The position numbers and the translations under genes were made by a program. The notes beneath the pieces were generated by a model, which saw only the letters and a program-made list of their open reading frames with translations, had not been told where the DNA came from and searched no databases. A stretch of 64,000 nucleotides of DNA, taken from contig JAIQGL010000011.1 in the NCBI GenBank assembly GCA_020072585.1, forward strand, positions 1-64,000, read 5' to 3'. The stretch is from Terriglobia bacterium. GTDB lineage: Bacteria > Acidobacteriota > Terriglobia > Terriglobales > Acidobacteriaceae. How positions within the stretch are numbered: the stretch's first letter is position 1; each line of letters starts with the position of its first letter. Shown piece by piece: positions 1 to 64,000 of this stretch.

Positions 1-19
1 GGCTTTCCATTTCGTCCAT
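1..19 (-). CDS. 5' end of a minus-strand gene (partial)
   Basis: Only the first six codons are inside the window (M-D-E-M-E-S). The start is inferred from a strong AAAGGGAG ribosome-binding site six bases before the ATG on the minus strand. The product cannot be named. Confidence 0.4.
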
Positions 20-103
20 CGCGTACTCCCTTTCGTGTGCTTGGCGGCTCACGTCTGGGAGTCTCCGCGATGGACTCCAGTAGTTGTCAAACTTTTACTG
101 CCT

Positions 104-120
104 CCCCGGCAGAGCCGGGG
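104..120. repeat. GC-rich hairpin
   Basis: CCCCGGC-AGA-GCCGGGG forms a perfect 7-bp stem with a 3-base loop. It lies in the non-coding stretch 20-249. On the plus strand it is followed 12 bases later by a short T run, so it could be a terminator or a dispersed palindrome. Nothing else is recognised in this stretch. Confidence 0.4.
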
Positions 121-249
121 GGTCTCCCGCTTTTACTAGGAGCGCAGTGAGATAGAGGGCGCCCGCCCCCGATACCCCGCCGCCCTGTCGTAGGACACAG
201 TGCTTGGAATGGCATAATTTACGGGATGAGCCCAGAGCCTTGCGCGAAA

Positions 250-1185
250 CTATTTCTTCTTCATCCACGGCAGATTCGCTTCCTGATAGGCGGCAAACTC
301 GCCCACGAATTTTTCTGCCCATGCTGCTGCCTTTTCGACGATCGCTGGCAGTCCGTTTTTCGCGTATGTGAATTTCTGCCAATGGCGATGCTTGGCATAG
401 GCATCCTCGAACATCCAGGTCGCGCCCTGTCCTTCCTCCTGCAGCACGACAGTTACACATTCGGCGGCCTTTGCCACGTGCGGAATCTTGTACAAGTGAC
501 CTGAAGGCTCGCTGTTCTCAATCACCACAAACTTGACTGAGAGCGCATACCGCAAGACTTTCTGGATCACGCTCTCGCCCGCCTTGTCCGGTTGCTCCTT
601 GATGATGTAAGTGTAGTAGCCGAGATCTTCCAGCTTTGCCGCAATGCTCTTCAAGCGGTCGAGCGCCGGCCCGACGGTATCCTTCCCAAGAATGAGCACT
701 GAATCCGAATTCTCAAGAATGGAATCGGCCCGCTTGTAGACGAGGTCGAACCCCGCCTTGACGGAGTCCGCCAGCACCTCTGGCCGCGTGTCGCGCGGCA
801 ACCTCAGATCCCAGCGCACGAAGATATGGACGTCTTCAGCGTCGCGCGATGGATTCGCGAGCGGATGGCCTTCCCTTGCCAGCCGCCGCACCGCGCGCTC
901 CATCGCCTCCGCGAAAGCATAGGCGGAAAACTTGTGCTCCCAGTATTTCGTGTAGAGATGCTCCTCGATCCCGCAGACGAGCGTCTCGCCTTCGCGGCGG
1001 ATAGCGACATCCGGAAAATAATTGTCTATGACGCGAACAATAACGTCCTCCGGCATGTGCTTCAGGTCGAGCGCTTTCAATTCCTCAATGCCGATGGGAT
1101 CTCCATCGTCATTGCGGAATTCTTCCCACTCACCCCCGGCCGGCGTGAGCTCGTTTTCGAATTCATCAGCGTCGTCTGAAATCAT
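250..1185 (-). CDS. Rossmann/TIR-like domain protein (hypothetical)
   Basis: 311 residues. The reading frame is open up to 1758, but codons beyond 1185 are the antisense of the neighbouring plus-strand gene. The ATG at 1185 has a GAGG ribosome-binding site. The N-terminal part is acidic and carries no recognised family. The C-terminal half (about residues 160-290) alternates hydrophobic strands and helices: SVLILGKDT, then DLGYYTYIIKE, KFVVIENSEPSGHLYKIPH and VTVVLQEEGQGATWMFED. This layout resembles TIR-like or SLOG-like nucleotide-binding folds used as effectors in defence systems. That assignment is inference; no catalytic residue can be fixed. It is divergent from a HEPN-like gene with only 42 bases between the starts, so the two probably share a promoter region. 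Confidence 0.55.
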   Translation of the reverse strand: MISDDADEFENELTPAGGEWEEFRNDDGDPIGIEELKALDLKHMPEDVIVRVIDNYFPDVAIRREGETLVCGIEEHLYTKYWEHKFSAYAFAEAMERAVRRLAREGHPLANPSRDAEDVHIFVRWDLRLPRDTRPEVLADSVKAGFDLVYKRADSILENSDSVLILGKDTVGPALDRLKSIAAKLEDLGYYTYIIKEQPDKAGESVIQKVLRYALSVKFVVIENSEPSGHLYKIPHVAKAAECVTVVLQEEGQGATWMFEDAYAKHRHWQKFTYAKNGLPAIVEKAAAWAEKFVGEFAAYQEANLPWMKKK

Positions 1186-1227
1186 TGGAGATTTACCTCG
1201 GAGTTCATCCTGCCTTAATCTACATGA

Positions 1228-2145
1228 ATGAGAGACGTCGAACTTGCCATCACTTTTACGGACGAAAGCGCCGAGGCCCGCAAATATAGTCTCCGCCTTC
1301 AGACACCGCGCGGCGGAACGCCGGAGGGCGAGGGCAGGGTGGCGCATCATCTTTTCTCGGAGCTGCGGGTTGCCATGCGCGAGCAAATTCCGCCGCAGCA
1401 TAGCGCCATCGCTGACAACTGGCTCAATTTTCCGCAAAGCAAAATCGATTTCAGCGAATGGTGGGATGTCCGTAACTCCCAGAGTCTCTGGCTGGAATTG
1501 AGCAACCTCGTGCGCAGCATCGAGCACGACCTCGACATGGCGCGGGCGTTCAAGGAGCTCGAACCCGCGAAGCAGCCGCCAATCGAGGACGACGATGCCA
1601 TCGACAAGCTTTACTTCCTGCACGACCGCAAGATGAATGCGCTCGATCGCGCGGTCTACGAACTGATCAAGGTGCAGGACCTCGTCAACCGTCTCCTGCA
1701 CGAGAGTCTCGGCGGCGACCTCGTCGATACCGGCAAACCCGATTGGGAGAGAACACAACTCACGCGCCTGAGTGTCGAACAGGGTTTGGAGGCAAAACGC
1801 GCGTTAGGCGCGTTATCGCCATCCGATTTCAACGCCGTTACTGTCGCCCTGCAAATACCAAAGGCAACGCCGCACGCCGATATTGCGGTGGGCTACCGAC
1901 GGAAACTCATGCATCACATCCGGCCATCGGTCGATTACGCAATATTCTTCTCGGACCTGGAATCACGCGAGGGTGAGGTTATGACGGACGCGACCGGAAA
2001 AGTGACAGGCCACCGCCATGTCATTCGGGCGCGGCCGCCCGTTCAGTATCGCTTTGTTGATCTCCACGGCTCACTGATGGAATATCTCGACGCGGTGATC
2101 GCGATGCTGCAACATCTGAGCGAGATCGAAATTCTCCGCAGATAA
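1228..2145 (+). CDS. HEPN-like helical protein (hypothetical)
   Basis: 305 residues, mostly helical. Near residues 223-232 it has YRRKLMHHIRP, which fits the R-x4-6-H signature of HEPN domains, followed by a conserved-looking VDYAIFF segment. The arrangement recalls the Cthe_2314-like HEPN group, which includes RNases and inactive partners in toxin-antitoxin and defence loci. This is a motif-level assignment only. It is transcribed divergently from the Rossmann/TIR-like gene, a layout typical of small accessory defence modules. The ATG at 1228 is the first in frame. Confidence 0.5.
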   Translation: MRDVELAITFTDESAEARKYSLRLQTPRGGTPEGEGRVAHHLFSELRVAMREQIPPQHSAIADNWLNFPQSKIDFSEWWDVRNSQSLWLELSNLVRSIEHDLDMARAFKELEPAKQPPIEDDDAIDKLYFLHDRKMNALDRAVYELIKVQDLVNRLLHESLGGDLVDTGKPDWERTQLTRLSVEQGLEAKRALGALSPSDFNAVTVALQIPKATPHADIAVGYRRKLMHHIRPSVDYAIFFSDLESREGEVMTDATGKVTGHRHVIRARPPVQYRFVDLHGSLMEYLDAVIAMLQHLSEIEILRR

Positions 2146-2326
2146 CCAACCTAGTTCAGGTGGTCAGGCGTTTTCACCTATTGGGATCGAAATTCTGTAA
2201 CTTTCTTGATTGCATTAGCCACTCAATTTCATCTCTAGCGTTAACGCACACTTGGCAATCGACCGAGGGTGGCAGTAATGCCGGGCCGAGTGCCACATAC
2301 GGCAGTACTTGCGAAAGTGGAGCAAC

Positions 2327-2602
2327 ATGAAACGGGTTCGAGTTGGCAGACTTTATCGTTACAAACCTGTACTTCTGGATCGCGCCCACCCACCTTACAA
2401 CGTCCGGGAGGGCGACATTGTTCGCGTCGTGAATCTGCCTGGATGCCCCAAGGCAGGCACGATGGGGCACTGCCATGTTGAGCACCTTAACAGTGATTTT
2501 GCAGGGCTCGTCTGCTGCAATTCACTTGAAGACCTCAGCTCATCAGAGCGCAAAGCAACTCAAAGACAAGCAGCCCCCACGCCGCCCGGGTTAAGCCGAT
2601 AA
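2327..2602 (+). CDS. Small hypothetical protein, mobile-element associated
   Basis: 91 residues. The frame is open from a TTG at 2309, but the ATG at 2327 has GGAG four bases upstream and gives a sensible N-terminus (MKRVRVGRLYRYKP). The middle, YNVREGDIVRVVNLPGCPK, looks like a small beta-barrel with two or more cysteines and ends in a Ser/Thr-rich tail. Family not recognised. It opens the one-direction run that leads into the PRTRC cassette. Confidence 0.55.
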   Translation: MKRVRVGRLYRYKPVLLDRAHPPYNVREGDIVRVVNLPGCPKAGTMGHCHVEHLNSDFAGLVCCNSLEDLSSSERKATQRQAAPTPPGLSR

Positions 2603-2638
2603 CGTCTGCTGCACGGAAATTCCCCAGCGAGAATTCAA

Positions 2639-3172
2639 ATGATCCCAGCACAAGAGGCACCTGGTTATTATTGGCGCACAAACGATGCGGCGGATTTGGC
2701 CTTCAACGAGGCCGGCCCACAAGCGCCGACACATATCTCGTGCTACAACTTGCACGACACTCTAAACCGCGGCGAAATTGCGCAAGTTCCTATCGGCGAG
2801 TTGCATTTTCTGGCGAGGGCACATTTCGGTGTCCGCAACGTTGACTGGACCGGCGATGCCTATAAGTTCGGGATTTATCGTTTTACGCGGCAGTTTGGCA
2901 GGCCTGAAATTGTCATCGTTGTTTCCCATGGCGGCGGCATGGAAGCCTATCTGCTTTCTGACCTGGTAGCCCATCAAACTTGGACCAATGTTGCGGAGCA
3001 CTTGAGCGAGGATCTACGGTGGAATCTCTGCTACGAAATCATGCATGCGCATCGCGCCGTCAAGACCGAAGCCACTCGCGTCGTGATGCAGCTCTTTCTA
3101 GAAGGACGGCTTAAAAAGCGCAGGCGTCGCAATCGCTCTTATGTACAGGTATTGCCGGCGGTTGGCGTTTGA
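2639..3172 (+). CDS. Hypothetical protein
   Basis: 177 residues, with no family recognised. It has an aromatic-rich core (residues about 60-110) and a very basic C-terminus (KKRRRRNR near 158-166) that could bind nucleic acid. It lies 36 bases after the previous gene in the same direction, in the leader part of the PRTRC-bearing run. GCGAGAATTCAA precedes the ATG, so the ribosome-binding site is weak. Confidence 0.55.
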   Translation: MIPAQEAPGYYWRTNDAADLAFNEAGPQAPTHISCYNLHDTLNRGEIAQVPIGELHFLARAHFGVRNVDWTGDAYKFGIYRFTRQFGRPEIVIVVSHGGGMEAYLLSDLVAHQTWTNVAEHLSEDLRWNLCYEIMHAHRAVKTEATRVVMQLFLEGRLKKRRRRNRSYVQVLPAVGV

Positions 3173-3198
3173 ACTTTTGCAGTTCGGAGATCTAGCTC

Positions 3199-3438
3199 AT
3201 GATTCTTTCTCTAACTGAGCCTTTCGGGACTTCCATCAGTCTCGATTTCCGAAAGCAATTGGGTGAGCCGGTCGAGTTACAAGCCTTCCATTTCGTCACG
3301 CCCCCGATTGAGTTTCGCCTGCTCCGCGGCGATCTGCCTTTGCAGGAATGGCAGACAATACAGATATGTATGACCTGCAACACGGCCCTGGCGTGGAGGA
3401 GTGGTCCTCTCGTGGTCACAGGTTCATCAACGATTTGA
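3199..3438 (+). CDS. Small hypothetical protein
   Basis: 79 residues, starting at an ATG with GGAG nine bases upstream. It opens MILSLTEPFGTSISLDFRKQ. A CMTC pair sits near residue 57. No family is recognised. It overlaps another open frame (3348-3608); only one of the two may be expressed, and this one has the better ribosome-binding site. Confidence 0.4.
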   Translation: MILSLTEPFGTSISLDFRKQLGEPVELQAFHFVTPPIEFRLLRGDLPLQEWQTIQICMTCNTALAWRSGPLVVTGSSTI

Positions 3439-3608
3439 AACACCGTCACGATGTAATGACGTGTGGTGTGCTGTCGAAGGGTTTAATCATGGAGACCCGA
3501 GGCCTGGGGCTTAGCTTCGTCTTGCTAGTGTGGCCGCGCGACACCACATGCCGAAAAATGCCGGGAGTGCCCGAGGGAATGATTGCGGAAGTAATTGCTC
3601 GGAGCTGA
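3348..3608 (+). CDS. Small hypothetical protein, uncertain
   Basis: 86 residues, overlapping the preceding frame by 91 bases. The sequence is not low-complexity (for example HRFINDLKHRHDVMTCGV), but GCAGGA abuts the ATG with no spacing. It could be a coupled small gene or chance. The stretch 3609-3778 contains nothing else I can support. Confidence 0.28.
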   Translation: MADNTDMYDLQHGPGVEEWSSRGHRFINDLKHRHDVMTCGVLSKGLIMETRGLGLSFVLLVWPRDTTCRKMPGVPEGMIAEVIARS

Positions 3609-3778
3609 CGCCCATCTTCGCGTTCAACGCCAGGTTCCCTGATCTCTAATTCTTGTTTCTTCTCGGCCGCACAGACAGTATTTCTATTCTCCCCGCCTGA
3701 GCAGTATGTGACTGCTTGTGCTGCAGAGAAGGCGCAAGCCGAGTATGGCGGCGACACATCGCCGAGGAAGGAAGGTCT

Positions 3779-4336
3779 ATGTTTTCAGAGCTGATGCCTC
3801 TGCTCAATCACCGGCCACTCACAATCACCGTGGCTACCTTGGGTGGTGGAAGAATAAGGGTCTGTGTGATTCCGCAAACCGTGGAGTCGGACGAACACGT
3901 CAACGACAAAGCCGGGAGTCACAAGGAAATAAAAAAGATTCCGGACAGCGCGATCAAGGCGCTCAGGACGCCGTTGTGCCTTGAAGGAACGGCTGCCGAG
4001 CTTGATTCCGGAATGCCCGACCAACTCACTAAGTTTACGGAAGCCCATGTGGCGCTCCACGATGGACTTCAACGTGCGATGACCGAGATCGCAGAAGGAG
4101 TCCAGGCAATCGCAGATCGTAACAAGGCCAAGTCTGCGGCGAAGCAGTCACCTTCAGCAAAAGACAAGGGTCAATCTTCGAAAGAAGCGAAATCGCCTTC
4201 CGAAAGCGACAAACCAATGGATCTGCCACTCGCCTGGTGCGTCCCGCCGAGCACCAGCGCTACGCCCACCGCGGTTCCTCAGGGTGGTGCCGCGTCCAAG
4301 GGGCACGAAGATACAAACCAGGAAGGGGAAGACTAG
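3779..4336 (+). CDS. PRTRC system protein E
   Basis: 185 residues. The start at 3779 follows GGAAGG and trims a non-conserved N-terminal extension. The N-terminal ~95 residues (MFSELMPLLNHRPLTITVA, then a P-L-x-L-x-G-T-A-x-E-L-D segment) match the PRTRC protein E pattern. The rest is a Lys/Ser/Glu-rich disordered tail. PRTRC means ParB-related, ThiF-related cassette: a set of co-occurring plasmid or element genes whose molecular role is unknown. It is followed immediately by protein C, whose ATG directly abuts this stop codon, so the two are translationally linked. Confidence 0.85.
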   Translation: MFSELMPLLNHRPLTITVATLGGGRIRVCVIPQTVESDEHVNDKAGSHKEIKKIPDSAIKALRTPLCLEGTAAELDSGMPDQLTKFTEAHVALHDGLQRAMTEIAEGVQAIADRNKAKSAAKQSPSAKDKGQSSKEAKSPSESDKPMDLPLAWCVPPSTSATPTAVPQGGAASKGHEDTNQEGED

Positions 4337-4543
4337 ATGATTACAGTTACACCGCTTGAGCGAGTCTTTGTCTTCAATGGTGCGAGATTGCCGGATCCAG
4401 GCTCATCGCTTAGCGTTGAAGAAGTGCGTTCCATGTATGTGAACACCTACCCGGAACTTGCTACGGCCACGATAGAAGGTCCTGCGCCGGTGGACGGAGT
4501 GATGCAGTACACCTTTGTACGGGCGATTGGGGCGAAGGGGTGA
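4337..4543 (+). CDS. PRTRC system protein C
   Basis: 68 residues, the usual small size for PRTRC protein C. It has the family features: an N-terminal strand pair (VTPLERVFVFNG), the LPDPGSSLSVEEVRSMY segment, the YPELATATIEGP segment and a C-terminal YTFVRAIGAKG. The fold belongs to the small beta-grasp-like proteins; the role is unknown. The start abuts the protein E stop (AGATG), with GGAAGGGG upstream. Confidence 0.9.
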   Translation: MITVTPLERVFVFNGARLPDPGSSLSVEEVRSMYVNTYPELATATIEGPAPVDGVMQYTFVRAIGAKG

Positions 4544-4806
4544 TGAGGAATCAGCGGGTGAGGCGACGCTGCCGCGTCATGCCTGGAAAACGCGAACAGC
4601 AAACGAGTGTTTTTCGTGCCCTGGACCGCGTAATCCGAGACGACGGACAAGCCCGTAACCCAATCGAGGAGCAGCTACGCCTATGCCCAGAAGCCTTCAA
4701 AGTCGGGGAGTTGATCGGCAAGGTATGCGACAGCCTAAAGTACGACCGCGAATCCGGCGAGCGCGTCTTACCACCGGCCGGACTGGTCATGCCCCCCTTC
4801 ATCTAA
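4543..4806 (+). CDS. Small hypothetical protein in PRTRC cassette
   Basis: 87 residues. The ATG overlaps the protein C stop as TGATG, which is typical of translational coupling, and GAAGGGG precedes it. The N-terminus is Arg-rich. The centre (IEEQLRLCPEAFKVGELIGKV) looks helical. No family is recognised, and it is not one of the named PRTRC proteins I can identify. Confidence 0.5.
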   Translation: MRNQRVRRRCRVMPGKREQQTSVFRALDRVIRDDGQARNPIEEQLRLCPEAFKVGELIGKVCDSLKYDRESGERVLPPAGLVMPPFI

Positions 4807-4841
4807 TCGGCAACGCGGCGCCGGTTTCGGTCCCCAAGCTC

Positions 4842-5912
4842 ATGGGAATTCCCTGGCGCTTCTGCACCAGATGGGACGAGCAACCCGCAGCCGAACTGGG
4901 AAAGAGCCTGCTTCGGCTAGGAATCTGCCGGCCTGAGGATTGGACCGGCAACGCTGTCGATTTTGTGGAACGCGGCTTCCAGCGCTTCTGCAAGGAAAAT
5001 GGCGCTGAGGACGCCGGCAAGATTTGGCAAGGCAGCCTTTGGATCACGGACAGCCTGTTCCGGATGACGGAGCTGGAGTACTACAACTCCCAGTCGGAGA
5101 TGAATGCGCCGGCCGATACTCTCTTTCTTCTGGGAGAGTATGAATCCGCGGCGTCCATACCTATAGGAGCAGCATTGACGCGCTTGGAGTGCGAAGATGA
5201 TCTGCTTCCGGCCGCGTTTTATAGGGCCTTCGTCTATTCCCTCTATCCGTGGATGCGGGTCTATGACTACAGCGAGGCTCATTTTCACGCGGAGATGGTG
5301 ATGGACGGCCTTAGTGAAGAAGAGCTGCAGGACTCGTTTTACCCCAAGATTGCCCTCAGCGTACCGAAATGCCTGCCAGCGCCCCCGGTTAGCTTCAGCA
5401 GGCGCAGTATTACTAACGCAGTGAAGCTTTTAGAATCCAGGATCAGGAACCTCCGCGCCTCTGTCGTTCGCAGACTGGTAACCGATGTTTTGGAAATGTA
5501 TGAAGAGTCGAGAGGCCACGAACACCGGTGGCCCTCGCAACTTGCGGAAGAGATACCAGGCCTCGAGGAATACTTGTCCGACGCAGACGATTGCGGCCCT
5601 GGCTGCGCTATCACGTGGTACGAGGACGACGTGATCAGCGCTGCCTTCGATGACGAGATGCAATATCTGGGCCAGAATGCTGCGATGCAATCGAGCATGA
5701 TGCTGCGGATCCGGCTCACACAGCCACCGCATCAGCTGGACCGTGAAGTTAAGCAAGTCTTCGGCCACGCGGGCGCAATGCTTCGCTCACTCCGCGTCGG
5801 AGCCAGGATTGTGAATCTCATCAGAGAGGTCGACGATGAACGCCTCCGTGAACATCGGAAGAAGTCAGGACTACAAGCTCAGCCGGGCCCTGCTGGTGTA
5901 CGGGACGAGTGA
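4842..5912 (+). CDS. PRTRC system protein F
   Basis: 356 residues from the ATG at 4842. The frame is open back to an ATG at 4683, but starting there would overlap the previous gene by about 120 bases and add an Arg-rich unconserved stretch; no start has a clear ribosome-binding site. The content fits PRTRC protein F: an N-terminal IPWRFCTRW segment, a central YSLYPWMRVYDY stretch, and long helices at the C-terminus. The assignment rests mainly on order (E, C, F, B, ThiF) and size. Its last 77 bases overlap the start of protein B. Confidence 0.7.
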   Translation: MGIPWRFCTRWDEQPAAELGKSLLRLGICRPEDWTGNAVDFVERGFQRFCKENGAEDAGKIWQGSLWITDSLFRMTELEYYNSQSEMNAPADTLFLLGEYESAASIPIGAALTRLECEDDLLPAAFYRAFVYSLYPWMRVYDYSEAHFHAEMVMDGLSEEELQDSFYPKIALSVPKCLPAPPVSFSRRSITNAVKLLESRIRNLRASVVRRLVTDVLEMYEESRGHEHRWPSQLAEEIPGLEEYLSDADDCGPGCAITWYEDDVISAAFDDEMQYLGQNAAMQSSMMLRIRLTQPPHQLDREVKQVFGHAGAMLRSLRVGARIVNLIREVDDERLREHRKKSGLQAQPGPAGVRDE

Positions 5913-6585
5913 TTACAACGGCATCCCCTATCGGCATCCATTCCTTACTGTCCACGAGGTCGTGCACGAGGGTGACAACGCGCGCCTGGCCGCGGGGCAA
6001 TTGGTCACTCCGGACTTGTTGATCCAGATCATGGCGGGCCTTGGAAGTTCGGTGCCGATTGAAATTCTGCCCGAACGCGTCCTGGTCCGGACGACGGATA
6101 CGATCGTCTGGTGGCTGCCGGCCAACGTGCGAGTTCTCTTCTTCAGCGACCGCAGCGGCGATGCAACCTTGAGTGCCATGAACGGCAAGCAGTATCCGCA
6201 TCCTGCACTGGTTTTCAAAGCGTCTGGGTCCCGGCTGTGGGTGCGGGCATTGAAAGCGGACAAGCGCCCTGACGCCAGCACGGTCATGCACATTGCTCCC
6301 TACTGGAATTGTGACAACAGCGGGAGCGTCTGCACCGGAACCATGAGAATTCCCCGGGAGAACTCAGTCTCCGTGGTCGAGACCTGGGAGACCGCATTCT
6401 TTCAAAGCGAATTTACTCATGCCGCCGGTGGAAGGCACAAACCCACAAAGCACCCGCATGGAATCGTTGGATTGTGGAAGTCTCTTCGAGGCGAGAAGGC
6501 TTTTCCTACAAGTTATCTTCTGCCGGCAAAAGAAACGCTGGCAAGTTTCGTGAATCCAAATGAGCGCACAACCGACGCCCCATAG
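5836..6585 (+). CDS. PRTRC system protein B
   Basis: 249 residues. The C-terminal half carries the PRTRC protein B signature: PYWNCDNSGSVCTGTMRIP followed by a WETAFFQSEFTHAAGG segment. The ATG at 5836 lies inside the end of protein F after GAGGTCGACG. The end overlaps the ThiF-like gene start by 26 bases, so F, B and ThiF are a tightly overlapped unit. Function unknown beyond association with the cassette. Confidence 0.88.
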   Translation: MNASVNIGRSQDYKLSRALLVYGTSDYNGIPYRHPFLTVHEVVHEGDNARLAAGQLVTPDLLIQIMAGLGSSVPIEILPERVLVRTTDTIVWWLPANVRVLFFSDRSGDATLSAMNGKQYPHPALVFKASGSRLWVRALKADKRPDASTVMHIAPYWNCDNSGSVCTGTMRIPRENSVSVVETWETAFFQSEFTHAAGGRHKPTKHPHGIVGLWKSLRGEKAFPTSYLLPAKETLASFVNPNERTTDAP

Positions 6586-7447
6586 CGCACCCGAGCACTT
6601 ACTCCGGGGCCAACTCCTTCAAAAACAGGTGCAGGTGACCGTTGCAGGATGCGGAGGAACAGGCGCCGCGATAGCGGCGGGACTGCCGCTTCTGCACCAG
6701 GCCATGCTCGCCTTAGGCCACCCGCATGGTCTGGATGTCTGCTTTGTCGACGGCGACAAGATTTCTAGGACGAACTGCGTTCGCCAGCCTTTCTGCGAGA
6801 ACGAAATTGGACTGTACAAGTCGACCGTCCTGGCGACACGCATCAACCTCTTTTACGGCCTGGGATGGCGCTCTTCTACACGCTTTGTTGATGAGTCCTG
6901 GCGAGACGGCACCGACATACTCATCAGTTGTGTGGATACTCGAAAAGCACGAGATACCCTGATGCGCACCCACGCCTACCGGTCATGCCATTATTGGCTG
7001 GACATCGGCAACAACGCCGCAACCGGCCAGTACGTTCTTGGACAACCAGATAACGACACAAACGCGAAGATTCCATGCCGCCTGCCTACAGTGGCTGAGT
7101 TGTTCCCGGAAATCGTCGAGCCTAAGCGTGATGAGCGGGACAGCCTGCCTGCTTGCGGCGCCGTCGAGGCCCTGACAAGGCAAGAGCCGTTCATCAACCA
7201 GAGCCTTGCGAACCTGGCCCTCGCTATGCTCGCCCGTTTGTTCCGGCACGGACGCTTGTCTTATCACGCAGGTTTCGTCAACCTGGCAGGTGGGATGACG
7301 GCCGCCGTCCCGGTGAGCCCTTCTGCCTGGCAACGTCTTTTCGAAGCAAATAAGTCAGAGCATACGCCGGCCCTTCCTTCTCGCAACGACCATACGGCGG
7401 CGAGTAAAACGCTTCGCAGAAAACGCCCATCGAGAACAAGCCGATAA
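6560..7447 (+). CDS. PRTRC system ThiF-family (E1-like) protein
   Basis: 295 residues. The N-terminal Rossmann motif VTVAGCGGTGAAIAAGLP (about residues 26-43) and the DGDKISRTNCVRQPF segment are the ATP-binding and adenylation features of ThiF/MoeB/E1-like enzymes. CVDTRKARD follows as in the PRTRC ThiF family. E1-like enzymes adenylate a C-terminal glycine of a ubiquitin-like or sulfur-carrier partner. Protein C is the obvious small neighbour, but it ends in KG, so a partner relation is speculation. The last 40 residues are basic and low-complexity. Confidence 0.9.
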   Translation: MSAQPTPHSAPEHLLRGQLLQKQVQVTVAGCGGTGAAIAAGLPLLHQAMLALGHPHGLDVCFVDGDKISRTNCVRQPFCENEIGLYKSTVLATRINLFYGLGWRSSTRFVDESWRDGTDILISCVDTRKARDTLMRTHAYRSCHYWLDIGNNAATGQYVLGQPDNDTNAKIPCRLPTVAELFPEIVEPKRDERDSLPACGAVEALTRQEPFINQSLANLALAMLARLFRHGRLSYHAGFVNLAGGMTAAVPVSPSAWQRLFEANKSEHTPALPSRNDHTAASKTLRRKRPSRTSR

Positions 7448-7486
7448 GACCGCCGTTTGCCTCAACAATCCAGCCAAGAGCCAGCC

Positions 7487-7795
7487 ATGAGATTTCTGAA
7501 TTATTACGTTCACTGCAGGGCCGAGTGGACCGACGAGTGGGACTGCATATGCAATGACCAATGTCCCACGTGCCACACAAAAGATATCGAGCCGTACCAA
7601 TCTCAGGAAATCAACGATGACGGTACGCATGGGGAGATCATCCGGCATGTGCCCATTCATTGGGTTCCTGAACAGGGCTGGCCTGGGCAAACACACCAAG
7701 CAACAAATAGAAATGCTTGGGGCCGCAATTCCAGAACGCAGATGGAGGTAGAGGCCGATGATTCCAGACAAAGCCCTCTACTGGGGCGACAATGA
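7487..7795 (+). CDS. Small Cys-rich protein
   Basis: 102 residues from the ATG at 7487 (the frame opens at 7457). The N-terminal part has the spacing C-x12-C-x-C-x4-C-x2-C within residues 8-32, including CNDQCPTCHTKDIEPY, which looks like a zinc ribbon or knuckle. The C-terminal third is low-complexity and may be over-extended. No named family. It lies 39 bases after the ThiF-like gene and overlaps the next gene. Confidence 0.5.
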   Translation: MRFLNYYVHCRAEWTDEWDCICNDQCPTCHTKDIEPYQSQEINDDGTHGEIIRHVPIHWVPEQGWPGQTHQATNRNAWGRNSRTQMEVEADDSRQSPLLGRQ

Positions 7796-8009
7796 CGCCC
7801 ATGAGTTTTGGGAAAGCGAAGATCATGAGCTTCTCATACTGCGAAATCATGAAGAGTCCTTTTGGACCGCACATCGCAACTGCGGTTACTTATTCGGTTG
7901 CCGAACCGAAGCCGAAGCTGCCGAAAGACTCAATGTGGTTCTGTCACCCACACAGCGATGGGTGAGACGGAATGGCAAATTCATCCTTGAGGCGACGAGC
8001 CACGCATAG
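7758..8009 (+). CDS. Small hypothetical protein
   Basis: 83 residues. The ATG follows GGAGGTAGAGGCCG, a strong ribosome-binding site. Acidic N-terminus (WGDNDAHEFWESEDHELL), two cysteines in NCGYLFGCRTEAEAAE, no recognised family. Overlaps the previous Cys-rich gene by 38 bases. Confidence 0.55.
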   Translation: MIPDKALYWGDNDAHEFWESEDHELLILRNHEESFWTAHRNCGYLFGCRTEAEAAERLNVVLSPTQRWVRRNGKFILEATSHA

Positions 8010-8082
8010 AGAAGCAAGCGATCAGCGTCTACCAATCTTGCTTCCCCGCCAATCTGTCTATAACTGAGCAAACCTGAAAGGA

Positions 8083-8103
8083 AGACCGAGCCAGTCTCGG
8101 TCT
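8083..8103 (+). promoter_or_regulatory. Hairpin between ribosome-binding site and dnaN start
   Basis: AGACCGAG-CCAGT-CTCGGTCT is a perfect 8-bp stem. The only good purine-rich ribosome-binding site (AAGGAAG, 8078-8084) is 29 bases from the dnaN ATG. Folding of the hairpin would bring it within about ten bases. No T run follows, so it is not a typical terminator. Confidence 0.5.
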
Positions 8104-8113
8104 ACATACATTC

Positions 8114-9304
8114 ATGGAACCATCCGTAACACAGGCAGCATCCGATACCCCTTCCCATACGTCACCCGCAGACGAAGCGACGGAGTTTGTGGTGAGCAGG
8201 AAGGACCTGCTCGAGGAGTTGACCCAAATTCAAGGCGCCGTTGACCGCAGGACCACGGTTCCGATCCTTTCCCATATCTTGTTGCAGGCCTCGGGCAATG
8301 TCCTGCAGCTCACCGCCACCGATCTCGACATCAGCCTTCGCAGCGCCTGCCCGGCGGCGGTCAAGAAGCCCGGAGTCTGCGCCGTTCCGGCCCGCAAACT
8401 CGTCGACTACGTGAAGCTGCTTCCGGAAGGCGATCTCACGATCAAGACTCTTGAAAACAACTGGATTCAAATCCGTGGCGGGCGATCACACACAAAGATG
8501 GTCGCGCTACCACGGCGCAATTTTCCACGGCTGCCATTATTCCCCAGAGAGTCAGCCATCGCGCTCGACGCGGATGTTCTCCGGAACCTGATTGCCAAAA
8601 CGATCTTCGCGATCTCGGAGGAGGAGTCCCGGTACACGCTAAACGGCGCTTTGCTTCTCCTTAAACCGCAGAGCATCACCATGGTGGCGACGGACGGCCA
8701 TCGCCTGGCCCAGGTTGAGTACAAAAAGCAAACAACACCGTTGATCCAGGAGAACGAGATCAAGATTTTGATTCCTTACAAGGCGCTGTCCGAGCTGGCT
8801 TCACTCCTCATGTCATCACCGGTCGGGCAGATCCAGTTCGCAAGGGATAACTCCACCTTATTCTTTGTGATTGGAAGTCGCTTGCTTACCTCCCGGCAGC
8901 TCACGGGAACGTTTCCGAATTATCAAGCCGTGCTCCCGCGGGACTACGCGAACAGGGTGGTCCTCCAGAGAGAAGAATTCTCTTTGGCTATCAGGCGCGT
9001 CGCGCAATTTTCTGATGAGCGATCCAATGCGGTACGAATCCGCCTGGGAAAGGACGAGTTGAAAGTATCCTCATCCAGCGTGGAAATTGGTGAATCGGAA
9101 GATACGATCCAAACCACCTACAGCGGCGATCCGACACTCATAGGATTCAACTCGCAATACTTACTGGATTTCCTGAAGGTCGTTGGATCGGCCAGTGTGC
9201 GCTTTGAGTTCAAGAACGCGCAGACCGCCGGCGAGTTGAGGCCCCAGGAAGCAGATTCGGGCGATTGCACCTACCGATATGTGGTGATGCCGATCCGGGT
9301 CTGA
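8114..9304 (+). CDS. dnaN: DNA polymerase III beta subunit (sliding clamp)
   Basis: 396 residues, slightly longer than the usual ~370 because of a ~25-residue Ser/Thr-rich N-terminal extension. Clamp features are clear: FVVSRKDLLEELTQIQGAVDRRTTVPILSH at the start (within residues ~25-55), LTATDLDISLRS, MVATDGHRLAQVEYKK near the middle, the FPNYQAVLP segment, and a C-terminal YVVMPIRV (the P-M-R end of beta clamps). The clamp forms a DNA-encircling dimer that tethers polymerase. A clamp gene inside a PRTRC cassette and far from dnaA/recF/gyrB suggests an element-borne second copy that serves element replication. The ribosome-binding site is oddly distant (see the hairpin entry). Confidence 0.95.
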   Translation: MEPSVTQAASDTPSHTSPADEATEFVVSRKDLLEELTQIQGAVDRRTTVPILSHILLQASGNVLQLTATDLDISLRSACPAAVKKPGVCAVPARKLVDYVKLLPEGDLTIKTLENNWIQIRGGRSHTKMVALPRRNFPRLPLFPRESAIALDADVLRNLIAKTIFAISEEESRYTLNGALLLLKPQSITMVATDGHRLAQVEYKKQTTPLIQENEIKILIPYKALSELASLLMSSPVGQIQFARDNSTLFFVIGSRLLTSRQLTGTFPNYQAVLPRDYANRVVLQREEFSLAIRRVAQFSDERSNAVRIRLGKDELKVSSSSVEIGESEDTIQTTYSGDPTLIGFNSQYLLDFLKVVGSASVRFEFKNAQTAGELRPQEADSGDCTYRYVVMPIRV

Positions 9305-9372
9305 TAAGCCGGGCACTGGACCGCTCTCGGAATCGGTGCCACGGCACCAAGCCAATCCCATCCACGAAACCC

Positions 9373-9810
9373 ATGCCTACAGACTTTCTCGTCCATCTCC
9401 TACAATCGCCGGCCATCGGCGTTTCTTACGTCGTCACACCGCAGAACGCCCGCGCGCTGTGCTGGATGATCGCACACACAACTCCATCGCAACGGCCACA
9501 ACACACAATCGCACACCTCGACTCAGATTCACTGACCGCGCTTTGCCAAGATGCGGAACTGGCGAAACTGACCGTTGAGGACAACACCAATTCACGGAAG
9601 AACCGCATAACGTTGATTCCCGGCCAACCCGTTTTAGCGCGGTTTAGCGGCCCGCATGCGGACGAGATCAAGGCGCTATTCGAGACGGACACCATTGCTA
9701 CGCCTTTCGATTCTCGCCACCCCCGGCCCGACGTCCTCTCCGCCATCCAGCGCCAGAACCCCACCGCAAGCGTTGAGTGGGAGACAGCGCGCGCTGAGTC
9801 CGGGATCTGA
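9373..9810 (+). CDS. Hypothetical protein (possibly small DUF1874-like fold)
   Basis: 145 residues from the ATG at 9373; the frame opens upstream inside the dnaN end. N-terminus FLVHLLQSPAIGVSYVVTPQ, then a helical section and NRITLIPGQPVLARFSG. The order (short leading strand, helices, then R-I-x-L-x-P-G-x-x-V-L) loosely recalls the DUF1874/STIV-B116-like small proteins of viruses and elements. I rate this as weak. Ends 30 bases before the next gene. Confidence 0.5.
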   Translation: MPTDFLVHLLQSPAIGVSYVVTPQNARALCWMIAHTTPSQRPQHTIAHLDSDSLTALCQDAELAKLTVEDNTNSRKNRITLIPGQPVLARFSGPHADEIKALFETDTIATPFDSRHPRPDVLSAIQRQNPTASVEWETARAESGI

Positions 9811-9839
9811 AGCGACTGACGAATTCGGGAGACTCCTTT

Positions 9840-10235
9840 ATGGATTCGGACTTTTGTGAACTAGCTTGCGACATTCTCCGCGCTACCAAAGACGGCGATG
9901 AACTGGCCCCGCCGGATCTCAAACTGCTGGAGCTTGCAGTCAATGGTTTTTTGAATGAGGCCGGCAAAGCCGCCTTCATGGAACTGCACCGCAACGCCAC
10001 CAAGCCGGAGGGTTACACCGTTCCGTGGTTCCTCGGGATCGAGCATATGACGCGCGATCACGAGCGCTACATCTACTGGAAGGGTGCACGCATCGAGCAT
10101 TTCGATCACGATCATTGGCAGCAGCAGGGATGGCGTGAGCGTATGAAAGCTGATGCCGAGGCACTGGCAATCCATTGCCTTGATCTTGAGGCGCACGGGG
10201 TCACCCCGACGTGGCAAAACGTCACCTCCCGCTGA
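9840..10235 (+). CDS. Hypothetical protein
   Basis: 131 residues starting with MDSDFCELACDILRATKDG. It is helical, with an aromatic centre (YTVPWFLGIEHMTRDHERYIYW) and a His-rich HFDHDHW segment. Family not recognised. It lies between dnaN and the large helicase gene, consistent with an element-specific accessory gene. The 188 bases after it (10236-10423) hold no gene; an AGGA ribosome-binding site for the next gene is at their end. Confidence 0.55.
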   Translation: MDSDFCELACDILRATKDGDELAPPDLKLLELAVNGFLNEAGKAAFMELHRNATKPEGYTVPWFLGIEHMTRDHERYIYWKGARIEHFDHDHWQQQGWRERMKADAEALAIHCLDLEAHGVTPTWQNVTSR

Positions 10236-10423
10236 CGCCGGCACTCCACAAGCCGATCAGCCGCTGCAGAAAAACGTAGGAAATCTTTCTCTTGTTCTCT
10301 GTGCGCGATCCCCCCAGGGATTCAGAAGCGCCCCGAGTTGCCACGGCTTCCACTAATCCCAATTCATAACAGCAGACGAGCCTGCTCCTTCCAATCTCTC
10401 CTTACCAAACGCCAGGAATCGTA

Positions 10424-13400
10424 ATGAATGACACACTGAACCCCGAACTTGTCGCTGGCATGCGCCGGCTCATTCAGCAGCTGGTCACGAGGCTTGCCGC
10501 GGGCGAGCGCTTTGATAATCCGAAGCTGACTGCGCTTGCGGATGACGCCTTTGGCGGCACGCGTACACAAGGCGCATACACGTGCCGCGACGCCTACGAC
10601 GCGCTTGAGGTTGCGGTTAACAGACTCCTGTTGGAAAGCAAAGCGCGGACCTTTATGCAGGCCGACGCAGAGGTGTTTCCAAGTCTTCGCGCCCTCATGG
10701 AGCAGTTGCCGACCCAGACAGACCGCACAGTAGAGCAGACTGAGTTTCAGCAGTTCTCCACTCCTCCAACAATTGCTTTCCTTGCCGCAAAGTTATTGGG
10801 GCTACAGCCACAAGATATCGTCCTCGAACCATCGGCGGGGACCGGCAGCCTCGCAATCTGGCCGCGTGCGCTGGGCTTGCGAGTTGTCTGCAATGAAATC
10901 AGCACCCGCCGGCGTACTTTGCTGGAAACTCTCGGATTTGAAACGTACAACCTCGACGCAGAGATCATTCACGACCTGCTGCCAGACGATGTCCGGCCAA
11001 CCGCAGTTCTGATGAATCCACCTTTCAGCGCGACCGCTGGCCGCGTCGTGCAGCACCACTCCAGGTATGGTTTGCTGCATGTCGAAAGCGCTCTTAGAAG
11101 ACTGGAGCAAGGGGGGCGCCTGGTCGCGATCCTGGGAGAGAGCGTGAGCTTCCACCGCCCGGCGATCACTCCCTGGTGGGAGAAGCTGATGGCCGAGTAC
11201 ACGGTCCGGGCCAACTTTGGGCTCGGAGGCGGAGAGTACTCGAAGTATGGCACTGGCAACGACGTACAAATCATCGTCATAGACAAGATTGGACCGACAG
11301 CTGGAAACGGCTGGAAATCAAAGCTGAACAGCATTATTTGGGGCAGTGCGGCCACGGTGGAAGAGGCTTGGTCCGCTCTGCAGAAGTTGCCGCCACGAGC
11401 GAATCGCCAGGCGGAGGGCGCCACTCAAGCTGTAGCTAAAGCCAGCACACCATTATTCGTGCCGTATGTGCCGGCCAAACTTACGGGGGGCTCACCGCAT
11501 CCAGCAGTGATTGTGGAGTCTGCCTCGATGGCGGCAGTCGCTCCCCCGGACATCACTTACCGGCCTCGCCTGCCCATCGAAGTGGTGAAAGAGGGCAAGC
11601 TCTCGGTCATTCAGTTGGAGCGTGTGATCTATGCCGGGCAACGGCACGAACAGAGATTGCCCGACGGATCTCGCGCCGGCTTTTACGTGGGAGACGGCAC
11701 CGGGGTAGGCAAGGGACGAGTTCTTGCCGCCATCATCCTGGACAATTGGTTTCAGAACCGGCGCCGCGCCCTTTGGTTCTCTGTGAACAATGATCTGCTC
11801 GATTCCACGCGACGTGACCTGAATGATCTTGGAGCTGACATCCCGCTGGCAAAAATCAATGAAGATCCTGCGGCCGGCGACATCCGTTTGCGCTGTGGTG
11901 TGATCTTCAGCTCCTACGGGTCCCTTATCGCATCGGCGAAGAACGGCGCCAAACGGCTGGACCAGATTCAGCGATGGTTGGGACCGGACGGCGTAATCAT
12001 CTTTGACGAAGCGCACAAGGCAAAGAACGCATTAGCCGGAGGCCGAGGAGAGCCGACGCTCACGGGGCAGGCAGTCATTGACCTGCAAGACGCCACCCGC
12101 AATCCCGAGTATCGCGTGGTGTATTCGTCAGCCACAGGCGCAACCGATGTTCGGAACATGGCGTACATGACGAGGCTCGGCCTTTGGGGACCAGGAACCA
12201 GCTTCCCGGCCGGTTTCAAAGACTTCATGGAGGACATTGAGAACGGCGGTGTGGGCGCCATGGAAATGGTGAGCCGTGACATGAAGAGTCTCGGCATGTA
12301 TCTGTCGGGATCAATCTCGTTCGGCGTATGCCCCAAGAGCGGGAAGGCAGTCGAATACCGCGAGGTGATCCACCGGCTTACGCAAGAACAGCGGGAAATG
12401 TACAACCATGCATCCCGGGCATGGAAGTTCGTCTTGCAGAACATCGAGCAGGCTCTGGACATCACCAACGCGAGTTCGCGCGCGCGAGGCCAGGCGCGTA
12501 CCAAGTTCTGGGGCGACCATCAACGCTTCTTTCGACAAATCATCTGCTCTTTCAAGGTGCCCAGCGTGATCGCGGAAGCCGAGGCTGCATTACAGCAGGA
12601 TAAGTCTCCAGTCATATCGCTAGTCGGCACAGGTGAGGCAAGGACGAAAGACCAAGTTGCCAGGGCCACCGCTGAGGGCGGAAGCCTCGAGGACCTGGAT
12701 TTCTCTCCGCGCGAAATTCTCGGGAAGCTGATTGAGCGAGGCTTCCCCACGACCCTCTATCGGGACGAGACCGACCCCGTCAGCCAAAAGATAATCAAAG
12801 TCATCGCGACGGACAAGAAAGGAAACCCGATCCAGAGCAAAGAAGCCCTCAAATTGAAGCAGCGATTGCTCGACGGCCTTTCCGCTCTCCATTTGCCGGA
12901 AAACCCGCTGGACCAGCTTGTCAATCACTTTGGCGAGTTCGATGTCTCCGAGATCACGGGCAGAGGCCGGCGTCTTATCCGCGACAAGAGGACCGGGGAG
13001 ACCCACTATAAAAAGAGGGCCCCGGAAGGCGTCGCCATGCAGCATGTCAACGTCTATGGCATGGAGCAGTTCCAGGCCGGCAATACCCGAGTGGCCATTA
13101 TCAGTGATGCTGGTTCGATTGGTATTTCGTTGCACGCCTCCAATCGCGCACCCAATCATCAGCGACGTGTGCACATCACCCATGAACTCGGGTGGAGCGC
13201 CGACAAGCAGATGCAATGTTTCGGCCGTACTCATCGAAGTGACCAGGCTGTGCCGCCGGAATACGTTTTGTTGTCCACGAAACTCGGGGGTGAGAAGCGT
13301 TTCAGCTCGACCATTGCGCGAAGGCTCGGCAGCCTCGGCGCGCTGACGAAAGGAGATCGCGGCGCGGCGGACAATGCCGACTGGGCGAGGTACAACTTCG

Positions 13401-14863
13401 AAACCGAGCAAGGCAAGTCGGCGCTCAGTCTGCTGTTCCGGCGTATCACCGACGGGGCGGCCGTGCCGGGGCTAAAAGACCCCAAACAGACCCTCCGCGA
13501 TATAGGCCTTCTCGTGCGCCGGGAAGGGGGAGAGACAGTGCGTGATGAAGATCTCCGCAACGTTCCGCGATTCCTCAACCGGATCCTCGCTCTAGGCGTC
13601 GAAGACCAGAATGCACTCTTTGACTACTTCGCCGAACTCTTCGATCAGACGGTGAGTTACGCGAAGGCGAATGGGACGTTCGATGCGGGAGTGACTGACA
13701 TACACGCGCTGGCGATCCGTATCGCGAAACCGCCGCGCGTCGTGCATGTGGATCGCGTCACGGGCGCCGAGACCATACTTTATCCGCTGGAAGTTGATCG
13801 CTGGAGCAACCGAATCGATTTCGAGCAGGCGGACCGAGTGCGCGCCGCGCACAACGGCGCATTCCTCCGTCACAATAAGAATGGCAATTTCGTCCTTGCG
13901 GTCCAATCCGGCCGCCACACCAACCCTGAAAAGGGAACAACGTATCTCACGTTTGCCTTATGGAAACCAGAAGGGCCACGTTCTGACTACGTCTCCGAGG
14001 GGGACTTAAACGCAGAGTATGTTCCGGTTTCTCCGAATTCGGTCCGGGGCTGGTGGAATAGTGCCTATGAACGGGTCCCCGTTGTTGACACCGACGGGAT
14101 CAACATCATCGGTGGAGCAATCATACCGCTGTGGGACCGCTTGAAAGCACACCGAGACTCCAAGCTGCGAGTTCTTAGGGTAGCCACGGACGATGGAAAA
14201 CGAATTGTGGGAATCGAGATTCCATCCAGGCGGCTCGGCGCGGTCCTCAGAGCCATCGGTGTCACCGCCGCAATCACCGATCCGGAAGAAATATTCGAGA
14301 CCGTGCTGAAGCAAGGCGATCAGATTAGCCTCGCCAGCAAGATGAAGCTGAAGTTAGCCACGCATGCCGCGGCGGAAGCGATCGAACTCGAGTGCTCTGA
14401 TCCGGCAAGATTTCCAGAGCTCAGAACACTCGGCCTGATCAACGAGCAAATCAAATGGAAGCAGCGCTTCTTTGTTCCAACAGACCAGACGAAGGGGTTG
14501 ACGGTTCTTACCGCGTTGCTGAAGCGATACCCTGTACTTGCGCCCAAAGAACAGCCCGCGGAGAGCTTGCCGATCAAGACAGAACTCGATAAGGGGACGG
14601 CCAAGCTGGCCATTGTAGAGGAGTGGGTGTGGCCTCCCGAGCAAACTATGGACGACAGGCTTCCAGAGTTCGGCAGTGTTCCCGAGCCAACTCCGCAGCT
14701 GATCGGTCTTGAAGCAGTACCGGGTTTGCTGCCGCTTGAGGGTTCAGCCACAACAAACCCGCCTTCGTCGTGCCTGATGGTTATCGACGGTCCGCTAGTT
14801 CGTAACGGCCGGCGCAAATCGCAGCCCATCCCCGAACAGGGACTGCTGTTCACTCTCAGTTAG
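10424..14863 (+). CDS. Strawberry-notch family helicase with N-terminal DNA methyltransferase-like domain
   Basis: 1479 residues. Residues about 110-300 form an SAM-dependent methyltransferase-like domain: FSTPPTIAFLAAKLL, VLEPSAGTGSLAIWP (SAM motif I) and VLMNPPFSA (the N-P-P-F motif of N6-adenine or N4-cytosine methylases). From about residue 390 comes a superfamily 2 helicase of the Strawberry-notch type: GDGTGVGKGRVLAAIIL (Walker A), VIIFDEAHKAKNA (DEAH box), VVYSSATGATD (motif III), and a C-terminal helicase lobe with GWSADKQMQCFGRTHRSDQ (motif VI). The last ~250 residues are element-specific. These fusions occur on plasmids and phages; a role in DNA protection, anti-restriction or transfer is inferred. 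Family members commonly exceed 1400 residues, so this one looks complete. Confidence 0.88.
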   Translation: MNDTLNPELVAGMRRLIQQLVTRLAAGERFDNPKLTALADDAFGGTRTQGAYTCRDAYDALEVAVNRLLLESKARTFMQADAEVFPSLRALMEQLPTQTDRTVEQTEFQQFSTPPTIAFLAAKLLGLQPQDIVLEPSAGTGSLAIWPRALGLRVVCNEISTRRRTLLETLGFETYNLDAEIIHDLLPDDVRPTAVLMNPPFSATAGRVVQHHSRYGLLHVESALRRLEQGGRLVAILGESVSFHRPAITPWWEKLMAEYTVRANFGLGGGEYSKYGTGNDVQIIVIDKIGPTAGNGWKSKLNSIIWGSAATVEEAWSALQKLPPRANRQAEGATQAVAKASTPLFVPYVPAKLTGGSPHPAVIVESASMAAVAPPDITYRPRLPIEVVKEGKLSVIQLERVIYAGQRHEQRLPDGSRAGFYVGDGTGVGKGRVLAAIILDNWFQNRRRALWFSVNNDLLDSTRRDLNDLGADIPLAKINEDPAAGDIRLRCGVIFSSYGSLIASAKNGAKRLDQIQRWLGPDGVIIFDEAHKAKNALAGGRGEPTLTGQAVIDLQDATRNPEYRVVYSSATGATDVRNMAYMTRLGLWGPGTSFPAGFKDFMEDIENGGVGAMEMVSRDMKSLGMYLSGSISFGVCPKSGKAVEYREVIHRLTQEQREMYNHASRAWKFVLQNIEQALDITNASSRARGQARTKFWGDHQRFFRQIICSFKVPSVIAEAEAALQQDKSPVISLVGTGEARTKDQVARATAEGGSLEDLDFSPREILGKLIERGFPTTLYRDETDPVSQKIIKVIATDKKGNPIQSKEALKLKQRLLDGLSALHLPENPLDQLVNHFGEFDVSEITGRGRRLIRDKRTGETHYKKRAPEGVAMQHVNVYGMEQFQAGNTRVAIISDAGSIGISLHASNRAPNHQRRVHITHELGWSADKQMQCFGRTHRSDQAVPPEYVLLSTKLGGEKRFSSTIARRLGSLGALTKGDRGAADNADWARYNFETEQGKSALSLLFRRITDGAAVPGLKDPKQTLRDIGLLVRREGGETVRDEDLRNVPRFLNRILALGVEDQNALFDYFAELFDQTVSYAKANGTFDAGVTDIHALAIRIAKPPRVVHVDRVTGAETILYPLEVDRWSNRIDFEQADRVRAAHNGAFLRHNKNGNFVLAVQSGRHTNPEKGTTYLTFALWKPEGPRSDYVSEGDLNAEYVPVSPNSVRGWWNSAYERVPVVDTDGINIIGGAIIPLWDRLKAHRDSKLRVLRVATDDGKRIVGIEIPSRRLGAVLRAIGVTAAITDPEEIFETVLKQGDQISLASKMKLKLATHAAAEAIELECSDPARFPELRTLGLINEQIKWKQRFFVPTDQTKGLTVLTALLKRYPVLAPKEQPAESLPIKTELDKGTAKLAIVEEWVWPPEQTMDDRLPEFGSVPEPTPQLIGLEAVPGLLPLEGSATTNPPSSCLMVIDGPLVRNGRRKSQPIPEQGLLFTLS

Positions 14864-14888
14864 CGTTCCACGTCAGGGAGCGCTTGTG

Positions 14889-17800
14889 TCAGCGTGAGGG
14901 CGCGACGTAAGTCCTGTAGTACCACTCAGCGTAGTCCCTATCTTGCACATGCTCGATACTTCTGGGACCAGTAAAGTTATTCCCAGGTGAATTGTAGATA
15001 AGCGTTGATACTCGACCTAAGAAGTCTCCGACTACTTGCGCACTTGGCTCTAACGTAGCATATACCCCCCCGGCGACTAACTGTGATCCGGTCTCAACAT
15101 ACTGAGTAGCTAGGATGAATTCCCCGAAGAACCAGCCGCCCGCTCTACATAGCAGCTTATTTTGAAACAGGCCACCAAGCTCGTTTGATGCTGTCAACGC
15201 TTTGTCTAGAGCAGATGCCGTGTCGCTCAGTTCTTCGTAGTTCTTCAGACGATCAACGATGTCGGCTCCGTTCGAAAAAGCACCAGTCGCATGCTCCGCC
15301 TTCTCATATCCTTCCTGAGCCGTTTTTAGCCAAGAATCTTCCTCCAAACCAAGCCTATCCGTAAAAGCAAGCGGGTTTGCGTCGGCGTAGCGATATGGAT
15401 TCAGTCCTCCCCCGAGATTGAGGGGATCGGCTTCGAGATATCGCCCGAGGCTTGGCAGATAATCCCGGAACCCGTTGTAGTGAAACCCGGTCTCGCTGTC
15501 AAAATATTGTCCCGGTAGTCTCAAATTTTGTGTGATGGATGCGATCACGGGTCCGGTAGTGCCGTAAGGCTGGTATGTCGTGCTCCAGACCGACAGTTGA
15601 TTGCTATCGGTCACAAGCTGCGGGGTACCGATCTGGTCGGTGTGGACGTAATACACAGTTCCGCTGCCGCCGTTGGGCACGAAAAGTGCGACGGGCACGC
15701 CATTGAGATAAATGTAATCCGTGACCGCACCGTTGTTGTTTTCCTCGATCAGATTGCGGTCCTGGTCGTAAGTGTAGGTGATAGGAACACTACCGGGGTT
15801 CGTCTTGCTGTAGCGCTGGCCGAAGCCGTCATAGATGAAATTCGCGCCCAGCGGCGAACCGCTCACGGAGGCGAGCCTGTTTGCCACGTTGTAGGAAAAA
15901 GTCGCAGCTAAGCTGCTGTTTGCTGGTGGAATGCTCGTGATGTTGCCGTTGGCGTTCGTCGCCACGGTCGTGGTCACACCGGCTGAAGTGTAGCTGGCGA
16001 TGCGGTTTGTGCCCGCCGTGTATGTATAGGTAGTGCTGGCAGCGCCAACCGTCCGCGTGAGCAGGTTGCCGTTCTTATCGTAGCTCCAAGCCAGGCTACC
16101 GTAGCCGCCTGTGCCGCTTACCGCACTGGTAAGGCGATTGAGCACGTCATAGCCAAAGGTCTGGCCGTTGCCGGGATTCAACGAATCCGCGATGGATTTG
16201 ACGTTGTTGGCAGCATCGTAAGTGTAAGTGAGATCCATCAGATTGATGCCGCTGGTATTGGTGTCGGTCACTTGCTGCGTGCGGTAATCGAGGTCGAACT
16301 GTCGCCCTTCGGCCTCGTTGTTGCCGAAGGTCAGGAAGTAAAGCGGGCCAAAAGGCTTGAACGCGGGAAACGCCACGGTCTGAAACGTGGTGGAATTCGG
16401 AGCTTGGACAGTTACCTTCCAGACATTGCCGATGGCGTCGCGGTTGTAGGAGACGTTGATACCGGAGGGATAGTTGATGTTCGTAATGCGGTTCGCCTGA
16501 TCATAGGCGTTAAAGACGTTGCTGAGGTTGACGCCGGCACTGCTGAAGCGCTTGTTTCTTATGACGTTGCCGCGCTCATCATAGCCCAGGTTCACGAAGC
16601 CCGCCACATCGGTCATGGTGCCTACTCGTCCCACGCCGAAGCCGAAGGAACCGCCGCTCTGGTCATAGGTGAAGGTCACGCTCTGCGTGGCGTCCGCCGG
16701 ATAAGAACGGGTCAAGATGCGATCCAGCGCATCGTAGGTAGAGTTCGTGATTATCCCGAGCGCATCGGTTTTGCTCGTCAGGTTTCCATCCGCGTCGTAA
16801 TGATAGACCGTGGTTCCGGAGTCCGGGCTCGCCTGTTGAATCAAATCTCCGAAGCCGTCATATACATAGCTTGTCACATGGCTCGTGGCATCGGTGACGC
16901 TGGTGGTGCGGTCGTGCGCATCATAGACAAAGCTCGTGACGCCTGTATTCGCATCCGTGATCTTGAGGAGCCGATTGAGGCCGTCAAATGCCTGACTTGT
17001 CTGGTGATTTAGACCGTCCTTGATTGTCAGCGCATTGCTGTTATTGTCATAGGAGAAGGTGGTGGTCTGGCCCGCGCCTGCGACATCGGTGAGTTTGCGG
17101 CCCAATCCATCGAACGTGGCCGAATGCTGATAGCGAAGCGCATTGGCGCTATTGAAGACATTGACCTGGGTTGTTTCTCCCAATGCATTGGGCGTGAGCT
17201 GCATAGCGTTATTCAGGGCGTCCGTCACTTGTGTGACACGGTGGGCGCTGTCATAGGCGTAAACGAGAAAGGACGTGTCGGGCAGGGTCAGTTGGGTAAG
17301 CTCGCCCGCCGGATCAATGGCGTAGCTCGTGGTGAAATTGCCAGCGCCTGTGGCGACGGTGCTGGATGTGAGACGCTGGCGACCATCGTAGGCCAAGGTG
17401 GTGGTCACGTTGTTGGGATCAACGACCGTTAGCGGCAATCCACCGCCCGTATGCGACGTAATGCTGGTGACGTGATTCAATGCATCGGTAATAGAGGTAA
17501 GCGCGCCGCTTGCGTCATAAGCAAGGGTAGTGATGGCTGAAACATCCGAACGCGGGTTCTTCACGGTAAGGACGTGGCCGGTGGCATCATAGGTAAAAGC
17601 CCATGTGCGCGCCTGCCCCTTGGTGGAATAGGGCACGGTCGTCGTGGTCGTGTCCGTCAGTGTGCGCGTCAGCATGTTGCCACTCGTGTCATAGGTGAAG
17701 CTGGCGGTCACGCCCGGAGTGGTGATCGTCGCCGGAAGATGCGGGAAGGTCGTATTGTAGGCGATGGTCGTGGTGCGCGCGCCTGATTTGCCTACGGCTT

Positions 17801-19427
17801 CGTTGATCGTGGTCGGCAGGCCGCGCGTGTTATTGACATAGGTGGTCTGGTTGGCGTTCCAGTCCGTCTGGCTGGCAAGGAAGCCGTTGGCGTCATAAGT
17901 GAAGCTGCACGTCATCGCGGGCGTGGTGGAGGTGGCGGCGCGGCTGACCTGCGATACCTTCGGGACGAATTGCAGCGTCGTAAAAGTGTAGGTGTCCGTC
18001 ACGCCCAAGGCATTTGTAACCGTCGTGGTTCCGTTGGCGTTATAGGCCACCGATGTGAGTTCAGCATTTGCGCCCGTGCCAAGCTGGCTGCTCGTTACGC
18101 GGCCGCTGGTGTCGTAGCCCCAGGTCGCATAGCGGTTGCCGTTCTCGTCGATAATGCCGGTTAAGGCATTGGGCAGGCTCGCATTTTCATAAACGTAGGT
18201 CAGCGTTGATGCCGGCGTGGTCGGATAAGTGACTGACGTGAGATTCGTTCCCAGGCCAATCGCGCTGTAACCATAGGTAATCAGCGTGTTGTCTGGCGTG
18301 GTCAAAGTGTTTAACGTGCCGTTCGGGTTATAGGTGAAGGTCAAGGCCCGTCCATAAGAGTCCGTGACAGTGGTCAGCTGGCCGCTTGGGTTGTAGCTCA
18401 GGGTCTGGGTATAGCCGTTGCGCTTTTTGATGGAAGTGAGGCGTGCGACGCTTCCGTCCAGCGTTCCCAGCGCCGTCTGGCTGAAGGTCTCGACATTGTC
18501 GTCGGAATCGGTGAAGGTCCAGGTAGTGCCGGACTTGGTAAGCGTGCCGTCCACGTCGGTCTGCGATGCCCAAGCCGTGCCGCTCGCAAAAAAGCTCAGC
18601 ATCTGCCCGCTGGAGCGTTCCACCGCGGCCACGGAAGAATTAAGGATGGAGATATAGCGGTCAAAATTGTTGCGCCAGCGCGCTCCTGCCGCCCGGTTGC
18701 CGCTGATGACGACGAAATTGGTGGCGAGGCTCGTGATGCTGCCCTGGCTGTTGTAATAGCGGGTGAAGGCGAGGGGATTCTCGCCTGCTGTCGTATAGTC
18801 GGTTGCCTGCTGGGAAAGGTTTCCGGAGCCGGAATTGACGCGGCGAACAAGGCCCGGCCCACGGCCTGAAGACGATGGCGCATGGCCGGAGGAGCCACCA
18901 CCGCCGGAGGTGGCAGAGCCGTCCGCACTCGCCTGACCGGGGATGTTTGTGCCGTCTTGGGCGTCTTGATTGCAGCCACAATCTCCAAGAATTTTCGTAG
19001 GCGAGCCTTCCGCGATGTAGATGTCGTAGTCCACGGTTTGCGGATGGCCTGGCGGAGCGATGAAATGGACATGGAAGGCGTCGCTGCCCGATCCCGGCTG
19101 CCCTGCCACATCGGTCCACGTATAGTCGGCTTCCACACCGGGGAAGGACACACCGGGACAGCTTGGACTGGTATAAGTTCCCGAGGCGATGGTCGCCGTT
19201 CCATGCGTAGGTTGCGCGGTAATCTGCCCGGTCATGCCCGGCACTGGCGTACAGTTTGACAAGCCCGTTACAAAGAACGCGATTACCGTAGTGGTGTTGA
19301 CGCCGGGCTTAACCGTAACTTCCTTGGTGTTGGCATAAGCGCAGAAGGAGGCCAGAAACGTCAGCAGTAGGGTGATGGTCGTGGTTCCTTGGTTTCTGCG
19401 TGAGGGAAAAAGAGACAAGAAGCGCAT
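14889..19427 (-). CDS. Exported Rhs/YD-repeat protein with orphan C-terminal domain
   Basis: 1512 residues from the ATG at 19427, which has AAGGAAAG upstream; the frame extends to 19508 without support. Signal peptide: MRFLSLFPSRRNQG followed by a hydrophobic stretch ending at AYA. An N-terminal Ig-like/adhesion-type region is followed by a glycine-serine linker near 160-190, then about 1100 residues of YD repeats (YDASGALTSITDALNH, YDGFGDLIQQ and many more). The Rhs core ends with the conserved hallmark GLNPYRYADANPLAFTDRLG. The ~130 residues after that (WLKTAQEGYEKAEHATGAFS to the end) are the variable tip, usually a toxin or effector. Here it matches no toxin I know, and no small immunity gene lies directly downstream. 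Confidence 0.88.
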   Translation of the reverse strand: MRFLSLFPSRRNQGTTTITLLLTFLASFCAYANTKEVTVKPGVNTTTVIAFFVTGLSNCTPVPGMTGQITAQPTHGTATIASGTYTSPSCPGVSFPGVEADYTWTDVAGQPGSGSDAFHVHFIAPPGHPQTVDYDIYIAEGSPTKILGDCGCNQDAQDGTNIPGQASADGSATSGGGGSSGHAPSSSGRGPGLVRRVNSGSGNLSQQATDYTTAGENPLAFTRYYNSQGSITSLATNFVVISGNRAAGARWRNNFDRYISILNSSVAAVERSSGQMLSFFASGTAWASQTDVDGTLTKSGTTWTFTDSDDNVETFSQTALGTLDGSVARLTSIKKRNGYTQTLSYNPSGQLTTVTDSYGRALTFTYNPNGTLNTLTTPDNTLITYGYSAIGLGTNLTSVTYPTTPASTLTYVYENASLPNALTGIIDENGNRYATWGYDTSGRVTSSQLGTGANAELTSVAYNANGTTTVTNALGVTDTYTFTTLQFVPKVSQVSRAATSTTPAMTCSFTYDANGFLASQTDWNANQTTYVNNTRGLPTTINEAVGKSGARTTTIAYNTTFPHLPATITTPGVTASFTYDTSGNMLTRTLTDTTTTTVPYSTKGQARTWAFTYDATGHVLTVKNPRSDVSAITTLAYDASGALTSITDALNHVTSITSHTGGGLPLTVVDPNNVTTTLAYDGRQRLTSSTVATGAGNFTTSYAIDPAGELTQLTLPDTSFLVYAYDSAHRVTQVTDALNNAMQLTPNALGETTQVNVFNSANALRYQHSATFDGLGRKLTDVAGAGQTTTFSYDNNSNALTIKDGLNHQTSQAFDGLNRLLKITDANTGVTSFVYDAHDRTTSVTDATSHVTSYVYDGFGDLIQQASPDSGTTVYHYDADGNLTSKTDALGIITNSTYDALDRILTRSYPADATQSVTFTYDQSGGSFGFGVGRVGTMTDVAGFVNLGYDERGNVIRNKRFSSAGVNLSNVFNAYDQANRITNINYPSGINVSYNRDAIGNVWKVTVQAPNSTTFQTVAFPAFKPFGPLYFLTFGNNEAEGRQFDLDYRTQQVTDTNTSGINLMDLTYTYDAANNVKSIADSLNPGNGQTFGYDVLNRLTSAVSGTGGYGSLAWSYDKNGNLLTRTVGAASTTYTYTAGTNRIASYTSAGVTTTVATNANGNITSIPPANSSLAATFSYNVANRLASVSGSPLGANFIYDGFGQRYSKTNPGSVPITYTYDQDRNLIEENNNGAVTDYIYLNGVPVALFVPNGGSGTVYYVHTDQIGTPQLVTDSNQLSVWSTTYQPYGTTGPVIASITQNLRLPGQYFDSETGFHYNGFRDYLPSLGRYLEADPLNLGGGLNPYRYADANPLAFTDRLGLEEDSWLKTAQEGYEKAEHATGAFSNGADIVDRLKNYEELSDTASALDKALTASNELGGLFQNKLLCRAGGWFFGEFILATQYVETGSQLVAGGVYATLEPSAQVVGDFLGRVSTLIYNSPGNNFTGPRSIEHVQDRDYAEWYYRTYVAPSR

Positions 19428-19622
19428 GGGCTTTCCTTTCCAAGCGTATCGGCAAAAATCGGTGCCTTCACCCAATCCCTTACGCAAACACGAAAGGAAA
19501 AACGCCATGCAACAAAAACATTTTAGAGACCCATTACATGCGACAAAAGCGGAGCAGTGGAGTGCTTAGTTGCGAATTCCGCAAGTGTCTCCGGCCAGCA
19601 TCCATAAGGAAGGTAGTGAGTT

Positions 19623-22286
19623 TCAGGGTGAACTCGCTTTTTGCATATTTCGTGCGCCAGCGCGGGCAAGCTCCGCGCGAAACCTGGATGCCTTGTCGGG
19701 CTCGCGCAGCGCCTCATAGAGAGTAATGAGATCGCCGCACGTATCCTGAAAATTCCTGCCGAGAGCAGATTGCTTAGAGAAAAATTCGTATGCCTCAAGC
19801 AAATGAAGCTCGGCTTCCTGGTACTTTTGCTCGTCCAACAGCGTGCGCCCGAGTCCCAGATGCGCGATGGCCATATCCGGGTGTCCGGCTGAGTAGATCT
19901 CAGCGAATCCTTGCACCGCTCTGCGGAAGTAAGATTCGGCCTTCGAAAACTCTTTCTTTTGGCGATAAATTTCACCGAGCTGCTCAAGTGCTGTTATCGT
20001 CACCCTGTGCTTTTCGCCATAAACCGAACGGTCAATCACTTCCATCCGCAGGAAATCCTTTTCGGCATCGTCCAGCCGTCCGCGACGCATCTCAAGTGCC
20101 CCGAGCATGTTAAGTGCAATGGCGACCTGTGGATGGGATTTTCCATAGATGCGTTCTTGCACTGCGAGTGCTTCTTGCAACGTTTGCGCCGCCTCGTCGA
20201 ATCGGCCCTGAAACGTGAGGGCGTTGCCAATGCCCGCCATGCACGTTGCGGTATCCGGGTGGTCTTTGCCGTGCCAGGACTGCTCGATGGCAAGCGCTTG
20301 GCGGTAATAAAGCTCGGCGTCTGACCAACGTCGGAAAGATGCCTGGATTTCGCCCAGGTTTACGAGGTCCTCGGCAACGCGAGGATGCAGACTTCCGTAG
20401 AGAACGCGATCCATCGCCAGTGAGCGTTGATAAACGGATTCGGCTTCGGCGAAACGGCCCTTGTAGTAGTGCGCAATCCCCAAAGCATTGAGGCTGTCGG
20501 AAAGGGCTGGCGTATTCTCCCCGGAGGCGGACTGGATGCGCACAGCTTCTTCAAGAAGTCTGATCGCTTCGTCATTGGCGCCACGTTCTTCGAGCACTCG
20601 ACCCAAAGCAAACATGGCTCTGGCCAGGGACGGGGCGCGCGGCTCAGGCAGCTCCTTGGCTATGGCAAGCGCCTGTTTTGCCAGGCGTTCCGCTTCGTCT
20701 ACTTTCGCCTGATCGACTCGCAGCAGGCTAAGCCCCGTGAGGCTCTCGGCGACTTCCCGACTGTCTGCTCCGGAGAAGGCCGTGCGCTCGGCCAAGGCGG
20801 AAAGCATAAGCGCATCCGCTTGGTCGAATTTACCGATTTTCTGGTATACATTGCCGAGCGTCTGGTGGACTTCGGCCTGGACTGCCGGGTCGGATTGGAG
20901 CGTCTCGGCGTCTTTCACGCCGCGATCAAGCAGGGCCATCACTCGCAGGTCTGCTGACGGGCCAGCGGTCTGGTCTCCTCCATAAAACAGATTCAGCATG
21001 AACTGTTCGATTCGCTGCGTGCGACGGGCTTCGGTGCGTTCGGCGTTGTACGCTCTGGCTAGCCGGACAGTGAAGAAGGCCCCCATAGTGAGAAGCGTCA
21101 GCAAAGTTGCCGTCATTGTCAAAAGTGGGCGGCGATTGCGCCGGACGAACTTGTCCGCTCGGTAGAACAGGGTGTCGGGCCTTGCCTCCAGCGGTTCGCC
21201 CAGCAGGAAATGATCACATTCGCGCATCAGCGCTTCGACGGATGGGTATCGCCTCTCAACATCCTTGTGCATGGCCGTGAGGCACAGGACGTCTAGGTCG
21301 CGCCATGCGGCGGTTCTTTCGCTCCAATAACTCTCATCCGCATGCCTCTCTGACATGCGCCTAGCAACGCTCGACGGAAGTTCGGGATTCTCCTTCATCA
21401 CGGTCTGCTCGGCTTCCACCAGCGTTTTTTTCGAGAGCTCGAAAGGACGGTTCGAGGTCAATAACTCGTAGAGAAGCACGCCCAGCGAATATACGTCCAT
21501 TTGGGTGCTGGGCGGATCGCCGCGCATCTGCTCCGGAGCCGCATAGGCGGGCGTGAGCATGCGCAGCCAAGTCTGAGTCTGCTCTTGCGGCAAGGCATCG
21601 TCGGTCAGTTGCTTGGCGATGCCGAAGTCCAGCAGTTTCACGCTCCCATCCGCCTTCACCAGAATGTTGGAAGGCTTGAGATCGCGATGGATAATTGCCT
21701 TTCCGTGAGCGTGCCGCACGGCTTCGCAGACGGAGCGAAACAACCGCAAGCGCGCCTCCACTGACTTCCCGTGTTGACGGCAGTATTGGGTGATAGGAAC
21801 GCCCTCGATATATTCCATTACGAACCAGGGAGTGCCGTCCGACAGGATGCCTGCATCGTATATCCGGGCAATTGAGGGGTGATTGAGCTGCGCAAGCGTG
21901 CTTTCCTCGCGGGCGAAGCGCTTGCGCCGCTGCGGAGACAAGGCTCCGCTCAGAATTTTCACGGCGACCGGACCGCCGATATCTTTGCGCTCACCGAGAT
22001 AGACCGCGCCCATTCCTCCTTCCCCCAACAGTTTCGTAATCCGGTAAGGGCCGAAGTCAGTGGGCAACCGGGACTCATCACTCAAGAGCGCCTTAGCTGC
22101 GGCTGCGACGCTCTCGTCGAGCAGTGACGCGCGACTCGCATCTTCATCCAGCATCGCCAGCGTCTCCGCTGCCAAGCCTTCATCACCCTCGCACGCCTTC
22201 AGCAGATAGGCGCGCCACTCGGAAGAGGGTAGGGTTCTTGCTTCGTAAAAAAGTGCCTGAAGCCGGTCCCAACGACTGCTGTCCAT
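19623..22286 (-). CDS. Membrane Ser/Thr protein kinase with TPR tail
   Basis: 887 residues. Start has AAAAGGAG upstream. Kinase domain about residues 75-350: LGEGGMGAVYLGERKD (glycine loop), VAVKIL (ATP lysine), IIHRDLKPSNILV (catalytic loop), LLDFGIAK (DFG) and TPAYAAPEQ (APE). A single membrane span follows near 385-408 (LLTMTATLLTLLTMGAFFTV). The C-terminal ~450 residues are tetratricopeptide repeats (ALNALGIAHYYKGRFAEAES and similar). This architecture is common in Acidobacteriota and Planctomycetota. The gene directly follows an ECF sigma factor gene and precedes the Rhs gene, so it may act in the same signalling unit. Confidence 0.93.
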   Translation of the reverse strand: MDSSRWDRLQALFYEARTLPSSEWRAYLLKACEGDEGLAAETLAMLDEDASRASLLDESVAAAAKALLSDESRLPTDFGPYRITKLLGEGGMGAVYLGERKDIGGPVAVKILSGALSPQRRKRFAREESTLAQLNHPSIARIYDAGILSDGTPWFVMEYIEGVPITQYCRQHGKSVEARLRLFRSVCEAVRHAHGKAIIHRDLKPSNILVKADGSVKLLDFGIAKQLTDDALPQEQTQTWLRMLTPAYAAPEQMRGDPPSTQMDVYSLGVLLYELLTSNRPFELSKKTLVEAEQTVMKENPELPSSVARRMSERHADESYWSERTAAWRDLDVLCLTAMHKDVERRYPSVEALMRECDHFLLGEPLEARPDTLFYRADKFVRRNRRPLLTMTATLLTLLTMGAFFTVRLARAYNAERTEARRTQRIEQFMLNLFYGGDQTAGPSADLRVMALLDRGVKDAETLQSDPAVQAEVHQTLGNVYQKIGKFDQADALMLSALAERTAFSGADSREVAESLTGLSLLRVDQAKVDEAERLAKQALAIAKELPEPRAPSLARAMFALGRVLEERGANDEAIRLLEEAVRIQSASGENTPALSDSLNALGIAHYYKGRFAEAESVYQRSLAMDRVLYGSLHPRVAEDLVNLGEIQASFRRWSDAELYYRQALAIEQSWHGKDHPDTATCMAGIGNALTFQGRFDEAAQTLQEALAVQERIYGKSHPQVAIALNMLGALEMRRGRLDDAEKDFLRMEVIDRSVYGEKHRVTITALEQLGEIYRQKKEFSKAESYFRRAVQGFAEIYSAGHPDMAIAHLGLGRTLLDEQKYQEAELHLLEAYEFFSKQSALGRNFQDTCGDLITLYEALREPDKASRFRAELARAGARNMQKASSP

Positions 22287-22318
22287 AGGGTGCTCCTTTT
22301 GGGCTATTCAAATGGAAA

Positions 22319-22936
22319 TCAGCCCTTGCGGCGTATCTTCGATGCAAGCCATGCCTTGGCAGCGGCGCATTCCCGGTTCACCGTTCTTGGCGCAATTTGG
22401 AAATGCTTTGCCATGTCCGCGATGCTCATGCCGCCAAAACATTGGCATACGATCATCTCCGCCTGACGAGGACTAGCCTGCGCAAGCTCCTCCAGCGCGT
22501 CGTTGAGCGCCAGCAGATCGCGAGCGGATGAGAGCGGTATACCAATACTCTCGTCGAAAGAAACGAAGTGGATTACTCCGCCTCGCTTCTGCGCATGTCG
22601 TCGGCGGCTAGCCTCCACCACCAGTTGGCGCATCGCCTGCGCTACCAGGTGCTTGCAGTGAAGTTCGGATTGCGGGGGAATCTTGAGCGACTGCGCCAAC
22701 CTGAGCCAGGCCGCATGCACCAGGCTTGTGGCGCTGGCCGTGGCGGTGGCATCGTTGCGCCGGATGGACTTAGCCAGGCGTCGCAGTTGCTCGTAAGCAA
22801 CGCTAACTACGTCGTCCAATTGCTGTCGGGTATTGGGGTGCAGTGGACGCTCTTGGTTTGAGGGTGCTGCGCTAGAATCCTTTTCTGAAACGAGCCGCAT
22901 GCGTGAGGCTTGGCTTGCCATAGAGTTTTCCAACAT
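22319..22936 (-). CDS. ECF-type RNA polymerase sigma factor
   Basis: About 205 residues. Alternative starts: TTG 22948, ATG 22936, ATG 22921 (the last has GGAAAA). Sigma region 2 is recognisable in LDDVVSVAYEQLRRLAKSIR and SATSLVHAAWLRLAQS. Region 4 is in LEELAQASPRQAEMIVCQCFGGMSIADMAKHFQIAPRTVNRE, which forms the helix-turn-helix. The spacing and the H-A-A-W-L-R-L motif match the TIGR02999-like ECF group that pairs with Ser/Thr kinases in Acidobacteriota. It lies 32 bases upstream of the kinase gene in the same direction, so they form an operon. Confidence 0.9.
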   Translation of the reverse strand: MLENSMASQASRMRLVSEKDSSAAPSNQERPLHPNTRQQLDDVVSVAYEQLRRLAKSIRRNDATATASATSLVHAAWLRLAQSLKIPPQSELHCKHLVAQAMRQLVVEASRRRHAQKRGGVIHFVSFDESIGIPLSSARDLLALNDALEELAQASPRQAEMIVCQCFGGMSIADMAKHFQIAPRTVNRECAAAKAWLASKIRRKG

Positions 22937-23149
22937 CCATTGCCCCAACGCGGAGCAATGCCTGCATGAAGCAAGGAGTGCTCAAATCGTCGTGCAACTG
23001 GTTGATTTGCCTTTATAGTCTAGTGATTTGAGTGGGTGAGTTGGTGTTTTTTATTGCTGGAAAATCAGAATGGAATGACATTAATAATTTCTAATTGGGC
23101 GACGGAGACAATAGCAATTTCCTTGCGATGGATCGCGCCTGGGGATAGT

Positions 23150-23164
23150 GAATGATAAAGGACG
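23150..23164 (+). repeat. Left arm of 15-bp perfect inverted repeat
   Basis: GAATGATAAAGGACG; its exact reverse complement is at 29188-29202. It also forms a local partial palindrome (TGATA...TATCA) with the bases that follow. Together the two arms bracket the NACHT gene and one small gene. Confidence 0.7.
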
Positions 23165-23213
23165 CTATCATCAGCCTGTTCGGTCCGGCTTTAAGCGTAG
23201 TCAAGATTCCACC

Positions 23214-23435
23214 CTAGAGGCTCCGCAGGCCAGCTTTGTATTCTTCATCCAAACGGTCGATTCTTCCTTGTTTGGTTTGTTCTGTCGCTCCGGGAGCCCT
23301 CCATTTGACAACGGTGATTCCTTTGGTCGCAGCGAGCAATGCGTCATTCAATATCTTATTCCGAGAGCCACGAATCGCTTTGCCGTTGGAAAGCACGGCC
23401 GTGTATCGCAAATCAGGTCCAGTGGTAAGTTTCAT
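23214..23435 (-). CDS. Small hypothetical protein
   Basis: 73 residues. The ATG at 23435 has GGAGGGTGAG eight bases upstream, a strong site. Sequence opens MKLTTGPDLRYTAVLSNGKA and is basic, with a strand-turn-strand start followed by helices. It points away from the NACHT gene, with about 80-180 bases between the starts depending on the NACHT start. No family recognised; a regulator or antitoxin-like partner is possible but unsupported. Confidence 0.5.
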   Translation of the reverse strand: MKLTTGPDLRYTAVLSNGKAIRGSRNKILNDALLAATKGITVVKWRAPGATEQTKQGRIDRLDEEYKAGLRSL

Positions 23436-23617
23436 ATCGTGCTCACCCTCCATAGCAAGCTAAGGAGCAGACTTAGCTTGACCTACGAGCCAAATCACAG
23501 AACGACAGCGGACCTGTGAGACCCGCACTGACGCGACGTAAAGTCATCTTGCCAGAAAGCAGCCAACTCTTTGCAGTGTACAATGATGGCGTTTTTTGCG
23601 AAACCGATCCCGGGCCG

Positions 23618-26600
23618 ATGGCACGCGCGAGGTACTACTGCATGCTCACTAAATGGCGGAAGCGTCTCTTTAAGAATGCTCCTTTGATCACCTGGGCATA
23701 TTGGCTTATACTCGTGGGCTTCTTTTTCATCGTGCTGAGGAAGTTGGGCGCTGCATATGGATGGTCAGAGTGGCTTGGAAAGGCCATCCCGTTGCCATCT
23801 GGTTGGGCGTACCTCCTCGCCAGCGGCCTAATCAAACGGCTTATCGATCTGTTCATTAAGGTGGTATTTGGGCTAGATATTGCAACGGTAATTCGTAAAC
23901 GTCTCCTGCCAGTCAATCGTGACTTGACCGATGACCAACTCAAACGGATCACTCACTATGTAGAGGCTGCTGATTCCATAAATCGAGATGAGGTCACGGA
24001 GGAAGAACTCTTTCAGGACTATAGTCTCTTCGTTCCTCTCAAAGCAAAGAATGAGTCATTTCTTCTCGACTCCTCAGACTTACCCGACCATATGGAGGAC
24101 GTTCTCGATGCCATCGACAGCTGCTACCTACTTTCAGATAAGCCTCTTTTGCCATTAGTTCTGCAGGGAGACCCAGGGGCGGGAAAATCGACGCTGATTT
24201 TTCAAGTTTTCCGAATCGCCTGCGAACGTCTTAAGGCCTTGGGCCATGGATGGATACCGCTAATTGTTTTTGTACGACAGCTTTCGCTGCAAGATGTGCA
24301 GTCATGCGGCACGATCAAAGAATTATTGATTAAGTATTTCGAGCGCATGCGCCCCAAAGGCAGGGGCTTCGCTGAAATGTCCGATTTCCTAAACACCCAT
24401 TTTGGAAAATATCGATTTCTGATCATCTTTGATGGCCTCGATGAGTTCCAGGATCGTAAAGCATATGAAGAGATGGCAGTGTCATTGGATGCGTTGCTCA
24501 ATCCAAGATCGAAGCACCAACAAAGACCTGGCGCAGGCTATGAGTTCCAAGGCAAGAACCGATACATAGTCTCCTGCCGCACTGAGGATAATCAAGGAAA
24601 AATCGGAGGCACACTCATTACCCTGGAATCACTTGCATGGGAACGTGTAATGAAGTACCTCCGCCGTCGACGGCAATACACGGCCAATAATCGCCATATC
24701 ACCAGAGAAGCGAGAAAGGAGGCGATCAAGAGGATTGAGGGCATGATCGCCGGCTTGGAGGAATCTCACGAGAATGGATTGTTAAGAAACTATGTTGCCA
24801 ACCCATATCTTTTGACCTTAATCGTTCGATATTACACGTATCCACAGAGAGAACTGGCAACAACACTGAAGCAAGTATTTGACGACGTTTTGAAAAGAGA
24901 ACTAATGAAAACGGAGGTTAGCAGTAAATCCCATCATCTAGCTAACTATGTTGTTCGCCTCTTGGCGCCGTATGTCTATCTCACCGCTACTTCTAGCATT
25001 GAAGGCGTCGACCGCGAGGTTGACTTTCTGCAAGCTCTTCGCGCAGAACCGGAGTTATCCACTGTTTTGTTCGGAGATGACACTCATGGCGGATATCTCC
25101 AAGCCGTATTCTCAAACGACCTGGAGCTTGAGATGAAGCTCCAGACCAAGTTGCTAAAACAATTGGACTGGAACGAGAGCGAAGTGGATACGCTTCGAAG
25201 CTTACTGAAGGCTTCAAAAACGGCGACGATTCCCTTCTCAGAATTTAAAGAGTCAGTCGCGATAAGCATTAAGGAACACTTGTTCAACGTCTTGAAAAGG
25301 AGCAATTTAGCAGTTCTTGACGTTAATGGGCAGAAAATCGATCATTTTAGACACCGCCGGCTGCAGGACTATTTTGTGGCCTTGCACATCGATAGGGTGG
25401 GGATTCGCAATTGCCCACACATCCAAAGGCATCTCGCGAATGCTTGGTTCCGTGAGCCCCTACGCATTTATGCTGCAATTGGTCGCATGCCAGAAGATCT
25501 TCTTGCGGAATGCGTTACATGTTTTGATTTCATTATGTCTAGAGGTGCTGCGGATGTTTTTAAGCGCCTGAACAACGCAGCTAATTTGCTCATAAACGCG
25601 TCCTCTGCGATTGCTTTTCTGCCATCACCCATGGAAGAGCCGCCACGCCCCGCCTTGATGGACATCGTTTTAATCATAGGACAGAAAACGCACCGCCTTT
25701 ACCACTACGTCGGTTTACGTGAGGTGATCGATGCGACGGGATCTGAAGGAGATATGCTTCGCCGCAAATGCCTGGAATGCTTCCGGAATGTTTATTCGTC
25801 TGAGTTTCTCTCAACGAAGATAGCTGACCCAGCAATGATCTTCGGAACTGTATATCAGACAAGAGAAAAGCGAGCAATCAATAGTTGGGTGAGCATCCAC
25901 AACGGGATTTTGGGAGAGGGTGGGTCATATCAACAGCTTTCGTACAAATGTCTCTACCCGATCAGGGATAATCATCCTCGCTTCCCAATTAGCAGATTCT
26001 CCCTGTCGTTGTATGTTATCGACGTCGTACTGCTATTCAGACGTAAATATCTGGAACTCATTTCCACGACGCATGCCAACTGGGGACCGAGGACGGCGAT
26101 TTGGCTGGCCTTTCGCACACGGCAAGTACTTGGGGTAGCGCTCCTCTTGCTTGTCGTTTTGTTGGGGCCGGCAGTCTTTGGGTGGGCTGTGCTCCTTACT
26201 TTGTTGGGATTCGTTTGTTTGGGCATGTGTTTGGCAACACAGTGGTATATCAGAAAAGGCGTGGTAGGCACATGGAGCGAGGCACCGGTAGCAATGCCGT
26301 ATTTTATATTACGTTTAGCCAAACGGCTATTCATAGCGATTATTAGATCTCCGGACATGCTGATCGAGCTAGTGCCCCTTGAAATGTCAGTTCCACCCGG
26401 TCACGTGGCCACGTCCGGAGCCGTCGGGTCGGACAACATCGACCTTCGTGCACAACGACATCTTGCGAAAGACAAATCGCCAGGGAAGCCTGGGCCGACG
26501 ACTCTCACCTCAACCAAGCCGTCGCCTGCGGTGCGTGGCCGGCGAATTGCCTTTTGGATCACATGGGCGATCGCTGTATCCGCGCTTTACTTTCCAATCC

Positions 26601-28960
26601 GCTATATCTCTAAAGTAGTGATTGAGTCTGTGAATGTGTTTGACCTAGTCAGAAAAACATCCACACATGAGAAACAAAGTGTGGATCTCAACATAGAGGC
26701 CACGAGAGAAATCGCAAATGGGGCTCAGAAGCCTGAGCTCGAAAATCTACATAATCGGCTAACATCTGAGAACGAGCAAATCGATGAGCTTCTCGCCGAT
26801 GCACTACGTACTGAAGCCCCGGCCGTTCTGGCCAGACGCTATCTTCAACCAACAATGTCGCAGCTAACCTCGCTTAAAGAACGAGTCAACTCGTTAGAGT
26901 CCAGGATCTCCGAATCCTTAGTGCAAGAGGATAACTCAGCAGCATGGAATGAGCTAAACGAATCAGTTGAGAGCCTACGGGACACCATTGTTAGCCTTCA
27001 GCAACCCCGCCCTGCCGCATCTACGAACGAAATGGAGTCGTTTCTCCGAGTCGACGAAAGCCTCCGCTCTCAACTGCAGAATCTGCGTGCGAATGCTGAA
27101 TCTTTTACCAATCGATTGCTGCGCGGCGGCAGGAAAGCGGACCTTATCCCAGTTCGCGAAGCCCTTAACTCGCTTGACAAGCTAGAAACTGACTATCACT
27201 CGCAGCTTGTCGCGTACGAGAGAGTGGCGCAAGTGCGCGAGGCCGCATCAGAATTCTTGAACAAGATCCCCGCTCTTCTGGGGGAGGTTCGTGACAATGA
27301 GCGTACAAGTCCTGAGAATCTTAATCTGAGGATGCTTCGCACGTACATCAACTCGGCAACTCAATTGCAAAATCGACTGGAAGAGTCCCTAGACGAGGGA
27401 CGACGGCTTCAAGATGGTTCCCTGAGTCCGATAACAAGAATAGCGGTAGGGCAGGCAACAAAGCGCCTCGAAGTGGCTCATGCCTCATTCTCTGAGCGAA
27501 TTCTTTCTCTCCAGAGAAAACTGACATCGGCTGAATTGCAGGATGAGATCCCCATACTCGTCAGAACGATTGACGGTTTGGTTTCTGACGTCAAGCTGTT
27601 GCGAACCACCGCGTATAAAGACCCGAAGGATGCATTGTCTGTCATTTCTCAGCTTCGTCGCCACCTTGACGAAGCAAACAATCGAGCTGATGCAATCAGA
27701 GTGCAAGCTGAAGACCCGTCGCAGTCGGAAACGGTAGATCGGGCGACATCCAAGCTCCAGCAGGCCTTCATCGACCTTCAAGCTATTGAACGCAAGTGGA
27801 GCGTTCGCCAGGATGCTAAAGAGAAACGGGAGGCGCTTATTGCTCTTCAAGGTCATATGAAAGAGATCCTTGATACCAAGTCGACCGAAGACCCGGAGTC
27901 AAGAATTCGGGAAATCAATTGGGTTCAGGAGGCCTTTGATCAGCTCGGTCACCCTGCGGAACTATCGGTACAAATGAAGAAAATCCAGCGAGTGCGTGAA
28001 GCATTAGCACGGAACCTGCCACCACAAGGCTCCGGATTGCCTCTTCCCAATACCCCCTCGAAAAGGGATGCGTTGGTAGAAGCGCGCTGCGAGAATCTAA
28101 CCCAGAACTATGACATCGATGACCAACAAGCGAAAGATCTGCATGCCTTTCTCGCTCAGGATGCTGCAGGATTCGTTGATGAGATGGCGCGCATTATGTC
28201 AGGGCCGCGAGTCCGAGATCTTTTTTTGACCTACAGGAGAGCAGATCAGCACCTTCTGCGTTTCCGTCAAATTGCCGCACCCCTGCCATCCCTTAAAGGA
28301 GCAGTTTCCTCATTCTTAGCGGGAGCGTCGGACATTTCGGACAACAATCACATTTCCGACAAGTGCCGCACAACACTGTTGCCGCTGATCGGCTCCGCTA
28401 AGGAGATTGATAGGGATATACAAACAGCCGAAGGATTAGGTAGAAGAATCCAAGATGCAGATTTTGAACAAAGGCTTATCGGGGATAAATCACAGGCGAG
28501 GAAGATGGCTCAATCCTTGGCTACCAAGGTGTCGACCGTGTCGGCACTTCTGTTCTTAGCCTCTCTGGTCGGCATTGGGTGGGGTAAATACCGAGAAAAA
28601 AAGGGTTTCGTCGAGCTTAAGAAGCTGCACACTTTTGATCAAATGCTGGAATTCGTGGTGACGAATGAATTCCCACGAGACGTAAATCTGAAGGCACTAG
28701 CCTATCTTGAACTTGAGGTCAAAACCCGAAGGTCGCCCAATGACCTCAAAGCATTGACTGATAGTGCGAAGGACCGAGAAAAGCGGGGAGTGGGAGTTCT
28801 CAATGATGACGTAGCTACTCGTCTCCGTGAGTTGGCGCGGGGCTTGGACAACGTCTTAAACCGCAATTTACATGAGGAGGACGAATCGAAACCCGAGAAT
28901 AACACCGGTTCAGCAGAGGACGACCAGAAGAAGTCCGGGAAAAGCCCGAAAACAGGATAA
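23618..28960 (+). CDS. Membrane-anchored NACHT ATPase with long coiled-coil tail
   Basis: About 1780 residues. The frame opens with a GTG at 23516; ATGs at 23618 and 23642 are the likely starts, and only the latter has a GAGG upstream (11 bases). Two N-terminal membrane segments lie near residues 20-44 and 60-90. The NACHT NTPase follows: VLQGDPGAGKSTLI (Walker A, ~183) and FLIIFDGLDEFQD (Walker B, ~270), with a helical winged region to ~700. Further membrane segments lie near 837-878 and 976-998. A ~600-residue Glu/Leu/Arg-rich coiled coil then ends at another hydrophobic span (~1641-1656) and a charged tail. NACHT proteins are STAND NTPases; many bacterial ones are antiphage sensors. The coiled coil in place of LRR/TPR/WD sensors is unusual. 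A defence role is inference. Confidence 0.85.
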   Translation: MARARYYCMLTKWRKRLFKNAPLITWAYWLILVGFFFIVLRKLGAAYGWSEWLGKAIPLPSGWAYLLASGLIKRLIDLFIKVVFGLDIATVIRKRLLPVNRDLTDDQLKRITHYVEAADSINRDEVTEEELFQDYSLFVPLKAKNESFLLDSSDLPDHMEDVLDAIDSCYLLSDKPLLPLVLQGDPGAGKSTLIFQVFRIACERLKALGHGWIPLIVFVRQLSLQDVQSCGTIKELLIKYFERMRPKGRGFAEMSDFLNTHFGKYRFLIIFDGLDEFQDRKAYEEMAVSLDALLNPRSKHQQRPGAGYEFQGKNRYIVSCRTEDNQGKIGGTLITLESLAWERVMKYLRRRRQYTANNRHITREARKEAIKRIEGMIAGLEESHENGLLRNYVANPYLLTLIVRYYTYPQRELATTLKQVFDDVLKRELMKTEVSSKSHHLANYVVRLLAPYVYLTATSSIEGVDREVDFLQALRAEPELSTVLFGDDTHGGYLQAVFSNDLELEMKLQTKLLKQLDWNESEVDTLRSLLKASKTATIPFSEFKESVAISIKEHLFNVLKRSNLAVLDVNGQKIDHFRHRRLQDYFVALHIDRVGIRNCPHIQRHLANAWFREPLRIYAAIGRMPEDLLAECVTCFDFIMSRGAADVFKRLNNAANLLINASSAIAFLPSPMEEPPRPALMDIVLIIGQKTHRLYHYVGLREVIDATGSEGDMLRRKCLECFRNVYSSEFLSTKIADPAMIFGTVYQTREKRAINSWVSIHNGILGEGGSYQQLSYKCLYPIRDNHPRFPISRFSLSLYVIDVVLLFRRKYLELISTTHANWGPRTAIWLAFRTRQVLGVALLLLVVLLGPAVFGWAVLLTLLGFVCLGMCLATQWYIRKGVVGTWSEAPVAMPYFILRLAKRLFIAIIRSPDMLIELVPLEMSVPPGHVATSGAVGSDNIDLRAQRHLAKDKSPGKPGPTTLTSTKPSPAVRGRRIAFWITWAIAVSALYFPIRYISKVVIESVNVFDLVRKTSTHEKQSVDLNIEATREIANGAQKPELENLHNRLTSENEQIDELLADALRTEAPAVLARRYLQPTMSQLTSLKERVNSLESRISESLVQEDNSAAWNELNESVESLRDTIVSLQQPRPAASTNEMESFLRVDESLRSQLQNLRANAESFTNRLLRGGRKADLIPVREALNSLDKLETDYHSQLVAYERVAQVREAASEFLNKIPALLGEVRDNERTSPENLNLRMLRTYINSATQLQNRLEESLDEGRRLQDGSLSPITRIAVGQATKRLEVAHASFSERILSLQRKLTSAELQDEIPILVRTIDGLVSDVKLLRTTAYKDPKDALSVISQLRRHLDEANNRADAIRVQAEDPSQSETVDRATSKLQQAFIDLQAIERKWSVRQDAKEKREALIALQGHMKEILDTKSTEDPESRIREINWVQEAFDQLGHPAELSVQMKKIQRVREALARNLPPQGSGLPLPNTPSKRDALVEARCENLTQNYDIDDQQAKDLHAFLAQDAAGFVDEMARIMSGPRVRDLFLTYRRADQHLLRFRQIAAPLPSLKGAVSSFLAGASDISDNNHISDKCRTTLLPLIGSAKEIDRDIQTAEGLGRRIQDADFEQRLIGDKSQARKMAQSLATKVSTVSALLFLASLVGIGWGKYREKKGFVELKKLHTFDQMLEFVVTNEFPRDVNLKALAYLELEVKTRRSPNDLKALTDSAKDREKRGVGVLNDDVATRLRELARGLDNVLNRNLHEEDESKPENNTGSAEDDQKKSGKSPKTG

Positions 28961-29187
28961 TGTTTCAAACATCTTACAGGCCCCGTGTTCAGGTCGCCCA
29001 ACGGCTATTCTTGGTGTTTATGGCGGACACAGTGGTCCGCGCCCGTTCTGCCAGCCAGAGCACTGGGCGAAACCATGAAAAAGTGAAACTAAGGTGCGGG
29101 AGCTTCGTATCTCGGTTGAGAAACGGGATTCGAGGACACTGTGGCGCGGATCTTGGAGATCGTAGAGTAGCTTATAGTGAATGATAA
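28961..29187. other. Intergenic stretch, nothing recognised
   Basis: About 230 bases between the NACHT stop and the right inverted-repeat arm. Open frames here are short and overlap one another on both strands, with no ribosome-binding site or family resemblance. Confidence 0.5.
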
Positions 29188-29202
29188 CGTCCTTTATCAT
29201 TC
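29188..29202 (-). repeat. Right arm of 15-bp perfect inverted repeat
   Basis: CGTCCTTTATCATTC on the plus strand, the exact reverse complement of 23150-23164. With the preceding GAATGATAA it also forms its own hairpin with 9-bp arms and a 6-base loop (29179-29202). Confidence 0.7.
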
Positions 29203-29212
29203 AAAAGAGAGG

Positions 29213-29231
29213 GGTTCCTGGAACCTTTTTT
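29213..29231 (+). terminator. Rho-independent terminator candidate
   Basis: GGTTC-CTG-GAACC stem followed by six T. It lies about 250 bases after the NACHT stop and just outside the right inverted-repeat arm, so it could end the NACHT transcript. Confidence 0.5.
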
Positions 29232-29349
29232 AGGTACCCCGTCAAACGTTCTGCGCTCGTGGGCTCAGCCTGAAAGATCAGCCCGGAGCGGCACGACTCC
29301 ACTCCGGCGTGAGTTTGGATGAGTGGCCCCAAGCGTTAGGGCTTAGAGA

Positions 29350-30168
29350 CTATCGTGCTGTCCGCGTTGGGGATAAGGATTTTGACGGGTTGCAGGATAC
29401 GCAAAGCTGGATACTCTTTTCCCACATTTGGATATAGCCTTCAGCGGAAGAGAACAAAGCCTCGAAGTCTTCCGGCGGCAGTCCAAGATTCTTCAAATCC
29501 TGTAAGACATCGGGGACCATTCCGAAGTGTGCGAGACCGTCGACGTTTACGTCGAACATGCGCTTGCCCAGATGGTCTGGTTTGAGTGGAGCATTCACGC
29601 CGGTCGTCACGCCCTTTTTCGGTAGCATGCCTTCATACACTACTCCGTCGATTTGAGCGGACGCTTTGTAGCGTTCCGGATGAGCGGTCTTTTCATCATC
29701 GGGATGTTCAGCCGTGTGATAACCCCAACAGGCGTTCTTCCCGAAACGCGGCGATACGCCGGGGATCAGGGTGAAATCGGTCGCGACTCCGACGCCATTG
29801 TAGTTGAGCTTGGTATGCGCGAAATGGAAGGAGTACCCGAAGAACTCAGACGAGAGAGAACAATCCGCAGGGAACGGCAATCCGGATTGAGATATTCGGC
29901 TTTCCCCGATGAAAGCTCCAAGGACCCCGCCAGTGCGTCGCACCATTTCGATGTTACGGTTCGAAATGTCGTACTCGGCCGGTGGAAAGGCATCGTGGGT
30001 TCTGGGTGTGTCTGTATCAGGGAACGCCTGGGCACGAAAGTGTGCATGAGAGATGCTGGCCGGGTACGCCCATTTATCGCAATCTCCTTTTGGATCGCTA
30101 TGAAACGTGAATCCGGTGCACTCGGGATGATCGGCCGCGAGTTTCTCCCCGATGCAAAGAGCGGTCAA
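29350..30168 (-). pseudogene. 5'-truncated amidohydrolase/metallo-dipeptidase-like gene
   Basis: 272 codons with no normal start (the frame opens at a TTG). The sequence is coherent: PEYDISNRNIEMV-type text near residue 65, GVGVATDFTLIPGVSPRFG, and a conserved-looking end, NVDGLAHFGMVPDVLQDLKN followed by a SAEGYIQMWEKS segment. That ending is typical of membrane-dipeptidase/amidohydrolase-like secreted hydrolases, which are usually far longer. The first preserved residues (ALCIGEKLAADHPECTG) begin exactly where a formaldehyde dehydrogenase fragment on the other strand begins. The N-terminal half is therefore missing through a rearrangement. The family name is tentative; truncation is well supported by context. 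Confidence 0.55.
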
Positions 30169-31014
30169 CAGGCCTTTGCCTGAGTGTGAATTCTGCTCGT
30201 GCCGGTGCGGTGTACGGCTATGCCAACATGGGCGGCTGGACAGGTGGGCAAGCCGAATACGTAATGATCCCCTACGCCGATTTCAATGTGTTGAAGTTTC
30301 CCGATAAAGCTCAAGCCATGGAAAGAATTCGAGACCTGACGTGCCTTTCAGACATACTGCCGACTGGCTATCACGGAGCTCTGAGTGCAGGTGTCACTAC
30401 AGGTTCCACGGTTTATGTTGCTGGCGCGGGCCCGGTGGGTCTCGCATGCGCAGCCGCCTGCCACCTGCTCGGTGCAGCCTGCGTCATTGTTGGTGATCTG
30501 GTTTCAGAACGCTTAGCTCAAGCCAAAAGCTTTGGCTGCGAGATCGTTGACATTTCCGAGAGTGCTACTGTTGCCGAGCAAATCGAACAGATTCTGGGTG
30601 TACCAGAAGTAGATTGCGGAGTCGACTGCGTCGGCTTTGAAGCACGAGGCCAAGGTCCAGACTGTGACAGAGAGGCTCCCGCAACGGTAGTGAATTCACT
30701 GATGACGGTCACGCGGGCCGGTGGCGCGCTGGGCATTCTGGGAGTCTACACGGCTAGTGATCCAGGAGGAGTCGACGAGGCTGCTAAAGTCGGCAGCCTG
30801 AGTGTCCGCGTCGGCTTGAGTTGGGCGAAATCTCATCTTGAAGTACAACCGCCAACTAATGATGGCAATTCTGTATGGCAAAATTGAGATCGCCAAGGCT
30901 GTTAACGTTACTATCATCACATTAGACGAAGCAGCGCAGGCGTACAAGGACTTTGACGATGGAGCTGCAAAGAAATTTGTTATCGATCCGCACCAGAGCA
31001 TTTCGCAGAATTGA
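30153..31014 (+). pseudogene. Broken glutathione-independent formaldehyde dehydrogenase (FdhA-like)
   Basis: Homology starts abruptly at CKERSTGLCLSVN, which corresponds to the structural-zinc Cys loop of FdhA-type zinc alcohol dehydrogenases. The catalytic N-terminus is missing. It continues through GGWTGGQAEYVMIPYADFN, the NAD-binding motif VYVAGAGPVGLACAAA, and GLSWAKSH. After base 30836 the frame changes: the expected K-Y-N-R-Q-L-M-M-A-I-L continues in another frame and runs to AAKKFVIDPHQSISQN at 31014. About nine family residues (the S-F-H-T-G-Q-x-P-V region) are gone at the shift point, so a small deletion caused it. It cannot make a working enzyme. Confidence 0.8.
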
Positions 31015-31234
31015 AATTATAAGGGGTTTTGTAGAAATTGCTGGTGTGCCGCTTTTTCAATGCAAATATTTTCACCATTTGGCAAACGGATGATTATGAA
31101 TCTCCCTATTGCCCCCTCTTCAAAATAAATACTCGTTTCATTCCCTCCTCAAACGAGAGAACAAAGAGCAATTAAGGAATAGCATGTGAGCAGCTAAATA
31201 AGGGCTGGAGCAATGGTTCTCTGTTCCTCTCTGT

Positions 31235-31432
31235 ATTTTCCCTGTTACCCCTCCTGTTATTTCCCTGCTCGTTCCCTGTTACGATTTCAGGCCGAAAGCC
31301 GTTTGCCCCAGTGTCTTTGCGGGGTAAACCGCAATCCAGCTCACTCGATCAGCCAAAATTCCCTGTAATTTTCCCTGTTAACGGGAATTTTGCCGCAGAG
31401 ACGGGTTCGCATCTGACTGCGTCCTCCGCCAG
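31235..31432 (+). repeat. ~195-bp direct repeat, left copy (putative attL region)
   Basis: Matches 48688-48881 in the same orientation. Both start ATTTTCCCTGTTA, share a run of TTCCCTG-type 10-mers and the segment ending in TGTTACGATTTCA. Both also share the CCCTGTTAACGGGAATTT palindrome, and both end GACTGCGTCCTCCGCCAG. The middle ~45 bases are diverged. The repeated TTCCCTGTTA-like units look like arm-type binding sites for a recombinase. Confidence 0.7.
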
Positions 31433-31829
31433 ATTTATTTACATAGCGGATCGTGGTGAATTGCAGAGCGAGCGCTGGATTGCGCGAACGAAGCAAGAGG
31501 GCGCAGCAGCGCAGCGTTGCGGAGCCCTTGAAAAGAAGCCCCGCCTCGAAAGCGGACATACCTCAACGGGTATCGGGGGTTCGAATCTCACTCTCTCCGC
31601 CAGACAGTCTGCCGATCAGAGAATTGTTCTCTGATTTCCCGCAACAGGGCCCGATTCCTGGCTTTTCCCGATTTAAGTGGGAACGAACTGGGCATTGGCG
31701 CGTCCGAATAGGCTTAAAATCTGGCTGTTTTCTCTACTGGCCGAGTGAGTCGTTCCTTTTCGCGGAAGCCCCAAAATCAATACGCTGTTGTGATTCGCGC
31801 CGAAAAATAAACGGCTTCTTCTTTACTTT
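31433..31829. other. Non-coding junction around the tRNA remnant
   Basis: Apart from the tRNA-Ser remnant this holds no supported gene. Open frames here read through the tRNA and are artefacts. A TTTTCTCTACTGGCC segment near 31727-31741 resembles TTTTCTACTGGTC about 80 bases after the right 195-bp repeat, so the similarity of the two junctions extends beyond the repeat itself. Confidence 0.45.
31519..31602 (+). tRNA. tRNA-Ser(CGA) remnant lacking the 5' acceptor strand
   Basis: Visible parts: a D-arm-like stretch; an anticodon loop CTCGAAA (31545-31551, anticodon CGA at 31547-31549) with a mostly paired stem; a class II variable arm ATACC/GGTAT; a T loop TTCGAAT; and a 3' end TCTCTCC-G-CCA. 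The matching 5' strand GGAGAGA is absent; the bases where it should be read CGCAGCG. One T-stem pair is also mismatched. It is therefore probably a non-functional 3' copy left by integration into a tRNA-Ser gene. Confidence 0.55.
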
Positions 31830-33059
31830 CTAAATTGACGGCGACAATAAGGCTGCCGGTCGGTAGATACCAATCGCATCTGTAGAAATATGTTCGTATG
31901 TCTGGACCGATCCAAGTGTATTAAGCAATTGACCAATCAGCATTGCAAGGCCGATTGGTAGCGCCATAAAGAGGTGAACAGCGCCGAGCGGGCGGTAATT
32001 CTGCCTGGCATTTCGTATGGCCTCAAACACCACATTCGCAATGTCCGTTGCTTGTCCAGGCGCTTTAATATCGAACCTGACATTCTCTTTATTTGAAACT
32101 CTAGTGATTGCCCTGAATCTGGGCAGCGTTTCCCTGGGAGTCTGTGCAAATGCGGGCTCTACGTCTTCAGTAACGGAAACGAGCACCGCTAGATCTTGTG
32201 CTGCAATGTCTCGTTCTGTGGTCTTATAAACAAAACCTGCATCCTCCCGAATTGCCTCCAGACTCCAAAGCTGTTCGGGACGTCCCGAGGTATATTGGCT
32301 CCATGCAATCTTCTGCCCCGTCTGTGCCAAGAAAGCCACACCCAGCGCTGTTGCCGCCGGAATGGCAGCGAGGCCGCTTGCCACTACAGGACGGCCGCCT
32401 CCGAGTGTTCGGATGTGAGTTGCGACTTCACGTAAAGCAGGAAGAAGAACATCCTGCCAAGTTGCCGCATCGGTTTCGCGTCCGTTGAACCGCTTGAACC
32501 AATCGAGCATCAAGGCAATTCCCGATTGAAAGGCAGGCTTAGCCCGCGTATGTAGAGACAACCGCAGCGGGAGAGATGGTTCTAGATGCTTATCGATGGC
32601 ATCGAGCCTGCGCCGCAATACGCGTGTCGCGACAGAGGCGGCTTCCGCCGCTGAAATCGGATTGCCGCCGACTTTTGGCAAATTCCAGTCTTGCAGATTA
32701 TCTGCTGATAGCTGCTGGTCTACAGCTTCAGCCGCTGCTTTGTAGTTAATACCACCGGCACACACCGGCACTAGGAAAAAACCGTCATTGACGGCAGTCC
32801 GCTTCAGGATGCCAGGCACTTCGATTTTCCGAATAATGTCGGACTCTTTGACATCCGGTGTGATCCAGAGGAGCGCGCTTGCCGTCAACCTATCTTCTAG
32901 AATGCGGCGAAGCTCGTCAGCAGTAGGGGTTTCCGCTAGATCCTTTTGATCCTGCCAAGTAGGAATTCCGTGATCGTGTTGCGCAGAAACCAGCAACGCA
33001 GCTTCATTTGCACGGCTCCGCCGGTAACTGATGAAACTTTTTCCGGTTACATCCGTCAT
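31830..33059 (-). CDS. CBASS effector, TIR-SAVED protein (Cap12-like)
   Basis: 409 residues. N-terminal TIR domain (about 1-140): KSFISYRRSRANEAALLV, a SALLWITPDVKESDIIRKIE segment in which the last Glu fits the NADase glutamate position. The C-terminal SAVED domain (about 180-409) includes the family's late V-H-L-F-M-A-L-P segment and GVAFLAQTG earlier. In characterised systems SAVED binds a cyclic oligonucleotide and triggers filament formation of TIR, which destroys NAD+. This is the last gene of the CBASS operon. Its start overlaps the stop of the TRIP13-like gene by one base (TAATG). Confidence 0.88.
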   Translation of the reverse strand: MTDVTGKSFISYRRSRANEAALLVSAQHDHGIPTWQDQKDLAETPTADELRRILEDRLTASALLWITPDVKESDIIRKIEVPGILKRTAVNDGFFLVPVCAGGINYKAAAEAVDQQLSADNLQDWNLPKVGGNPISAAEAASVATRVLRRRLDAIDKHLEPSLPLRLSLHTRAKPAFQSGIALMLDWFKRFNGRETDAATWQDVLLPALREVATHIRTLGGGRPVVASGLAAIPAATALGVAFLAQTGQKIAWSQYTSGRPEQLWSLEAIREDAGFVYKTTERDIAAQDLAVLVSVTEDVEPAFAQTPRETLPRFRAITRVSNKENVRFDIKAPGQATDIANVVFEAIRNARQNYRPLGAVHLFMALPIGLAMLIGQLLNTLGSVQTYEHISTDAIGIYRPAALLSPSI

Positions 33060-33988
33060 TATGTTTCTGCCTGGAATGGTGGCGTGGGAGGATGATTCTC
33101 GACGACTTCCTTAGCCAACTCGAACGTAATAGGCTTTGAAGGATAGGCAGCAAGAAGCAAACCCGGAAGCAATCGCTGCGCCAGATCCGAATAGCTATAT
33201 CCGTACTTGCGCCCATCCTTTGCTCCCGTGGCAGTTACCAGACTGTGAATTTGCTGAGGGGTAAAACCTAACTCCTCTAGCACCGGCTGCAGAAACGCCT
33301 GACGCTGCTGTTCATTGGGGCGCATAAAGGTGAATGTCACCGCGGCCCGGCGGCGAATCGCCGGATCGAGCGCATCCACTCGATTCGTACACATGATTAC
33401 CATCGCCGGAAGGTTTCCCACCGCCAAATCATCCACGCCACGAATCAAGGCATTTACTCCAGCACGGTCTTCATGATGCATTTGGGCCAGTTCCCGAGAT
33501 TGCGCCAAGGCGTCGGCTTCATCAATCAAAAGCACAACCCCGGACGAATGCCTGGCCCCTCGTCCTGATGCCTTCTTGGCTGCCTGCTTAACTTCGCCGA
33601 ATGCTTTTGATAACAACATTGTCATTTCGCCGACTGCACCAGTCCCGCGAGCGTTCAGACTCAATGCAAAGAGTACCAGGCGCATGTTCGCTTCTCGGGC
33701 AACCGCATCGCCGAAGGTCTCAGCCAAAGCAGTTTTGCCTGTTCCGACGTCGCCAGCAAAAATGAATAGGGGAGGGCGGTCACGAAAAAAATCAACGAGA
33801 CGAGTTTTTCTCCGATGGTGTTTGCTGCTCCATGCGGTCAGACTCTCCGGATCAAAAAGCAGCCTAGCTTCCTTAAGAAGCCGCTCCTTCATGTGGTCAA
33901 GCCCGACCAAGGCGGCATATCTTCTTGCCGCTGTAGGATCTGGAAATTCTCGCACCTCTTCAAAAATCTCGATGTTTTCTTGATTCAT
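33059..33988 (-). CDS. cap6: CBASS TRIP13/Pch2-like AAA+ ATPase
   Basis: 309 residues. AAA+ motifs: PLFIFAGDVGTGKTALAETF (Walker A, ~residues 73-92), VVLLIDEADALAQSRE (Walker B) and MVIMCTNRVDALDPAIRRRA (sensor 1 and arginine finger). The fold and the neighbouring HORMA gene match Cap6, which disassembles the HORMA/CD-NTase complex and so restrains signalling until a phage trigger is present. The ATG overlaps the HORMA stop by four bases. Confidence 0.9.
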   Translation of the reverse strand: MNQENIEIFEEVREFPDPTAARRYAALVGLDHMKERLLKEARLLFDPESLTAWSSKHHRRKTRLVDFFRDRPPLFIFAGDVGTGKTALAETFGDAVAREANMRLVLFALSLNARGTGAVGEMTMLLSKAFGEVKQAAKKASGRGARHSSGVVLLIDEADALAQSRELAQMHHEDRAGVNALIRGVDDLAVGNLPAMVIMCTNRVDALDPAIRRRAAVTFTFMRPNEQQRQAFLQPVLEELGFTPQQIHSLVTATGAKDGRKYGYSYSDLAQRLLPGLLLAAYPSKPITFELAKEVVENHPPTPPFQAET

Positions 33989-34494
33989 GACGCAGGCTGA
34001 AACGTTCGACGGCTTAAACCACGTCCTCCGGAGAAGTAGTTACGATCCGTTGTCCAATACCCTGCCCCGTCTTGCGGTGGCTCGCCATTAGCGCGTTGAA
34101 CCGGCAGATTGGCTTTGAAGTTCTCCCGCTGCGTTGACGAAAGTTGAAAAAATCGCGAATTTTGAGTCAGGTAGTTGAAGAATGTTGCGCCTCTGATGTC
34201 CACGTATGCCGCCACATTGCCTGGACGCTCATCGGTCGTAAGAACGCCATTTTCATCAACTTTGTAGCGCCAGCTCACAACCCGCTTGTTGTCCTTTTTG
34301 AACCCGAACTCGTACTCCTCTATGTAACCCGCATTGAGATATTGCGCCAGTTCTTCTGCATAATCGCGGATGTCCTGTTCGGAAGGCAATCCATAATATG
34401 AGGCGCAGAGGTGCATGTCGGTGGCAACTTTGGCCCCTAATTTGCGCGCGTGAATGATTGAAAAGGTCTCTGTTCGTGTATAGCTGTAAGACAT
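33985..34494 (-). CDS. cap7: CBASS HORMA-domain protein
   Basis: 169 residues from the ATG at 34494; the frame runs to 34539 but that part overlaps the upstream gene, and GAGG precedes 34494. It opens MSYSYTRTETFSIIHARKLG and has a central YIEEYEFGFKKDNKRVVSWRY beta section and a C-terminal safety-belt-like region (GGRGLSRRTFQPAS). HORMA proteins in type III CBASS sense a peptide signal and activate the CD-NTase. With a single HORMA gene the operon is of the III-A form. Confidence 0.85.
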   Translation of the reverse strand: MSYSYTRTETFSIIHARKLGAKVATDMHLCASYYGLPSEQDIRDYAEELAQYLNAGYIEEYEFGFKKDNKRVVSWRYKVDENGVLTTDERPGNVAAYVDIRGATFFNYLTQNSRFFQLSSTQRENFKANLPVQRANGEPPQDGAGYWTTDRNYFSGGRGLSRRTFQPAS

Positions 34495-34499
34495 TGATG

Positions 34500-35507
34500 T
34501 TAGCCTCGGAATGACGGTCCTAAGACATCCTGCCAGCATTCAATCGCCCGGCCACGCGTTGTCGCAAAACGCGCTTCCGAAATTGCTTCTAACGCATTCT
34601 GGGCCGCATTGACAATTTTCTGACGCTGGCTTTCGTTGTAAATTGCAGCAACATTGTTGTTTTCGTTGACCGGATCAAAAACCTCGATCGGTTTGCCGGT
34701 CGATTTTGCCAACTTCGAAGCGGGATAATAGTCAGTGAAATAGACTCTCGTCTTGAGCCGTGATTTCACGATGTACGCAAGCACCTTTTCCAGCGCCACG
34801 GTGTAATCCGACATATCGACGCCATCATCAGCAAGGTGCGAGACAATCATTTCAGCCATAAAGGATTTGAACTTGAAACCGTCGTCATTGAGTTTCTGTA
34901 TCCGAATCCACCATTTCACCAGGCGAACCATCTGCGCGAAGTGATCCTTCTGGCGGGCCTTGCGTTTGCGAATGAATGCCAGATGCAGGGGAATGCTGGT
35001 TAGTACCGGCTTGCCGCCATCGAAAGCAAAGAGATATCCACGCCCATCGGGATCATCTTTGTATTGGACCGGCACAACATCGACGCTCAACCCGCTTACC
35101 GCATATGTAATACAGACCGAGTGCTTATTAACCTTGATCTGGTCCGCCTTCATCTGGGGATACGCCTCTCGCAGACGGGCAGCCAACCAATTGAGCAGAT
35201 CGGGCTCTGCGCTCGGCGTCTTTTCCGCTTTCACATAGAACGCGACATCAATGTCGTTTAGCGTCTTCAGAGCTGTGCCTTTGGCGAGGCTTCCGGAGAG
35301 CATAGTCTTAATCAAGCCGTATTCAGGATGATCAGCCGCATATTTGTCGAGCTTGTCGCGGAGCCGGCGTACCTGCTCCCGATAGTCTTCAGCGTCCTCT
35401 CGCTTGAGATTCACGCAATCATCAGCAAACGCCGCGATATCAGCGTGGCTGATCGGCGCAGATGAAAAAGGGGTCTCGGCAGCCGCCTGTGCTCCAAGCA
35501 TATCCAT
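34500..35507 (-). CDS. CBASS cyclic-nucleotide synthase (CD-NTase, clade C type)
   Basis: 335 residues from the ATG at 35507, which has AAAGGA upstream; the open frame to 35621 invades the divergent promoter. Polymerase-beta-like nucleotidyltransferase motif: MLSGSLAKGTALKTLNDIDV (G-S and D-x-D) and a third acidic strand LSVDVVPVQY. The helical C-terminal domain is intact. Clade C enzymes paired with HORMA/TRIP13 typically make cyclic trinucleotides; the product here cannot be read from sequence. First gene of the four-gene operon. Confidence 0.88.
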   Translation of the reverse strand: MDMLGAQAAAETPFSSAPISHADIAAFADDCVNLKREDAEDYREQVRRLRDKLDKYAADHPEYGLIKTMLSGSLAKGTALKTLNDIDVAFYVKAEKTPSAEPDLLNWLAARLREAYPQMKADQIKVNKHSVCITYAVSGLSVDVVPVQYKDDPDGRGYLFAFDGGKPVLTSIPLHLAFIRKRKARQKDHFAQMVRLVKWWIRIQKLNDDGFKFKSFMAEMIVSHLADDGVDMSDYTVALEKVLAYIVKSRLKTRVYFTDYYPASKLAKSTGKPIEVFDPVNENNNVAAIYNESQRQKIVNAAQNALEAISEARFATTRGRAIECWQDVLGPSFRG

Positions 35508-35593
35508 TGATCCTTTCTTACGATTGGGGCCCCACGCTCTCTTGTCGAGGTCTATACTCCCCATAGAAAGCGCTTGATCGTACTCTGGATGCA

Positions 35594-35629
35594 GTTTACA
35601 ATAAATACTAACAATGCGCAAATGTAAAC
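35594..35629. promoter_or_regulatory. Divergent operator: 7-bp inverted repeat
   Basis: GTTTACA (35594-35600) and TGTAAAC (35623-35629) are perfect inverted half-sites with centres 29 bp apart, about three helical turns. They lie 13 bp before the regulator ATG and 86 bp from the CD-NTase start. A minus-strand -10-like TAGTAT (35610-35605) and a plus-strand TACAAT (35597-35602) fall inside. It is a likely binding site for the HTH-ImmA/IrrE regulator. Confidence 0.55.
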
Positions 35630-35642
35630 CGAGAGCTTCTTC

Positions 35643-36740
35643 ATGATCGCGGATCGCATCAAGCTTGCTCGTCGGAAAGCTGGTTTGTCGTTGCGCGGCC
35701 TTTCCGAAGCCATGGAAGGCAGAGTCACCGCCCAGGCCATCGGCAAATACGAGCGGGGCGAGGACATCCCAAGCTCAGGTGTATTGATTGCTCTCGCCAG
35801 AGCCCTTAAGGTCTCAGTCGCTTATCTCCTCGACACGCAAAGCGTGGAATTGTCTGGCGTGGAATTTCGGACCAAGGCAAGCACGAGTGCGCGTGAGCGG
35901 GCGCATGTCGAAACGGAAGTGCTGGAGTGGATAGAACGCTATCTGCAAGTCGAACAGATGCTGGAGCTTGACAGCGCTGAGTGGCAATGCCCCGTCGCGA
36001 TGCGCTGCATACTCAATCGTGTTGAAGAAGCTGAACAACTGGCAGATGACGTGCGAAGCCACTGGAAATTGGGAATTGATCCCATTCCCAATATGACAGA
36101 GCTTTTAGAAGAGAAGGGGCTTAAGGTTCTTACGGTCTCGCTTCCCAACCGCGTGTCCGGATTCACGTGTCTTGTGAAACGCCCCAATGCTTCGGATCTG
36201 CCTGTCATTGTTGTTAATGATCAATTCTCGCTGGAGCGCCGCCGTCTTACGTTGGCCCATGAGCTCGCCCACCGGATAATCGATGCTCAAATGCTTTCCA
36301 CCAAGGAAGGGGAAAAGGCCGCTACGGTGTTTGGCGGGGCATTTCTCATGCCAAGGGAGCACCTCTTGCGCGAAGTTGGCAAGCACCGCCACTCTCTCGG
36401 CTACAGGGAGTTGATCGATCTCAAGCGGCTTTACCGTGTCAGCGCCGCTGCCCTGCTCATGCGCCTGCGCCAAATTAATGTCATCGACGACGCGACGCTT
36501 GTATATGCTTTTCAGACGGTCGCGCGCCGCTGGCGCACGCAGGAGCCCGAGGAGCTTGAACTGCCGGAGGAGCGGGGCAAGCGCGAACGTGCGCTCCGGT
36601 TCAATCGGCTATGCTACCGCACGCTGGCCGAGGGAATGATTTCACTGGACAAAGCTGCGGAGCTTTTGCGGCAGCCGCTGCCCGAAGTCGAGCGAGGATT
36701 GAAAGGCCCGCAAAACGCGCATGCGGATCGTCGTCAGTGA
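35643..36740 (+). CDS. XRE-family HTH regulator fused to ImmA/IrrE metallopeptidase
   Basis: 365 residues. N-terminal Cro/C1-type HTH (about 5-60: DRIKLARRKAGLSLRGLSEA, ending in a VAYLLD helix). The C-terminal COG2856 domain carries the zinc peptidase motif LAHELAHRIIDA (H-E-x-x-H, near residue 208) and the later GAFLMPREHL segment. Such proteins are repressors or regulators that can be inactivated by self or partner cleavage. CapH (HTH) and CapP (ImmA/IrrE peptidase) control CBASS in published systems. Here the two functions are in one chain, divergent from the CBASS operon. It is followed by an overlapping PIN gene, so an alternative view is a COG2856-Xre/PIN toxin-antitoxin pair. Confidence 0.9.
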   Translation: MIADRIKLARRKAGLSLRGLSEAMEGRVTAQAIGKYERGEDIPSSGVLIALARALKVSVAYLLDTQSVELSGVEFRTKASTSARERAHVETEVLEWIERYLQVEQMLELDSAEWQCPVAMRCILNRVEEAEQLADDVRSHWKLGIDPIPNMTELLEEKGLKVLTVSLPNRVSGFTCLVKRPNASDLPVIVVNDQFSLERRRLTLAHELAHRIIDAQMLSTKEGEKAATVFGGAFLMPREHLLREVGKHRHSLGYRELIDLKRLYRVSAAALLMRLRQINVIDDATLVYAFQTVARRWRTQEPEELELPEERGKRERALRFNRLCYRTLAEGMISLDKAAELLRQPLPEVERGLKGPQNAHADRRQ

Positions 36741-37227
36741 CAGCAGCTGCATCATCGACCTCAGGAAAGCATCCCTTCTGGATGTCTTTCTGAAGCTTCC
36801 GTACGAAATCCTCATTCCAAACACGCTGTTCGAGGAAGAGCTGTTGAAATTCACGGAGGTGCAAAAGCGCGCACTGATTAAAGGGGGACTGAAGGTTATT
36901 GATCTTCCCGGTGAGCGCGTCCTAAGAGCGCAGCAGGTGATTCGCACTGCCCCTCGGCTGTCCGTGAACGACGGATTTGCGTTTGCCCTGGCAGAAAGCT
37001 ATCCGGGTTGTATTCTGCTCACAGGAGACGGTTACCTGAGGGATTTGGCAACCACACACAAGATTGAAGTTCACGGTCTTTTATGGGTGGTGGATGAAAT
37101 TCATCAGCACAAGCTCCGTGCTGCGGATATTTTGTGTGCCGCCTTGCGGCTCTTAGCGAATGATCCAGCGGTCAGGCTACCGCAGCGGGAATTGGCCGCC
37201 TTAATCAAGAGATTTGAAAATCTATAG
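36721..37227 (+). CDS. PIN-like domain protein (DUF3368/DUF4411 type)
   Basis: 168 residues. PIN-like features: MRIVVSDSSCIIDLRKASLL (first acidic residues), a central LSVNDGFAFALAE (acidic helix), and ILLTGDGYLRDLA (third acidic strand). PIN proteins are Mg-dependent RNases and often the toxin of toxin-antitoxin pairs. Its start overlaps the end of the HTH-ImmA/IrrE gene by 20 bases, so the two are coupled. Members of this kind are known partners of COG2856-Xre proteins. Confidence 0.8.
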   Translation: MRIVVSDSSCIIDLRKASLLDVFLKLPYEILIPNTLFEEELLKFTEVQKRALIKGGLKVIDLPGERVLRAQQVIRTAPRLSVNDGFAFALAESYPGCILLTGDGYLRDLATTHKIEVHGLLWVVDEIHQHKLRAADILCAALRLLANDPAVRLPQRELAALIKRFENL

Positions 37228-37547
37228 TGTTGCAAGCCATTTTGACTTGAGTGAGTAGTTCCCATCGTATTGAGTATTACCCAAATCCTCTTACATTCCA
37301 TTTCCAAGTGAACAAGAGCAATAGCCCCCAATCTTTCCAGGTGTTCTAGTTCTGGAACGCGACGGTAAATCCAAAGCGCTTTCGCTGCTCGGCCTGGTGC
37401 CTAAAACCCGCCGTGCTGCAGATTGTCTGCGCAGTATCCCGCTAAAAGGCAAGCAGCTGAGCCACCATCTGATTTGAACCCCGCAGAATCATTCCTTCCT
37501 GCCATTCGGTCTCCAGTAATCTCGCCATCCGGGGTTCCCAGACAGAT
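37228..37547. other. Intergenic stretch, nothing recognised
   Basis: About 320 bases between the PIN gene and the convergent recombinase gene. No ribosome-binding site with a plausible frame and no clear terminator seen. Confidence 0.5.
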
Positions 37548-38507
37548 CTACGCCTCCGTGCGAAGATTGAGAGACGGATGCCTCTTCTGCAAAACCGCGA
37601 TTAGATGCTCTTTACTGATATGTGTATAGCGCTGGGTCGTCGCAATCGATGCATGTCCCAGGAATTCCTGCACCACTCGAATATCGACACCGTTTTGGAG
37701 AAGCAATGTAGCGACGGTGTGTCGCAACATGTGCGGCGTTACGTGTCGCTCGATTCCGGCCTCACGGCGCAATTGAGCGACGACGTTCGCGATCCCCTGA
37801 GTGGATAGGCGTTTCCGGGATGAATTGAGGAACAGCGCAGAACTTTCCGTTTCAATCTGTTTCCTGGCTCGAAGATGGTCTTTTTGGATTTGTAGGCTCT
37901 TCTCATCGACCGCGAAGGCCAGACGCGCCCGTCCGCCTTTACCCTTTATTTTGAACATACCCTCGCTTTCAAAAAAATCGTCGAGGTTGAGAGTAGACGC
38001 CTCTCCCACTCTCATACCTGTCGCAAAAAGAATGTCTATCAGTGCTAAGTTTCGGGTAAAGCGGTATCGTCCAAATACCAACCGCTCTTGAGTTGACGTT
38101 TGCCCGTTTTGCAGATCGATTGGCTTGTTCTGGGCTGCTCTCGACAAAAGAGCCCGCATTTCGCGTTCCGTTAGGGACCGAGGAAGCTGTTCTATCCGAC
38201 CAATGCTCAGTTTTACTCGCCAGAAAGGTGATTCAGTTAATAGCCCTTTGCGAACCCAGTAGCCGCAAAACACCTTAAGAACAACAATTTTTCTGCGAAT
38301 CGAAGCGGGCGAATAGCGGTTTTGACGAAGGTCAGCTGCGAAGCGCTCGATTGTGGTACCGGCGAGGCTCTCAACTTCGTTCTCCCCTCCGGCAAATGCC
38401 TGGAACTGCAGGAGGTCAGACTCGTACGCCGCCTTTGTCTTCGCACTGCGGTCGTGAGTCGAGAAATAGCCACTCAGAAAATCAGTGCAAGCATGATTTA
38501 GCTGCAT
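37548..38507 (-). CDS. Tyrosine recombinase/integrase
   Basis: 319 residues. N-terminal SAM-like core-binding domain (to ~105), then the catalytic domain with the R-K-H-R-H-Y layout: ATGMRVGEASTLNLDD (first Arg), HVTPHMLRHTVATLLL (H-x-x-R) and FLGHASIATTQRYTHI (His and the tyrosine nucleophile). It is XerC/D-like in size. It sits between the CBASS/TA block and the biosynthetic-looking cluster. The likely targets are the nested palindromes just upstream, or the tRNA-Ser-like direct repeats. Confidence 0.95.
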   Translation of the reverse strand: MQLNHACTDFLSGYFSTHDRSAKTKAAYESDLLQFQAFAGGENEVESLAGTTIERFAADLRQNRYSPASIRRKIVVLKVFCGYWVRKGLLTESPFWRVKLSIGRIEQLPRSLTEREMRALLSRAAQNKPIDLQNGQTSTQERLVFGRYRFTRNLALIDILFATGMRVGEASTLNLDDFFESEGMFKIKGKGGRARLAFAVDEKSLQIQKDHLRARKQIETESSALFLNSSRKRLSTQGIANVVAQLRREAGIERHVTPHMLRHTVATLLLQNGVDIRVVQEFLGHASIATTQRYTHISKEHLIAVLQKRHPSLNLRTEA

Positions 38508-38874
38508 TCAGTAGCACGGCCCGGCTTGCAGACTTGCGGCACATCTTAGGGCACATTCCTTTTCAATGAAAGTTGGACATTAGACTTCTTTAATCACATT
38601 AAACCGCAAGCGATCCAGAAAAGAGTGTTACTCACGACTAGGGACGATCGTGTCGCGACGGTTGGAGTAACACGTGACCCTACCAAAATGATTTAGGAAT
38701 CAGCAAGAGATGTGCTTAGGACTTTACGTGAGCATGTTCGGCATGAGGCGAGACTTTAAATATTGCACTTCATAAAAGTTGCCGCTGTCTCACAAGATGA
38801 ATCAAGAGTGACAACATCGCCATGGCTGCTCGGCGATTTCCACCTGCTCAGCTTCTGTTGATTCAGCTGCTCCG
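38508..38874. other. Recombinase upstream region without genes
   Basis: About 370 bases between divergent genes. It contains the nested palindromes described at 38625-38673 and presumably the promoters of both flanking genes. No coding frame supported. Confidence 0.5.
38625..38673. promoter_or_regulatory. Nested palindromes upstream of the recombinase
   Basis: Outer arms GTGTTACTC (38625-38633) and GAGTAACAC (38665-38673) are a perfect 9-bp inverted repeat. Inside lie CACGA/TCGTG arms (38633-38651) and the 8-bp palindrome GTCGCGAC (38652-38659). The position, about 120 bp upstream of the recombinase start, fits an attachment site or a recombinase operator. Confidence 0.5.
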
Positions 38875-38890
38875 GATAACTGAGAATTAT
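38875..38890 (+). promoter_or_regulatory. 16-bp shared leader motif, copy 1
   Basis: GATAACTGAGAATTAT ends one base before the ATG of the ATP-grasp gene. The identical 16 bases precede the STAND/TPR gene on the minus strand (42329-42344). Confidence 0.6.
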
Positions 38891-38891
38891 A

Positions 38892-39890
38892 ATGCAAGAC
38901 TCTCCTAAGCAATTTCATTATCGCGGTGTAGCAATTGTCGCGGATTTATTTGATAACAAAGAGGATACCCCTTTACATCTGCGCCATGATCTTGAGATGA
39001 CCCATGAGGAGACACGCGAAGCGGTATTGACTGCGGTTCGAGAACTCGGCCTAAAAGCTTATCTTTACGAAACTCCCAGAGCGCTTGCCACTTATGCGGC
39101 AAATCATACGAATGATGTCGTTTTGTCATTATTCGGAGGGAAACATTCCCGAAACCGTCTGGCACTCATTCCCGCTATCTGTGAAGCATTTGGACTTGCA
39201 TATGTTGGTGCTGATGCATATAGCAGCATCATTTGCCAAGACAAGGAGGTGGCAAAAGCAATCGCACGCGACGCAGGCCTTGACGTAGCGTCGCATCGAA
39301 TCATACGGCATGCATCGGATTCAGGGTCAATGGATTTGCCCATGCCATATGTCGTCAAACCGCTTTGGGAGGGCAGCTCAATCGGGATTGGACCGGACAA
39401 TCTGGTTCGGACATCTAGCCAGGGCAAAGCCGTGATCCAACGTGTTCTCGATACGTTTCATCAACCAGTGCTTGTTGAAGCCTTTATTCCTGGCAGGGAG
39501 GTCAGCTGGTGCTTTCTCAATGGAGGCGGGACGGACCTCGTTCGATCTTTTACAGAAATAGTGTGGAATGATGAACCAATGCATTTTGATGATCACCTGT
39601 ACGATGCTGAACACAAATCTGATGATGAAAAGCGGGCATTCCGTAACATCATGAAGGAACTTGAAGGTGGTGATGCGGAGGCAATGGAGCGTATGCTTAA
39701 GCTCATAGGCGGCCTTAATTATGGGCGAATTGACGGGAAGCTTAAGGAAGGCAAGTTCACTTTCATTGAGATTACACCGGATCCTTGGCTAGACCCTTCC
39801 GGAGTTTTTAGCTCCCGATTCGGGCTTCCTTTCCAGGAAGTTATTGCGCGTTTGCTTCTCTCAGCAAGAAAATTCCCTCAAGATCAATAA
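38892..39890 (+). CDS. ATP-grasp ligase, D-Ala-D-Ala ligase-like
   Basis: 332 residues. ATP-grasp features in order: VLSLFGGKHSRNRLALIPAI (N-terminal domain), YVGADAYSSIICQDKEVAK, YVVKPLWEGSSIGI (the ATP-binding lysine and serine loop), PVLVEAFIPGREVSW, and a C-terminal YGRIDGKLKEGKFTFIEITP metal-binding strand. The usual E-x-N of Ddl is E-I-T-P-D here, so one metal ligand is changed. The family joins a carboxylate (often an amino acid) to an amine with ATP. Isolated from cell-wall genes and set in a cluster with a PLP decarboxylase and oxygenases, it probably works in specialised metabolism. Its 3' end overlaps the convergent STAND gene by 50 bases. Confidence 0.82.
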   Translation: MQDSPKQFHYRGVAIVADLFDNKEDTPLHLRHDLEMTHEETREAVLTAVRELGLKAYLYETPRALATYAANHTNDVVLSLFGGKHSRNRLALIPAICEAFGLAYVGADAYSSIICQDKEVAKAIARDAGLDVASHRIIRHASDSGSMDLPMPYVVKPLWEGSSIGIGPDNLVRTSSQGKAVIQRVLDTFHQPVLVEAFIPGREVSWCFLNGGGTDLVRSFTEIVWNDEPMHFDDHLYDAEHKSDDEKRAFRNIMKELEGGDAEAMERMLKLIGGLNYGRIDGKLKEGKFTFIEITPDPWLDPSGVFSSRFGLPFQEVIARLLLSARKFPQDQ

Positions 39891-42330
39891 CCCAGTGACT
39901 AAGATATTCCGGATGATAGGCAAATTTCATCAGGTACTCGAATTCTGGAATCAATACCGCAGGGATATCAAAGCGTGTCTTCCAGTAGCTCTCATCAGCG
40001 CTGCCATCAAAACCAAGATTAAGGGCTATTTGCTTAAAATAGTCCGCCCTAGTCAGATTTCCCAATTCAGTAAAAAGCGTCCATGCATTGAAACAGGCGG
40101 GCCAAAAAACCCCTCGGTGGCCAAAAGTAGGCGCAGCAAGAATGTGTTCAATGATGTCAGCGCATTGCGTAGCTCGAATATAATCTTTTAACATCCAATA
40201 GCAAATCAAACGATTTGTTTGAATGACCAGCCGTGAATACTGATCCTTTGCAGTAAACAATGCTGCATTCAGCATCTCTATACACCATTTTAGATCAGGT
40301 GAGGATGAAAGTAGAGAAACCACAACCGCATTGTTAAGGATTGTCTGTCTATCCCGAACATGAAGCGAGAGCTCAGCTTCGGCCTCGGCGACCAGAGCTC
40401 GCGCGGCTGCATTGCGACCCTCAAATGCAAGAAAAATAGCTGCAGCCAGTTGAGAATAGGCAGCAGATTTGTTTAAACCATGCTTGCGGAACTGCGCCAC
40501 GCTGGCGAGAACGTCTGCTGTTGAGGTTGGAAACTCCTGAAAAATTTCTGCATACCGCAACAGAAATCCAAACAAAGCTGATTTCGCAAAAGTCTTATCA
40601 GAGCGTAGCCGGGAATATAATACTCGAGCTTCCGCATTTCGTCCCAATCCAGCAAGATTGACCATTTCAATGAGCCCAGCCGCAAGAGCAATATTTGAAT
40701 ATGGATCAGCTGAATTCACGAGAAGGCTGCGAGAAAGGCTCAAAGCTTCTTCAGCTCGTCCGGCTTCGCCATAGCAACAGGCAAGCAGCGCGATGTGGTA
40801 TGCATTCGGATTGGGAAGATTTTCCAGAAGCGCAATAGCGGCTGGAAAGTCATTCACTTCATAAGCTGCGCCTGAAGCCCAGTCGATGAGTTCGCGACGT
40901 TCCATTTCCGTAAGATCGGAGCGTCCCAATACTGTCTCGGTGACAATGCTTACATACAATGCTTGGTCATAGGTTTGTCGGATAGTTGAATCCAGCATCT
41001 TGATCAGATTACGTAAAGCAAAAATGTCTCCAGTACGCGCACAAAGTGCAATCCCCTGCCGTAATGCTTGATGAAGAGGAGCTCCTACGGGTGAAGTGCC
41101 ATCTATGCAGCTGAGGTAGAACTCGCGCAGACTTACCTCGGCTTTCCTGAGCATTGCTCGTATGGCTGTTGAAGTTGCAATCGCCTCAAGCAGATCCTCG
41201 TCCGACAAAGAAAGCTGGTCACCTGAAATTCTTATGTATCTTTCTTCATTGGCAAGGCCTGTAAGCTCATTTTCTATTACCAGACGGCTGGAGATGGCAT
41301 CAATACTCTGTATCACCGCACATAGTACATCCTGTCTTATCGCTTCCTCGTGAACGGCCACCACTGCGAGCACGAGCTTACGCCGATCTGAAAGAGTTTC
41401 CAGATTGTGCCGATGCGCGTCAAGCAGGAGCGGTGGTGAGACCGGAGCAGTTCTTCCCACCATAATATTTATATTGAGGGCTTTAATAATGCGCAGATTT
41501 CCATCCCATTGCAGCTCCATTTGCGCTTCAATAGTTCGGTCTATGAGGGCATATTTTCGGAGAAGAAACCTGAAATCATCCATATTGAGCTTGTGAAGCT
41601 CATACGTTTTTAAAGAACTTTTATCCAATACAGTTTCATGAATGATCTTTTCGTGATCAACCGAAAACCGGCTTTGAGGGTTTGTGTATTCGAAAATAAC
41701 AAATGACTGCCAAGTATCGTCACCCAAAGTGAGGAAAAAATTAAGGCTCTCTGGATCGATATTCTGCGATTCACGTACTATAAATAGGGTAGGACGGTAT
41801 CCAGCAAGCCTTCTTACATAATCCTCCGCAATCTGCGCGGCAAACGGGCTATCTTCTTGAAGAATCGATTCTGGTTTATAGCGCCCGATCTTAAATAAAT
41901 TCTCAATCAACTCAACGGAAAACCTCAGCAACTTGCCCCGCGTAACTGCCTCTTTCAGATTCTCATAAATGTGTTTTCGATCGACTGCCCGGTATAATTT
42001 CTCACGCAAGAACTTAGCGAATGATTTATATTCGCGGCGTCCCTGTTCACATCTGGCATTTGGATCCGCAGCTCGTTGCACGAAAAACCAAGCGTAAATA
42101 CGATCGGATCGGCTACGAGAGCGAACTCCCGGATCGACAATCACGCATGTAGGGCCGTCTGCTTTGACCGTCTCAATGAGTCGGTTTGTTAAGCTGCTTT
42201 TTCCATATCCCGCCGGCGCCAAGAGAAATGTAACTGTGGACATTTGTGCGTCGGGTGAAATCCGACTGCGGAGCATTTCCAATTCGTCACTTCTGTTGAC
42301 GAATTCAATTTTCTCCGCCTTACTCACCAT
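39841..42330 (-). CDS. STAND-type AAA ATPase with TPR-like tail
   Basis: 829 residues. The N-terminus FVNRSDELEMLRSRI and FLLAPAGYGKSSLTNRLIET (Walker A) are those of MalT/AAA_16-type STAND ATPases. The strand at the Walker B position reads TLFIVRESQNIDPESLNFF, so the usual D-D/E pair is altered. Helical repeats fill roughly residues 430-829, with TPR-like pairs such as LLACCYGEAGRAEEALSLS. No C-terminal LuxR HTH is visible, so it is not an ordinary MalT activator. It is divergent from the large Rieske/PLP gene and shares a leader motif with the ATP-grasp gene, which suggests a regulatory or sensor role for the cluster. Confidence 0.75.
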   Translation of the reverse strand: MVSKAEKIEFVNRSDELEMLRSRISPDAQMSTVTFLLAPAGYGKSSLTNRLIETVKADGPTCVIVDPGVRSRSRSDRIYAWFFVQRAADPNARCEQGRREYKSFAKFLREKLYRAVDRKHIYENLKEAVTRGKLLRFSVELIENLFKIGRYKPESILQEDSPFAAQIAEDYVRRLAGYRPTLFIVRESQNIDPESLNFFLTLGDDTWQSFVIFEYTNPQSRFSVDHEKIIHETVLDKSSLKTYELHKLNMDDFRFLLRKYALIDRTIEAQMELQWDGNLRIIKALNINIMVGRTAPVSPPLLLDAHRHNLETLSDRRKLVLAVVAVHEEAIRQDVLCAVIQSIDAISSRLVIENELTGLANEERYIRISGDQLSLSDEDLLEAIATSTAIRAMLRKAEVSLREFYLSCIDGTSPVGAPLHQALRQGIALCARTGDIFALRNLIKMLDSTIRQTYDQALYVSIVTETVLGRSDLTEMERRELIDWASGAAYEVNDFPAAIALLENLPNPNAYHIALLACCYGEAGRAEEALSLSRSLLVNSADPYSNIALAAGLIEMVNLAGLGRNAEARVLYSRLRSDKTFAKSALFGFLLRYAEIFQEFPTSTADVLASVAQFRKHGLNKSAAYSQLAAAIFLAFEGRNAAARALVAEAEAELSLHVRDRQTILNNAVVVSLLSSSPDLKWCIEMLNAALFTAKDQYSRLVIQTNRLICYWMLKDYIRATQCADIIEHILAAPTFGHRGVFWPACFNAWTLFTELGNLTRADYFKQIALNLGFDGSADESYWKTRFDIPAVLIPEFEYLMKFAYHPEYLSHWVIDLEGIFLLREANAQ

Positions 42331-42344
42331 AATTCTCAGTTATC
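42329..42344 (-). promoter_or_regulatory. 16-bp shared leader motif, copy 2
   Basis: Minus-strand GATAACTGAGAATTAT, identical to 38875-38890. Its last two bases are the first two of the STAND gene's ATG. The bases further upstream differ, so the identity is confined to the leader. Confidence 0.6.
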
Positions 42345-42415
42345 AAAAGTTAAATTTGCAAACCCCTTCCGCTGAATACAACAGCAGATATTGAGCGGAG
42401 GCGAACGAGAACGAC

Positions 42416-45400
42416 ATGTCACCTGATGGCAAGCGAAATTGTACAGCATGTGTGCAAGGAAGAGGAGCTTATGTACACGGCGTTACAATCCAGACCTTCC
42501 GCACAAGACAAATGTTGCTTGAGTTAGGCCACGCTCTCGAATCCTTGGCAGTGAAGGCCCAACACCATGTGGTCGGTCCGCAGGCAGACTGGGAGTTGTT
42601 TGCAGATGCGATTATTTCGGGGAGGAGAAATGTTGGTGTTTGTACTGCCAGCCGGCTTGCGAAAGAAATAGCTGCTTCCATCAATGAGAATTGCGATTCG
42701 GAAGCATTATGGCGGTACTGTGCCGCCAAAATTTTTCGGACGACCGAGGCCACTACGTCCGATCTTGGAATGCGATGGCATCTAATTTGCCAATCTTCTG
42801 AGCTTCAGGAACTATACCAGTATGTAACTTTACAGGTATTTCAAGAGCCATTAGTCGCGATAAGAAATAAAAGGGGCATTGAGGTCTTTCTCAATATATG
42901 TCCGCACCGTCAAACCCAGCTACTGACTGGAAGCGGGCGGCTGCGACAGGCAGGAATTCGCTGCCAATATCACTTGTGGGCATTTTCCTGCGAAGGAAAT
43001 TGCCTGAATATTCCGGGATCAAGTCGTTTGGAATTCGGATCTGAACTGCCAATATCAGAATATCATCTCCAGCAACTGCCTTCTGCCGAAGTGGATGGAT
43101 ATATTTACGTATGGCTGGGTGAAGGAAAGTCCCCCAGCCTGCCCAGTTCGCCAGTCTCGAAGAGCATGGCCAGACGACCGGCGGCCCTGCGCATTGCAAG
43201 ACTTTTGGATTCAGTGCATCCGAGTTTTCCGGATGTCAGGAACCCGGAGCTCCCCGATGACGTGCGGTTTTTGATTCGTCTTGGCTGGCTTAAAGCAGCC
43301 CTCGAACGGAAAGCTGCAGCTATTTTGCCCTCTCACAGGATGCCGATCTGGCAGTTGCTGGAACGCATGCGAGAGTTGCATCCTGCAGAGAGCAATGCTA
43401 TTAGCCTTTATCTTCTGGAATTGCGGCAAGGCTTTTTCGATTGCGGCTCTTTGCCAGAAGGATGGGCAGAGTTCAGGGAAAAACTATTGCTACTTAGGCC
43501 GGAAGCACCAGCCCGTAGCACCAGGCCTATTTCTGAAGCGGCGTGCGATGAAGCAGGTCTAAAAAGTTTGCCGATTTGGACATATTGCAGCAGGGAAATG
43601 TTCCTGCTCGAGGTCGAGCATTTAATCAAGCCCACGTGGCAATTCATCTGTCACGAAAAAGAAATTCCTTCTGTCGGCGATGTGACCTATCTCGATATTG
43701 TTGGTGAACGTGTTTATGTCGGACGGCGTGCAGATGGTTCGCTTTTTGCCGGACGGATGCTTACGCGGTTCGTGGAAGAGCCCGGGATATCCTCGTTGGA
43801 GCGTTGCCTGGAACCTGTTGATCTTGAAGTTTGGAACGGTCTTATTTTTATCCGGCTCTCAGGAAAGGGACAGCCGGTACGAGAGACATGGGAGTACCCA
43901 CGGCTCCTGGAGCCTTATCGTTTGTGGGAAATGGAACCCATTGAATCGGGATCGTATGATTTCGATGTAGAGGCCAATTACAAGATCTTATGGGAAAATT
44001 TTCTGGAATTGTACCACTTCCAGGCTGTTCATAAGGGCACCTGCCGGCTATTCCATGTGCGTCCCGAATCGGACTTGCTCGCTCTGCGTCAATCATTATC
44101 TCCATACTGCACAAAGGAAGAGCTCAGCTATGCCACATATTTACGTACTTCACCTCCTCATTCGGAGGAAAATGAGATCGCTTTTCGTGAACTAGCCGAT
44201 ACAAAAAAATATATATCTGCACCACTGCGATTTACCTTCTTCGGATCAATCGCCAAGCAGGACCAATCTCCTATCACGATGGGTCTTACAGTTTTTCCGG
44301 ATCACATCCAGGCAATGTCTTTTATTCCATTGGGACCAGACAACTGCCGAATACGCATTCGCAGCTATGGCCACAAGCTCGACTTGGGCACAGACTATGG
44401 TAGAGCAATGGCAGCAGCGCGCGATATCAATGTTCGATCGTTACAAGTCAAACTGATTGAAGAGGACATCCGGCTGAATTATTTCACGGCAAGGGCCGCA
44501 ACCTCCAAAGTGTACAGGGGAGTCGGCGTATTAGGCCGAATGGAGGAATCAATTCGTCAATTCCAAAAACAAGTATACCGGGCCATAAAGGATAACGCAT
44601 CTGCTGCTCAGCGAAGACCGGGAACGCTCAACCATCTTCGACCGACCAACCACGAGCAGGCCGTTCCAAGACAGAATTGCAGGATCTCCTCTCCCGAGCC
44701 GGCTCGGATGTGCGAAAGGAGAATAAAGATGTTCTCTGGGCAGTTGCGCGAACTCGCAACGCCCGCCTTTGTTATCGACAATGATCAATTGTTGGAGCAG
44801 GCAACAGGTATAAAACGCCTGGCGCAAGAGGCTGGCTGCACGTTTTTATATGCCATGAAGGCCCTCAGCTTCGGAGCGGTCATCCGGACAGTTGCGCAGC
44901 AAGCCGATGGCTTATCAGCAAGTTCAATTTTCGAAGCATCACTGGGACGTGAAATTCTGGGTCCACAAAAGGAGATACATGCTGTTTCTCCAGGGTTCCG
45001 ATCTGAAGAAATTGGGATGATTACAGAAATTTGCAACGTGCTGGTCCTCAACTCGTTGTCCCAGTGGCATCGGTTTAGAAATCTTGCCAATGCTTGCTCT
45101 TTCGGGTTGCGGATTAACCCTGGATTGTCAATTGTCAAGGATAGGCGATACGACCCGTGCCGAAAAGATTCAAAGCTAGGCGTCCCCATTGATTTACTCG
45201 CCGATGCTCTCGAGGGGAGGAGCGCCGAGTTTGACAACCTTGAAGGATTCCATATCCATACAGCCTGCGATCTCGACGACTTCGACTATCTCTTCAACAC
45301 TGTTTCACGAATCGAATGCCGTCTCTTGATGGGCCGGCACCGGTTGCGCTGGATCAACCTTGGTGGGGGGTATCTTTTTGATGGTGCGAAAAGGGTGCAC

Positions 45401-45895
45401 TGCCTTTTCGAAACAATTCATCGCCTGCGTTCCCATTATGGTCTGACCGTATACATAGAACCAGGCGCTGCCGTGGTACGGCAAGCGGGATTCCTTGTTG
45501 CGAGCGTAGTTGATCTTTTCACGTGTGGCCAAGGCGAGGTTGCGGTGCTTGACACATCCATTAATCATGCACCGGAAACATTCGAATATCAGTTCGCGCC
45601 GCCGGTCTCCAGCGCCTCGACAATGGGTCAATATGAATATTTACTTGCAGGCGCCACATGTCTCGCGGGCGATCTTTTTGGCACTTACAGGTTCGATGAG
45701 AGGCTCGAAATCGGCTCAAAGATTGTGTTTACGGATATGGGAGCATACACCTTGGTGAAGGCGAATATGTTTAATGGGTTCAAACTGCCTGCAATTTACA
45801 CCTTCTCCAGCTCTACTGGTTTTGAGTTGCGAAAAGATTGCAAATATGAGGATTTTTTGCTGGCAAATGGAGAAACGCCGCATGCTACTTTATGA
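42416..45895 (+). CDS. Fusion: Rieske domain + cluster-less Rieske-type oxygenase + NspC-like PLP decarboxylase
   Basis: 1159 residues. Residues ~130-235 are a Rieske [2Fe-2S] domain with intact ligands C162-x-H164 and C183-x2-H186 (ICPHRQTQ ... RCQYHLWAF). Residues ~385-735 look like a ring-hydroxylating oxygenase alpha subunit. Its own Rieske lobe (WQFICHEKEIPSVGDVTYLD) keeps the fold text but has lost the C-x-H/C-x2-H loops. The catalytic lobe keeps the iron triad: ENFLELYHFQAVHK (two His) and a late EEDIRLNYF (Asp). Residues 772-1159 are a fold III PLP decarboxylase of the carboxynorspermidine type: FLYAMKALSF (PLP lysine ~814), INLGGGYLFDG, IEPGAAVVRQ and CLAGDLFGTY. An internal ATG at 44729 with AAAGGAG seven bases upstream could also make the decarboxylase alone. 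The pathway is unknown. Confidence 0.85.
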   Translation: MSPDGKRNCTACVQGRGAYVHGVTIQTFRTRQMLLELGHALESLAVKAQHHVVGPQADWELFADAIISGRRNVGVCTASRLAKEIAASINENCDSEALWRYCAAKIFRTTEATTSDLGMRWHLICQSSELQELYQYVTLQVFQEPLVAIRNKRGIEVFLNICPHRQTQLLTGSGRLRQAGIRCQYHLWAFSCEGNCLNIPGSSRLEFGSELPISEYHLQQLPSAEVDGYIYVWLGEGKSPSLPSSPVSKSMARRPAALRIARLLDSVHPSFPDVRNPELPDDVRFLIRLGWLKAALERKAAAILPSHRMPIWQLLERMRELHPAESNAISLYLLELRQGFFDCGSLPEGWAEFREKLLLLRPEAPARSTRPISEAACDEAGLKSLPIWTYCSREMFLLEVEHLIKPTWQFICHEKEIPSVGDVTYLDIVGERVYVGRRADGSLFAGRMLTRFVEEPGISSLERCLEPVDLEVWNGLIFIRLSGKGQPVRETWEYPRLLEPYRLWEMEPIESGSYDFDVEANYKILWENFLELYHFQAVHKGTCRLFHVRPESDLLALRQSLSPYCTKEELSYATYLRTSPPHSEENEIAFRELADTKKYISAPLRFTFFGSIAKQDQSPITMGLTVFPDHIQAMSFIPLGPDNCRIRIRSYGHKLDLGTDYGRAMAAARDINVRSLQVKLIEEDIRLNYFTARAATSKVYRGVGVLGRMEESIRQFQKQVYRAIKDNASAAQRRPGTLNHLRPTNHEQAVPRQNCRISSPEPARMCERRIKMFSGQLRELATPAFVIDNDQLLEQATGIKRLAQEAGCTFLYAMKALSFGAVIRTVAQQADGLSASSIFEASLGREILGPQKEIHAVSPGFRSEEIGMITEICNVLVLNSLSQWHRFRNLANACSFGLRINPGLSIVKDRRYDPCRKDSKLGVPIDLLADALEGRSAEFDNLEGFHIHTACDLDDFDYLFNTVSRIECRLLMGRHRLRWINLGGGYLFDGAKRVHCLFETIHRLRSHYGLTVYIEPGAAVVRQAGFLVASVVDLFTCGQGEVAVLDTSINHAPETFEYQFAPPVSSASTMGQYEYLLAGATCLAGDLFGTYRFDERLEIGSKIVFTDMGAYTLVKANMFNGFKLPAIYTFSSSTGFELRKDCKYEDFLLANGETPHATL

Positions 45896-47201
45896 AAAGC
45901 ATTTTGAAGCGTCATTTGCCTGGACAAACGGTCTCTTCGCAAGTATCCGGGAATCCGCAGAAACACATCTTTTGCCTGGCGAGGTGCCGGTCCGCTTCGC
46001 TGTTACAGCAACACCAGGCGTGATTTCCTGCGAAATGGATGTGCTCACGGAATGCGATCAGCCGGACGTTGGCCGTATATTCGAGTTTTATAAAAGAAAA
46101 ATTACACGGGAAGAACAGTTCACTGCAATTTTGGTCATTCCGACAGGAATCGGCGCAGAATTGGGAGGCCATGATGGCGATGGCGGGCCGGCGGCGTGCC
46201 TCCTTGCCTCTTGCTGCGACATCCTGATCACTCATCCGAATGTTGTGAATGGCTCAGATATCAATGAGCTCCCGGAAAACGGCCTGTATGTCGAAGGTTC
46301 AGTGGTTTCCCGGCTGCTCATGGGACAGATTGGCCTTCGGACCGTGCGCAGCAACCGTGTTCTGGTTGTATTGGGGTGTTCGAAAGACCCATTTTTCGTA
46401 GACGCCGCGATAAATGCAGTAAACGCCGCGAGGGCCACCTACGGCCTTTCCGTGCCGGAAATTATCTTATTAGACCGGGAATTCCAGATGGTTAGCGCAT
46501 ACGCTCCCTCCGGCAGGGCAGTGGGACGTATTAATGGAATTGAGGATCTATTAGATGTACTTCGAACAAACCGATCGAAATATGATGCAGTGGCAATTGC
46601 TTCCGCCGTAAAAGTCAATGATCAATTGCGCGCCGACTATTATTCTAGCGATAAAAAAATCATCAATCCCTGGGGTGGCGTAGAAGCAATGCTCACACAT
46701 TCCATCTCATTGCTTCATGACATACCTACCGCCCATGCTCCCATGTGTGATTTTCGAGAACATGCAATTGCGGATTCCGGTGTTGTCGATCCGAGGATCG
46801 CCGCTGAAGTCATCTCATTTACTTTTCTGCAATCGGTATTGAAAGGGCTGCAGCGGAGTCCAGGCATCATCGCAAACCCCGATGCAATGTATTTTCCCGG
46901 CGTGATCACAGCTGCTGATTGCTCATGTCTGGTTATACCGGATGGTTGCATAGGCTTGCCCACACTTGCTGCATTACTGCAGGGCATTCCAGTGATCGCA
47001 GTACGCGAAAACCGGAATCTTATGCGCAATGATTTGGCTGCTTTGCCTTGGTCCGCAGGACAGCTCACCATGGTTGAGAACTATTGGGAAGCCGCCGGTG
47101 TATTGAACTGTCTCAGGGCGGGGCTCGCTCCGGAGTCAGTACGCCGTCCCCTGCTGAAAGCTGCTGTAAAAGCAAGCAGAGCGCGTGCATTGGCCTTTTA
47201 A
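45882..47201 (+). CDS. DUF3326 family protein
   Basis: 439 residues. The chosen ATG at 45882 lies inside the end of the previous gene (14-base overlap) and has GGAG nine bases upstream; an ATG at 45867 is also in frame. The signature stretch is VIPTGIGAELGGHDGDGGPA followed by a D-I-L-I-T-H-P-N-V-V-N-G-S-D-I-N-E segment. This is the conserved core of DUF3326, a family of unknown function found sporadically in cyanobacteria and others. The overlap makes co-translation with the decarboxylase likely, so it is a candidate enzyme of the same pathway. A later SCLVIPDGCIGLPTLAALLQ segment looks like a second ligand-binding lobe. Confidence 0.8.
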   Translation: MLLYEKHFEASFAWTNGLFASIRESAETHLLPGEVPVRFAVTATPGVISCEMDVLTECDQPDVGRIFEFYKRKITREEQFTAILVIPTGIGAELGGHDGDGGPAACLLASCCDILITHPNVVNGSDINELPENGLYVEGSVVSRLLMGQIGLRTVRSNRVLVVLGCSKDPFFVDAAINAVNAARATYGLSVPEIILLDREFQMVSAYAPSGRAVGRINGIEDLLDVLRTNRSKYDAVAIASAVKVNDQLRADYYSSDKKIINPWGGVEAMLTHSISLLHDIPTAHAPMCDFREHAIADSGVVDPRIAAEVISFTFLQSVLKGLQRSPGIIANPDAMYFPGVITAADCSCLVIPDGCIGLPTLAALLQGIPVIAVRENRNLMRNDLAALPWSAGQLTMVENYWEAAGVLNCLRAGLAPESVRRPLLKAAVKASRARALAF

Positions 47202-47224
47202 GGCGAACCGCTGCCGCGCAGGCT

Positions 47225-47989
47225 TTATTTCAACCACAACGGATGGTCGGCGAATCGAAAAAAATTGTACAACGCTCTCGGAGAAAAATAGTTTGAAAAG
47301 TTCGTGCGATTAATGAAGTTCTCTGATAAGGCAATGGAAACCTCTTCATTCCGCACCGCATGCCACCATCCGCCGGGAGTAACTAACACCTCTCCAGCAT
47401 TTTGGATATATACGATAGGCTTTGCCCTGCGGAATAATGGAAATTGCTCAAAATCCGGCGAAAACGCGTTAACTTTACCGCGATACATCCAACGTGCCTC
47501 CCCCGGCTGAAAAAATATCCAGCGTTTCTTGCCTGACAGTAAGGCATTCCAAGCACTGGTATTTAAAAAATCAACATGCAGATGGGAGGCAGTGTTAGGC
47601 GGGCCAATGAAGATCCAGCGCCATATGGGGCGAATAAGCGCCGGCAGCCGCTCCGTCCACGAATAAAGGTATTCAGGCACACAATAATCTTGTTTTAGCG
47701 ATGGGCAATCAAACTCAAAACGCCAATCTTTCAGGTAATAGTTTGTGCATGGCCCACCTTTTTCCAGATCAGAAATATATTCACTGAGTGGCACTGTACG
47801 CACACTGTCATAGTTCTCAGAATTGCGCACGGTTACTTTAAGGTCGCCATAATATGTGCAAAAGAAATCTTTTGTCCAAAGACGTGCTGCATCCCATCGC
47901 GATAAAAGCCCTTCAATGGCCACAGGACGGCGCAAGGGGACTTGCTTCAGTAATTGATTCATTCTATGGGCGTTAATCCGGTCAATCAT
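47225..47989 (-). CDS. JmjC/cupin_8-type Fe(II)/2-oxoglutarate oxygenase
   Basis: 254 residues. Cupin core: TASHLHVDFLNTSAWNALLS (H-x-D iron ligands), KKRWIFFQPGEARWMY (2-oxoglutarate region), and EVLVTPGGWWHAVRNEE (distal His). This matches the cupin_8/JmjC hydroxylases that modify amino acids, peptides or proteins. It converges on the DUF3326 gene with 23 bases between the stops and lies at the end of the cluster. The ribosome-binding site is not obvious; an ATG at 47962 is an alternative. Confidence 0.85.
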   Translation of the reverse strand: MIDRINAHRMNQLLKQVPLRRPVAIEGLLSRWDAARLWTKDFFCTYYGDLKVTVRNSENYDSVRTVPLSEYISDLEKGGPCTNYYLKDWRFEFDCPSLKQDYCVPEYLYSWTERLPALIRPIWRWIFIGPPNTASHLHVDFLNTSAWNALLSGKKRWIFFQPGEARWMYRGKVNAFSPDFEQFPLFRRAKPIVYIQNAGEVLVTPGGWWHAVRNEEVSIALSENFINRTNFSNYFSPRALYNFFRFADHPLWLK

Positions 47990-48210
47990 AGGTGCTTACA
48001 AGAACAGAGAGTTCATATTATTCAAAACATAAGAGCACATATCCTCGTAAGGCTTAATCTTACATCAAGGGCATTATTAATTAAATTTATAAGCAGCATA
48101 AGGATACTATCGGCACACTCCATAATCCGGGTTTTTTTAGATTGTCTATCAGCCAACCGCCCCGAGACAATACGAAGAGTACCGTTATTCCGTAAATTAC
48201 GCTGACGATA
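47990..48210. other. AT-rich intergenic stretch
   Basis: About 220 bases upstream of the JmjC-type gene, clearly richer in A/T than its surroundings (for example TTAATTAAATTTATAAG near 48075). It probably holds that gene's promoter; no other feature supported. Confidence 0.4.
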
Positions 48211-48687
48211 TATTTAGAATCCATTCTGGGATGCGAAACGTGCCTACGATTCAGTTCGGCCTATCACAGCGATCCATTTTCTGTTTGCGGGAAAGACAGT
48301 GGAAGCATGGGGAGGCCGCTTTAAAGGCACGCAGATTGATGGCTCGCAATGGCAGCCGTACCAGGCAGTCACCATGGCGGCTACACCGCCTTTCCCGGAG
48401 TTCGTCTCCGGTCACAGCAATTCAGCGCTGCAGGGGCAGAAGTCCTGAAGCTGTTCACGGGAAAAGATGATTTCGGCGACTCGTACCACCTTTGAGGTGC
48501 GCGGTCCAAGATTGAGCCTGGCCTGACTCCTCGCTCCAGGCGAACGCTTTCGTGGACCACTTTCACCGACGCCGCCGTGCAGGCCGGGATGCGCGGCGTT
48601 ACTGTGGAATTCATTTTGCCGATGCCGATAAAGCAGGCCGCGAACTTGGAAACGCCAAGGTGGAAGCAGATTCCTGTTCTTCAGCGC
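48211..48687 (+). pseudogene. PAP2/vanadium haloperoxidase-like remnant
   Basis: Begins abruptly with F-W-D-A-K-R-A-Y-D-S-V-R-P-I-T-A-I and continues into TVEAWGGRFKGTQIDGSQWQ and PFPEFVSGHS, the substrate-phosphate or vanadate motif region. At AATTCAGCG a one-base deletion in the T run shifts the frame; the next frame reads SAAGAEVLKLFTGKDDFGDS. A TGA at 48496-48498 and a further shift before RRYCGIHFADADKAGRELG complete the damage. Both ends of the gene are missing, and the right end stops where the 195-bp repeat begins. Confidence 0.75.
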
Positions 48688-48881
48688 ATTTTCCCTGTTA
48701 TCCCTCCTGTTATTTCCCTGCTCGTTCCCTGTTACGATTTCATGCCGAAAGCCATTTACGCCAGCGTTTATGCGGAGATGCACTCAACCCCCCCGTTTGA
48801 CAGCCCAAATTCCCTGTAAATTTCCCTGTTAACGGGAATTTGCCCAGAGACGGGTTAGCAGCAGACTGCGTCCTCCGCCAG
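48688..48881 (+). repeat. ~195-bp direct repeat, right copy (putative attR region)
   Basis: Same orientation as 31235-31432, with the same start, TTCCCTG-rich body, TTCCCTGTTAACGGGAA palindrome and CCTCCGCCAG end. The two copies enclose the CBASS, recombinase and biosynthetic-like genes (about 17.6 kb including repeats). Confidence 0.7.
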
Positions 48882-49094
48882 AAAGTTTCCTTTTGACTCA
48901 TCGCTTTACCGGCAAACCATTCTTGCTGCTTTTCAGAAAATCAGATTGTAAGTCGTTTATTTTCTACTGGTCAGAAAGAGTTCGAAAGCTCAATTTGAGT
49001 TGTGGGTACCTCAATTAACAATTTACTGTAAGGCGTGCCAGCGGATGGCTCATAGCCCCATGGAATCTCTTGCCGTCCAAGATCATTGCTTCCT
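48882..49094. other. Intergenic stretch right of the direct repeat
   Basis: About 210 bases with no supported gene. A TTTTCTACTGGTC segment near 48960-48972 resembles one near 31730 on the left side. Confidence 0.4.
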
Positions 49095-49460
49095 TTAAGC
49101 TATCTGTTCGACTGTCGTCTCGGCTTCGTCCCTATCCTCATTTTCTCGACCAGGCATATTCGCGCTCTTTCTGAGGGGCAGGAGGTGTGCGTGCCTGGGC
49201 GGAAATACAAAATTTTGGACAAACCAAAGCCCGTCGGCATTCAAACGCCGGCCCACCACAGCGCGGCCGTGCTGCTTTACGAAATCAGAGAAATCATCAG
49301 GCTCGATGATTCGCTTTTTGACGCTGGTTGTTTCCACAACCCGGTATTTGAGCCAACCGTGATTGATCCACTTTTGCACCTCGTCAACTCTGACGTGCAA
49401 AGCTTCCGCGAGGCTGTATGGTGTGAACCAATCTCGCCCTCTTTGGGAGCTTTCCCCCCA
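49095..49460 (-). pseudogene. HTH DNA-binding protein fragment
   Basis: A coherent frame with DWFTPYSLAEALHVRVDEVQ, an HTH-like helix pair, then IIEPDDFSDFVKQHGRAVVG and a charged tail. No start codon or ribosome-binding site is seen where the coherent part begins (~49450). Upstream it runs into the antisense of a DUF932 remnant. Probably the 3' part of a transposase- or resolvase-associated DNA-binding protein; the family is not certain. Confidence 0.4.
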
Positions 49461-49509
49461 AACGGTGCAACATGGACCGAATGGAACGCGCCGAACGGAG
49501 CCAAGGTAA

Positions 49510-49905
49510 TTATGCCGGCAGTTGCGCGAGAAAGCCGCCCAGCTTCGCCGTTGCCTTGAACTGCGGTACCGGGTCGAGCTTCTTGAACGCGCTGGTAAAC
49601 GCGTTCGAGAGACTCCACATCGTCCTGGCCGCGAATTCCGGGTACTGCGGCTCGAAATACAGCCGGTGTACTTCGGGCAGCAGAGTTCTCGGCGCTTCGA
49701 GCTTGCCGTCAATGAACGCGGAATAGAAGATCAGCTTCGCCGTATCGTCAGTGATCTGCGTCTTCCGCCACAATTCAACCTGGCGCTGCAGCGGTTCAAA
49801 GTTTCTCTGGATCCTGTCAACTCCAACCCGAGAGCGTATCAATGAGATTGAAGCTTTTGGTGTGCTTGGCAAGCACCGGCGTGAAATCGCCTGAAACAAT
49901 GTTTC
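49510..49905 (-). pseudogene. DUF932 (phage/plasmid-related) remnant, copy 1
   Basis: The C-terminal part of a DUF932 protein: FTPVLAKHTKSFNLIDTLS in one frame, then after an extra G (CTCTCGGGTTGG) the frame changes to VDRIQRNFEPLQRQVELWRK. It then runs through ITDDTAKLIFYSAFIDGKLE and RTMWSLSNAFTSAFKKLDP to a normal stop. The N-terminal half is missing. DUF932 genes are typical of plasmids, phages and integrative elements. Confidence 0.75.
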
Positions 49906-49959
49906 AAATTGTGGTTCAGCTCTCACTTTTACCGTGTTGGGGCAAGCGAAGTACCTTTT

Positions 49960-50006
49960 ATGCCCCTCGTTGACGAAGTTTTTATGCCCCTCGTTGACGA
50001 AGTTTT
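49960..50006. repeat. 24-bp tandem duplication
   Basis: ATGCCCCTCGTTGACGAAGT plus a T run occurs twice in tandem (49960-49983 and 49984-50006). It lies just upstream of the DUF932 remnant; likely replication slippage. Confidence 0.7.
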
Positions 50007-50146
50007 GACAAGACAAACGTTACCGCGCATTCCAACGATGCGGGCGATTTGTCTAAATATGTCCGAAGAAACTATTTCAGTCGCTTCGCTGTCGAGGCAC
50101 GCTCTAGATAGCAACGCAGGTTAGTTACGCAAGCCGCCTGAGTAAA

Positions 50147-51097
50147 TCACGGCGTCAACACCACAGGATGACTGCCGGAGTGTTCCGGTGCGGGTCCGCG
50201 CATGTCGGCCAATCCGAGTTCGATTCTTTCGCGAATGTCAGTAGCCAGGTTGTCGAGCCCCGGAAGGATGTCTGGTTGTGTAGCGCCGGTCAGTCTAAGC
50301 GTTCGGAGAATTGTCGTACGTGTACGTACCGGAATGGTGAGCCTTTTCATATGACAGCAACTGGGAGTACGGGTTTTGCGCATAAAATCGGCGAGCGCGC
50401 CGCGGCGATTCGTGTGCAATGTGAAACGTGAGTGTTGCGCCGCCAGACGATCGCTGATCTGGGGTGGAATAAGCGGAATTGGATAGTAGTCTCTGGGCCC
50501 CTGGCTATAGGACAGGTTTAAGTATTCGTCGATGTATCTGTCTTTTGTGGTTCGGTTCATCGGGTCAGCAATGCTTCGCCCAAGACCGCATTTCTCGCTG
50601 AGCGTTCGCGGATCGAGGACAAAGACGGCAGCCTCTGTCTCCTTCGCGGTCCTTACAGCGAAATACAGCGCAGTAAGAGCGTTTTTAGACCAATCCAAGA
50701 GGCGTGTCGGGAGGCCGTGATGCTGCATCAGAAAAATCCAGCCAAGGTGCGTCTTCGGGAGGACCTCAACGAGTCTTTGTCCTCCGCTTCTGAACCGGCT
50801 CAACATGTACCCTTCTAGCCACAGCAGAGTGTCTCGGTCCTGGTTGTACTTGTTCAGCACGGGATCGTTCGAACGTAAAAGTGTGGGTTCAAGCGGATAG
50901 TCTTTGTCAGACACCCCTCTCAGCCATGGTACGCTTTCGCCCGGATATGGCTCTTCGGAAGGATCAAGCCGGTCCCTCGCATCTCGTCGCCATTCCTCGG
51001 CTATGAGTTCGACCTCGTCAACGAAGTGCCCAACTGATCTCACTTCTTTTGTCGGGATATTAGTTTCCAGCGACGGCGCACAAGGTGCGTTGATCAT
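50147..51097 (-). CDS. FRG-domain protein
   Basis: 316 residues. The ATG at 51097 has GGAGG five bases upstream; a GTG lies one codon earlier. FRG domain features: VPWLRGVSDKDYPLEPTLLR (W-x-R-G) and GWIFLMQHHGLPTRLLDWSK followed by N-A-L-T-A-L-Y-F-A-V (F-x-x-x-Q-H-x-G-x-P-T-R-L-L-D-W), then RLAAQHSRFTLH (the Q-x-G/S-R-F-T part). FRG proteins are frequent in phage-defence islands and on mobile elements, but their biochemical activity is unsettled. It overlaps the upstream TauD-like gene by 38 bases, so the two form an operon. Confidence 0.88.
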   Translation of the reverse strand: MINAPCAPSLETNIPTKEVRSVGHFVDEVELIAEEWRRDARDRLDPSEEPYPGESVPWLRGVSDKDYPLEPTLLRSNDPVLNKYNQDRDTLLWLEGYMLSRFRSGGQRLVEVLPKTHLGWIFLMQHHGLPTRLLDWSKNALTALYFAVRTAKETEAAVFVLDPRTLSEKCGLGRSIADPMNRTTKDRYIDEYLNLSYSQGPRDYYPIPLIPPQISDRLAAQHSRFTLHTNRRGALADFMRKTRTPSCCHMKRLTIPVRTRTTILRTLRLTGATQPDILPGLDNLATDIRERIELGLADMRGPAPEHSGSHPVVLTP

Positions 51098-52091
51098 CAC
51101 GTCCTCCGGTCACTGAAGTGTTGATCAAAGTGCCTGCCCAGAAGCGTTCGAGCAGGCGCGTCGCCAGTGGATCATCGATGAACGCCCTCCTGTCGTGCGC
51201 GATGGCCGCGTTGTTAACAAACAAAATCTCGTTACGCATCAGGTTGATGTCGCATGAGAAGCGCTCCAATGCCTCGTCCAACATGTTGAGCGATTTGAGT
51301 GCCGCTTCAAGCCGTTCCATGTCGTGTCCGAGTCCATTTCTGACACGTTGCGGGTGGTATGAGAAATGGAGGTAGCGGGCGCCGTTCCTCTCCGCTTCGC
51401 AATAGATTGGTGCGGACTTCAAGCCTGCGTCCGTTGCGCCGGGAGCAAAAGGACTCTCCCTCGGAAAAGGCTTAGCCAATTCGTCCCTTGTTGTCGGCGG
51501 CAGTGACTTGTACGCCATCTGCGCATTGGCTACTCGCGACTGTCCGCCGAATCGCGCTGGGCGAACGCATAGCATCGAGAGCAGGTCCACGTTACGGTCA
51601 GCGATACCGCTACCATCGGTGTGAAAACCGATGGTATTGCCGCGAAGGCCGTTTCCCGAGTACCTGCCATTGGCAGTCGGATCCTGAACGGCCTCAAGAG
51701 CAAAGAGTGGTCGATGATCGCCATTCGGAGTTACCGTGACATTGCAGCCAAACTCGCAACCAAGGACGATTTGAAGCAGCCGTGCTTCGTCGGCGGAGCA
51801 CTTCGCTCCGCATTTCAGAACGGCAACCCCCGTCTGCCCAAGAACGAGGTCCTGGAGGCGCCGGCCGACGTGCTTCAACGATTCCGGGCAGACGACATCG
51901 AGAGGGTTTTTCCAATGACTTGAGTATTGACTCAGGAACGACTGGAGCTGAGGATGCGCCGTCTCCGATTCGATATCGACAATCCACTCGGCAGCGCGAG
52001 CCTGCAATTGGGGGCCGTCCCAATCAAAGGCTTGGAGGTCAGAAGGACTTCGTTCTGTACGGGCAGACGACCGAGGCGCTGGAAGTGGCAT
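51060..52091 (-). CDS. TauD/TfdA-type Fe(II)/2-oxoglutarate dioxygenase
   Basis: 343 residues. Start has GAAAGGGG upstream. Catalytic features: GNTIGFHTDGSGIADRNVDL (H-x-D iron ligands), NNAAIAHDRRAFID (distal His) and RLLERFWAGTLIN (Arg that binds 2-oxoglutarate). The N-terminal ~70 residues are not conserved with TauD. This clade often hydroxylates amino acids or small metabolites; the substrate is unknown. Unusually, it is translationally overlapped with an FRG-domain gene rather than biosynthetic genes. Confidence 0.88.
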   Translation of the reverse strand: MPLPAPRSSARTERSPSDLQAFDWDGPQLQARAAEWIVDIESETAHPQLQSFLSQYSSHWKNPLDVVCPESLKHVGRRLQDLVLGQTGVAVLKCGAKCSADEARLLQIVLGCEFGCNVTVTPNGDHRPLFALEAVQDPTANGRYSGNGLRGNTIGFHTDGSGIADRNVDLLSMLCVRPARFGGQSRVANAQMAYKSLPPTTRDELAKPFPRESPFAPGATDAGLKSAPIYCEAERNGARYLHFSYHPQRVRNGLGHDMERLEAALKSLNMLDEALERFSCDINLMRNEILFVNNAAIAHDRRAFIDDPLATRLLERFWAGTLINTSVTGGRDDQRTLCAVAGN

Positions 52092-52212
52092 AGGCGGGCC
52101 CCTTTCAAAAAGCTTCGCGGCACTTGCAGTTGCTACCCATTAGCAGTTATTTGCGCCGGTAGCTACGGAGACAGTATTAAGTACCAAATTAGACCCCATG
52201 TCAAGGGGATTG

Positions 52213-52239
52213 TTGACACCACATTATTATTTTGGTGGT
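52213..52239 (+). promoter_or_regulatory. Promoter/operator candidate for the RHH-PAS gene
   Basis: A TTGACA -35-like box at 52213-52218 overlaps an inverted repeat ACCAC (52218-52222) and GTGGT (52235-52239). The -10 is poor, which is expected if an activator is needed. An RHH protein could bind such short half-sites. The adjacent region is the start of the divergent TauD-FRG operon. Confidence 0.35.
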
Positions 52240-52392
52240 AGCATATCGTTTAAGCATGTGGTATTGTTTCACCCGTGATGCATCCGTCAAGAGCGGTTGC
52301 CAGCGGTTCTTGCCCTGGGGGCGGGCAACTCTCAAGGGTTCCCTCGTGCATGTCAAACAAAATGCTAGAGAACAAAGGGAGGAGACTGCATC

Positions 52393-53487
52393 TTGAGAGA
52401 TTCCACGGACCTAACCGACGTGCCTGGTAGTGAGGATTCTTCGATTCAAACCTCGTTTCGCCTTCCCCCGAAGCTGCACCACAAATTTCGCAAGAGCCTG
52501 GATAGAAGGAATCGCAAGATGACTTCCGTGATCCATGAACTCGTCGAAGACTGGGTCGATGGGCCAGCCGCTATACGCCGCGCCCGCTATGTTCTGCCCT
52601 ATTTGTCCTGGCTTCCGATGACAGGCGTGGTTAAGAACTCTTCCGGCCGGGTTCTGTTTGGAAACGGTGAATTCCTGGATTTAATCGGCTCACCGACCGC
52701 CGGCGTTTTTGGGAAGCGCGCGACAGACTACATCAGGGATCGGAGATCGGGTGAACTGGTCGCGAAGCTTGACGAAAAAGTGCTGGAGCACCGACGCCCA
52801 CTCTTGTGTCTGGAACAGCTGTCATTTGGAGGGAAGCCGCAGCGCCGGATGGCAATTCGGTTTCCGATACCTCCCGATAGCGATTTGGAACTCATTGGAG
52901 TCCTTGGGTTCGACCTCGAGCAAGTAGAAAGCGTCACTAAGTCTCTGGCGCCGGAGACAGGGCAGGCACTCCAGCCCTTCAAAACGAAGGTGAATACGAC
53001 TCCGGAGTGCGACTTCCATTGTTTGAAAGACTTCCTACATTCCCTGCCGGCGATTGCGACAGTCAAGGACTTCGAGGGCCGGTTGCTTTGCGTGAATTCG
53101 GAATACACGAAAGTCTTGGGCAAACACAGGAGCGAGGTTGAGAACCGGTTCTCCGGAGACATATGGGACAGCTCGTTCGCTGCTGTGATCAGGGCCCACG
53201 ATGACGTTGTACGGCATACCGGCAAGACCTTTGCAAGCGTGGAAAGCGTGCCCACTCTACTTGGGCCTCGCAATCGACTCAATTTCCGCTTTCCAATATT
53301 CAACACCGAAGGCAAAGCAGAGAGCACAGAGCCGCGGCTGGTGATGACGGGTACGCTGGGCTTTGACTATGAGTTACTGAGGCGTGGAGTCGACCGGCTG
53401 AAACGGTCATCTTCTCCAGCGAGTGCGCATCTGTTTTTACCCGCTGAGGAAAAAGACTCGCTCAAACAGGTGTACTCGGCTTCTTAG
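52393..53487 (+). CDS. Ribbon-helix-helix regulator with two PAS-like domains
   Basis: 364 residues starting at a TTG with GGAGGAG about nine bases upstream; no better ATG exists. Residues ~18-55 (IQTSFRLPPKLHHKFRKSLD, then RKMTSVIHELVEDWV) fit an Arc/MetJ-type RHH DNA-binding domain. Two PAS-like domains follow: PYLSWLPMTGVVKNSSGRVL (~75-180) and LHSLPAIATVKDFEGRLLCV (~217-335), each with the N-x-x-x-x-x-L-G helix pattern. The architecture suggests a ligand-sensing DNA-binding regulator, probably of the divergent TauD-FRG operon. Confidence 0.75.
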   Translation: MRDSTDLTDVPGSEDSSIQTSFRLPPKLHHKFRKSLDRRNRKMTSVIHELVEDWVDGPAAIRRARYVLPYLSWLPMTGVVKNSSGRVLFGNGEFLDLIGSPTAGVFGKRATDYIRDRRSGELVAKLDEKVLEHRRPLLCLEQLSFGGKPQRRMAIRFPIPPDSDLELIGVLGFDLEQVESVTKSLAPETGQALQPFKTKVNTTPECDFHCLKDFLHSLPAIATVKDFEGRLLCVNSEYTKVLGKHRSEVENRFSGDIWDSSFAAVIRAHDDVVRHTGKTFASVESVPTLLGPRNRLNFRFPIFNTEGKAESTEPRLVMTGTLGFDYELLRRGVDRLKRSSSPASAHLFLPAEEKDSLKQVYSAS

Positions 53488-53603
53488 CACTTCGCAGCCC
53501 TCTGGTCTTCCATCATCGATTGGGGGCTAGAGATCGGATGAATTGAGGATCCTCGAGCACCGTCCGCAGAAAGCCGTCGACCCGAAGCGTAAATGAGATC
53601 GTG

Positions 53604-54045
53604 CTAGACGAGCAGCCGAGCGAGAAACCCGCCCAGCTTGGCGGTGGCCTTGAACTGCGGCAACGGATCGAGCTTCTTGAATGCGCTGGTGAAGGAGTTG
53701 GACAAACTCCACATCGTACGCGGCGAGAACTCTTCGTACTGCGGCTCGAAATACAGCCGATGGACCTCGGGCAGTAGGCTTCGTGGCGCCGCCAACTTGC
53801 CGTCGACGAACGCCGAGTACAAGATCAGCCTTGCGGTATCGTCGGTGATCTGCATCTTCCTCCACGTCTCAACCTGGCGCTGCAGCGGTTCGAAGTTCCG
53901 TTGGATTCTGTCCACGCCGACCGAGAGCGTGTGTCAACGAGATTGAAGCTCTTGGTGTGCTTGGCAAGCACCGGCGTGAACACGGCTGAGACAATGTTGG
54001 CAAAATTCTTACGTGTTGTTGAAAGCTGTTGAAGCATGAGGCTTT
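53604..54045 (-). pseudogene. DUF932 remnant, copy 2
   Basis: Paralogous to the remnant at 49510-49905, same strand, clearly similar but diverged. NFANIVSAVFTPVLAKHTKS and FNLVDT are in one frame. Then two extra bases (ACAC in place of AC) shift to VDRIQRNFEPLQRQVETWRK, which runs to a stop at 53604. The N-terminal half is missing here too. The two remnants flank the FRG/TauD/RHH-PAS genes. Confidence 0.75.
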
Positions 54046-54454
54046 GACAGCTACGAAATCGACCGCAGTCGCTGTTCGGGACTCTACGTCGGTTCCAAAT
54101 TGTATTGAGGACAAACAGTTTAGACAGGTCGCGATCAGGTAGAGCACCTGGGTTTGCACCAGGTGCTCGACTCTGGGTAGGCGGAATCTCGATCCGGGAA
54201 GCGCATTGGGGTAACACCGCCCACCCCATATTCTTTGTAACATTTTTCTTTTTCTATCCACTAGTCAGGGGGAGTTGCGCGAAGGGTTATCCGCGTGAAT
54301 TACGTTTTCTCGAATGATGGAGCAGATATTTTCCATTGAGCCCTCTCGGCCGTAGCTCCTTTCCTTGTTTGCCAGGGGGCCAGGTCCAGCACTGCTCGAT
54401 GGGCACTGATCTCTTTGGTGCACATGTGGCGGCGATTCGAAATGGGGTAATGCG
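54046..54454. other. Intergenic stretch, nothing recognised
   Basis: About 400 bases between the DUF932 remnant and the metallophosphatase gene. Only short overlapping frames. A CACCTGGGTTTGCACCAGGTG hairpin-like sequence (54147-54167) is present and could end transcription from either side. Confidence 0.4.
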
Positions 54455-57400
54455 ATGAGAAATAAATTTGCCCAGCATCCTCGAACCTTTTCATCAGGCT
54501 GTCGCTTAATGCTGCTTGCTACGCTGTCAATATGTCTCGTTCTCGCCAGTGATCCGGCGGTTGGGCAATCCGCTTCGAACATCCAGGTGGACTACACGGG
54601 CGCGCTGTTCGGGTATTTCCGCAATGACGGGCCAAATCCTAAAGAGAAGCTTCACGCGGTGGAGGAATTTCTTCAAAGCCGCACGAACCGGCCGACTCTA
54701 CTGCTCGGCATGGGCGACAACTTCGGTCCCGAGTTCGGCGCCGCGCTCCAGTATGACGGCCCCTGCCTCGAACAGAGCGCGGCAGATAAGAGCACGACGT
54801 CGAAAAACCCCGCGGTCACGATACCGCCGGAGCTCTACTACAAGTCCGAACGCCGGACTGCCAAATCGGCCCACTGTGACAACGTGGCAGGATTTTTGAT
54901 CGACGCCGGGTATCGGGCCATTGTGCCGGGACGCGAGGACTTCCTCTATTCCGCCACATGGCTGCAAGGAATAGCGCGTAAGTTCAGAGAGGACAATAAG
55001 TCCAGAAAGGACAAGGGGGTGCTGTTGCTGGCGGGCAATCTACGCCTGGATGACAAGAAGTGCCGATTGCTTTTCGCTGACGACAATTCCAACACCTCCT
55101 GCGTGGACTCTTCAGGCGAAAAGGTTCCCGAGGCCCAAGATTGGATCACGCGCATAGACCTGACGCTTACGGACTTGAGAGTGGAAGACACAATCAAGCA
55201 AAAGACGGAGAAAGATCCTGGTAAAAGGCGTCAGATGCTGGTCAACGAGATGGAGCAATTGCGGTTGGTCGCTTCTGGTTCATCGAACAAGAACCCCAAG
55301 CAAAAACAGAGCGAGCAAACACCGCCCGATCTCACGTCTTCACTCGACTACTTTGCGAAGGAATCGGCGTACAAGATCACAAGAGAGAAAAAGGTGGACT
55401 TTGCAGACAGCAAAAAGCCTAAGCCGAAACTGGAGGATATCACCAACAGCCACTGCCTCCCGAACGAAATTCAAGGCGAGAGGCAAAAGGATCTGTGCCT
55501 CCTGGCGAAGACTCTAATTGACGAACTCGATGCCATGCCGACGAGACAGCCTGGTTTCCTTTCGGATAGTGTTCGGGCCGCTTCCGAGCGTCTCATGCTG
55601 CGAAAAATCGCGGATGAGGAAAAAGACATCGGCTATACGTTCGACGAGCGCGACGGCATGGATGGGCGCACGCTCATCATCGGCGTGATCGGGGACACTC
55701 CGATGAAAGGTGTGTCGCCAACCTATGCAACGGCCGATGATGCGAGCGTGAAGGCGTTCGACCCGCTCACTACGGCGGTCACGCTGATCCGAGCAGCCTC
55801 ACTGGTGGCAAAGGAAGAAAACAAGCCCGTGCGGCGCACCATCATCATGGCGCAAATGCAGCGTTCCGATGCAGAGGAGTTCGCTACGCGGCTTCGCAGC
55901 AAGCTGCTCAAGTTACGCGAACATTTAACGTCTGGGAAACTCGCCGGAACTACCGATGCGAACGCGCTCCACGTTGAGCTGATCCTGAGCGAAGCCCAGC
56001 CGGACCGCGCTACGTCCAATGTTCAGCTGGATTATGACTCGGGTGAGCTTATTCCGGTGGTCACTCCAAGGCGAGCCTTCAATGTCACAACAGAAAACGT
56101 CGAGGACCCGATTTCGACGGTGACGCTTAGCAGTCTGGGCGGCGGCCAGCGAACTATGCTTACAGTCAACTCAACTCCACACTGGTACGTGAAACCTGGT
56201 GAGAAATCAGCCTTGGGGCTTCTGCTTGAGCGACTCAAGGCCTCAGGCATCACGGATCTGAAACATGATCCCGACCGGATTAATACTGTGGAATTCCTTT
56301 TTGAGAGGCTCGTGCAGTACGAGAAGGCGGATGTAGTGGTGCTGCCAAGCCGGGACGTTTATTTTGGCGCTCTGCCGGACGAGTACGCGCAATATGAAGC
56401 GTGCGAGGGAAAGGGCTTAAGGGACGACGAAAAGAGCTACTGCTTCACCAGGGTCGCCCTCGACCGCGTGTTCTGGAGGGGCGACTACTTCCAGCGGGTG
56501 ATGATGAGCGGGCAGGATTTGAAAGCTGTTTTGAAGGCAGCGCAAAAGAAGGCCCAGTCGGAACGAGACTTGGTCGCGCAAGATATCAGCGGTCAGTGGC
56601 TTTATACATTCGGCGTGGTAACGAATGAACCAGAACAGTTGACACGGATTGAAATGAGCAGCGAACGCTTTTCGCTGCCGCAGAACAAGGCTTGCGTCGG
56701 CGACGTGAGCGCTGCCAAGAAGGAGCAGCCGTATTGCGTCAATGGGGCTACTATCTCGGACGACGGCAGCTACTGGGTAGTAACCAGTGACAGCCTTGCC
56801 CGCGACACGACGGATTATTCGCAGTTCGGCAGTCTTCCGTCGGGATATCATCAACAGTTGAGGGGTATGTTTTTCAACGGGGAATTGCAGGAGGCCCTCG
56901 TGGGCGCGGGCGAGCTTAAGCTCCACGCCGATCCGGACAATTCAAAGTCACAGCCGTACGATCCGGGCGTCCATTCGAAGTCACAGCAGTACAGGGACCT
57001 GTTCCATGTCGACATCGCCAAATGGGTTGCGGGTTTCTCGATCCGTCATCCGGTAGGCGGCAATGCTGCGGCGGCTACATTCCAGGGCGTCGCTGAATCC
57101 AAGGCCAGTCAGACCACGCAGCAAGAGCTCGATCTTGAAGCAACCACCCGTGTGTACCGGGACGTGGGTTGGAAATTCCCATTTTCCGTTGGCAATCAAA
57201 CCGTGCTCGAATATGACCGCGCCGTCCAGGGCAATCTTTCGCAGAAACCCATTAACGCGAACTATTCGCTCAATAACTTCTCAACGAACCTGTTTTTCCA
57301 GAAACGAATCCCCTACTTTTGGGACGCGGGAAGGACTGCCAAGGGCAATTGGGCCAACCGCGAGCTGCCGCGCACTCTAATCGTTTTGACCCCGATCCAG

Positions 57401-58156
57401 TACCAGCAGCAGGTCGTCGGAAGCTTTCTGTTCCTATCGCACTCTGTCGGAAATGGCGAGCTGACGGTATCTCTACCGCGCGCTTACGGATACTCAAGCC
57501 GTATTGGCCTGCGGCATGAGATCGGCGGCGGCTCATGGTGGAAAGCGGATCGCGGCAGCTACTTCGAAGCTGGATTCCAGCTTGCGGCACAGTACAACGT
57601 TCTGCAGTCGGTCACACTCTTTACTGGAGCGGCCAGTCTGACCTGCAATTCCAACGGTACGCAGACCATCCCGCAGTGTTTCGGCGCCAACAAGAACTTT
57701 CCAATCGACGCGACGACCTCTCCGACTAATCCGGCTACAGGTAAAGAGGCGACCGAGTTCCAACTCCTTCACGCGACCGGCTGGTACTGGGATGTACATC
57801 TACAGAGGGGTGTGTTGAAGAAATACGGGCAGGCCGCCATGAGCCTTTCACTTGATTCCAGGGGAGATTTGTTCAATCCCAGTCCAGCAGGCGCGAGCTT
57901 GTCCACACAGACCCGGTATGCGTTCCCGATCACCACGTCAATCAACTTTCCAGTACTACGCAACTTTACGCTTTCCCCAACATACACCGCTTTCTTCTAT
58001 GAGAACCAAGTCGCTGGTCAGACGATTATCGTCAATACGTTTTCGATTACCGGGAAATGGTTCTATGATCGCGATTCCAGAGTGCCATTACGGCGACAGC
58101 TCCTCTTTAAGGGGCCAGGCAGCCAAGATCAGACCAAGAGTGCAAAGATGAAGTAG
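54455..58156 (+). CDS. Exported metallophosphatase/5'-nucleotidase-like protein with barrel-like tail
   Basis: 1233 residues. The signal peptide is CRLMLLATLSICLVLASDPAVG, cleaved near residue 38. The N-terminal lobe has metallophosphatase-like text: a VDYTGALFGYFR strand, RPTLLLGMGDNFGPEFGAAL (G-D-N), and AGYRAIVPGREDFLY. After a long charged insert, a 5'-nucleotidase-C-like section includes YEKADVVVLPSRDVYFGALP and FWRGDYFQRVMMSGQDLKAV. The last ~320 residues alternate polar and aromatic strands (FSTNLFFQKRIPYFWD, LTVSLPRAYGYSSRIGLRHE, NTFSITGKWFYD), as in an outer-membrane barrel. Role: surface or periplasmic nucleotide/phosphate scavenging, inferred. Confidence 0.7.
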   Translation: MRNKFAQHPRTFSSGCRLMLLATLSICLVLASDPAVGQSASNIQVDYTGALFGYFRNDGPNPKEKLHAVEEFLQSRTNRPTLLLGMGDNFGPEFGAALQYDGPCLEQSAADKSTTSKNPAVTIPPELYYKSERRTAKSAHCDNVAGFLIDAGYRAIVPGREDFLYSATWLQGIARKFREDNKSRKDKGVLLLAGNLRLDDKKCRLLFADDNSNTSCVDSSGEKVPEAQDWITRIDLTLTDLRVEDTIKQKTEKDPGKRRQMLVNEMEQLRLVASGSSNKNPKQKQSEQTPPDLTSSLDYFAKESAYKITREKKVDFADSKKPKPKLEDITNSHCLPNEIQGERQKDLCLLAKTLIDELDAMPTRQPGFLSDSVRAASERLMLRKIADEEKDIGYTFDERDGMDGRTLIIGVIGDTPMKGVSPTYATADDASVKAFDPLTTAVTLIRAASLVAKEENKPVRRTIIMAQMQRSDAEEFATRLRSKLLKLREHLTSGKLAGTTDANALHVELILSEAQPDRATSNVQLDYDSGELIPVVTPRRAFNVTTENVEDPISTVTLSSLGGGQRTMLTVNSTPHWYVKPGEKSALGLLLERLKASGITDLKHDPDRINTVEFLFERLVQYEKADVVVLPSRDVYFGALPDEYAQYEACEGKGLRDDEKSYCFTRVALDRVFWRGDYFQRVMMSGQDLKAVLKAAQKKAQSERDLVAQDISGQWLYTFGVVTNEPEQLTRIEMSSERFSLPQNKACVGDVSAAKKEQPYCVNGATISDDGSYWVVTSDSLARDTTDYSQFGSLPSGYHQQLRGMFFNGELQEALVGAGELKLHADPDNSKSQPYDPGVHSKSQQYRDLFHVDIAKWVAGFSIRHPVGGNAAAATFQGVAESKASQTTQQELDLEATTRVYRDVGWKFPFSVGNQTVLEYDRAVQGNLSQKPINANYSLNNFSTNLFFQKRIPYFWDAGRTAKGNWANRELPRTLIVLTPIQYQQQVVGSFLFLSHSVGNGELTVSLPRAYGYSSRIGLRHEIGGGSWWKADRGSYFEAGFQLAAQYNVLQSVTLFTGAASLTCNSNGTQTIPQCFGANKNFPIDATTSPTNPATGKEATEFQLLHATGWYWDVHLQRGVLKKYGQAAMSLSLDSRGDLFNPSPAGASLSTQTRYAFPITTSINFPVLRNFTLSPTYTAFFYENQVAGQTIIVNTFSITGKWFYDRDSRVPLRRQLLFKGPGSQDQTKSAKMK

Positions 58157-58388
58157 TGTTCGGGATTATTGTTGCCGAATCACCCGTCCGGGACTGAACT
58201 GTGATTAACCCCACTTACGAGATTGGAGGACCGGGCTGCACGTTTAGCCAATCACTCCCGACATTCTCCTCTTGGAAGGATCCTATAAAGCACTCTTTTG
58301 GGCGTTCTCTTGGAGGGTAAACAGTTCTATCGTTTCTGGATGAGAGGCCAGCGGTCGTCTGTTTTCAAGACAAGAGTTTGGGCAACGC
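58157..58388. other. Intergenic stretch before the sensor kinase
   Basis: About 230 bases without a supported gene; presumably carries the promoter of the histidine kinase gene. No strong sigma-70 boxes identified by eye. Confidence 0.4.
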
Positions 58389-61300
58389 ATGAGCTGGGTT
58401 ACAGCTGGATTTGGAAACCATTGGTCACAGCAGATCGCACCAGCGATGCTGTTTGTTGCGCTCTGCTCGGCCGCCATAAGCGGCACAGCGAATGCTTTGT
58501 CCCAATCTCATGCACTACAAAATGAAAGCCAACAAGCTCAGTTTGCTCCCAAAAGCCTTACACAATACGTGCATAAGACTTGGACCTTCAATGGCGGCTT
58601 ACCTGGCACCGCCATTCGGGCAATTGTGCAGACATCTGACGGTTTTCTTTGGCTAGCAACCGACGGAGGACTGGCTAGATTTGATGGGCTGAATTTTAGC
58701 GTTTTTGATCGAACGAATACTCCAGCCATGACAAGCGAAGACATTCATAGTTTGGCGGCTGGATCCGATGGCAGTCTTTGGATCGGAACCCAAGATGGCT
58801 TGCTCAGACTGAAAGATGGCATTTTTGACCACTACACGGAAAAAGACGGTCTCAGCGGAAATAACATTGGCGCTCTGCGCATGGATGGAAATGGTACTTT
58901 GTCGATTCAAGCATTTGTTTCATCCGGCGGACTTCGCTTTAGCCAGTGGAACAACGGCAGGTTTGCTGCCGATATCCAGCGTGCTGGCCTTCTTACAAGT
59001 CTAAGCCGGCAATGTTTCGGCCAGTCGATGTTGCAAGACCGTAATGGCGATATCTGGAGGGCCTCATTCCCTGTCCGCGGCTTAAGCGTGATAAGAAATG
59101 GAAAAGAAACGAAATATACGACAAGAAATGGCCTTTCCAGTAATAACGTCACTCTTTTGTTCGAGGACAGACGCGGCACTATTTGGATCAAGACAGACAA
59201 GGCCGTCGATCGATTCCTAGATGGGAAGATAGTGCAATATCGGCTACGTCCAGGCGAGCCCGAACCCGCGATCACATGCGTCCAAGAGGACAAGCGTGGG
59301 GACTTGTGGTTTCAAACAAGAGAAGACGGCATCTTCCTTTGGAATCGACAAGGTGTGTCACATTTTGGCATGAAAGAGGGACTTTCGAGTAGCTCGGTGG
59401 GTTCGATTTTCGATGATCGGGACGGCAATCACTGGATCATCACTTCGAAGGGACTTGATCTTCTACAGGAGGGTTTTTTTACTTCATATGACAGAGAGGA
59501 AGGGATCACTGATGAATCCGCTCTCAATCTGATGGAAGCTCGTGATGGGAGCATTTGGGTGGGCACCTTAAGCGGCAAACTTTATCGCCTGTCAGACGAA
59601 GGGATAACAGAGTATTCGGGATTGACATCGCCGCCCTTAGTCACGAGAGCGGGAGAAAGCTATATTAACCGGGCCATCCTCTCAATTTATCAAACCAGTG
59701 ACGAACAGATATGGGTCAGCAGCGTGGCTGGATTGAAGGTCTTCAAAAAAGGCAAGCTCATGTCACCGCCGGGCGTCACCGAATCAATCGGAGCAGTAGA
59801 GACGATGTATGAGGATCCTCAGGGCGCATTCTGGGTTGGAACAGATCGAGGATTGGTGCGCTTAAAAAATGGAGAATACGCAAATTATTTTACTGAACCC
59901 GGATCGGCTATCAACGCGGTTTCCGTCATCACTAGCAGTACGGACGGGGGGTTGTGGATTGGAACCTCGGGAGGCGGCCTTCGCCATTTCAAGGAAGGAA
60001 CATTCCACGACTACACAATGACTGACGGCCTTTCCAGTAATTTGATCACTGCGCTTTTTGAAAGCAGCGATGGCACCCTATGGATTGGCACCCCTCGAGG
60101 TTTGAACAGTTTTCAAGGCGGCAGGTTCACTACGTATGCCACCGCTACTAGACATGCGTTGCAAAATCACGTTTGTGCAATTGTAGAAGATCAGGATAGG
60201 CACTTATGGATATCCTCGGCTAAAGGAGTCATACGAGTGCCTGCTCAGGAGCTGGCGGATTACGCTGCCGGGAAGGCTGCTTCTTGGAATTACACGACCT
60301 ACGGAATTGAGGACGGAATGAGAGGGACGGCGTGCCGCCAGGGCACCCAACCAGTTGGTATGAAAGATCGCCTAGGCAATCTGTGGTTTGCAACCGATTC
60401 CGGAATCGTACGGGTCGACCCGCTCAGGATTTCGCGCGGAATGACACCTTTGCATATTTTTATAGATAGTGTTTCAGCTGACTTGATACGAATCGACCCA
60501 ATCCGCGGCGGCAGTGTGCCTCCAGGAAAGAATGACTTGGAATTTCATTACAGTGTTGTGACCTTTCGCGATCCAAACAAAATTCAATTCCGATATAGGC
60601 TTTTGGGTTTCGACCAGAGCTGGACACAGGCCAACACACGGAGGAGCGCGTATTATACGAATCTCACCCCTGGCAGATACCGATTTCAGATTCAAGTAAA
60701 GAATCTGGACGGAACTTGGAATGAAGCCGGCGCTTCCGTGGAGATAATTCTCAGGCCTGAATTTTACCAGACGCTATGGTTCCTTATTTTCTGTCTTCTG
60801 ATTTTAATTTCGAGTCTGGCGGGTTTGTACCTCATGCGTAAGCGGCAACTGGCCACGCAGATGCAGCAACGGCTTGAAGAGCGTCTCGCAGACCGCACAC
60901 GCATTGCTCAGGAGTTACATGATACGTTTTTACAAGATATTGTTGGCTTGGTTTTTAATATTGAATTAGCGTCTAATGATCTGCCGTCGCGCCCAGGAGA
61001 TGCAAAAGGAAGACTGCAAGGAGTTCTTGGTCAGTTAAGGCAAACCGTGGCCGCTGGGCGTCGGGCACTCACAGATCTTCGTTCGCCTAACATAAGCTAC
61101 GGGGACCTCGCGAACGCTCTGCAACGTTTAAGCGAGCAGTTGCGGAGCGAGACGGGTCCTAAATTGAAAATACGCGTCGAAGGAAGCGTTAACTGGCTGC
61201 CGCCGCTGATTGGAGATGAGGTCTTCCAAATTAGCCGCGAAGCCTTGTTCAATGCAATCCGCCACGCAGCCGCCAGAACGATCGACATCACCTTGAGCTG

Positions 61301-61577
61301 CACGGAACGCGAGTTGACACTTCGGGTCGCGGATGACGGCTGCGGAATAGAGCCGGAAATATTACATCAGGGGCGTTCCGGGCATTTTGGCCTTCAAGGG
61401 ATGAAAGAGCGAGCCGAACGCATAGGCGCTCAATTCAGCTGTCATAGCTTGCAGGGCGTCGGAACCGAGATTGTTCTGCGTGTTGCGCTTCCGGTATTTT
61501 CTAACAAGCGTACTTCGGTGTTCATGCAATCTGCTGCGAATTGGGTGCTAAGACGTAAAAATAAGGGATCGATTTAA
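58389..61577 (+). CDS. Two-component-regulator propeller histidine kinase (NarX/HisKA_3 type)
   Basis: 1062 residues. Signal or first span near 18-38 (APAMLFVALCSAAISGTANA). The periplasmic part is a double seven-bladed propeller built from Reg_prop repeats (DGSLWIGTQDGLLRLKDG, GTIWIKTDKAVDRFLDG and others). A Y_Y_Y domain follows (NKIQFRYRLLGFDQSWTQ), then a membrane span near 797-818. The cytoplasmic kinase has the HisKA_3 H-box IAQELHDTFLQDIVG (~843) and an HATPase lobe with EALFNAIRHAA and a D-D-G-C-G-I box. Such kinases respond to extracellular glycans or other polymers. Partnered with the regulator gene 36 bases downstream. Confidence 0.93.
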   Translation: MSWVTAGFGNHWSQQIAPAMLFVALCSAAISGTANALSQSHALQNESQQAQFAPKSLTQYVHKTWTFNGGLPGTAIRAIVQTSDGFLWLATDGGLARFDGLNFSVFDRTNTPAMTSEDIHSLAAGSDGSLWIGTQDGLLRLKDGIFDHYTEKDGLSGNNIGALRMDGNGTLSIQAFVSSGGLRFSQWNNGRFAADIQRAGLLTSLSRQCFGQSMLQDRNGDIWRASFPVRGLSVIRNGKETKYTTRNGLSSNNVTLLFEDRRGTIWIKTDKAVDRFLDGKIVQYRLRPGEPEPAITCVQEDKRGDLWFQTREDGIFLWNRQGVSHFGMKEGLSSSSVGSIFDDRDGNHWIITSKGLDLLQEGFFTSYDREEGITDESALNLMEARDGSIWVGTLSGKLYRLSDEGITEYSGLTSPPLVTRAGESYINRAILSIYQTSDEQIWVSSVAGLKVFKKGKLMSPPGVTESIGAVETMYEDPQGAFWVGTDRGLVRLKNGEYANYFTEPGSAINAVSVITSSTDGGLWIGTSGGGLRHFKEGTFHDYTMTDGLSSNLITALFESSDGTLWIGTPRGLNSFQGGRFTTYATATRHALQNHVCAIVEDQDRHLWISSAKGVIRVPAQELADYAAGKAASWNYTTYGIEDGMRGTACRQGTQPVGMKDRLGNLWFATDSGIVRVDPLRISRGMTPLHIFIDSVSADLIRIDPIRGGSVPPGKNDLEFHYSVVTFRDPNKIQFRYRLLGFDQSWTQANTRRSAYYTNLTPGRYRFQIQVKNLDGTWNEAGASVEIILRPEFYQTLWFLIFCLLILISSLAGLYLMRKRQLATQMQQRLEERLADRTRIAQELHDTFLQDIVGLVFNIELASNDLPSRPGDAKGRLQGVLGQLRQTVAAGRRALTDLRSPNISYGDLANALQRLSEQLRSETGPKLKIRVEGSVNWLPPLIGDEVFQISREALFNAIRHAAARTIDITLSCTERELTLRVADDGCGIEPEILHQGRSGHFGLQGMKERAERIGAQFSCHSLQGVGTEIVLRVALPVFSNKRTSVFMQSAANWVLRRKNKGSI

Positions 61578-61612
61578 AATCGTGAGCAGCAGTAGTCGAT
61601 GGAGGACAATAC

Positions 61613-62245
61613 ATGAGCCAAGAACCGAGAAAGATCCGGATTCTTATTGTCGATGACCATCCACTAGTACGTCATGGCTTATCTGGAATTATCAATCAGC
61701 AACCTGACATGGTCGTGGTGGCAGAGTCCTCCTGCGGACGAGAGGCAATTCAACAGGTTCGCCTGCATCTTCCTGATCTGACGGTAATGGACATGCGATT
61801 GCCCGATATTCACGGAGTTGAAGCGATCAAAACGATTGTCGCTGAATTTCCCGAGGCGCGCATTGTCATTCTGAGCTCTTATGAAGGAGACGCGGACATC
61901 CGGGCCGGATTAAAAGCAGGAGCGAAGGCGTATTTGCTGAAGGGAATGGAGAGCAAGGAACTGCTCGAAGAGATTCGATGCATTCACGCCGGCAAAAAGC
62001 GAATTCACCCTACGGTAGCCGCAAAGCTTGGGGAATTCTTAACCGAAGACAATCTCACGCAACGTGAAGTCGAGGTCTTGAGACTCGTCGCCGATGGGAA
62101 TTCAAATAAGGAGATTGCTCAGCGGCTCTTTATTTCTGAAGACACGGTCAAGATGCACGTCCGCAATATTCTTTCGAAGCTTGGGGCTAGCGACCGGACT
62201 CAAGCTGTGACAACAGCATTGCGTAGAGGAATTGTTCAACTGTAA
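61613..62245 (+). CDS. NarL/FixJ-family response regulator
   Basis: 210 residues. Receiver domain: RILIVDDHPLVRHGLSGIIN (acidic pocket) and DLTVMDMRLPD (phosphoacceptor Asp, ~residue 60), with the lysine in AKAYLLKGM. C-terminal LuxR-type HTH: LTQREVEVLRLVADGNSNKE to a KMHVRNILSKLGASDRTQA segment. GGAGG precedes the ATG. It is the cognate partner of the propeller kinase just upstream. Confidence 0.95.
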   Translation: MSQEPRKIRILIVDDHPLVRHGLSGIINQQPDMVVVAESSCGREAIQQVRLHLPDLTVMDMRLPDIHGVEAIKTIVAEFPEARIVILSSYEGDADIRAGLKAGAKAYLLKGMESKELLEEIRCIHAGKKRIHPTVAAKLGEFLTEDNLTQREVEVLRLVADGNSNKEIAQRLFISEDTVKMHVRNILSKLGASDRTQAVTTALRRGIVQL

Positions 62246-62430
62246 ATACTTTTTAAGGTCGCATTCTTCTTACCCAAAATAGCAATACAAACCCCTCTCT
62301 TTTTGAGTATCCCTAAAGTGACATTTGGGACGTTTATCTTTTGACGCCGCAAGGGTACTGTCTACGTGTGATCAGGAACTCTCGTCGGGCAGCAGGCGCG
62401 CAAATTGCGTGGCCATTGAAGGTTAATCAA

Positions 62431-63180
62431 ATGAGAATTCAGCCACCGCATCTTTCAGCGAATGACGATAAACGCGAAAGATCTCAGAAAGACGCCGCTC
62501 GGGTCAACAGCCAAACCCCTGCCGTCAAAAGATTCTCCGCAGTTCAAGTCCTGAGCCCCAAAGTGCTGCCTTTGAACGAACTCTTACAACTCTGCATTCT
62601 GTCGGGCAAGGAAACCCCCTGGACAGAGTTCGTTAATCGCTCTCATCCAATTATTGCTGGTGTCATCATCAAAACTATTCGGCGTTGGATCAGACCGGAA
62701 CCGAGCCTAGTTGATGATATGGTTCAGGAGGCTTACTTGAGGTTATGCCGCAATGATTTCAAGGCGCTACGACACTTTGTTGTCCAGCATGAAAATTCGG
62801 TGTTCGGCTTTCTCAAAGTAGTGGCCTCGAACACTGTACGAGATCATTTTCGTGGAGTTAATAGTCGAAAACGTGGGAGTGGGGTGACCGGCATGCCACT
62901 TGATTGTGTGGCTTTGACGCTGTTCAACGACCCGACCCCAGCTACGGAGCGAAGAATTCTCTTACAAACGATCGATGATTGTTTAGAGACATATGTGGGT
63001 GGCCCCAACTCCGCTCGCGATCGGATGATCTTTTGGCTTTATTACAGAGAAGGATTGACAGCGAACGCGATCTCGGGACTTCCATCTATCACGCTCAGCG
63101 TGAAAGGAGTGGAAAGCACAATACTGCGTCTGATTCAGCTCGTCCGGGTCAAATTGTCCGGCCCGCGAGGCGCCCTATAA
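62431..63180 (+). CDS. Sigma-70-family (ECF-like) sigma factor
   Basis: 249 residues from the ATG at 62431, which has GAAGG nine bases upstream; the frame opens at 62341. A disordered N-terminal extension of ~50 residues precedes region 2 (PSLVDDMVQEAYLRLCRNDF; FGFLKVVASNTVRDHFRG). Region 4 is in SARDRMIFWLYYREGLTANA and ISGLPSITLSVKGVESTILR. The spacing between regions 2 and 4 and the atypical HTH mark an ECF-like subgroup with no anti-sigma gene beside it. It may be controlled by the two-component pair upstream. Confidence 0.8.
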   Translation: MRIQPPHLSANDDKRERSQKDAARVNSQTPAVKRFSAVQVLSPKVLPLNELLQLCILSGKETPWTEFVNRSHPIIAGVIIKTIRRWIRPEPSLVDDMVQEAYLRLCRNDFKALRHFVVQHENSVFGFLKVVASNTVRDHFRGVNSRKRGSGVTGMPLDCVALTLFNDPTPATERRILLQTIDDCLETYVGGPNSARDRMIFWLYYREGLTANAISGLPSITLSVKGVESTILRLIQLVRVKLSGPRGAL

Positions 63181-63196
63181 TGAAAGGAAGATAATT

Positions 63197-64000
63197 ATGA
63201 ATCTGAGAGTGAAGTTTGTTCTTTCGATTGTTTTTCTGGGCCTCCTGTGCCTTATGCTATCCGGTTCAATATATGCGGATACGGTCAACATCAATTCCAT
63301 CAACGCAAACAGCACTCCGTTTTTCGTCGATATCACCACTACGAACCTTCTGGCGCAGTATGGCATCACGCTGGCAAACGTGACTCCTGGCACCACGGTG
63401 GCTGTCGTATGCGGGCAGTGTGGGGGCAATAGTATCGTTTCGTCGACACCGCCCAACGTTCTCGCTCAATCCGGCAACGACAACGGCATGTCGTATACAC
63501 TCCAGTTTTCCACTCCGCTGAGCACCCTCAGCTTCAGTTTGGCCGGCAATTCGAAGAGCGGCGGTTCCGGCACCTTGGTCGCGGCTTGGTCGGCTACCGC
63601 GTTTGACGCAAGCGGGAATGTGGTTTCCAGTGCTGGCGATCCCTCCTTGTTCGGCACTTTTTCCCCCTTCGCGCCGCAGCCTTTTACTCTGACGGGGCCC
63701 GGCATTGCTTCTGTCACTTTCTTTACCCAATGTTTCAATGTCTGCGGCACCGGTTTGAACATCGCCGACCTATCAGCGCCGGAGATCAAGCTCAAGAGCC
63801 CGACATGTCAGTCGGCAACTGCTGCTATGGGACATAACTGGAGCTTGAATTACGCCACATGCGGTAATGACGGTCTAATCCTCACAGACGTCAAGTTGGG
63901 TAGCCGGTTGCTCGCGCGGCGAATGAGCCTGCCGTATTACACTTTGCTTGACTCGAATGGTGCCATTCTTGCACGCTGCGAGCTAGAAGTTGCTGCAGCC
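63197..64000 (+). CDS. Secreted protein, partial (runs off the window)
   Basis: 268 codons present, no stop before 64000. The ATG at 63197 follows AAGGAAG. Signal peptide: MNLRVKFVLSIVFLGLLCLM through SIYA. The first ~200 residues are Ser/Thr/Gly-rich beta text with four cysteines (VVCGQCGGN; FFTQCFNVCGTG), similar in style to PEP-CTERM or other exported surface proteins. The last visible part (DGLILTDVKLGSRLLARRMS, then LPYYTLLDSNG) looks like the start of a new domain. The sigma factor gene 16 bases upstream suggests co-transcription. Confidence 0.7.
   Translation, partial: MNLRVKFVLSIVFLGLLCLMLSGSIYADTVNINSINANSTPFFVDITTTNLLAQYGITLANVTPGTTVAVVCGQCGGNSIVSSTPPNVLAQSGNDNGMSYTLQFSTPLSTLSFSLAGNSKSGGSGTLVAAWSATAFDASGNVVSSAGDPSLFGTFSPFAPQPFTLTGPGIASVTFFTQCFNVCGTGLNIADLSAPEIKLKSPTCQSATAAMGHNWSLNYATCGNDGLILTDVKLGSRLLARRMSLPYYTLLDSNGAILARCELEVAAA

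Follow-up and report, generated by a model that had tools for sequence, protein, structure and literature searches.

Within a 64,000-nt stretch of Terriglobia bacterium contig JAIQGL010000011.1 (hereafter, the window), one reading frame was described in a preliminary description as joining an intact Rieske domain, a Rieske oxygenase that lost its own iron-sulfur ligands, and an NspC-like PLP decarboxylase. This raises the question of whether the frame represents a real fused gene and, if so, how a protein with these parts could work.

A single frame joins oxygenase and decarboxylase domains

ORF translation places the boundaries of the fused gene at exactly 42416-45895 on the forward strand (1,159 codons), an assignment that draws on the frame call, profile matches, and homologs. 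The domain order of the protein product is N-terminal part, Rieske domain, spacer, Rieske lobe without a cluster, catalytic domain, linker, and NspC-like decarboxylase. Pfam analysis identified a Rieske domain (residues 121-205), Ring_hydroxyl_A (residues 513-724), and, at residues 808-1109, the two halves of a fold III PLP decarboxylase; the nspC model of NCBIfam also matched the chain, below its cutoff. Structure prediction for the whole chain was unusable (pLDDT 35.6).

Five genomes carry the fusion, with protein lengths of 1109-1159 aa: the window's own genome, Candidatus Paraburkholderia kirkii, Candidatus Paraburkholderia schumanniana, and two genomes designated G156 and G832. Ca. P. kirkii and Ca. 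P. schumanniana are leaf-nodule symbionts of Psychotria, with copies at 36-38% identity, and G156 and G832 are relatives of these two. The frame is open across the linker in all five genomes, and because it is conserved in them, it is more than a chance frame; the five fused copies also rule out a sequencing error. Homologs that always occur as separate genes were foreseen in the preliminary description as a refuting outcome, and the four additional genomes with a fused gene do not bear this out.

In the literature searched, we found no published description of this Rieske/lobe/decarboxylase layout, as the preliminary description had supposed, and the fused chain seems to combine known enzyme parts in an arrangement not described before. 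Of 150 genomes searched (own genome included), 128 had a match (own genome again included); the best match outside the own genome scored 56.5 bits and covered one domain, and no close relative with the fusion was seen among the 150. A search of 399 genomes of the same class, own genome included, scored at most two candidates per genome, and only the own genome passed E 1e-40. In the plasmid collection, neither the whole query nor its oxygenase part was covered to 80% by any record, and 100 pattern matches in the viral collection included no relative. The scan of genome contigs used exact peptide patterns and misses relatives, as it did not return G156 and G832.

The intact Rieske domain and the lobe without cluster ligands

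Even at E 1, residues 1-110 (42416-42745, forward strand) matched nothing in Pfam, and they are helical in a model of low confidence only. The intact Rieske [2Fe-2S] domain occupies residues 119-237 (42770-43126, forward strand), based on profiles, structures, and alignments, and its ligands are C162, H164, C183, and H186, just as first claimed. By sequence it is a Rieske domain both in the Pfam analysis and in comparison with solved structures (CntA and biphenyl dioxygenase). The spacer at residues 250-385 (43163-43570, forward strand) was delimited by homolog comparison and Pfam scan; it is shorter in the other fused copies than in the window copy, and positions 43151-43570 had zero Pfam matches at E 1.

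A second Rieske-fold lobe spans residues 386-480 (43571-43855, forward strand), based on structure matches, alignments, and a model, and it adjoins the catalytic domain at residues 481-735 (43856-44620, forward strand). In all five fused copies, the cluster ligands of Rieske alpha-subunits (C-x-H...C-x2-H) are found in the N-terminal lobe only. The second lobe thereby departs from the alpha-subunit norm, being a Rieske domain next to a catalytic domain with neither ligand pair in any of the five copies, in agreement with the preliminary description; the cluster-binding loops are missing from it in the fused copies aligned. Consistent with this, TBLASTN alignments through the second lobe show that ordinary oxygenases need 40-44 more residues than the query (221 vs 181 residues in one, H29, and 241 vs 197 in another, H26).

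The iron site reported to follow this lobe was recovered as E527-N-F-L-E531-L-Y-H534-x4-H539 and E682-E683-D684. The 2-His-1-carboxylate triad (H534, H539, and D684) and the bridging glutamate E531 are kept in all five fused copies, and every Rieske, iron, and PLP ligand that we checked is invariant among them. Two features of group V oxygenases can also be located: the position of the cysteine pair holds L or M at residue 532 and F at residue 535 in all five copies, meaning that the pair is not present, and the residue that corresponds to CntA Y203 is aromatic, F529 in all five (a group Va feature). Pattern scans of the viral collection returned 57 loci (12, then 45 more), from which we removed matches that were short or out of frame, truncated proteins, near-copies, and one protein that is not an oxygenase (L056), giving 23 proteins in one alignment and 18 in others. 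These oxygenases align with C162/H164/C183/H186 and H534/H539/D684 (23 rows, one of them cut before D684, and 18 rows); as they were selected by the Rieske or the iron motif, agreement is partly built in for the selecting motif but not for the other site.

A model of the second lobe plus the catalytic domain (pLDDT 71.7, pTM 0.75) adopts a Rieske oxygenase fold with 3vca as its best match (E 8.8e-15, TM 0.58), a resemblance that is partly built in because oxygenase rows are part of the model's alignment. Around the iron histidines the model is weak, with a block mean of 57, and it falls below 50 across much of the next 70 residues.

These comparisons bear on an alternative in which one ordinary oxygenase, with canonical electron flow between subunits, is made up of the N-terminal Rieske domain plus the catalytic domain, residues 210-480 are an inserted module, and the second lobe is a Rieske-fold domain that binds substrate or a partner and is not a former electron donor. 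Freely aligned oxygenases cover residues 111-210 and 481-735 but for the most part leave out 210-480, and an ordinary oxygenase frame in the own genome matches residues 112-206 and, after a gap of 12 bases, residues 461-541, both of which fit an insertion. However, the junction of the second lobe and the catalytic domain is canonical, with single TBLASTN pieces that span query residues 366-546 and 384-580 in ordinary oxygenases, and the model of the two domains matches whole oxygenase chains; we therefore regard an insertion as unlikely.

It is less likely still that the N-terminal lobe is a tethered Rieske ferredoxin serving as an electron relay and not as the direct donor, or that the catalytic domain is inactive and the role of the cluster lies in sensing or structure. 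The loss of the cluster from the second lobe and the lack of any reductase seen in the cassette are compatible with either version, but the N-terminal lobe is closest to the Rieske domains of oxygenase alpha-subunits (GbcA model and CntA structure), and the iron triad and bridging glutamate are invariant across very distant copies. Moreover, a relay would have nothing to relay to, as other cluster sites were not found in the chain.

The decarboxylase domain and a putative internal start

The linker between oxygenase and decarboxylase (44621-44728, forward strand) is poorly conserved among copies in both length and sequence. It is followed by the NspC-like fold III PLP decarboxylase at residues 772-1159 (44729-45895, forward strand), with key residues K815, H948, E1015, C1082, and Y1111. 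The fold III motifs that had been noted here are supported by the Pfam matches to both halves and by features present in all five copies, namely the PLP lysine K815, H948 of the HxH motif, GGG at residues 983-985, EPG at E1015-G1017, and the catalytic C1082, with ligands invariant throughout.

The label "NspC-like" suits the fold but not the branch, which is separate and has altered pocket motifs. The nspC model (TIGR01047) matches residues 780-1148 of the window protein with 305 bits, and the scores for G832 (290), G156 (279), and a sixth genome, G866 (214), are likewise below the equivalog cutoff of 409. All six proteins linked to a DUF3326 gene have the pocket motif NHxPE, vs HM[PL]D in four solved and seven plasmid-borne relatives; the second pocket motif is EPGA in the DUF3326-linked proteins vs mostly EPGE in NspC relatives. 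In a tree with seven plasmid-borne NspC controls, drawn from 246 records with matches, the DUF3326-linked decarboxylases form a branch apart from the controls (100/99). Judged by these comparisons, the fused decarboxylase is a separate branch and not NspC proper.

A true carboxynorspermidine decarboxylase, within a cassette that modifies polyamines, would account for nspC being the best named family and for the four closest solved structures being named carboxynorspermidine decarboxylases. We consider this reading quite unlikely given the scores under the cutoff in the window, G832, G156, and G866, the NHxPE/EPGA motifs, the separate branch, and a cassette from which a dehydrogenase partner of the saccharopine-dehydrogenase type is absent. 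Such a dehydrogenase is annotated beside three of six plasmid-borne NspC relatives (300-bp flanks, with two of the six flanks lacking annotation), and we take it that the sole protein over the PF03435 cutoff in the own genome does not resemble carboxynorspermidine dehydrogenase.

In G866, a decarboxylase from this branch is encoded as a separate protein, followed by DUF3326 and with no Rieske partner beside it, so the oxygenase is not needed for the decarboxylase step in every genome. In the decarboxylase tree, G866 nests inside the fused group (support 91/88) on a long branch; the fusion may have been lost there, or it may have arisen twice.

An AAGGAG ribosome-binding site (44716-44721, forward strand) lies 7 nt before an in-frame ATG at 44729 (codon 772), a putative internal start at the domain border. 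The ORF contains 68 in-frame ATG, GTG, or TTG codons, and a site of this kind precedes just two of them, codon 1 (GGAGG, spacing 14) and codon 772 (AAGGAG, spacing 7). The same rule found none at the in-frame start codons of the other fused genes (0/61 in Ca. P. kirkii, 0/59 in Ca. P. schumanniana, 0/55 in G156, and 0/46 in G832), and it is a strict rule, as the first codons of these four genes also lack a site. Based on this site, which is specific to the window copy, a free decarboxylase may also be made in the window organism, and coupling within a single chain may not be obligatory there. A stronger version, in which the window organism makes two proteins and the fusion is a read-through of little functional weight, fits the position of the one additional site at the domain border; nevertheless, the linker frame is open in five genomes and the other four genes have no such in-frame site, which makes this version improbable.

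Conserved neighbors of the fused gene

A 439-aa DUF3326 gene (45882-47201, forward strand), identified by Pfam and homolog comparison, overlaps the fused gene by 14 nt. This overlap with the DUF3326 start is present in all five fusion genomes (computed in four and read from the sequence in G156). The window's DUF3326 protein is a full PF11805 member (302.5 bits); against solved structures it gave chance matches only (best E 0.42), and the plasmid collection had zero matches. Elsewhere, the family is described as a cyanobacterial conserved hypothetical that clusters with a ferredoxin gene (PMC4284462); the link to a decarboxylase found here is not part of that description.

Next to DUF3326, on the reverse strand, is a JmjC/Cupin_8 (JMJD6-like) oxygenase gene (47225-47989), which is convergent in the window and codirectional in Ca. 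P. kirkii, Ca. P. schumanniana, and G832. The protein's profile matches JMJD6 (E 6e-33), and H138-x-D140 and H210 are invariant in three copies. It resembles JMJD6/JMJD5-type oxygenases in its iron residues and profile, but it is bacterial and stands alone. A whole DUF3326 gene with an adjacent JMJD6-like gene occurs in four of the five fusion genomes. In G156, DUF3326 similarity extends over about 70-78 codons and stops some 0.5 kb short of the contig end, and a JmjC match is absent from the sequence between this remnant and the contig end; the cassette may thus be broken in one symbiont. Judging from gene order, the fused gene is kept together with DUF3326 and the JMJD6-like oxygenase.

Many Rieske oxygenases rely on an unlinked reductase. 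A Pfam scan of 22 window proteins, among them the fused one, out of 55 listed ORFs of at least 150 aa, identified no reductase. With a reductase still not in evidence, the fused enzyme does not appear to be self-sufficient, and according to a 2025 review, self-sufficient Rieske oxygenase systems are not known (PMC12445004).

A proposed bifunctional enzyme

As read from its sequence, the chain has one Rieske cluster site, a cluster-less lobe beside an iron site, and a PLP decarboxylase site. The explanation that we favor, and consider fairly probable, is a bifunctional biosynthetic enzyme in which the N-terminal cluster feeds the iron of the catalytic lobe and the decarboxylase acts in the same pathway. 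The Rieske domain would have been duplicated in tandem, and the copy adjoining the catalytic domain would then have shed its cluster loops and taken on a scaffolding role. The other copy, at the N-terminus, would dock at the former loop position, either in the same chain or across the interface with another subunit. Electrons, supplied by a reductase encoded elsewhere in the cell, would pass from the N-terminal cluster via E531 to the iron, where the substrate would be oxygenated. In CntA, the bridging glutamate is required for electron transfer (PMC10952381, PMC7948474), and the cluster-iron distance is 44 Å within a subunit and 12.2 Å between subunits (PMC7948474), so a route between chains is as possible as one in cis.

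The decarboxylase would act on the same substrate or on a neighboring intermediate, removing a carboxyl group from what is probably an amino-acid-like compound that bears a distal nitrogen, and tethering would couple the two steps. DUF3326 and the JmjC enzyme may act on the same product. Rieske oxygenases are trimers and fold III decarboxylases are dimers, so the simplest assembly would be a hexamer (dimer of trimers). The full proposal, in which donor and catalytic roles are split over tandem lobes, welded to a decarboxylase in a coupled hexamer, and used with DUF3326 and JmjC in a new small-molecule pathway of leaf-nodule symbionts and one distant lineage, has in our estimation slightly less than an even chance of being correct.

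A natural enzyme that has both centers, with the donor on another lobe, would test which contacts are needed for electron transfer and could be a template for self-sufficient Rieske fusions. In six genomes, the orphan family DUF3326 gains a partner in a decarboxylase branch. The cassette also points to an unrecognized set of metabolite genes in leaf-nodule symbionts; cyclitols such as streptol are described among the known products of these bacteria.

Comparison with known systems

In Rieske oxygenases with solved structures, the pairing of cluster and iron is fixed. Both CntA and the 2025 review accord with this pairing (PMC7948474, PMC12445004). The closest solved relatives of the fused protein are two group V enzymes, CntA carnitine monooxygenase for the N-terminal Rieske domain and Stc2 stachydrine demethylase for the second half of the oxygenase. 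Both share with it the bridging glutamate and, where motif spacing places F529 opposite CntA Y203, an aromatic residue, which marks group Va (PMC7948474); however, they hold cluster and iron in one standard unit and have no fused decarboxylase. CntA is also described as having a cysteine pair, C206/C209, beside the iron (PMC10952381).

NspC (TIGR01047; PDB 9eaf, 3n29, 3mt1, and 36gy) resembles the fused domain in its fold, PLP lysine, and Cys-Leu-Ala-Gly-Asp segment, and plasmid-borne NspC relatives align with the fused domain at 30-36% identity among the 25 matches listed. In contrast, NspC belongs to another branch with other pocket motifs, and the fused domain scores below the family cutoff in a cassette without a polyamine partner.

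The nearest precedent for divided labor is the chlorophyllide a oxygenase of Micromonas pusilla (MpCAO), which is alike in principle only. Work by Kunugi in 2013 reportedly placed its Rieske site on one chain and its iron site on the other. The active MpCAO enzyme is described as consisting of two polypeptide chains (PMC9615114), whereas the protein studied here is encoded in one frame; MpCAO further differs in its chlorophyll substrate and in the absence of a decarboxylase.

Fused reading frame and domain content

The preliminary description placed one gene at 42416-45895 on the + strand of the window, and this frame was recovered exactly, from ATG to stop (1159 aa), with the quoted residues at the positions that had been reported. 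Pfam identified Rieske (residues 121-205), Ring_hydroxyl_A (residues 513-724), Orn_Arg_deC_N (residues 808-1021), and Orn_DAP_Arg_deC (residues 1018-1109) matches. Among NCBIfam models, nspC spans residues 780-1148 at 305 bits, which is under its 409-bit cut-off, and GbcA (glycine betaine monooxygenase) spans residues 119-237 (78.9 bits). A literature search for “carboxynorspermidine decarboxylase” together with “Rieske” returned no paper, although absence in a search is not absence in print. Likewise, no description of the fused enzyme was found in the literature covered on DUF3326, leaf-nodule metabolites and symbionts, and tandem or fused Rieske proteins, although other printed sources may contain one.

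Fused homologues and distribution of DUF3326

A scan of one species-genome collection identified one full-length relative each in Ca. Paraburkholderia schumanniana (38% identity) and Ca. P. kirkii (36%); the two are 96% identical to each other. In 58 genomes of their genus, a profile search found three fused genes, namely these two and one in genome G156 (1116 aa), and searching 398 genomes of the Ca. P. kirkii family for DUF3326 led to the fused gene of genome G832 (1109 aa). The same fused frame therefore occurs in four further genomes, giving five fused genes with that of the window. The cassette (the fused gene, a DUF3326 gene, and a JmjC oxygenase gene) was found in none of the other genomes among 150 searched.

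DUF3326 occurs in three of 396 genomes in the window's phylum (its own, G866, and G1079), in 1 of 38 in the class of G866 (G866 itself), and in 1 of 369 in the class of G150 (G150 itself). Across the family and phylum searches, 5 of the 11 distinct DUF3326-matching genomes have the fused gene beside it. In G866, a free 405-aa decarboxylase directly precedes DUF3326, and the other match to the search alignment is of Rieske type and lies on a different contig. In the region L049:4262-10680 of this distant genome, the decarboxylase-DUF3326 pair lies near genes for an ATP-grasp ligase (PGM1_C type), a SET-domain protein, and a pentapeptide-repeat protein; the locus may encode a related, unfused pathway. 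Neither a fused gene nor a free decarboxylase was found within the 13-19.5 kb inspected in G575, G601, G543, G1079, and G529, the last with an interrupted DUF3326 fragment (L051:9584-9793) whose match crosses two stops and which is probably a decayed gene. In G1079, the DUF3326 relative (L050:3139-4230; 36%) adjoins a 2822-aa frame (4404-12872) that by eye is nonribosomal peptide synthetase-like. Three genomes from the family of Ca. P. kirkii (loci L046, L047, and L048) have DUF3326 alone, at 51-52% to that of the window, and all three share similar surroundings, with neighboring genes that by eye resemble those of a ketoacid dehydrogenase complex.

Second lobe of the fused protein

When residues 386-735 alone were searched with phmmer, the matches were Rieske oxygenases, including 7yls (whole-sequence E 1.2e-7), and for several of these the strongest segment was query positions 5-60 (residues 390-445). 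In the Rieske oxygenase Stc2 (3vca), residues 26-81 aligned to query 5-60 and residues 127-221 to query 71-166, each piece being weak when taken singly (6.5 and 26.3 bits). Only 10 query residues separate these pieces versus 45 in Stc2: this lobe lacks the cluster-binding loops themselves as well as the ligands. Two single tblastn pieces through the lobe agree with this gap: 181 query residues (366-546) align to 221 codons (E 8e-15) and 197 query residues (384-580) to 241 codons (E 3e-11). Between residues 386 and 480, a C-x-H or C-x2-H pair is absent from all five fused proteins; of the His and Cys residues there, H413 alone is conserved across the five. The proposed second Rieske-like lobe without cluster ligands was thus borne out, with the loops missing as well.

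The predicted structure of residues 380-735 (pLDDT 71.7, pTM 0.75) scored 85-94 in the ten-residue blocks 11-70, which cover this lobe, 57 in the iron-histidine block, and <50 in much of the following 70 residues. Among solved structures it best matched stachydrine demethylase entries, with 3vca at E 8.8e-15 and TM 0.58, followed by a putative dioxygenase and CntA. Because the alignment used as model input contained 18 oxygenases, the phmmer and tblastn evidence is more independent than the model.

Metal ligands and possible electron route

In a free alignment of the fused protein with 23 oxygenases from a viral collection, which passed over most of residues 210-480, the cluster ligands land on C162, H164, C183, and H186 and the iron ligands on H534, H539, and D684, the sole miss being one protein that ends before D684. 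All seven also belong to the ten invariant columns of a 21-row alignment (C162, H164, C183, Y185, H186, W188, H534, H539, P628, and D684; residue numbers are the printed positions plus 89). This coincidence upholds the intact N-terminal cluster ligands and iron triad of the preliminary description. E531 sits at the position of the bridging Glu205 of CntA. In the CntA study, Glu205 mutants are inactive, and cluster and iron lie 44 Å apart within one subunit and 12.2 Å apart between subunits (PMC7948474). With the second lobe emptied, no cluster site other than the N-terminal one was found in the fused chain; the simplest reading of the sequence would have this cluster feed the catalytic iron. 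Chlorophyllide a oxygenase of Micromonas, with its Rieske site and its iron site on different chains, is the nearest precedent. The active Micromonas enzyme consists of two polypeptides (PMC9615114).

Cassette organization and surroundings

Between the window and Ca. P. kirkii, identities are 36% for the fused protein, 53% for DUF3326, and 46% for the JmjC protein. In each of the five genomes, DUF3326 begins inside the end of the fused gene, with a 14-nt overlap (computed in four, read off the sequence in G156). Ca. P. kirkii, Ca. P. schumanniana, and G832 have the JmjC gene after DUF3326 and co-directional with it; in the window it is convergent. In G156, DUF3326 similarity ends after about 70-78 codons, ~0.5 kb short of the contig end; the rest of the contig has no JmjC match, and a 189-bp stretch of this tail (L027:5042-5567) recurs elsewhere on the same contig at 96% likeness. 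Together these features indicate that the G156 cassette is either interrupted by an insertion or misassembled. Conservation of content in the other four genomes, despite the JmjC inversion, supports a common function for the cassette genes. The JmjC protein matches the JMJD6 profile, and H138-x-D140 and H210 are invariant among three aligned copies.

In the window, the cassette (GC 0.46-0.51 versus 0.534 for the window) has a defence-type region and a gene for a tyrosine recombinase in its vicinity, a setting that fits horizontal gain.

Elsewhere in the window, four genes at 31830-35621 (-) encode a SAVED effector, an AAA ATPase, a bacterial HORMA protein, and a SMODS nucleotidyltransferase, which we take to be a CBASS anti-phage system of the kind that includes HORMA and TRIP13-like components. 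A Strawberry-notch-type helicase (10424-14863), an RHS protein (14889-19508), and a kinase-TPR protein (19623-22286) lie upstream of an 1814-aa protein (23516-28960) whose weak NACHT match does not reach the cut-off; the group resembles a variable or defence region. The stretch 35643-38507 contains an HTH plus IrrE/M78 peptidase gene, a small gene after it, and, close to the cassette, a gene for an XerC/D-like tyrosine recombinase on the - strand. A Ddl-like ATP-grasp gene (38892-39890) passes the Pfam cut-off and scores under the threshold for each listed NCBIfam ligase family, and a TauD-family oxygenase gene (51060-52091) overlaps an FRG-domain gene (50147-51100).

In Ca. P. kirkii, a 3-dehydroquinate-synthase-type gene ~19 kb from the fused gene is followed by genes for a DegT aminotransferase, a Gfo/Idh oxidoreductase, and a HAD hydrolase, presumably the known cyclitol region; no protein of this kind was found among 22 window proteins scanned. 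The G832 surroundings were compared with the cassette and the kirkii neighbors only. Divergent genes before the kirkii cassette (L017:2496-7469) encode a short-chain dehydrogenase, 309- and 333-aa proteins with no Pfam match, and a 697-aa HEAT-repeat protein whose JmjC_2 match narrowly misses the cut-off.

Possible internal start and decarboxylase branch

Only 2 of the 68 in-frame ATG/GTG/TTG codons of the window gene have AGGAG or GGAGG 3-14 nt upstream: codon 1 (spacing 14) and codon 772 (AAGGAG, spacing 7), the latter coinciding with the onset of decarboxylase homology. Both full-length and free-decarboxylase forms may be made in the window organism. By the same rule, none of the 61, 59, 55, and 46 in-frame starts of the other four fused genes qualifies, first codons included. 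In the 100 codons that precede the domain border, ATG is absent from the genes of Ca. P. kirkii and Ca. P. schumanniana and present in those of G156 and G832, there with neither motif at the required spacing.

A PF03435 search of the window organism's own genome recognized no polyamine partner (PF03435-type dehydrogenase), because the sole protein over cut-off (another fell under) presumably belongs, from its sequence, to another saccharopine-dehydrogenase-like type. In a tree, a branch with support 100/99 separates the window decarboxylase domain and its five DUF3326-linked relatives from seven plasmid-borne NspC proteins. All six of these DUF3326-linked decarboxylases carry EPGA and NHxPE, whereas the plasmid-borne NspC proteins carry HM[PL]D (7/7) and mostly EPGE (6/7), and four solved relatives likewise have HM[PL]D; this difference in pocket motifs suggests that the substrate may differ.
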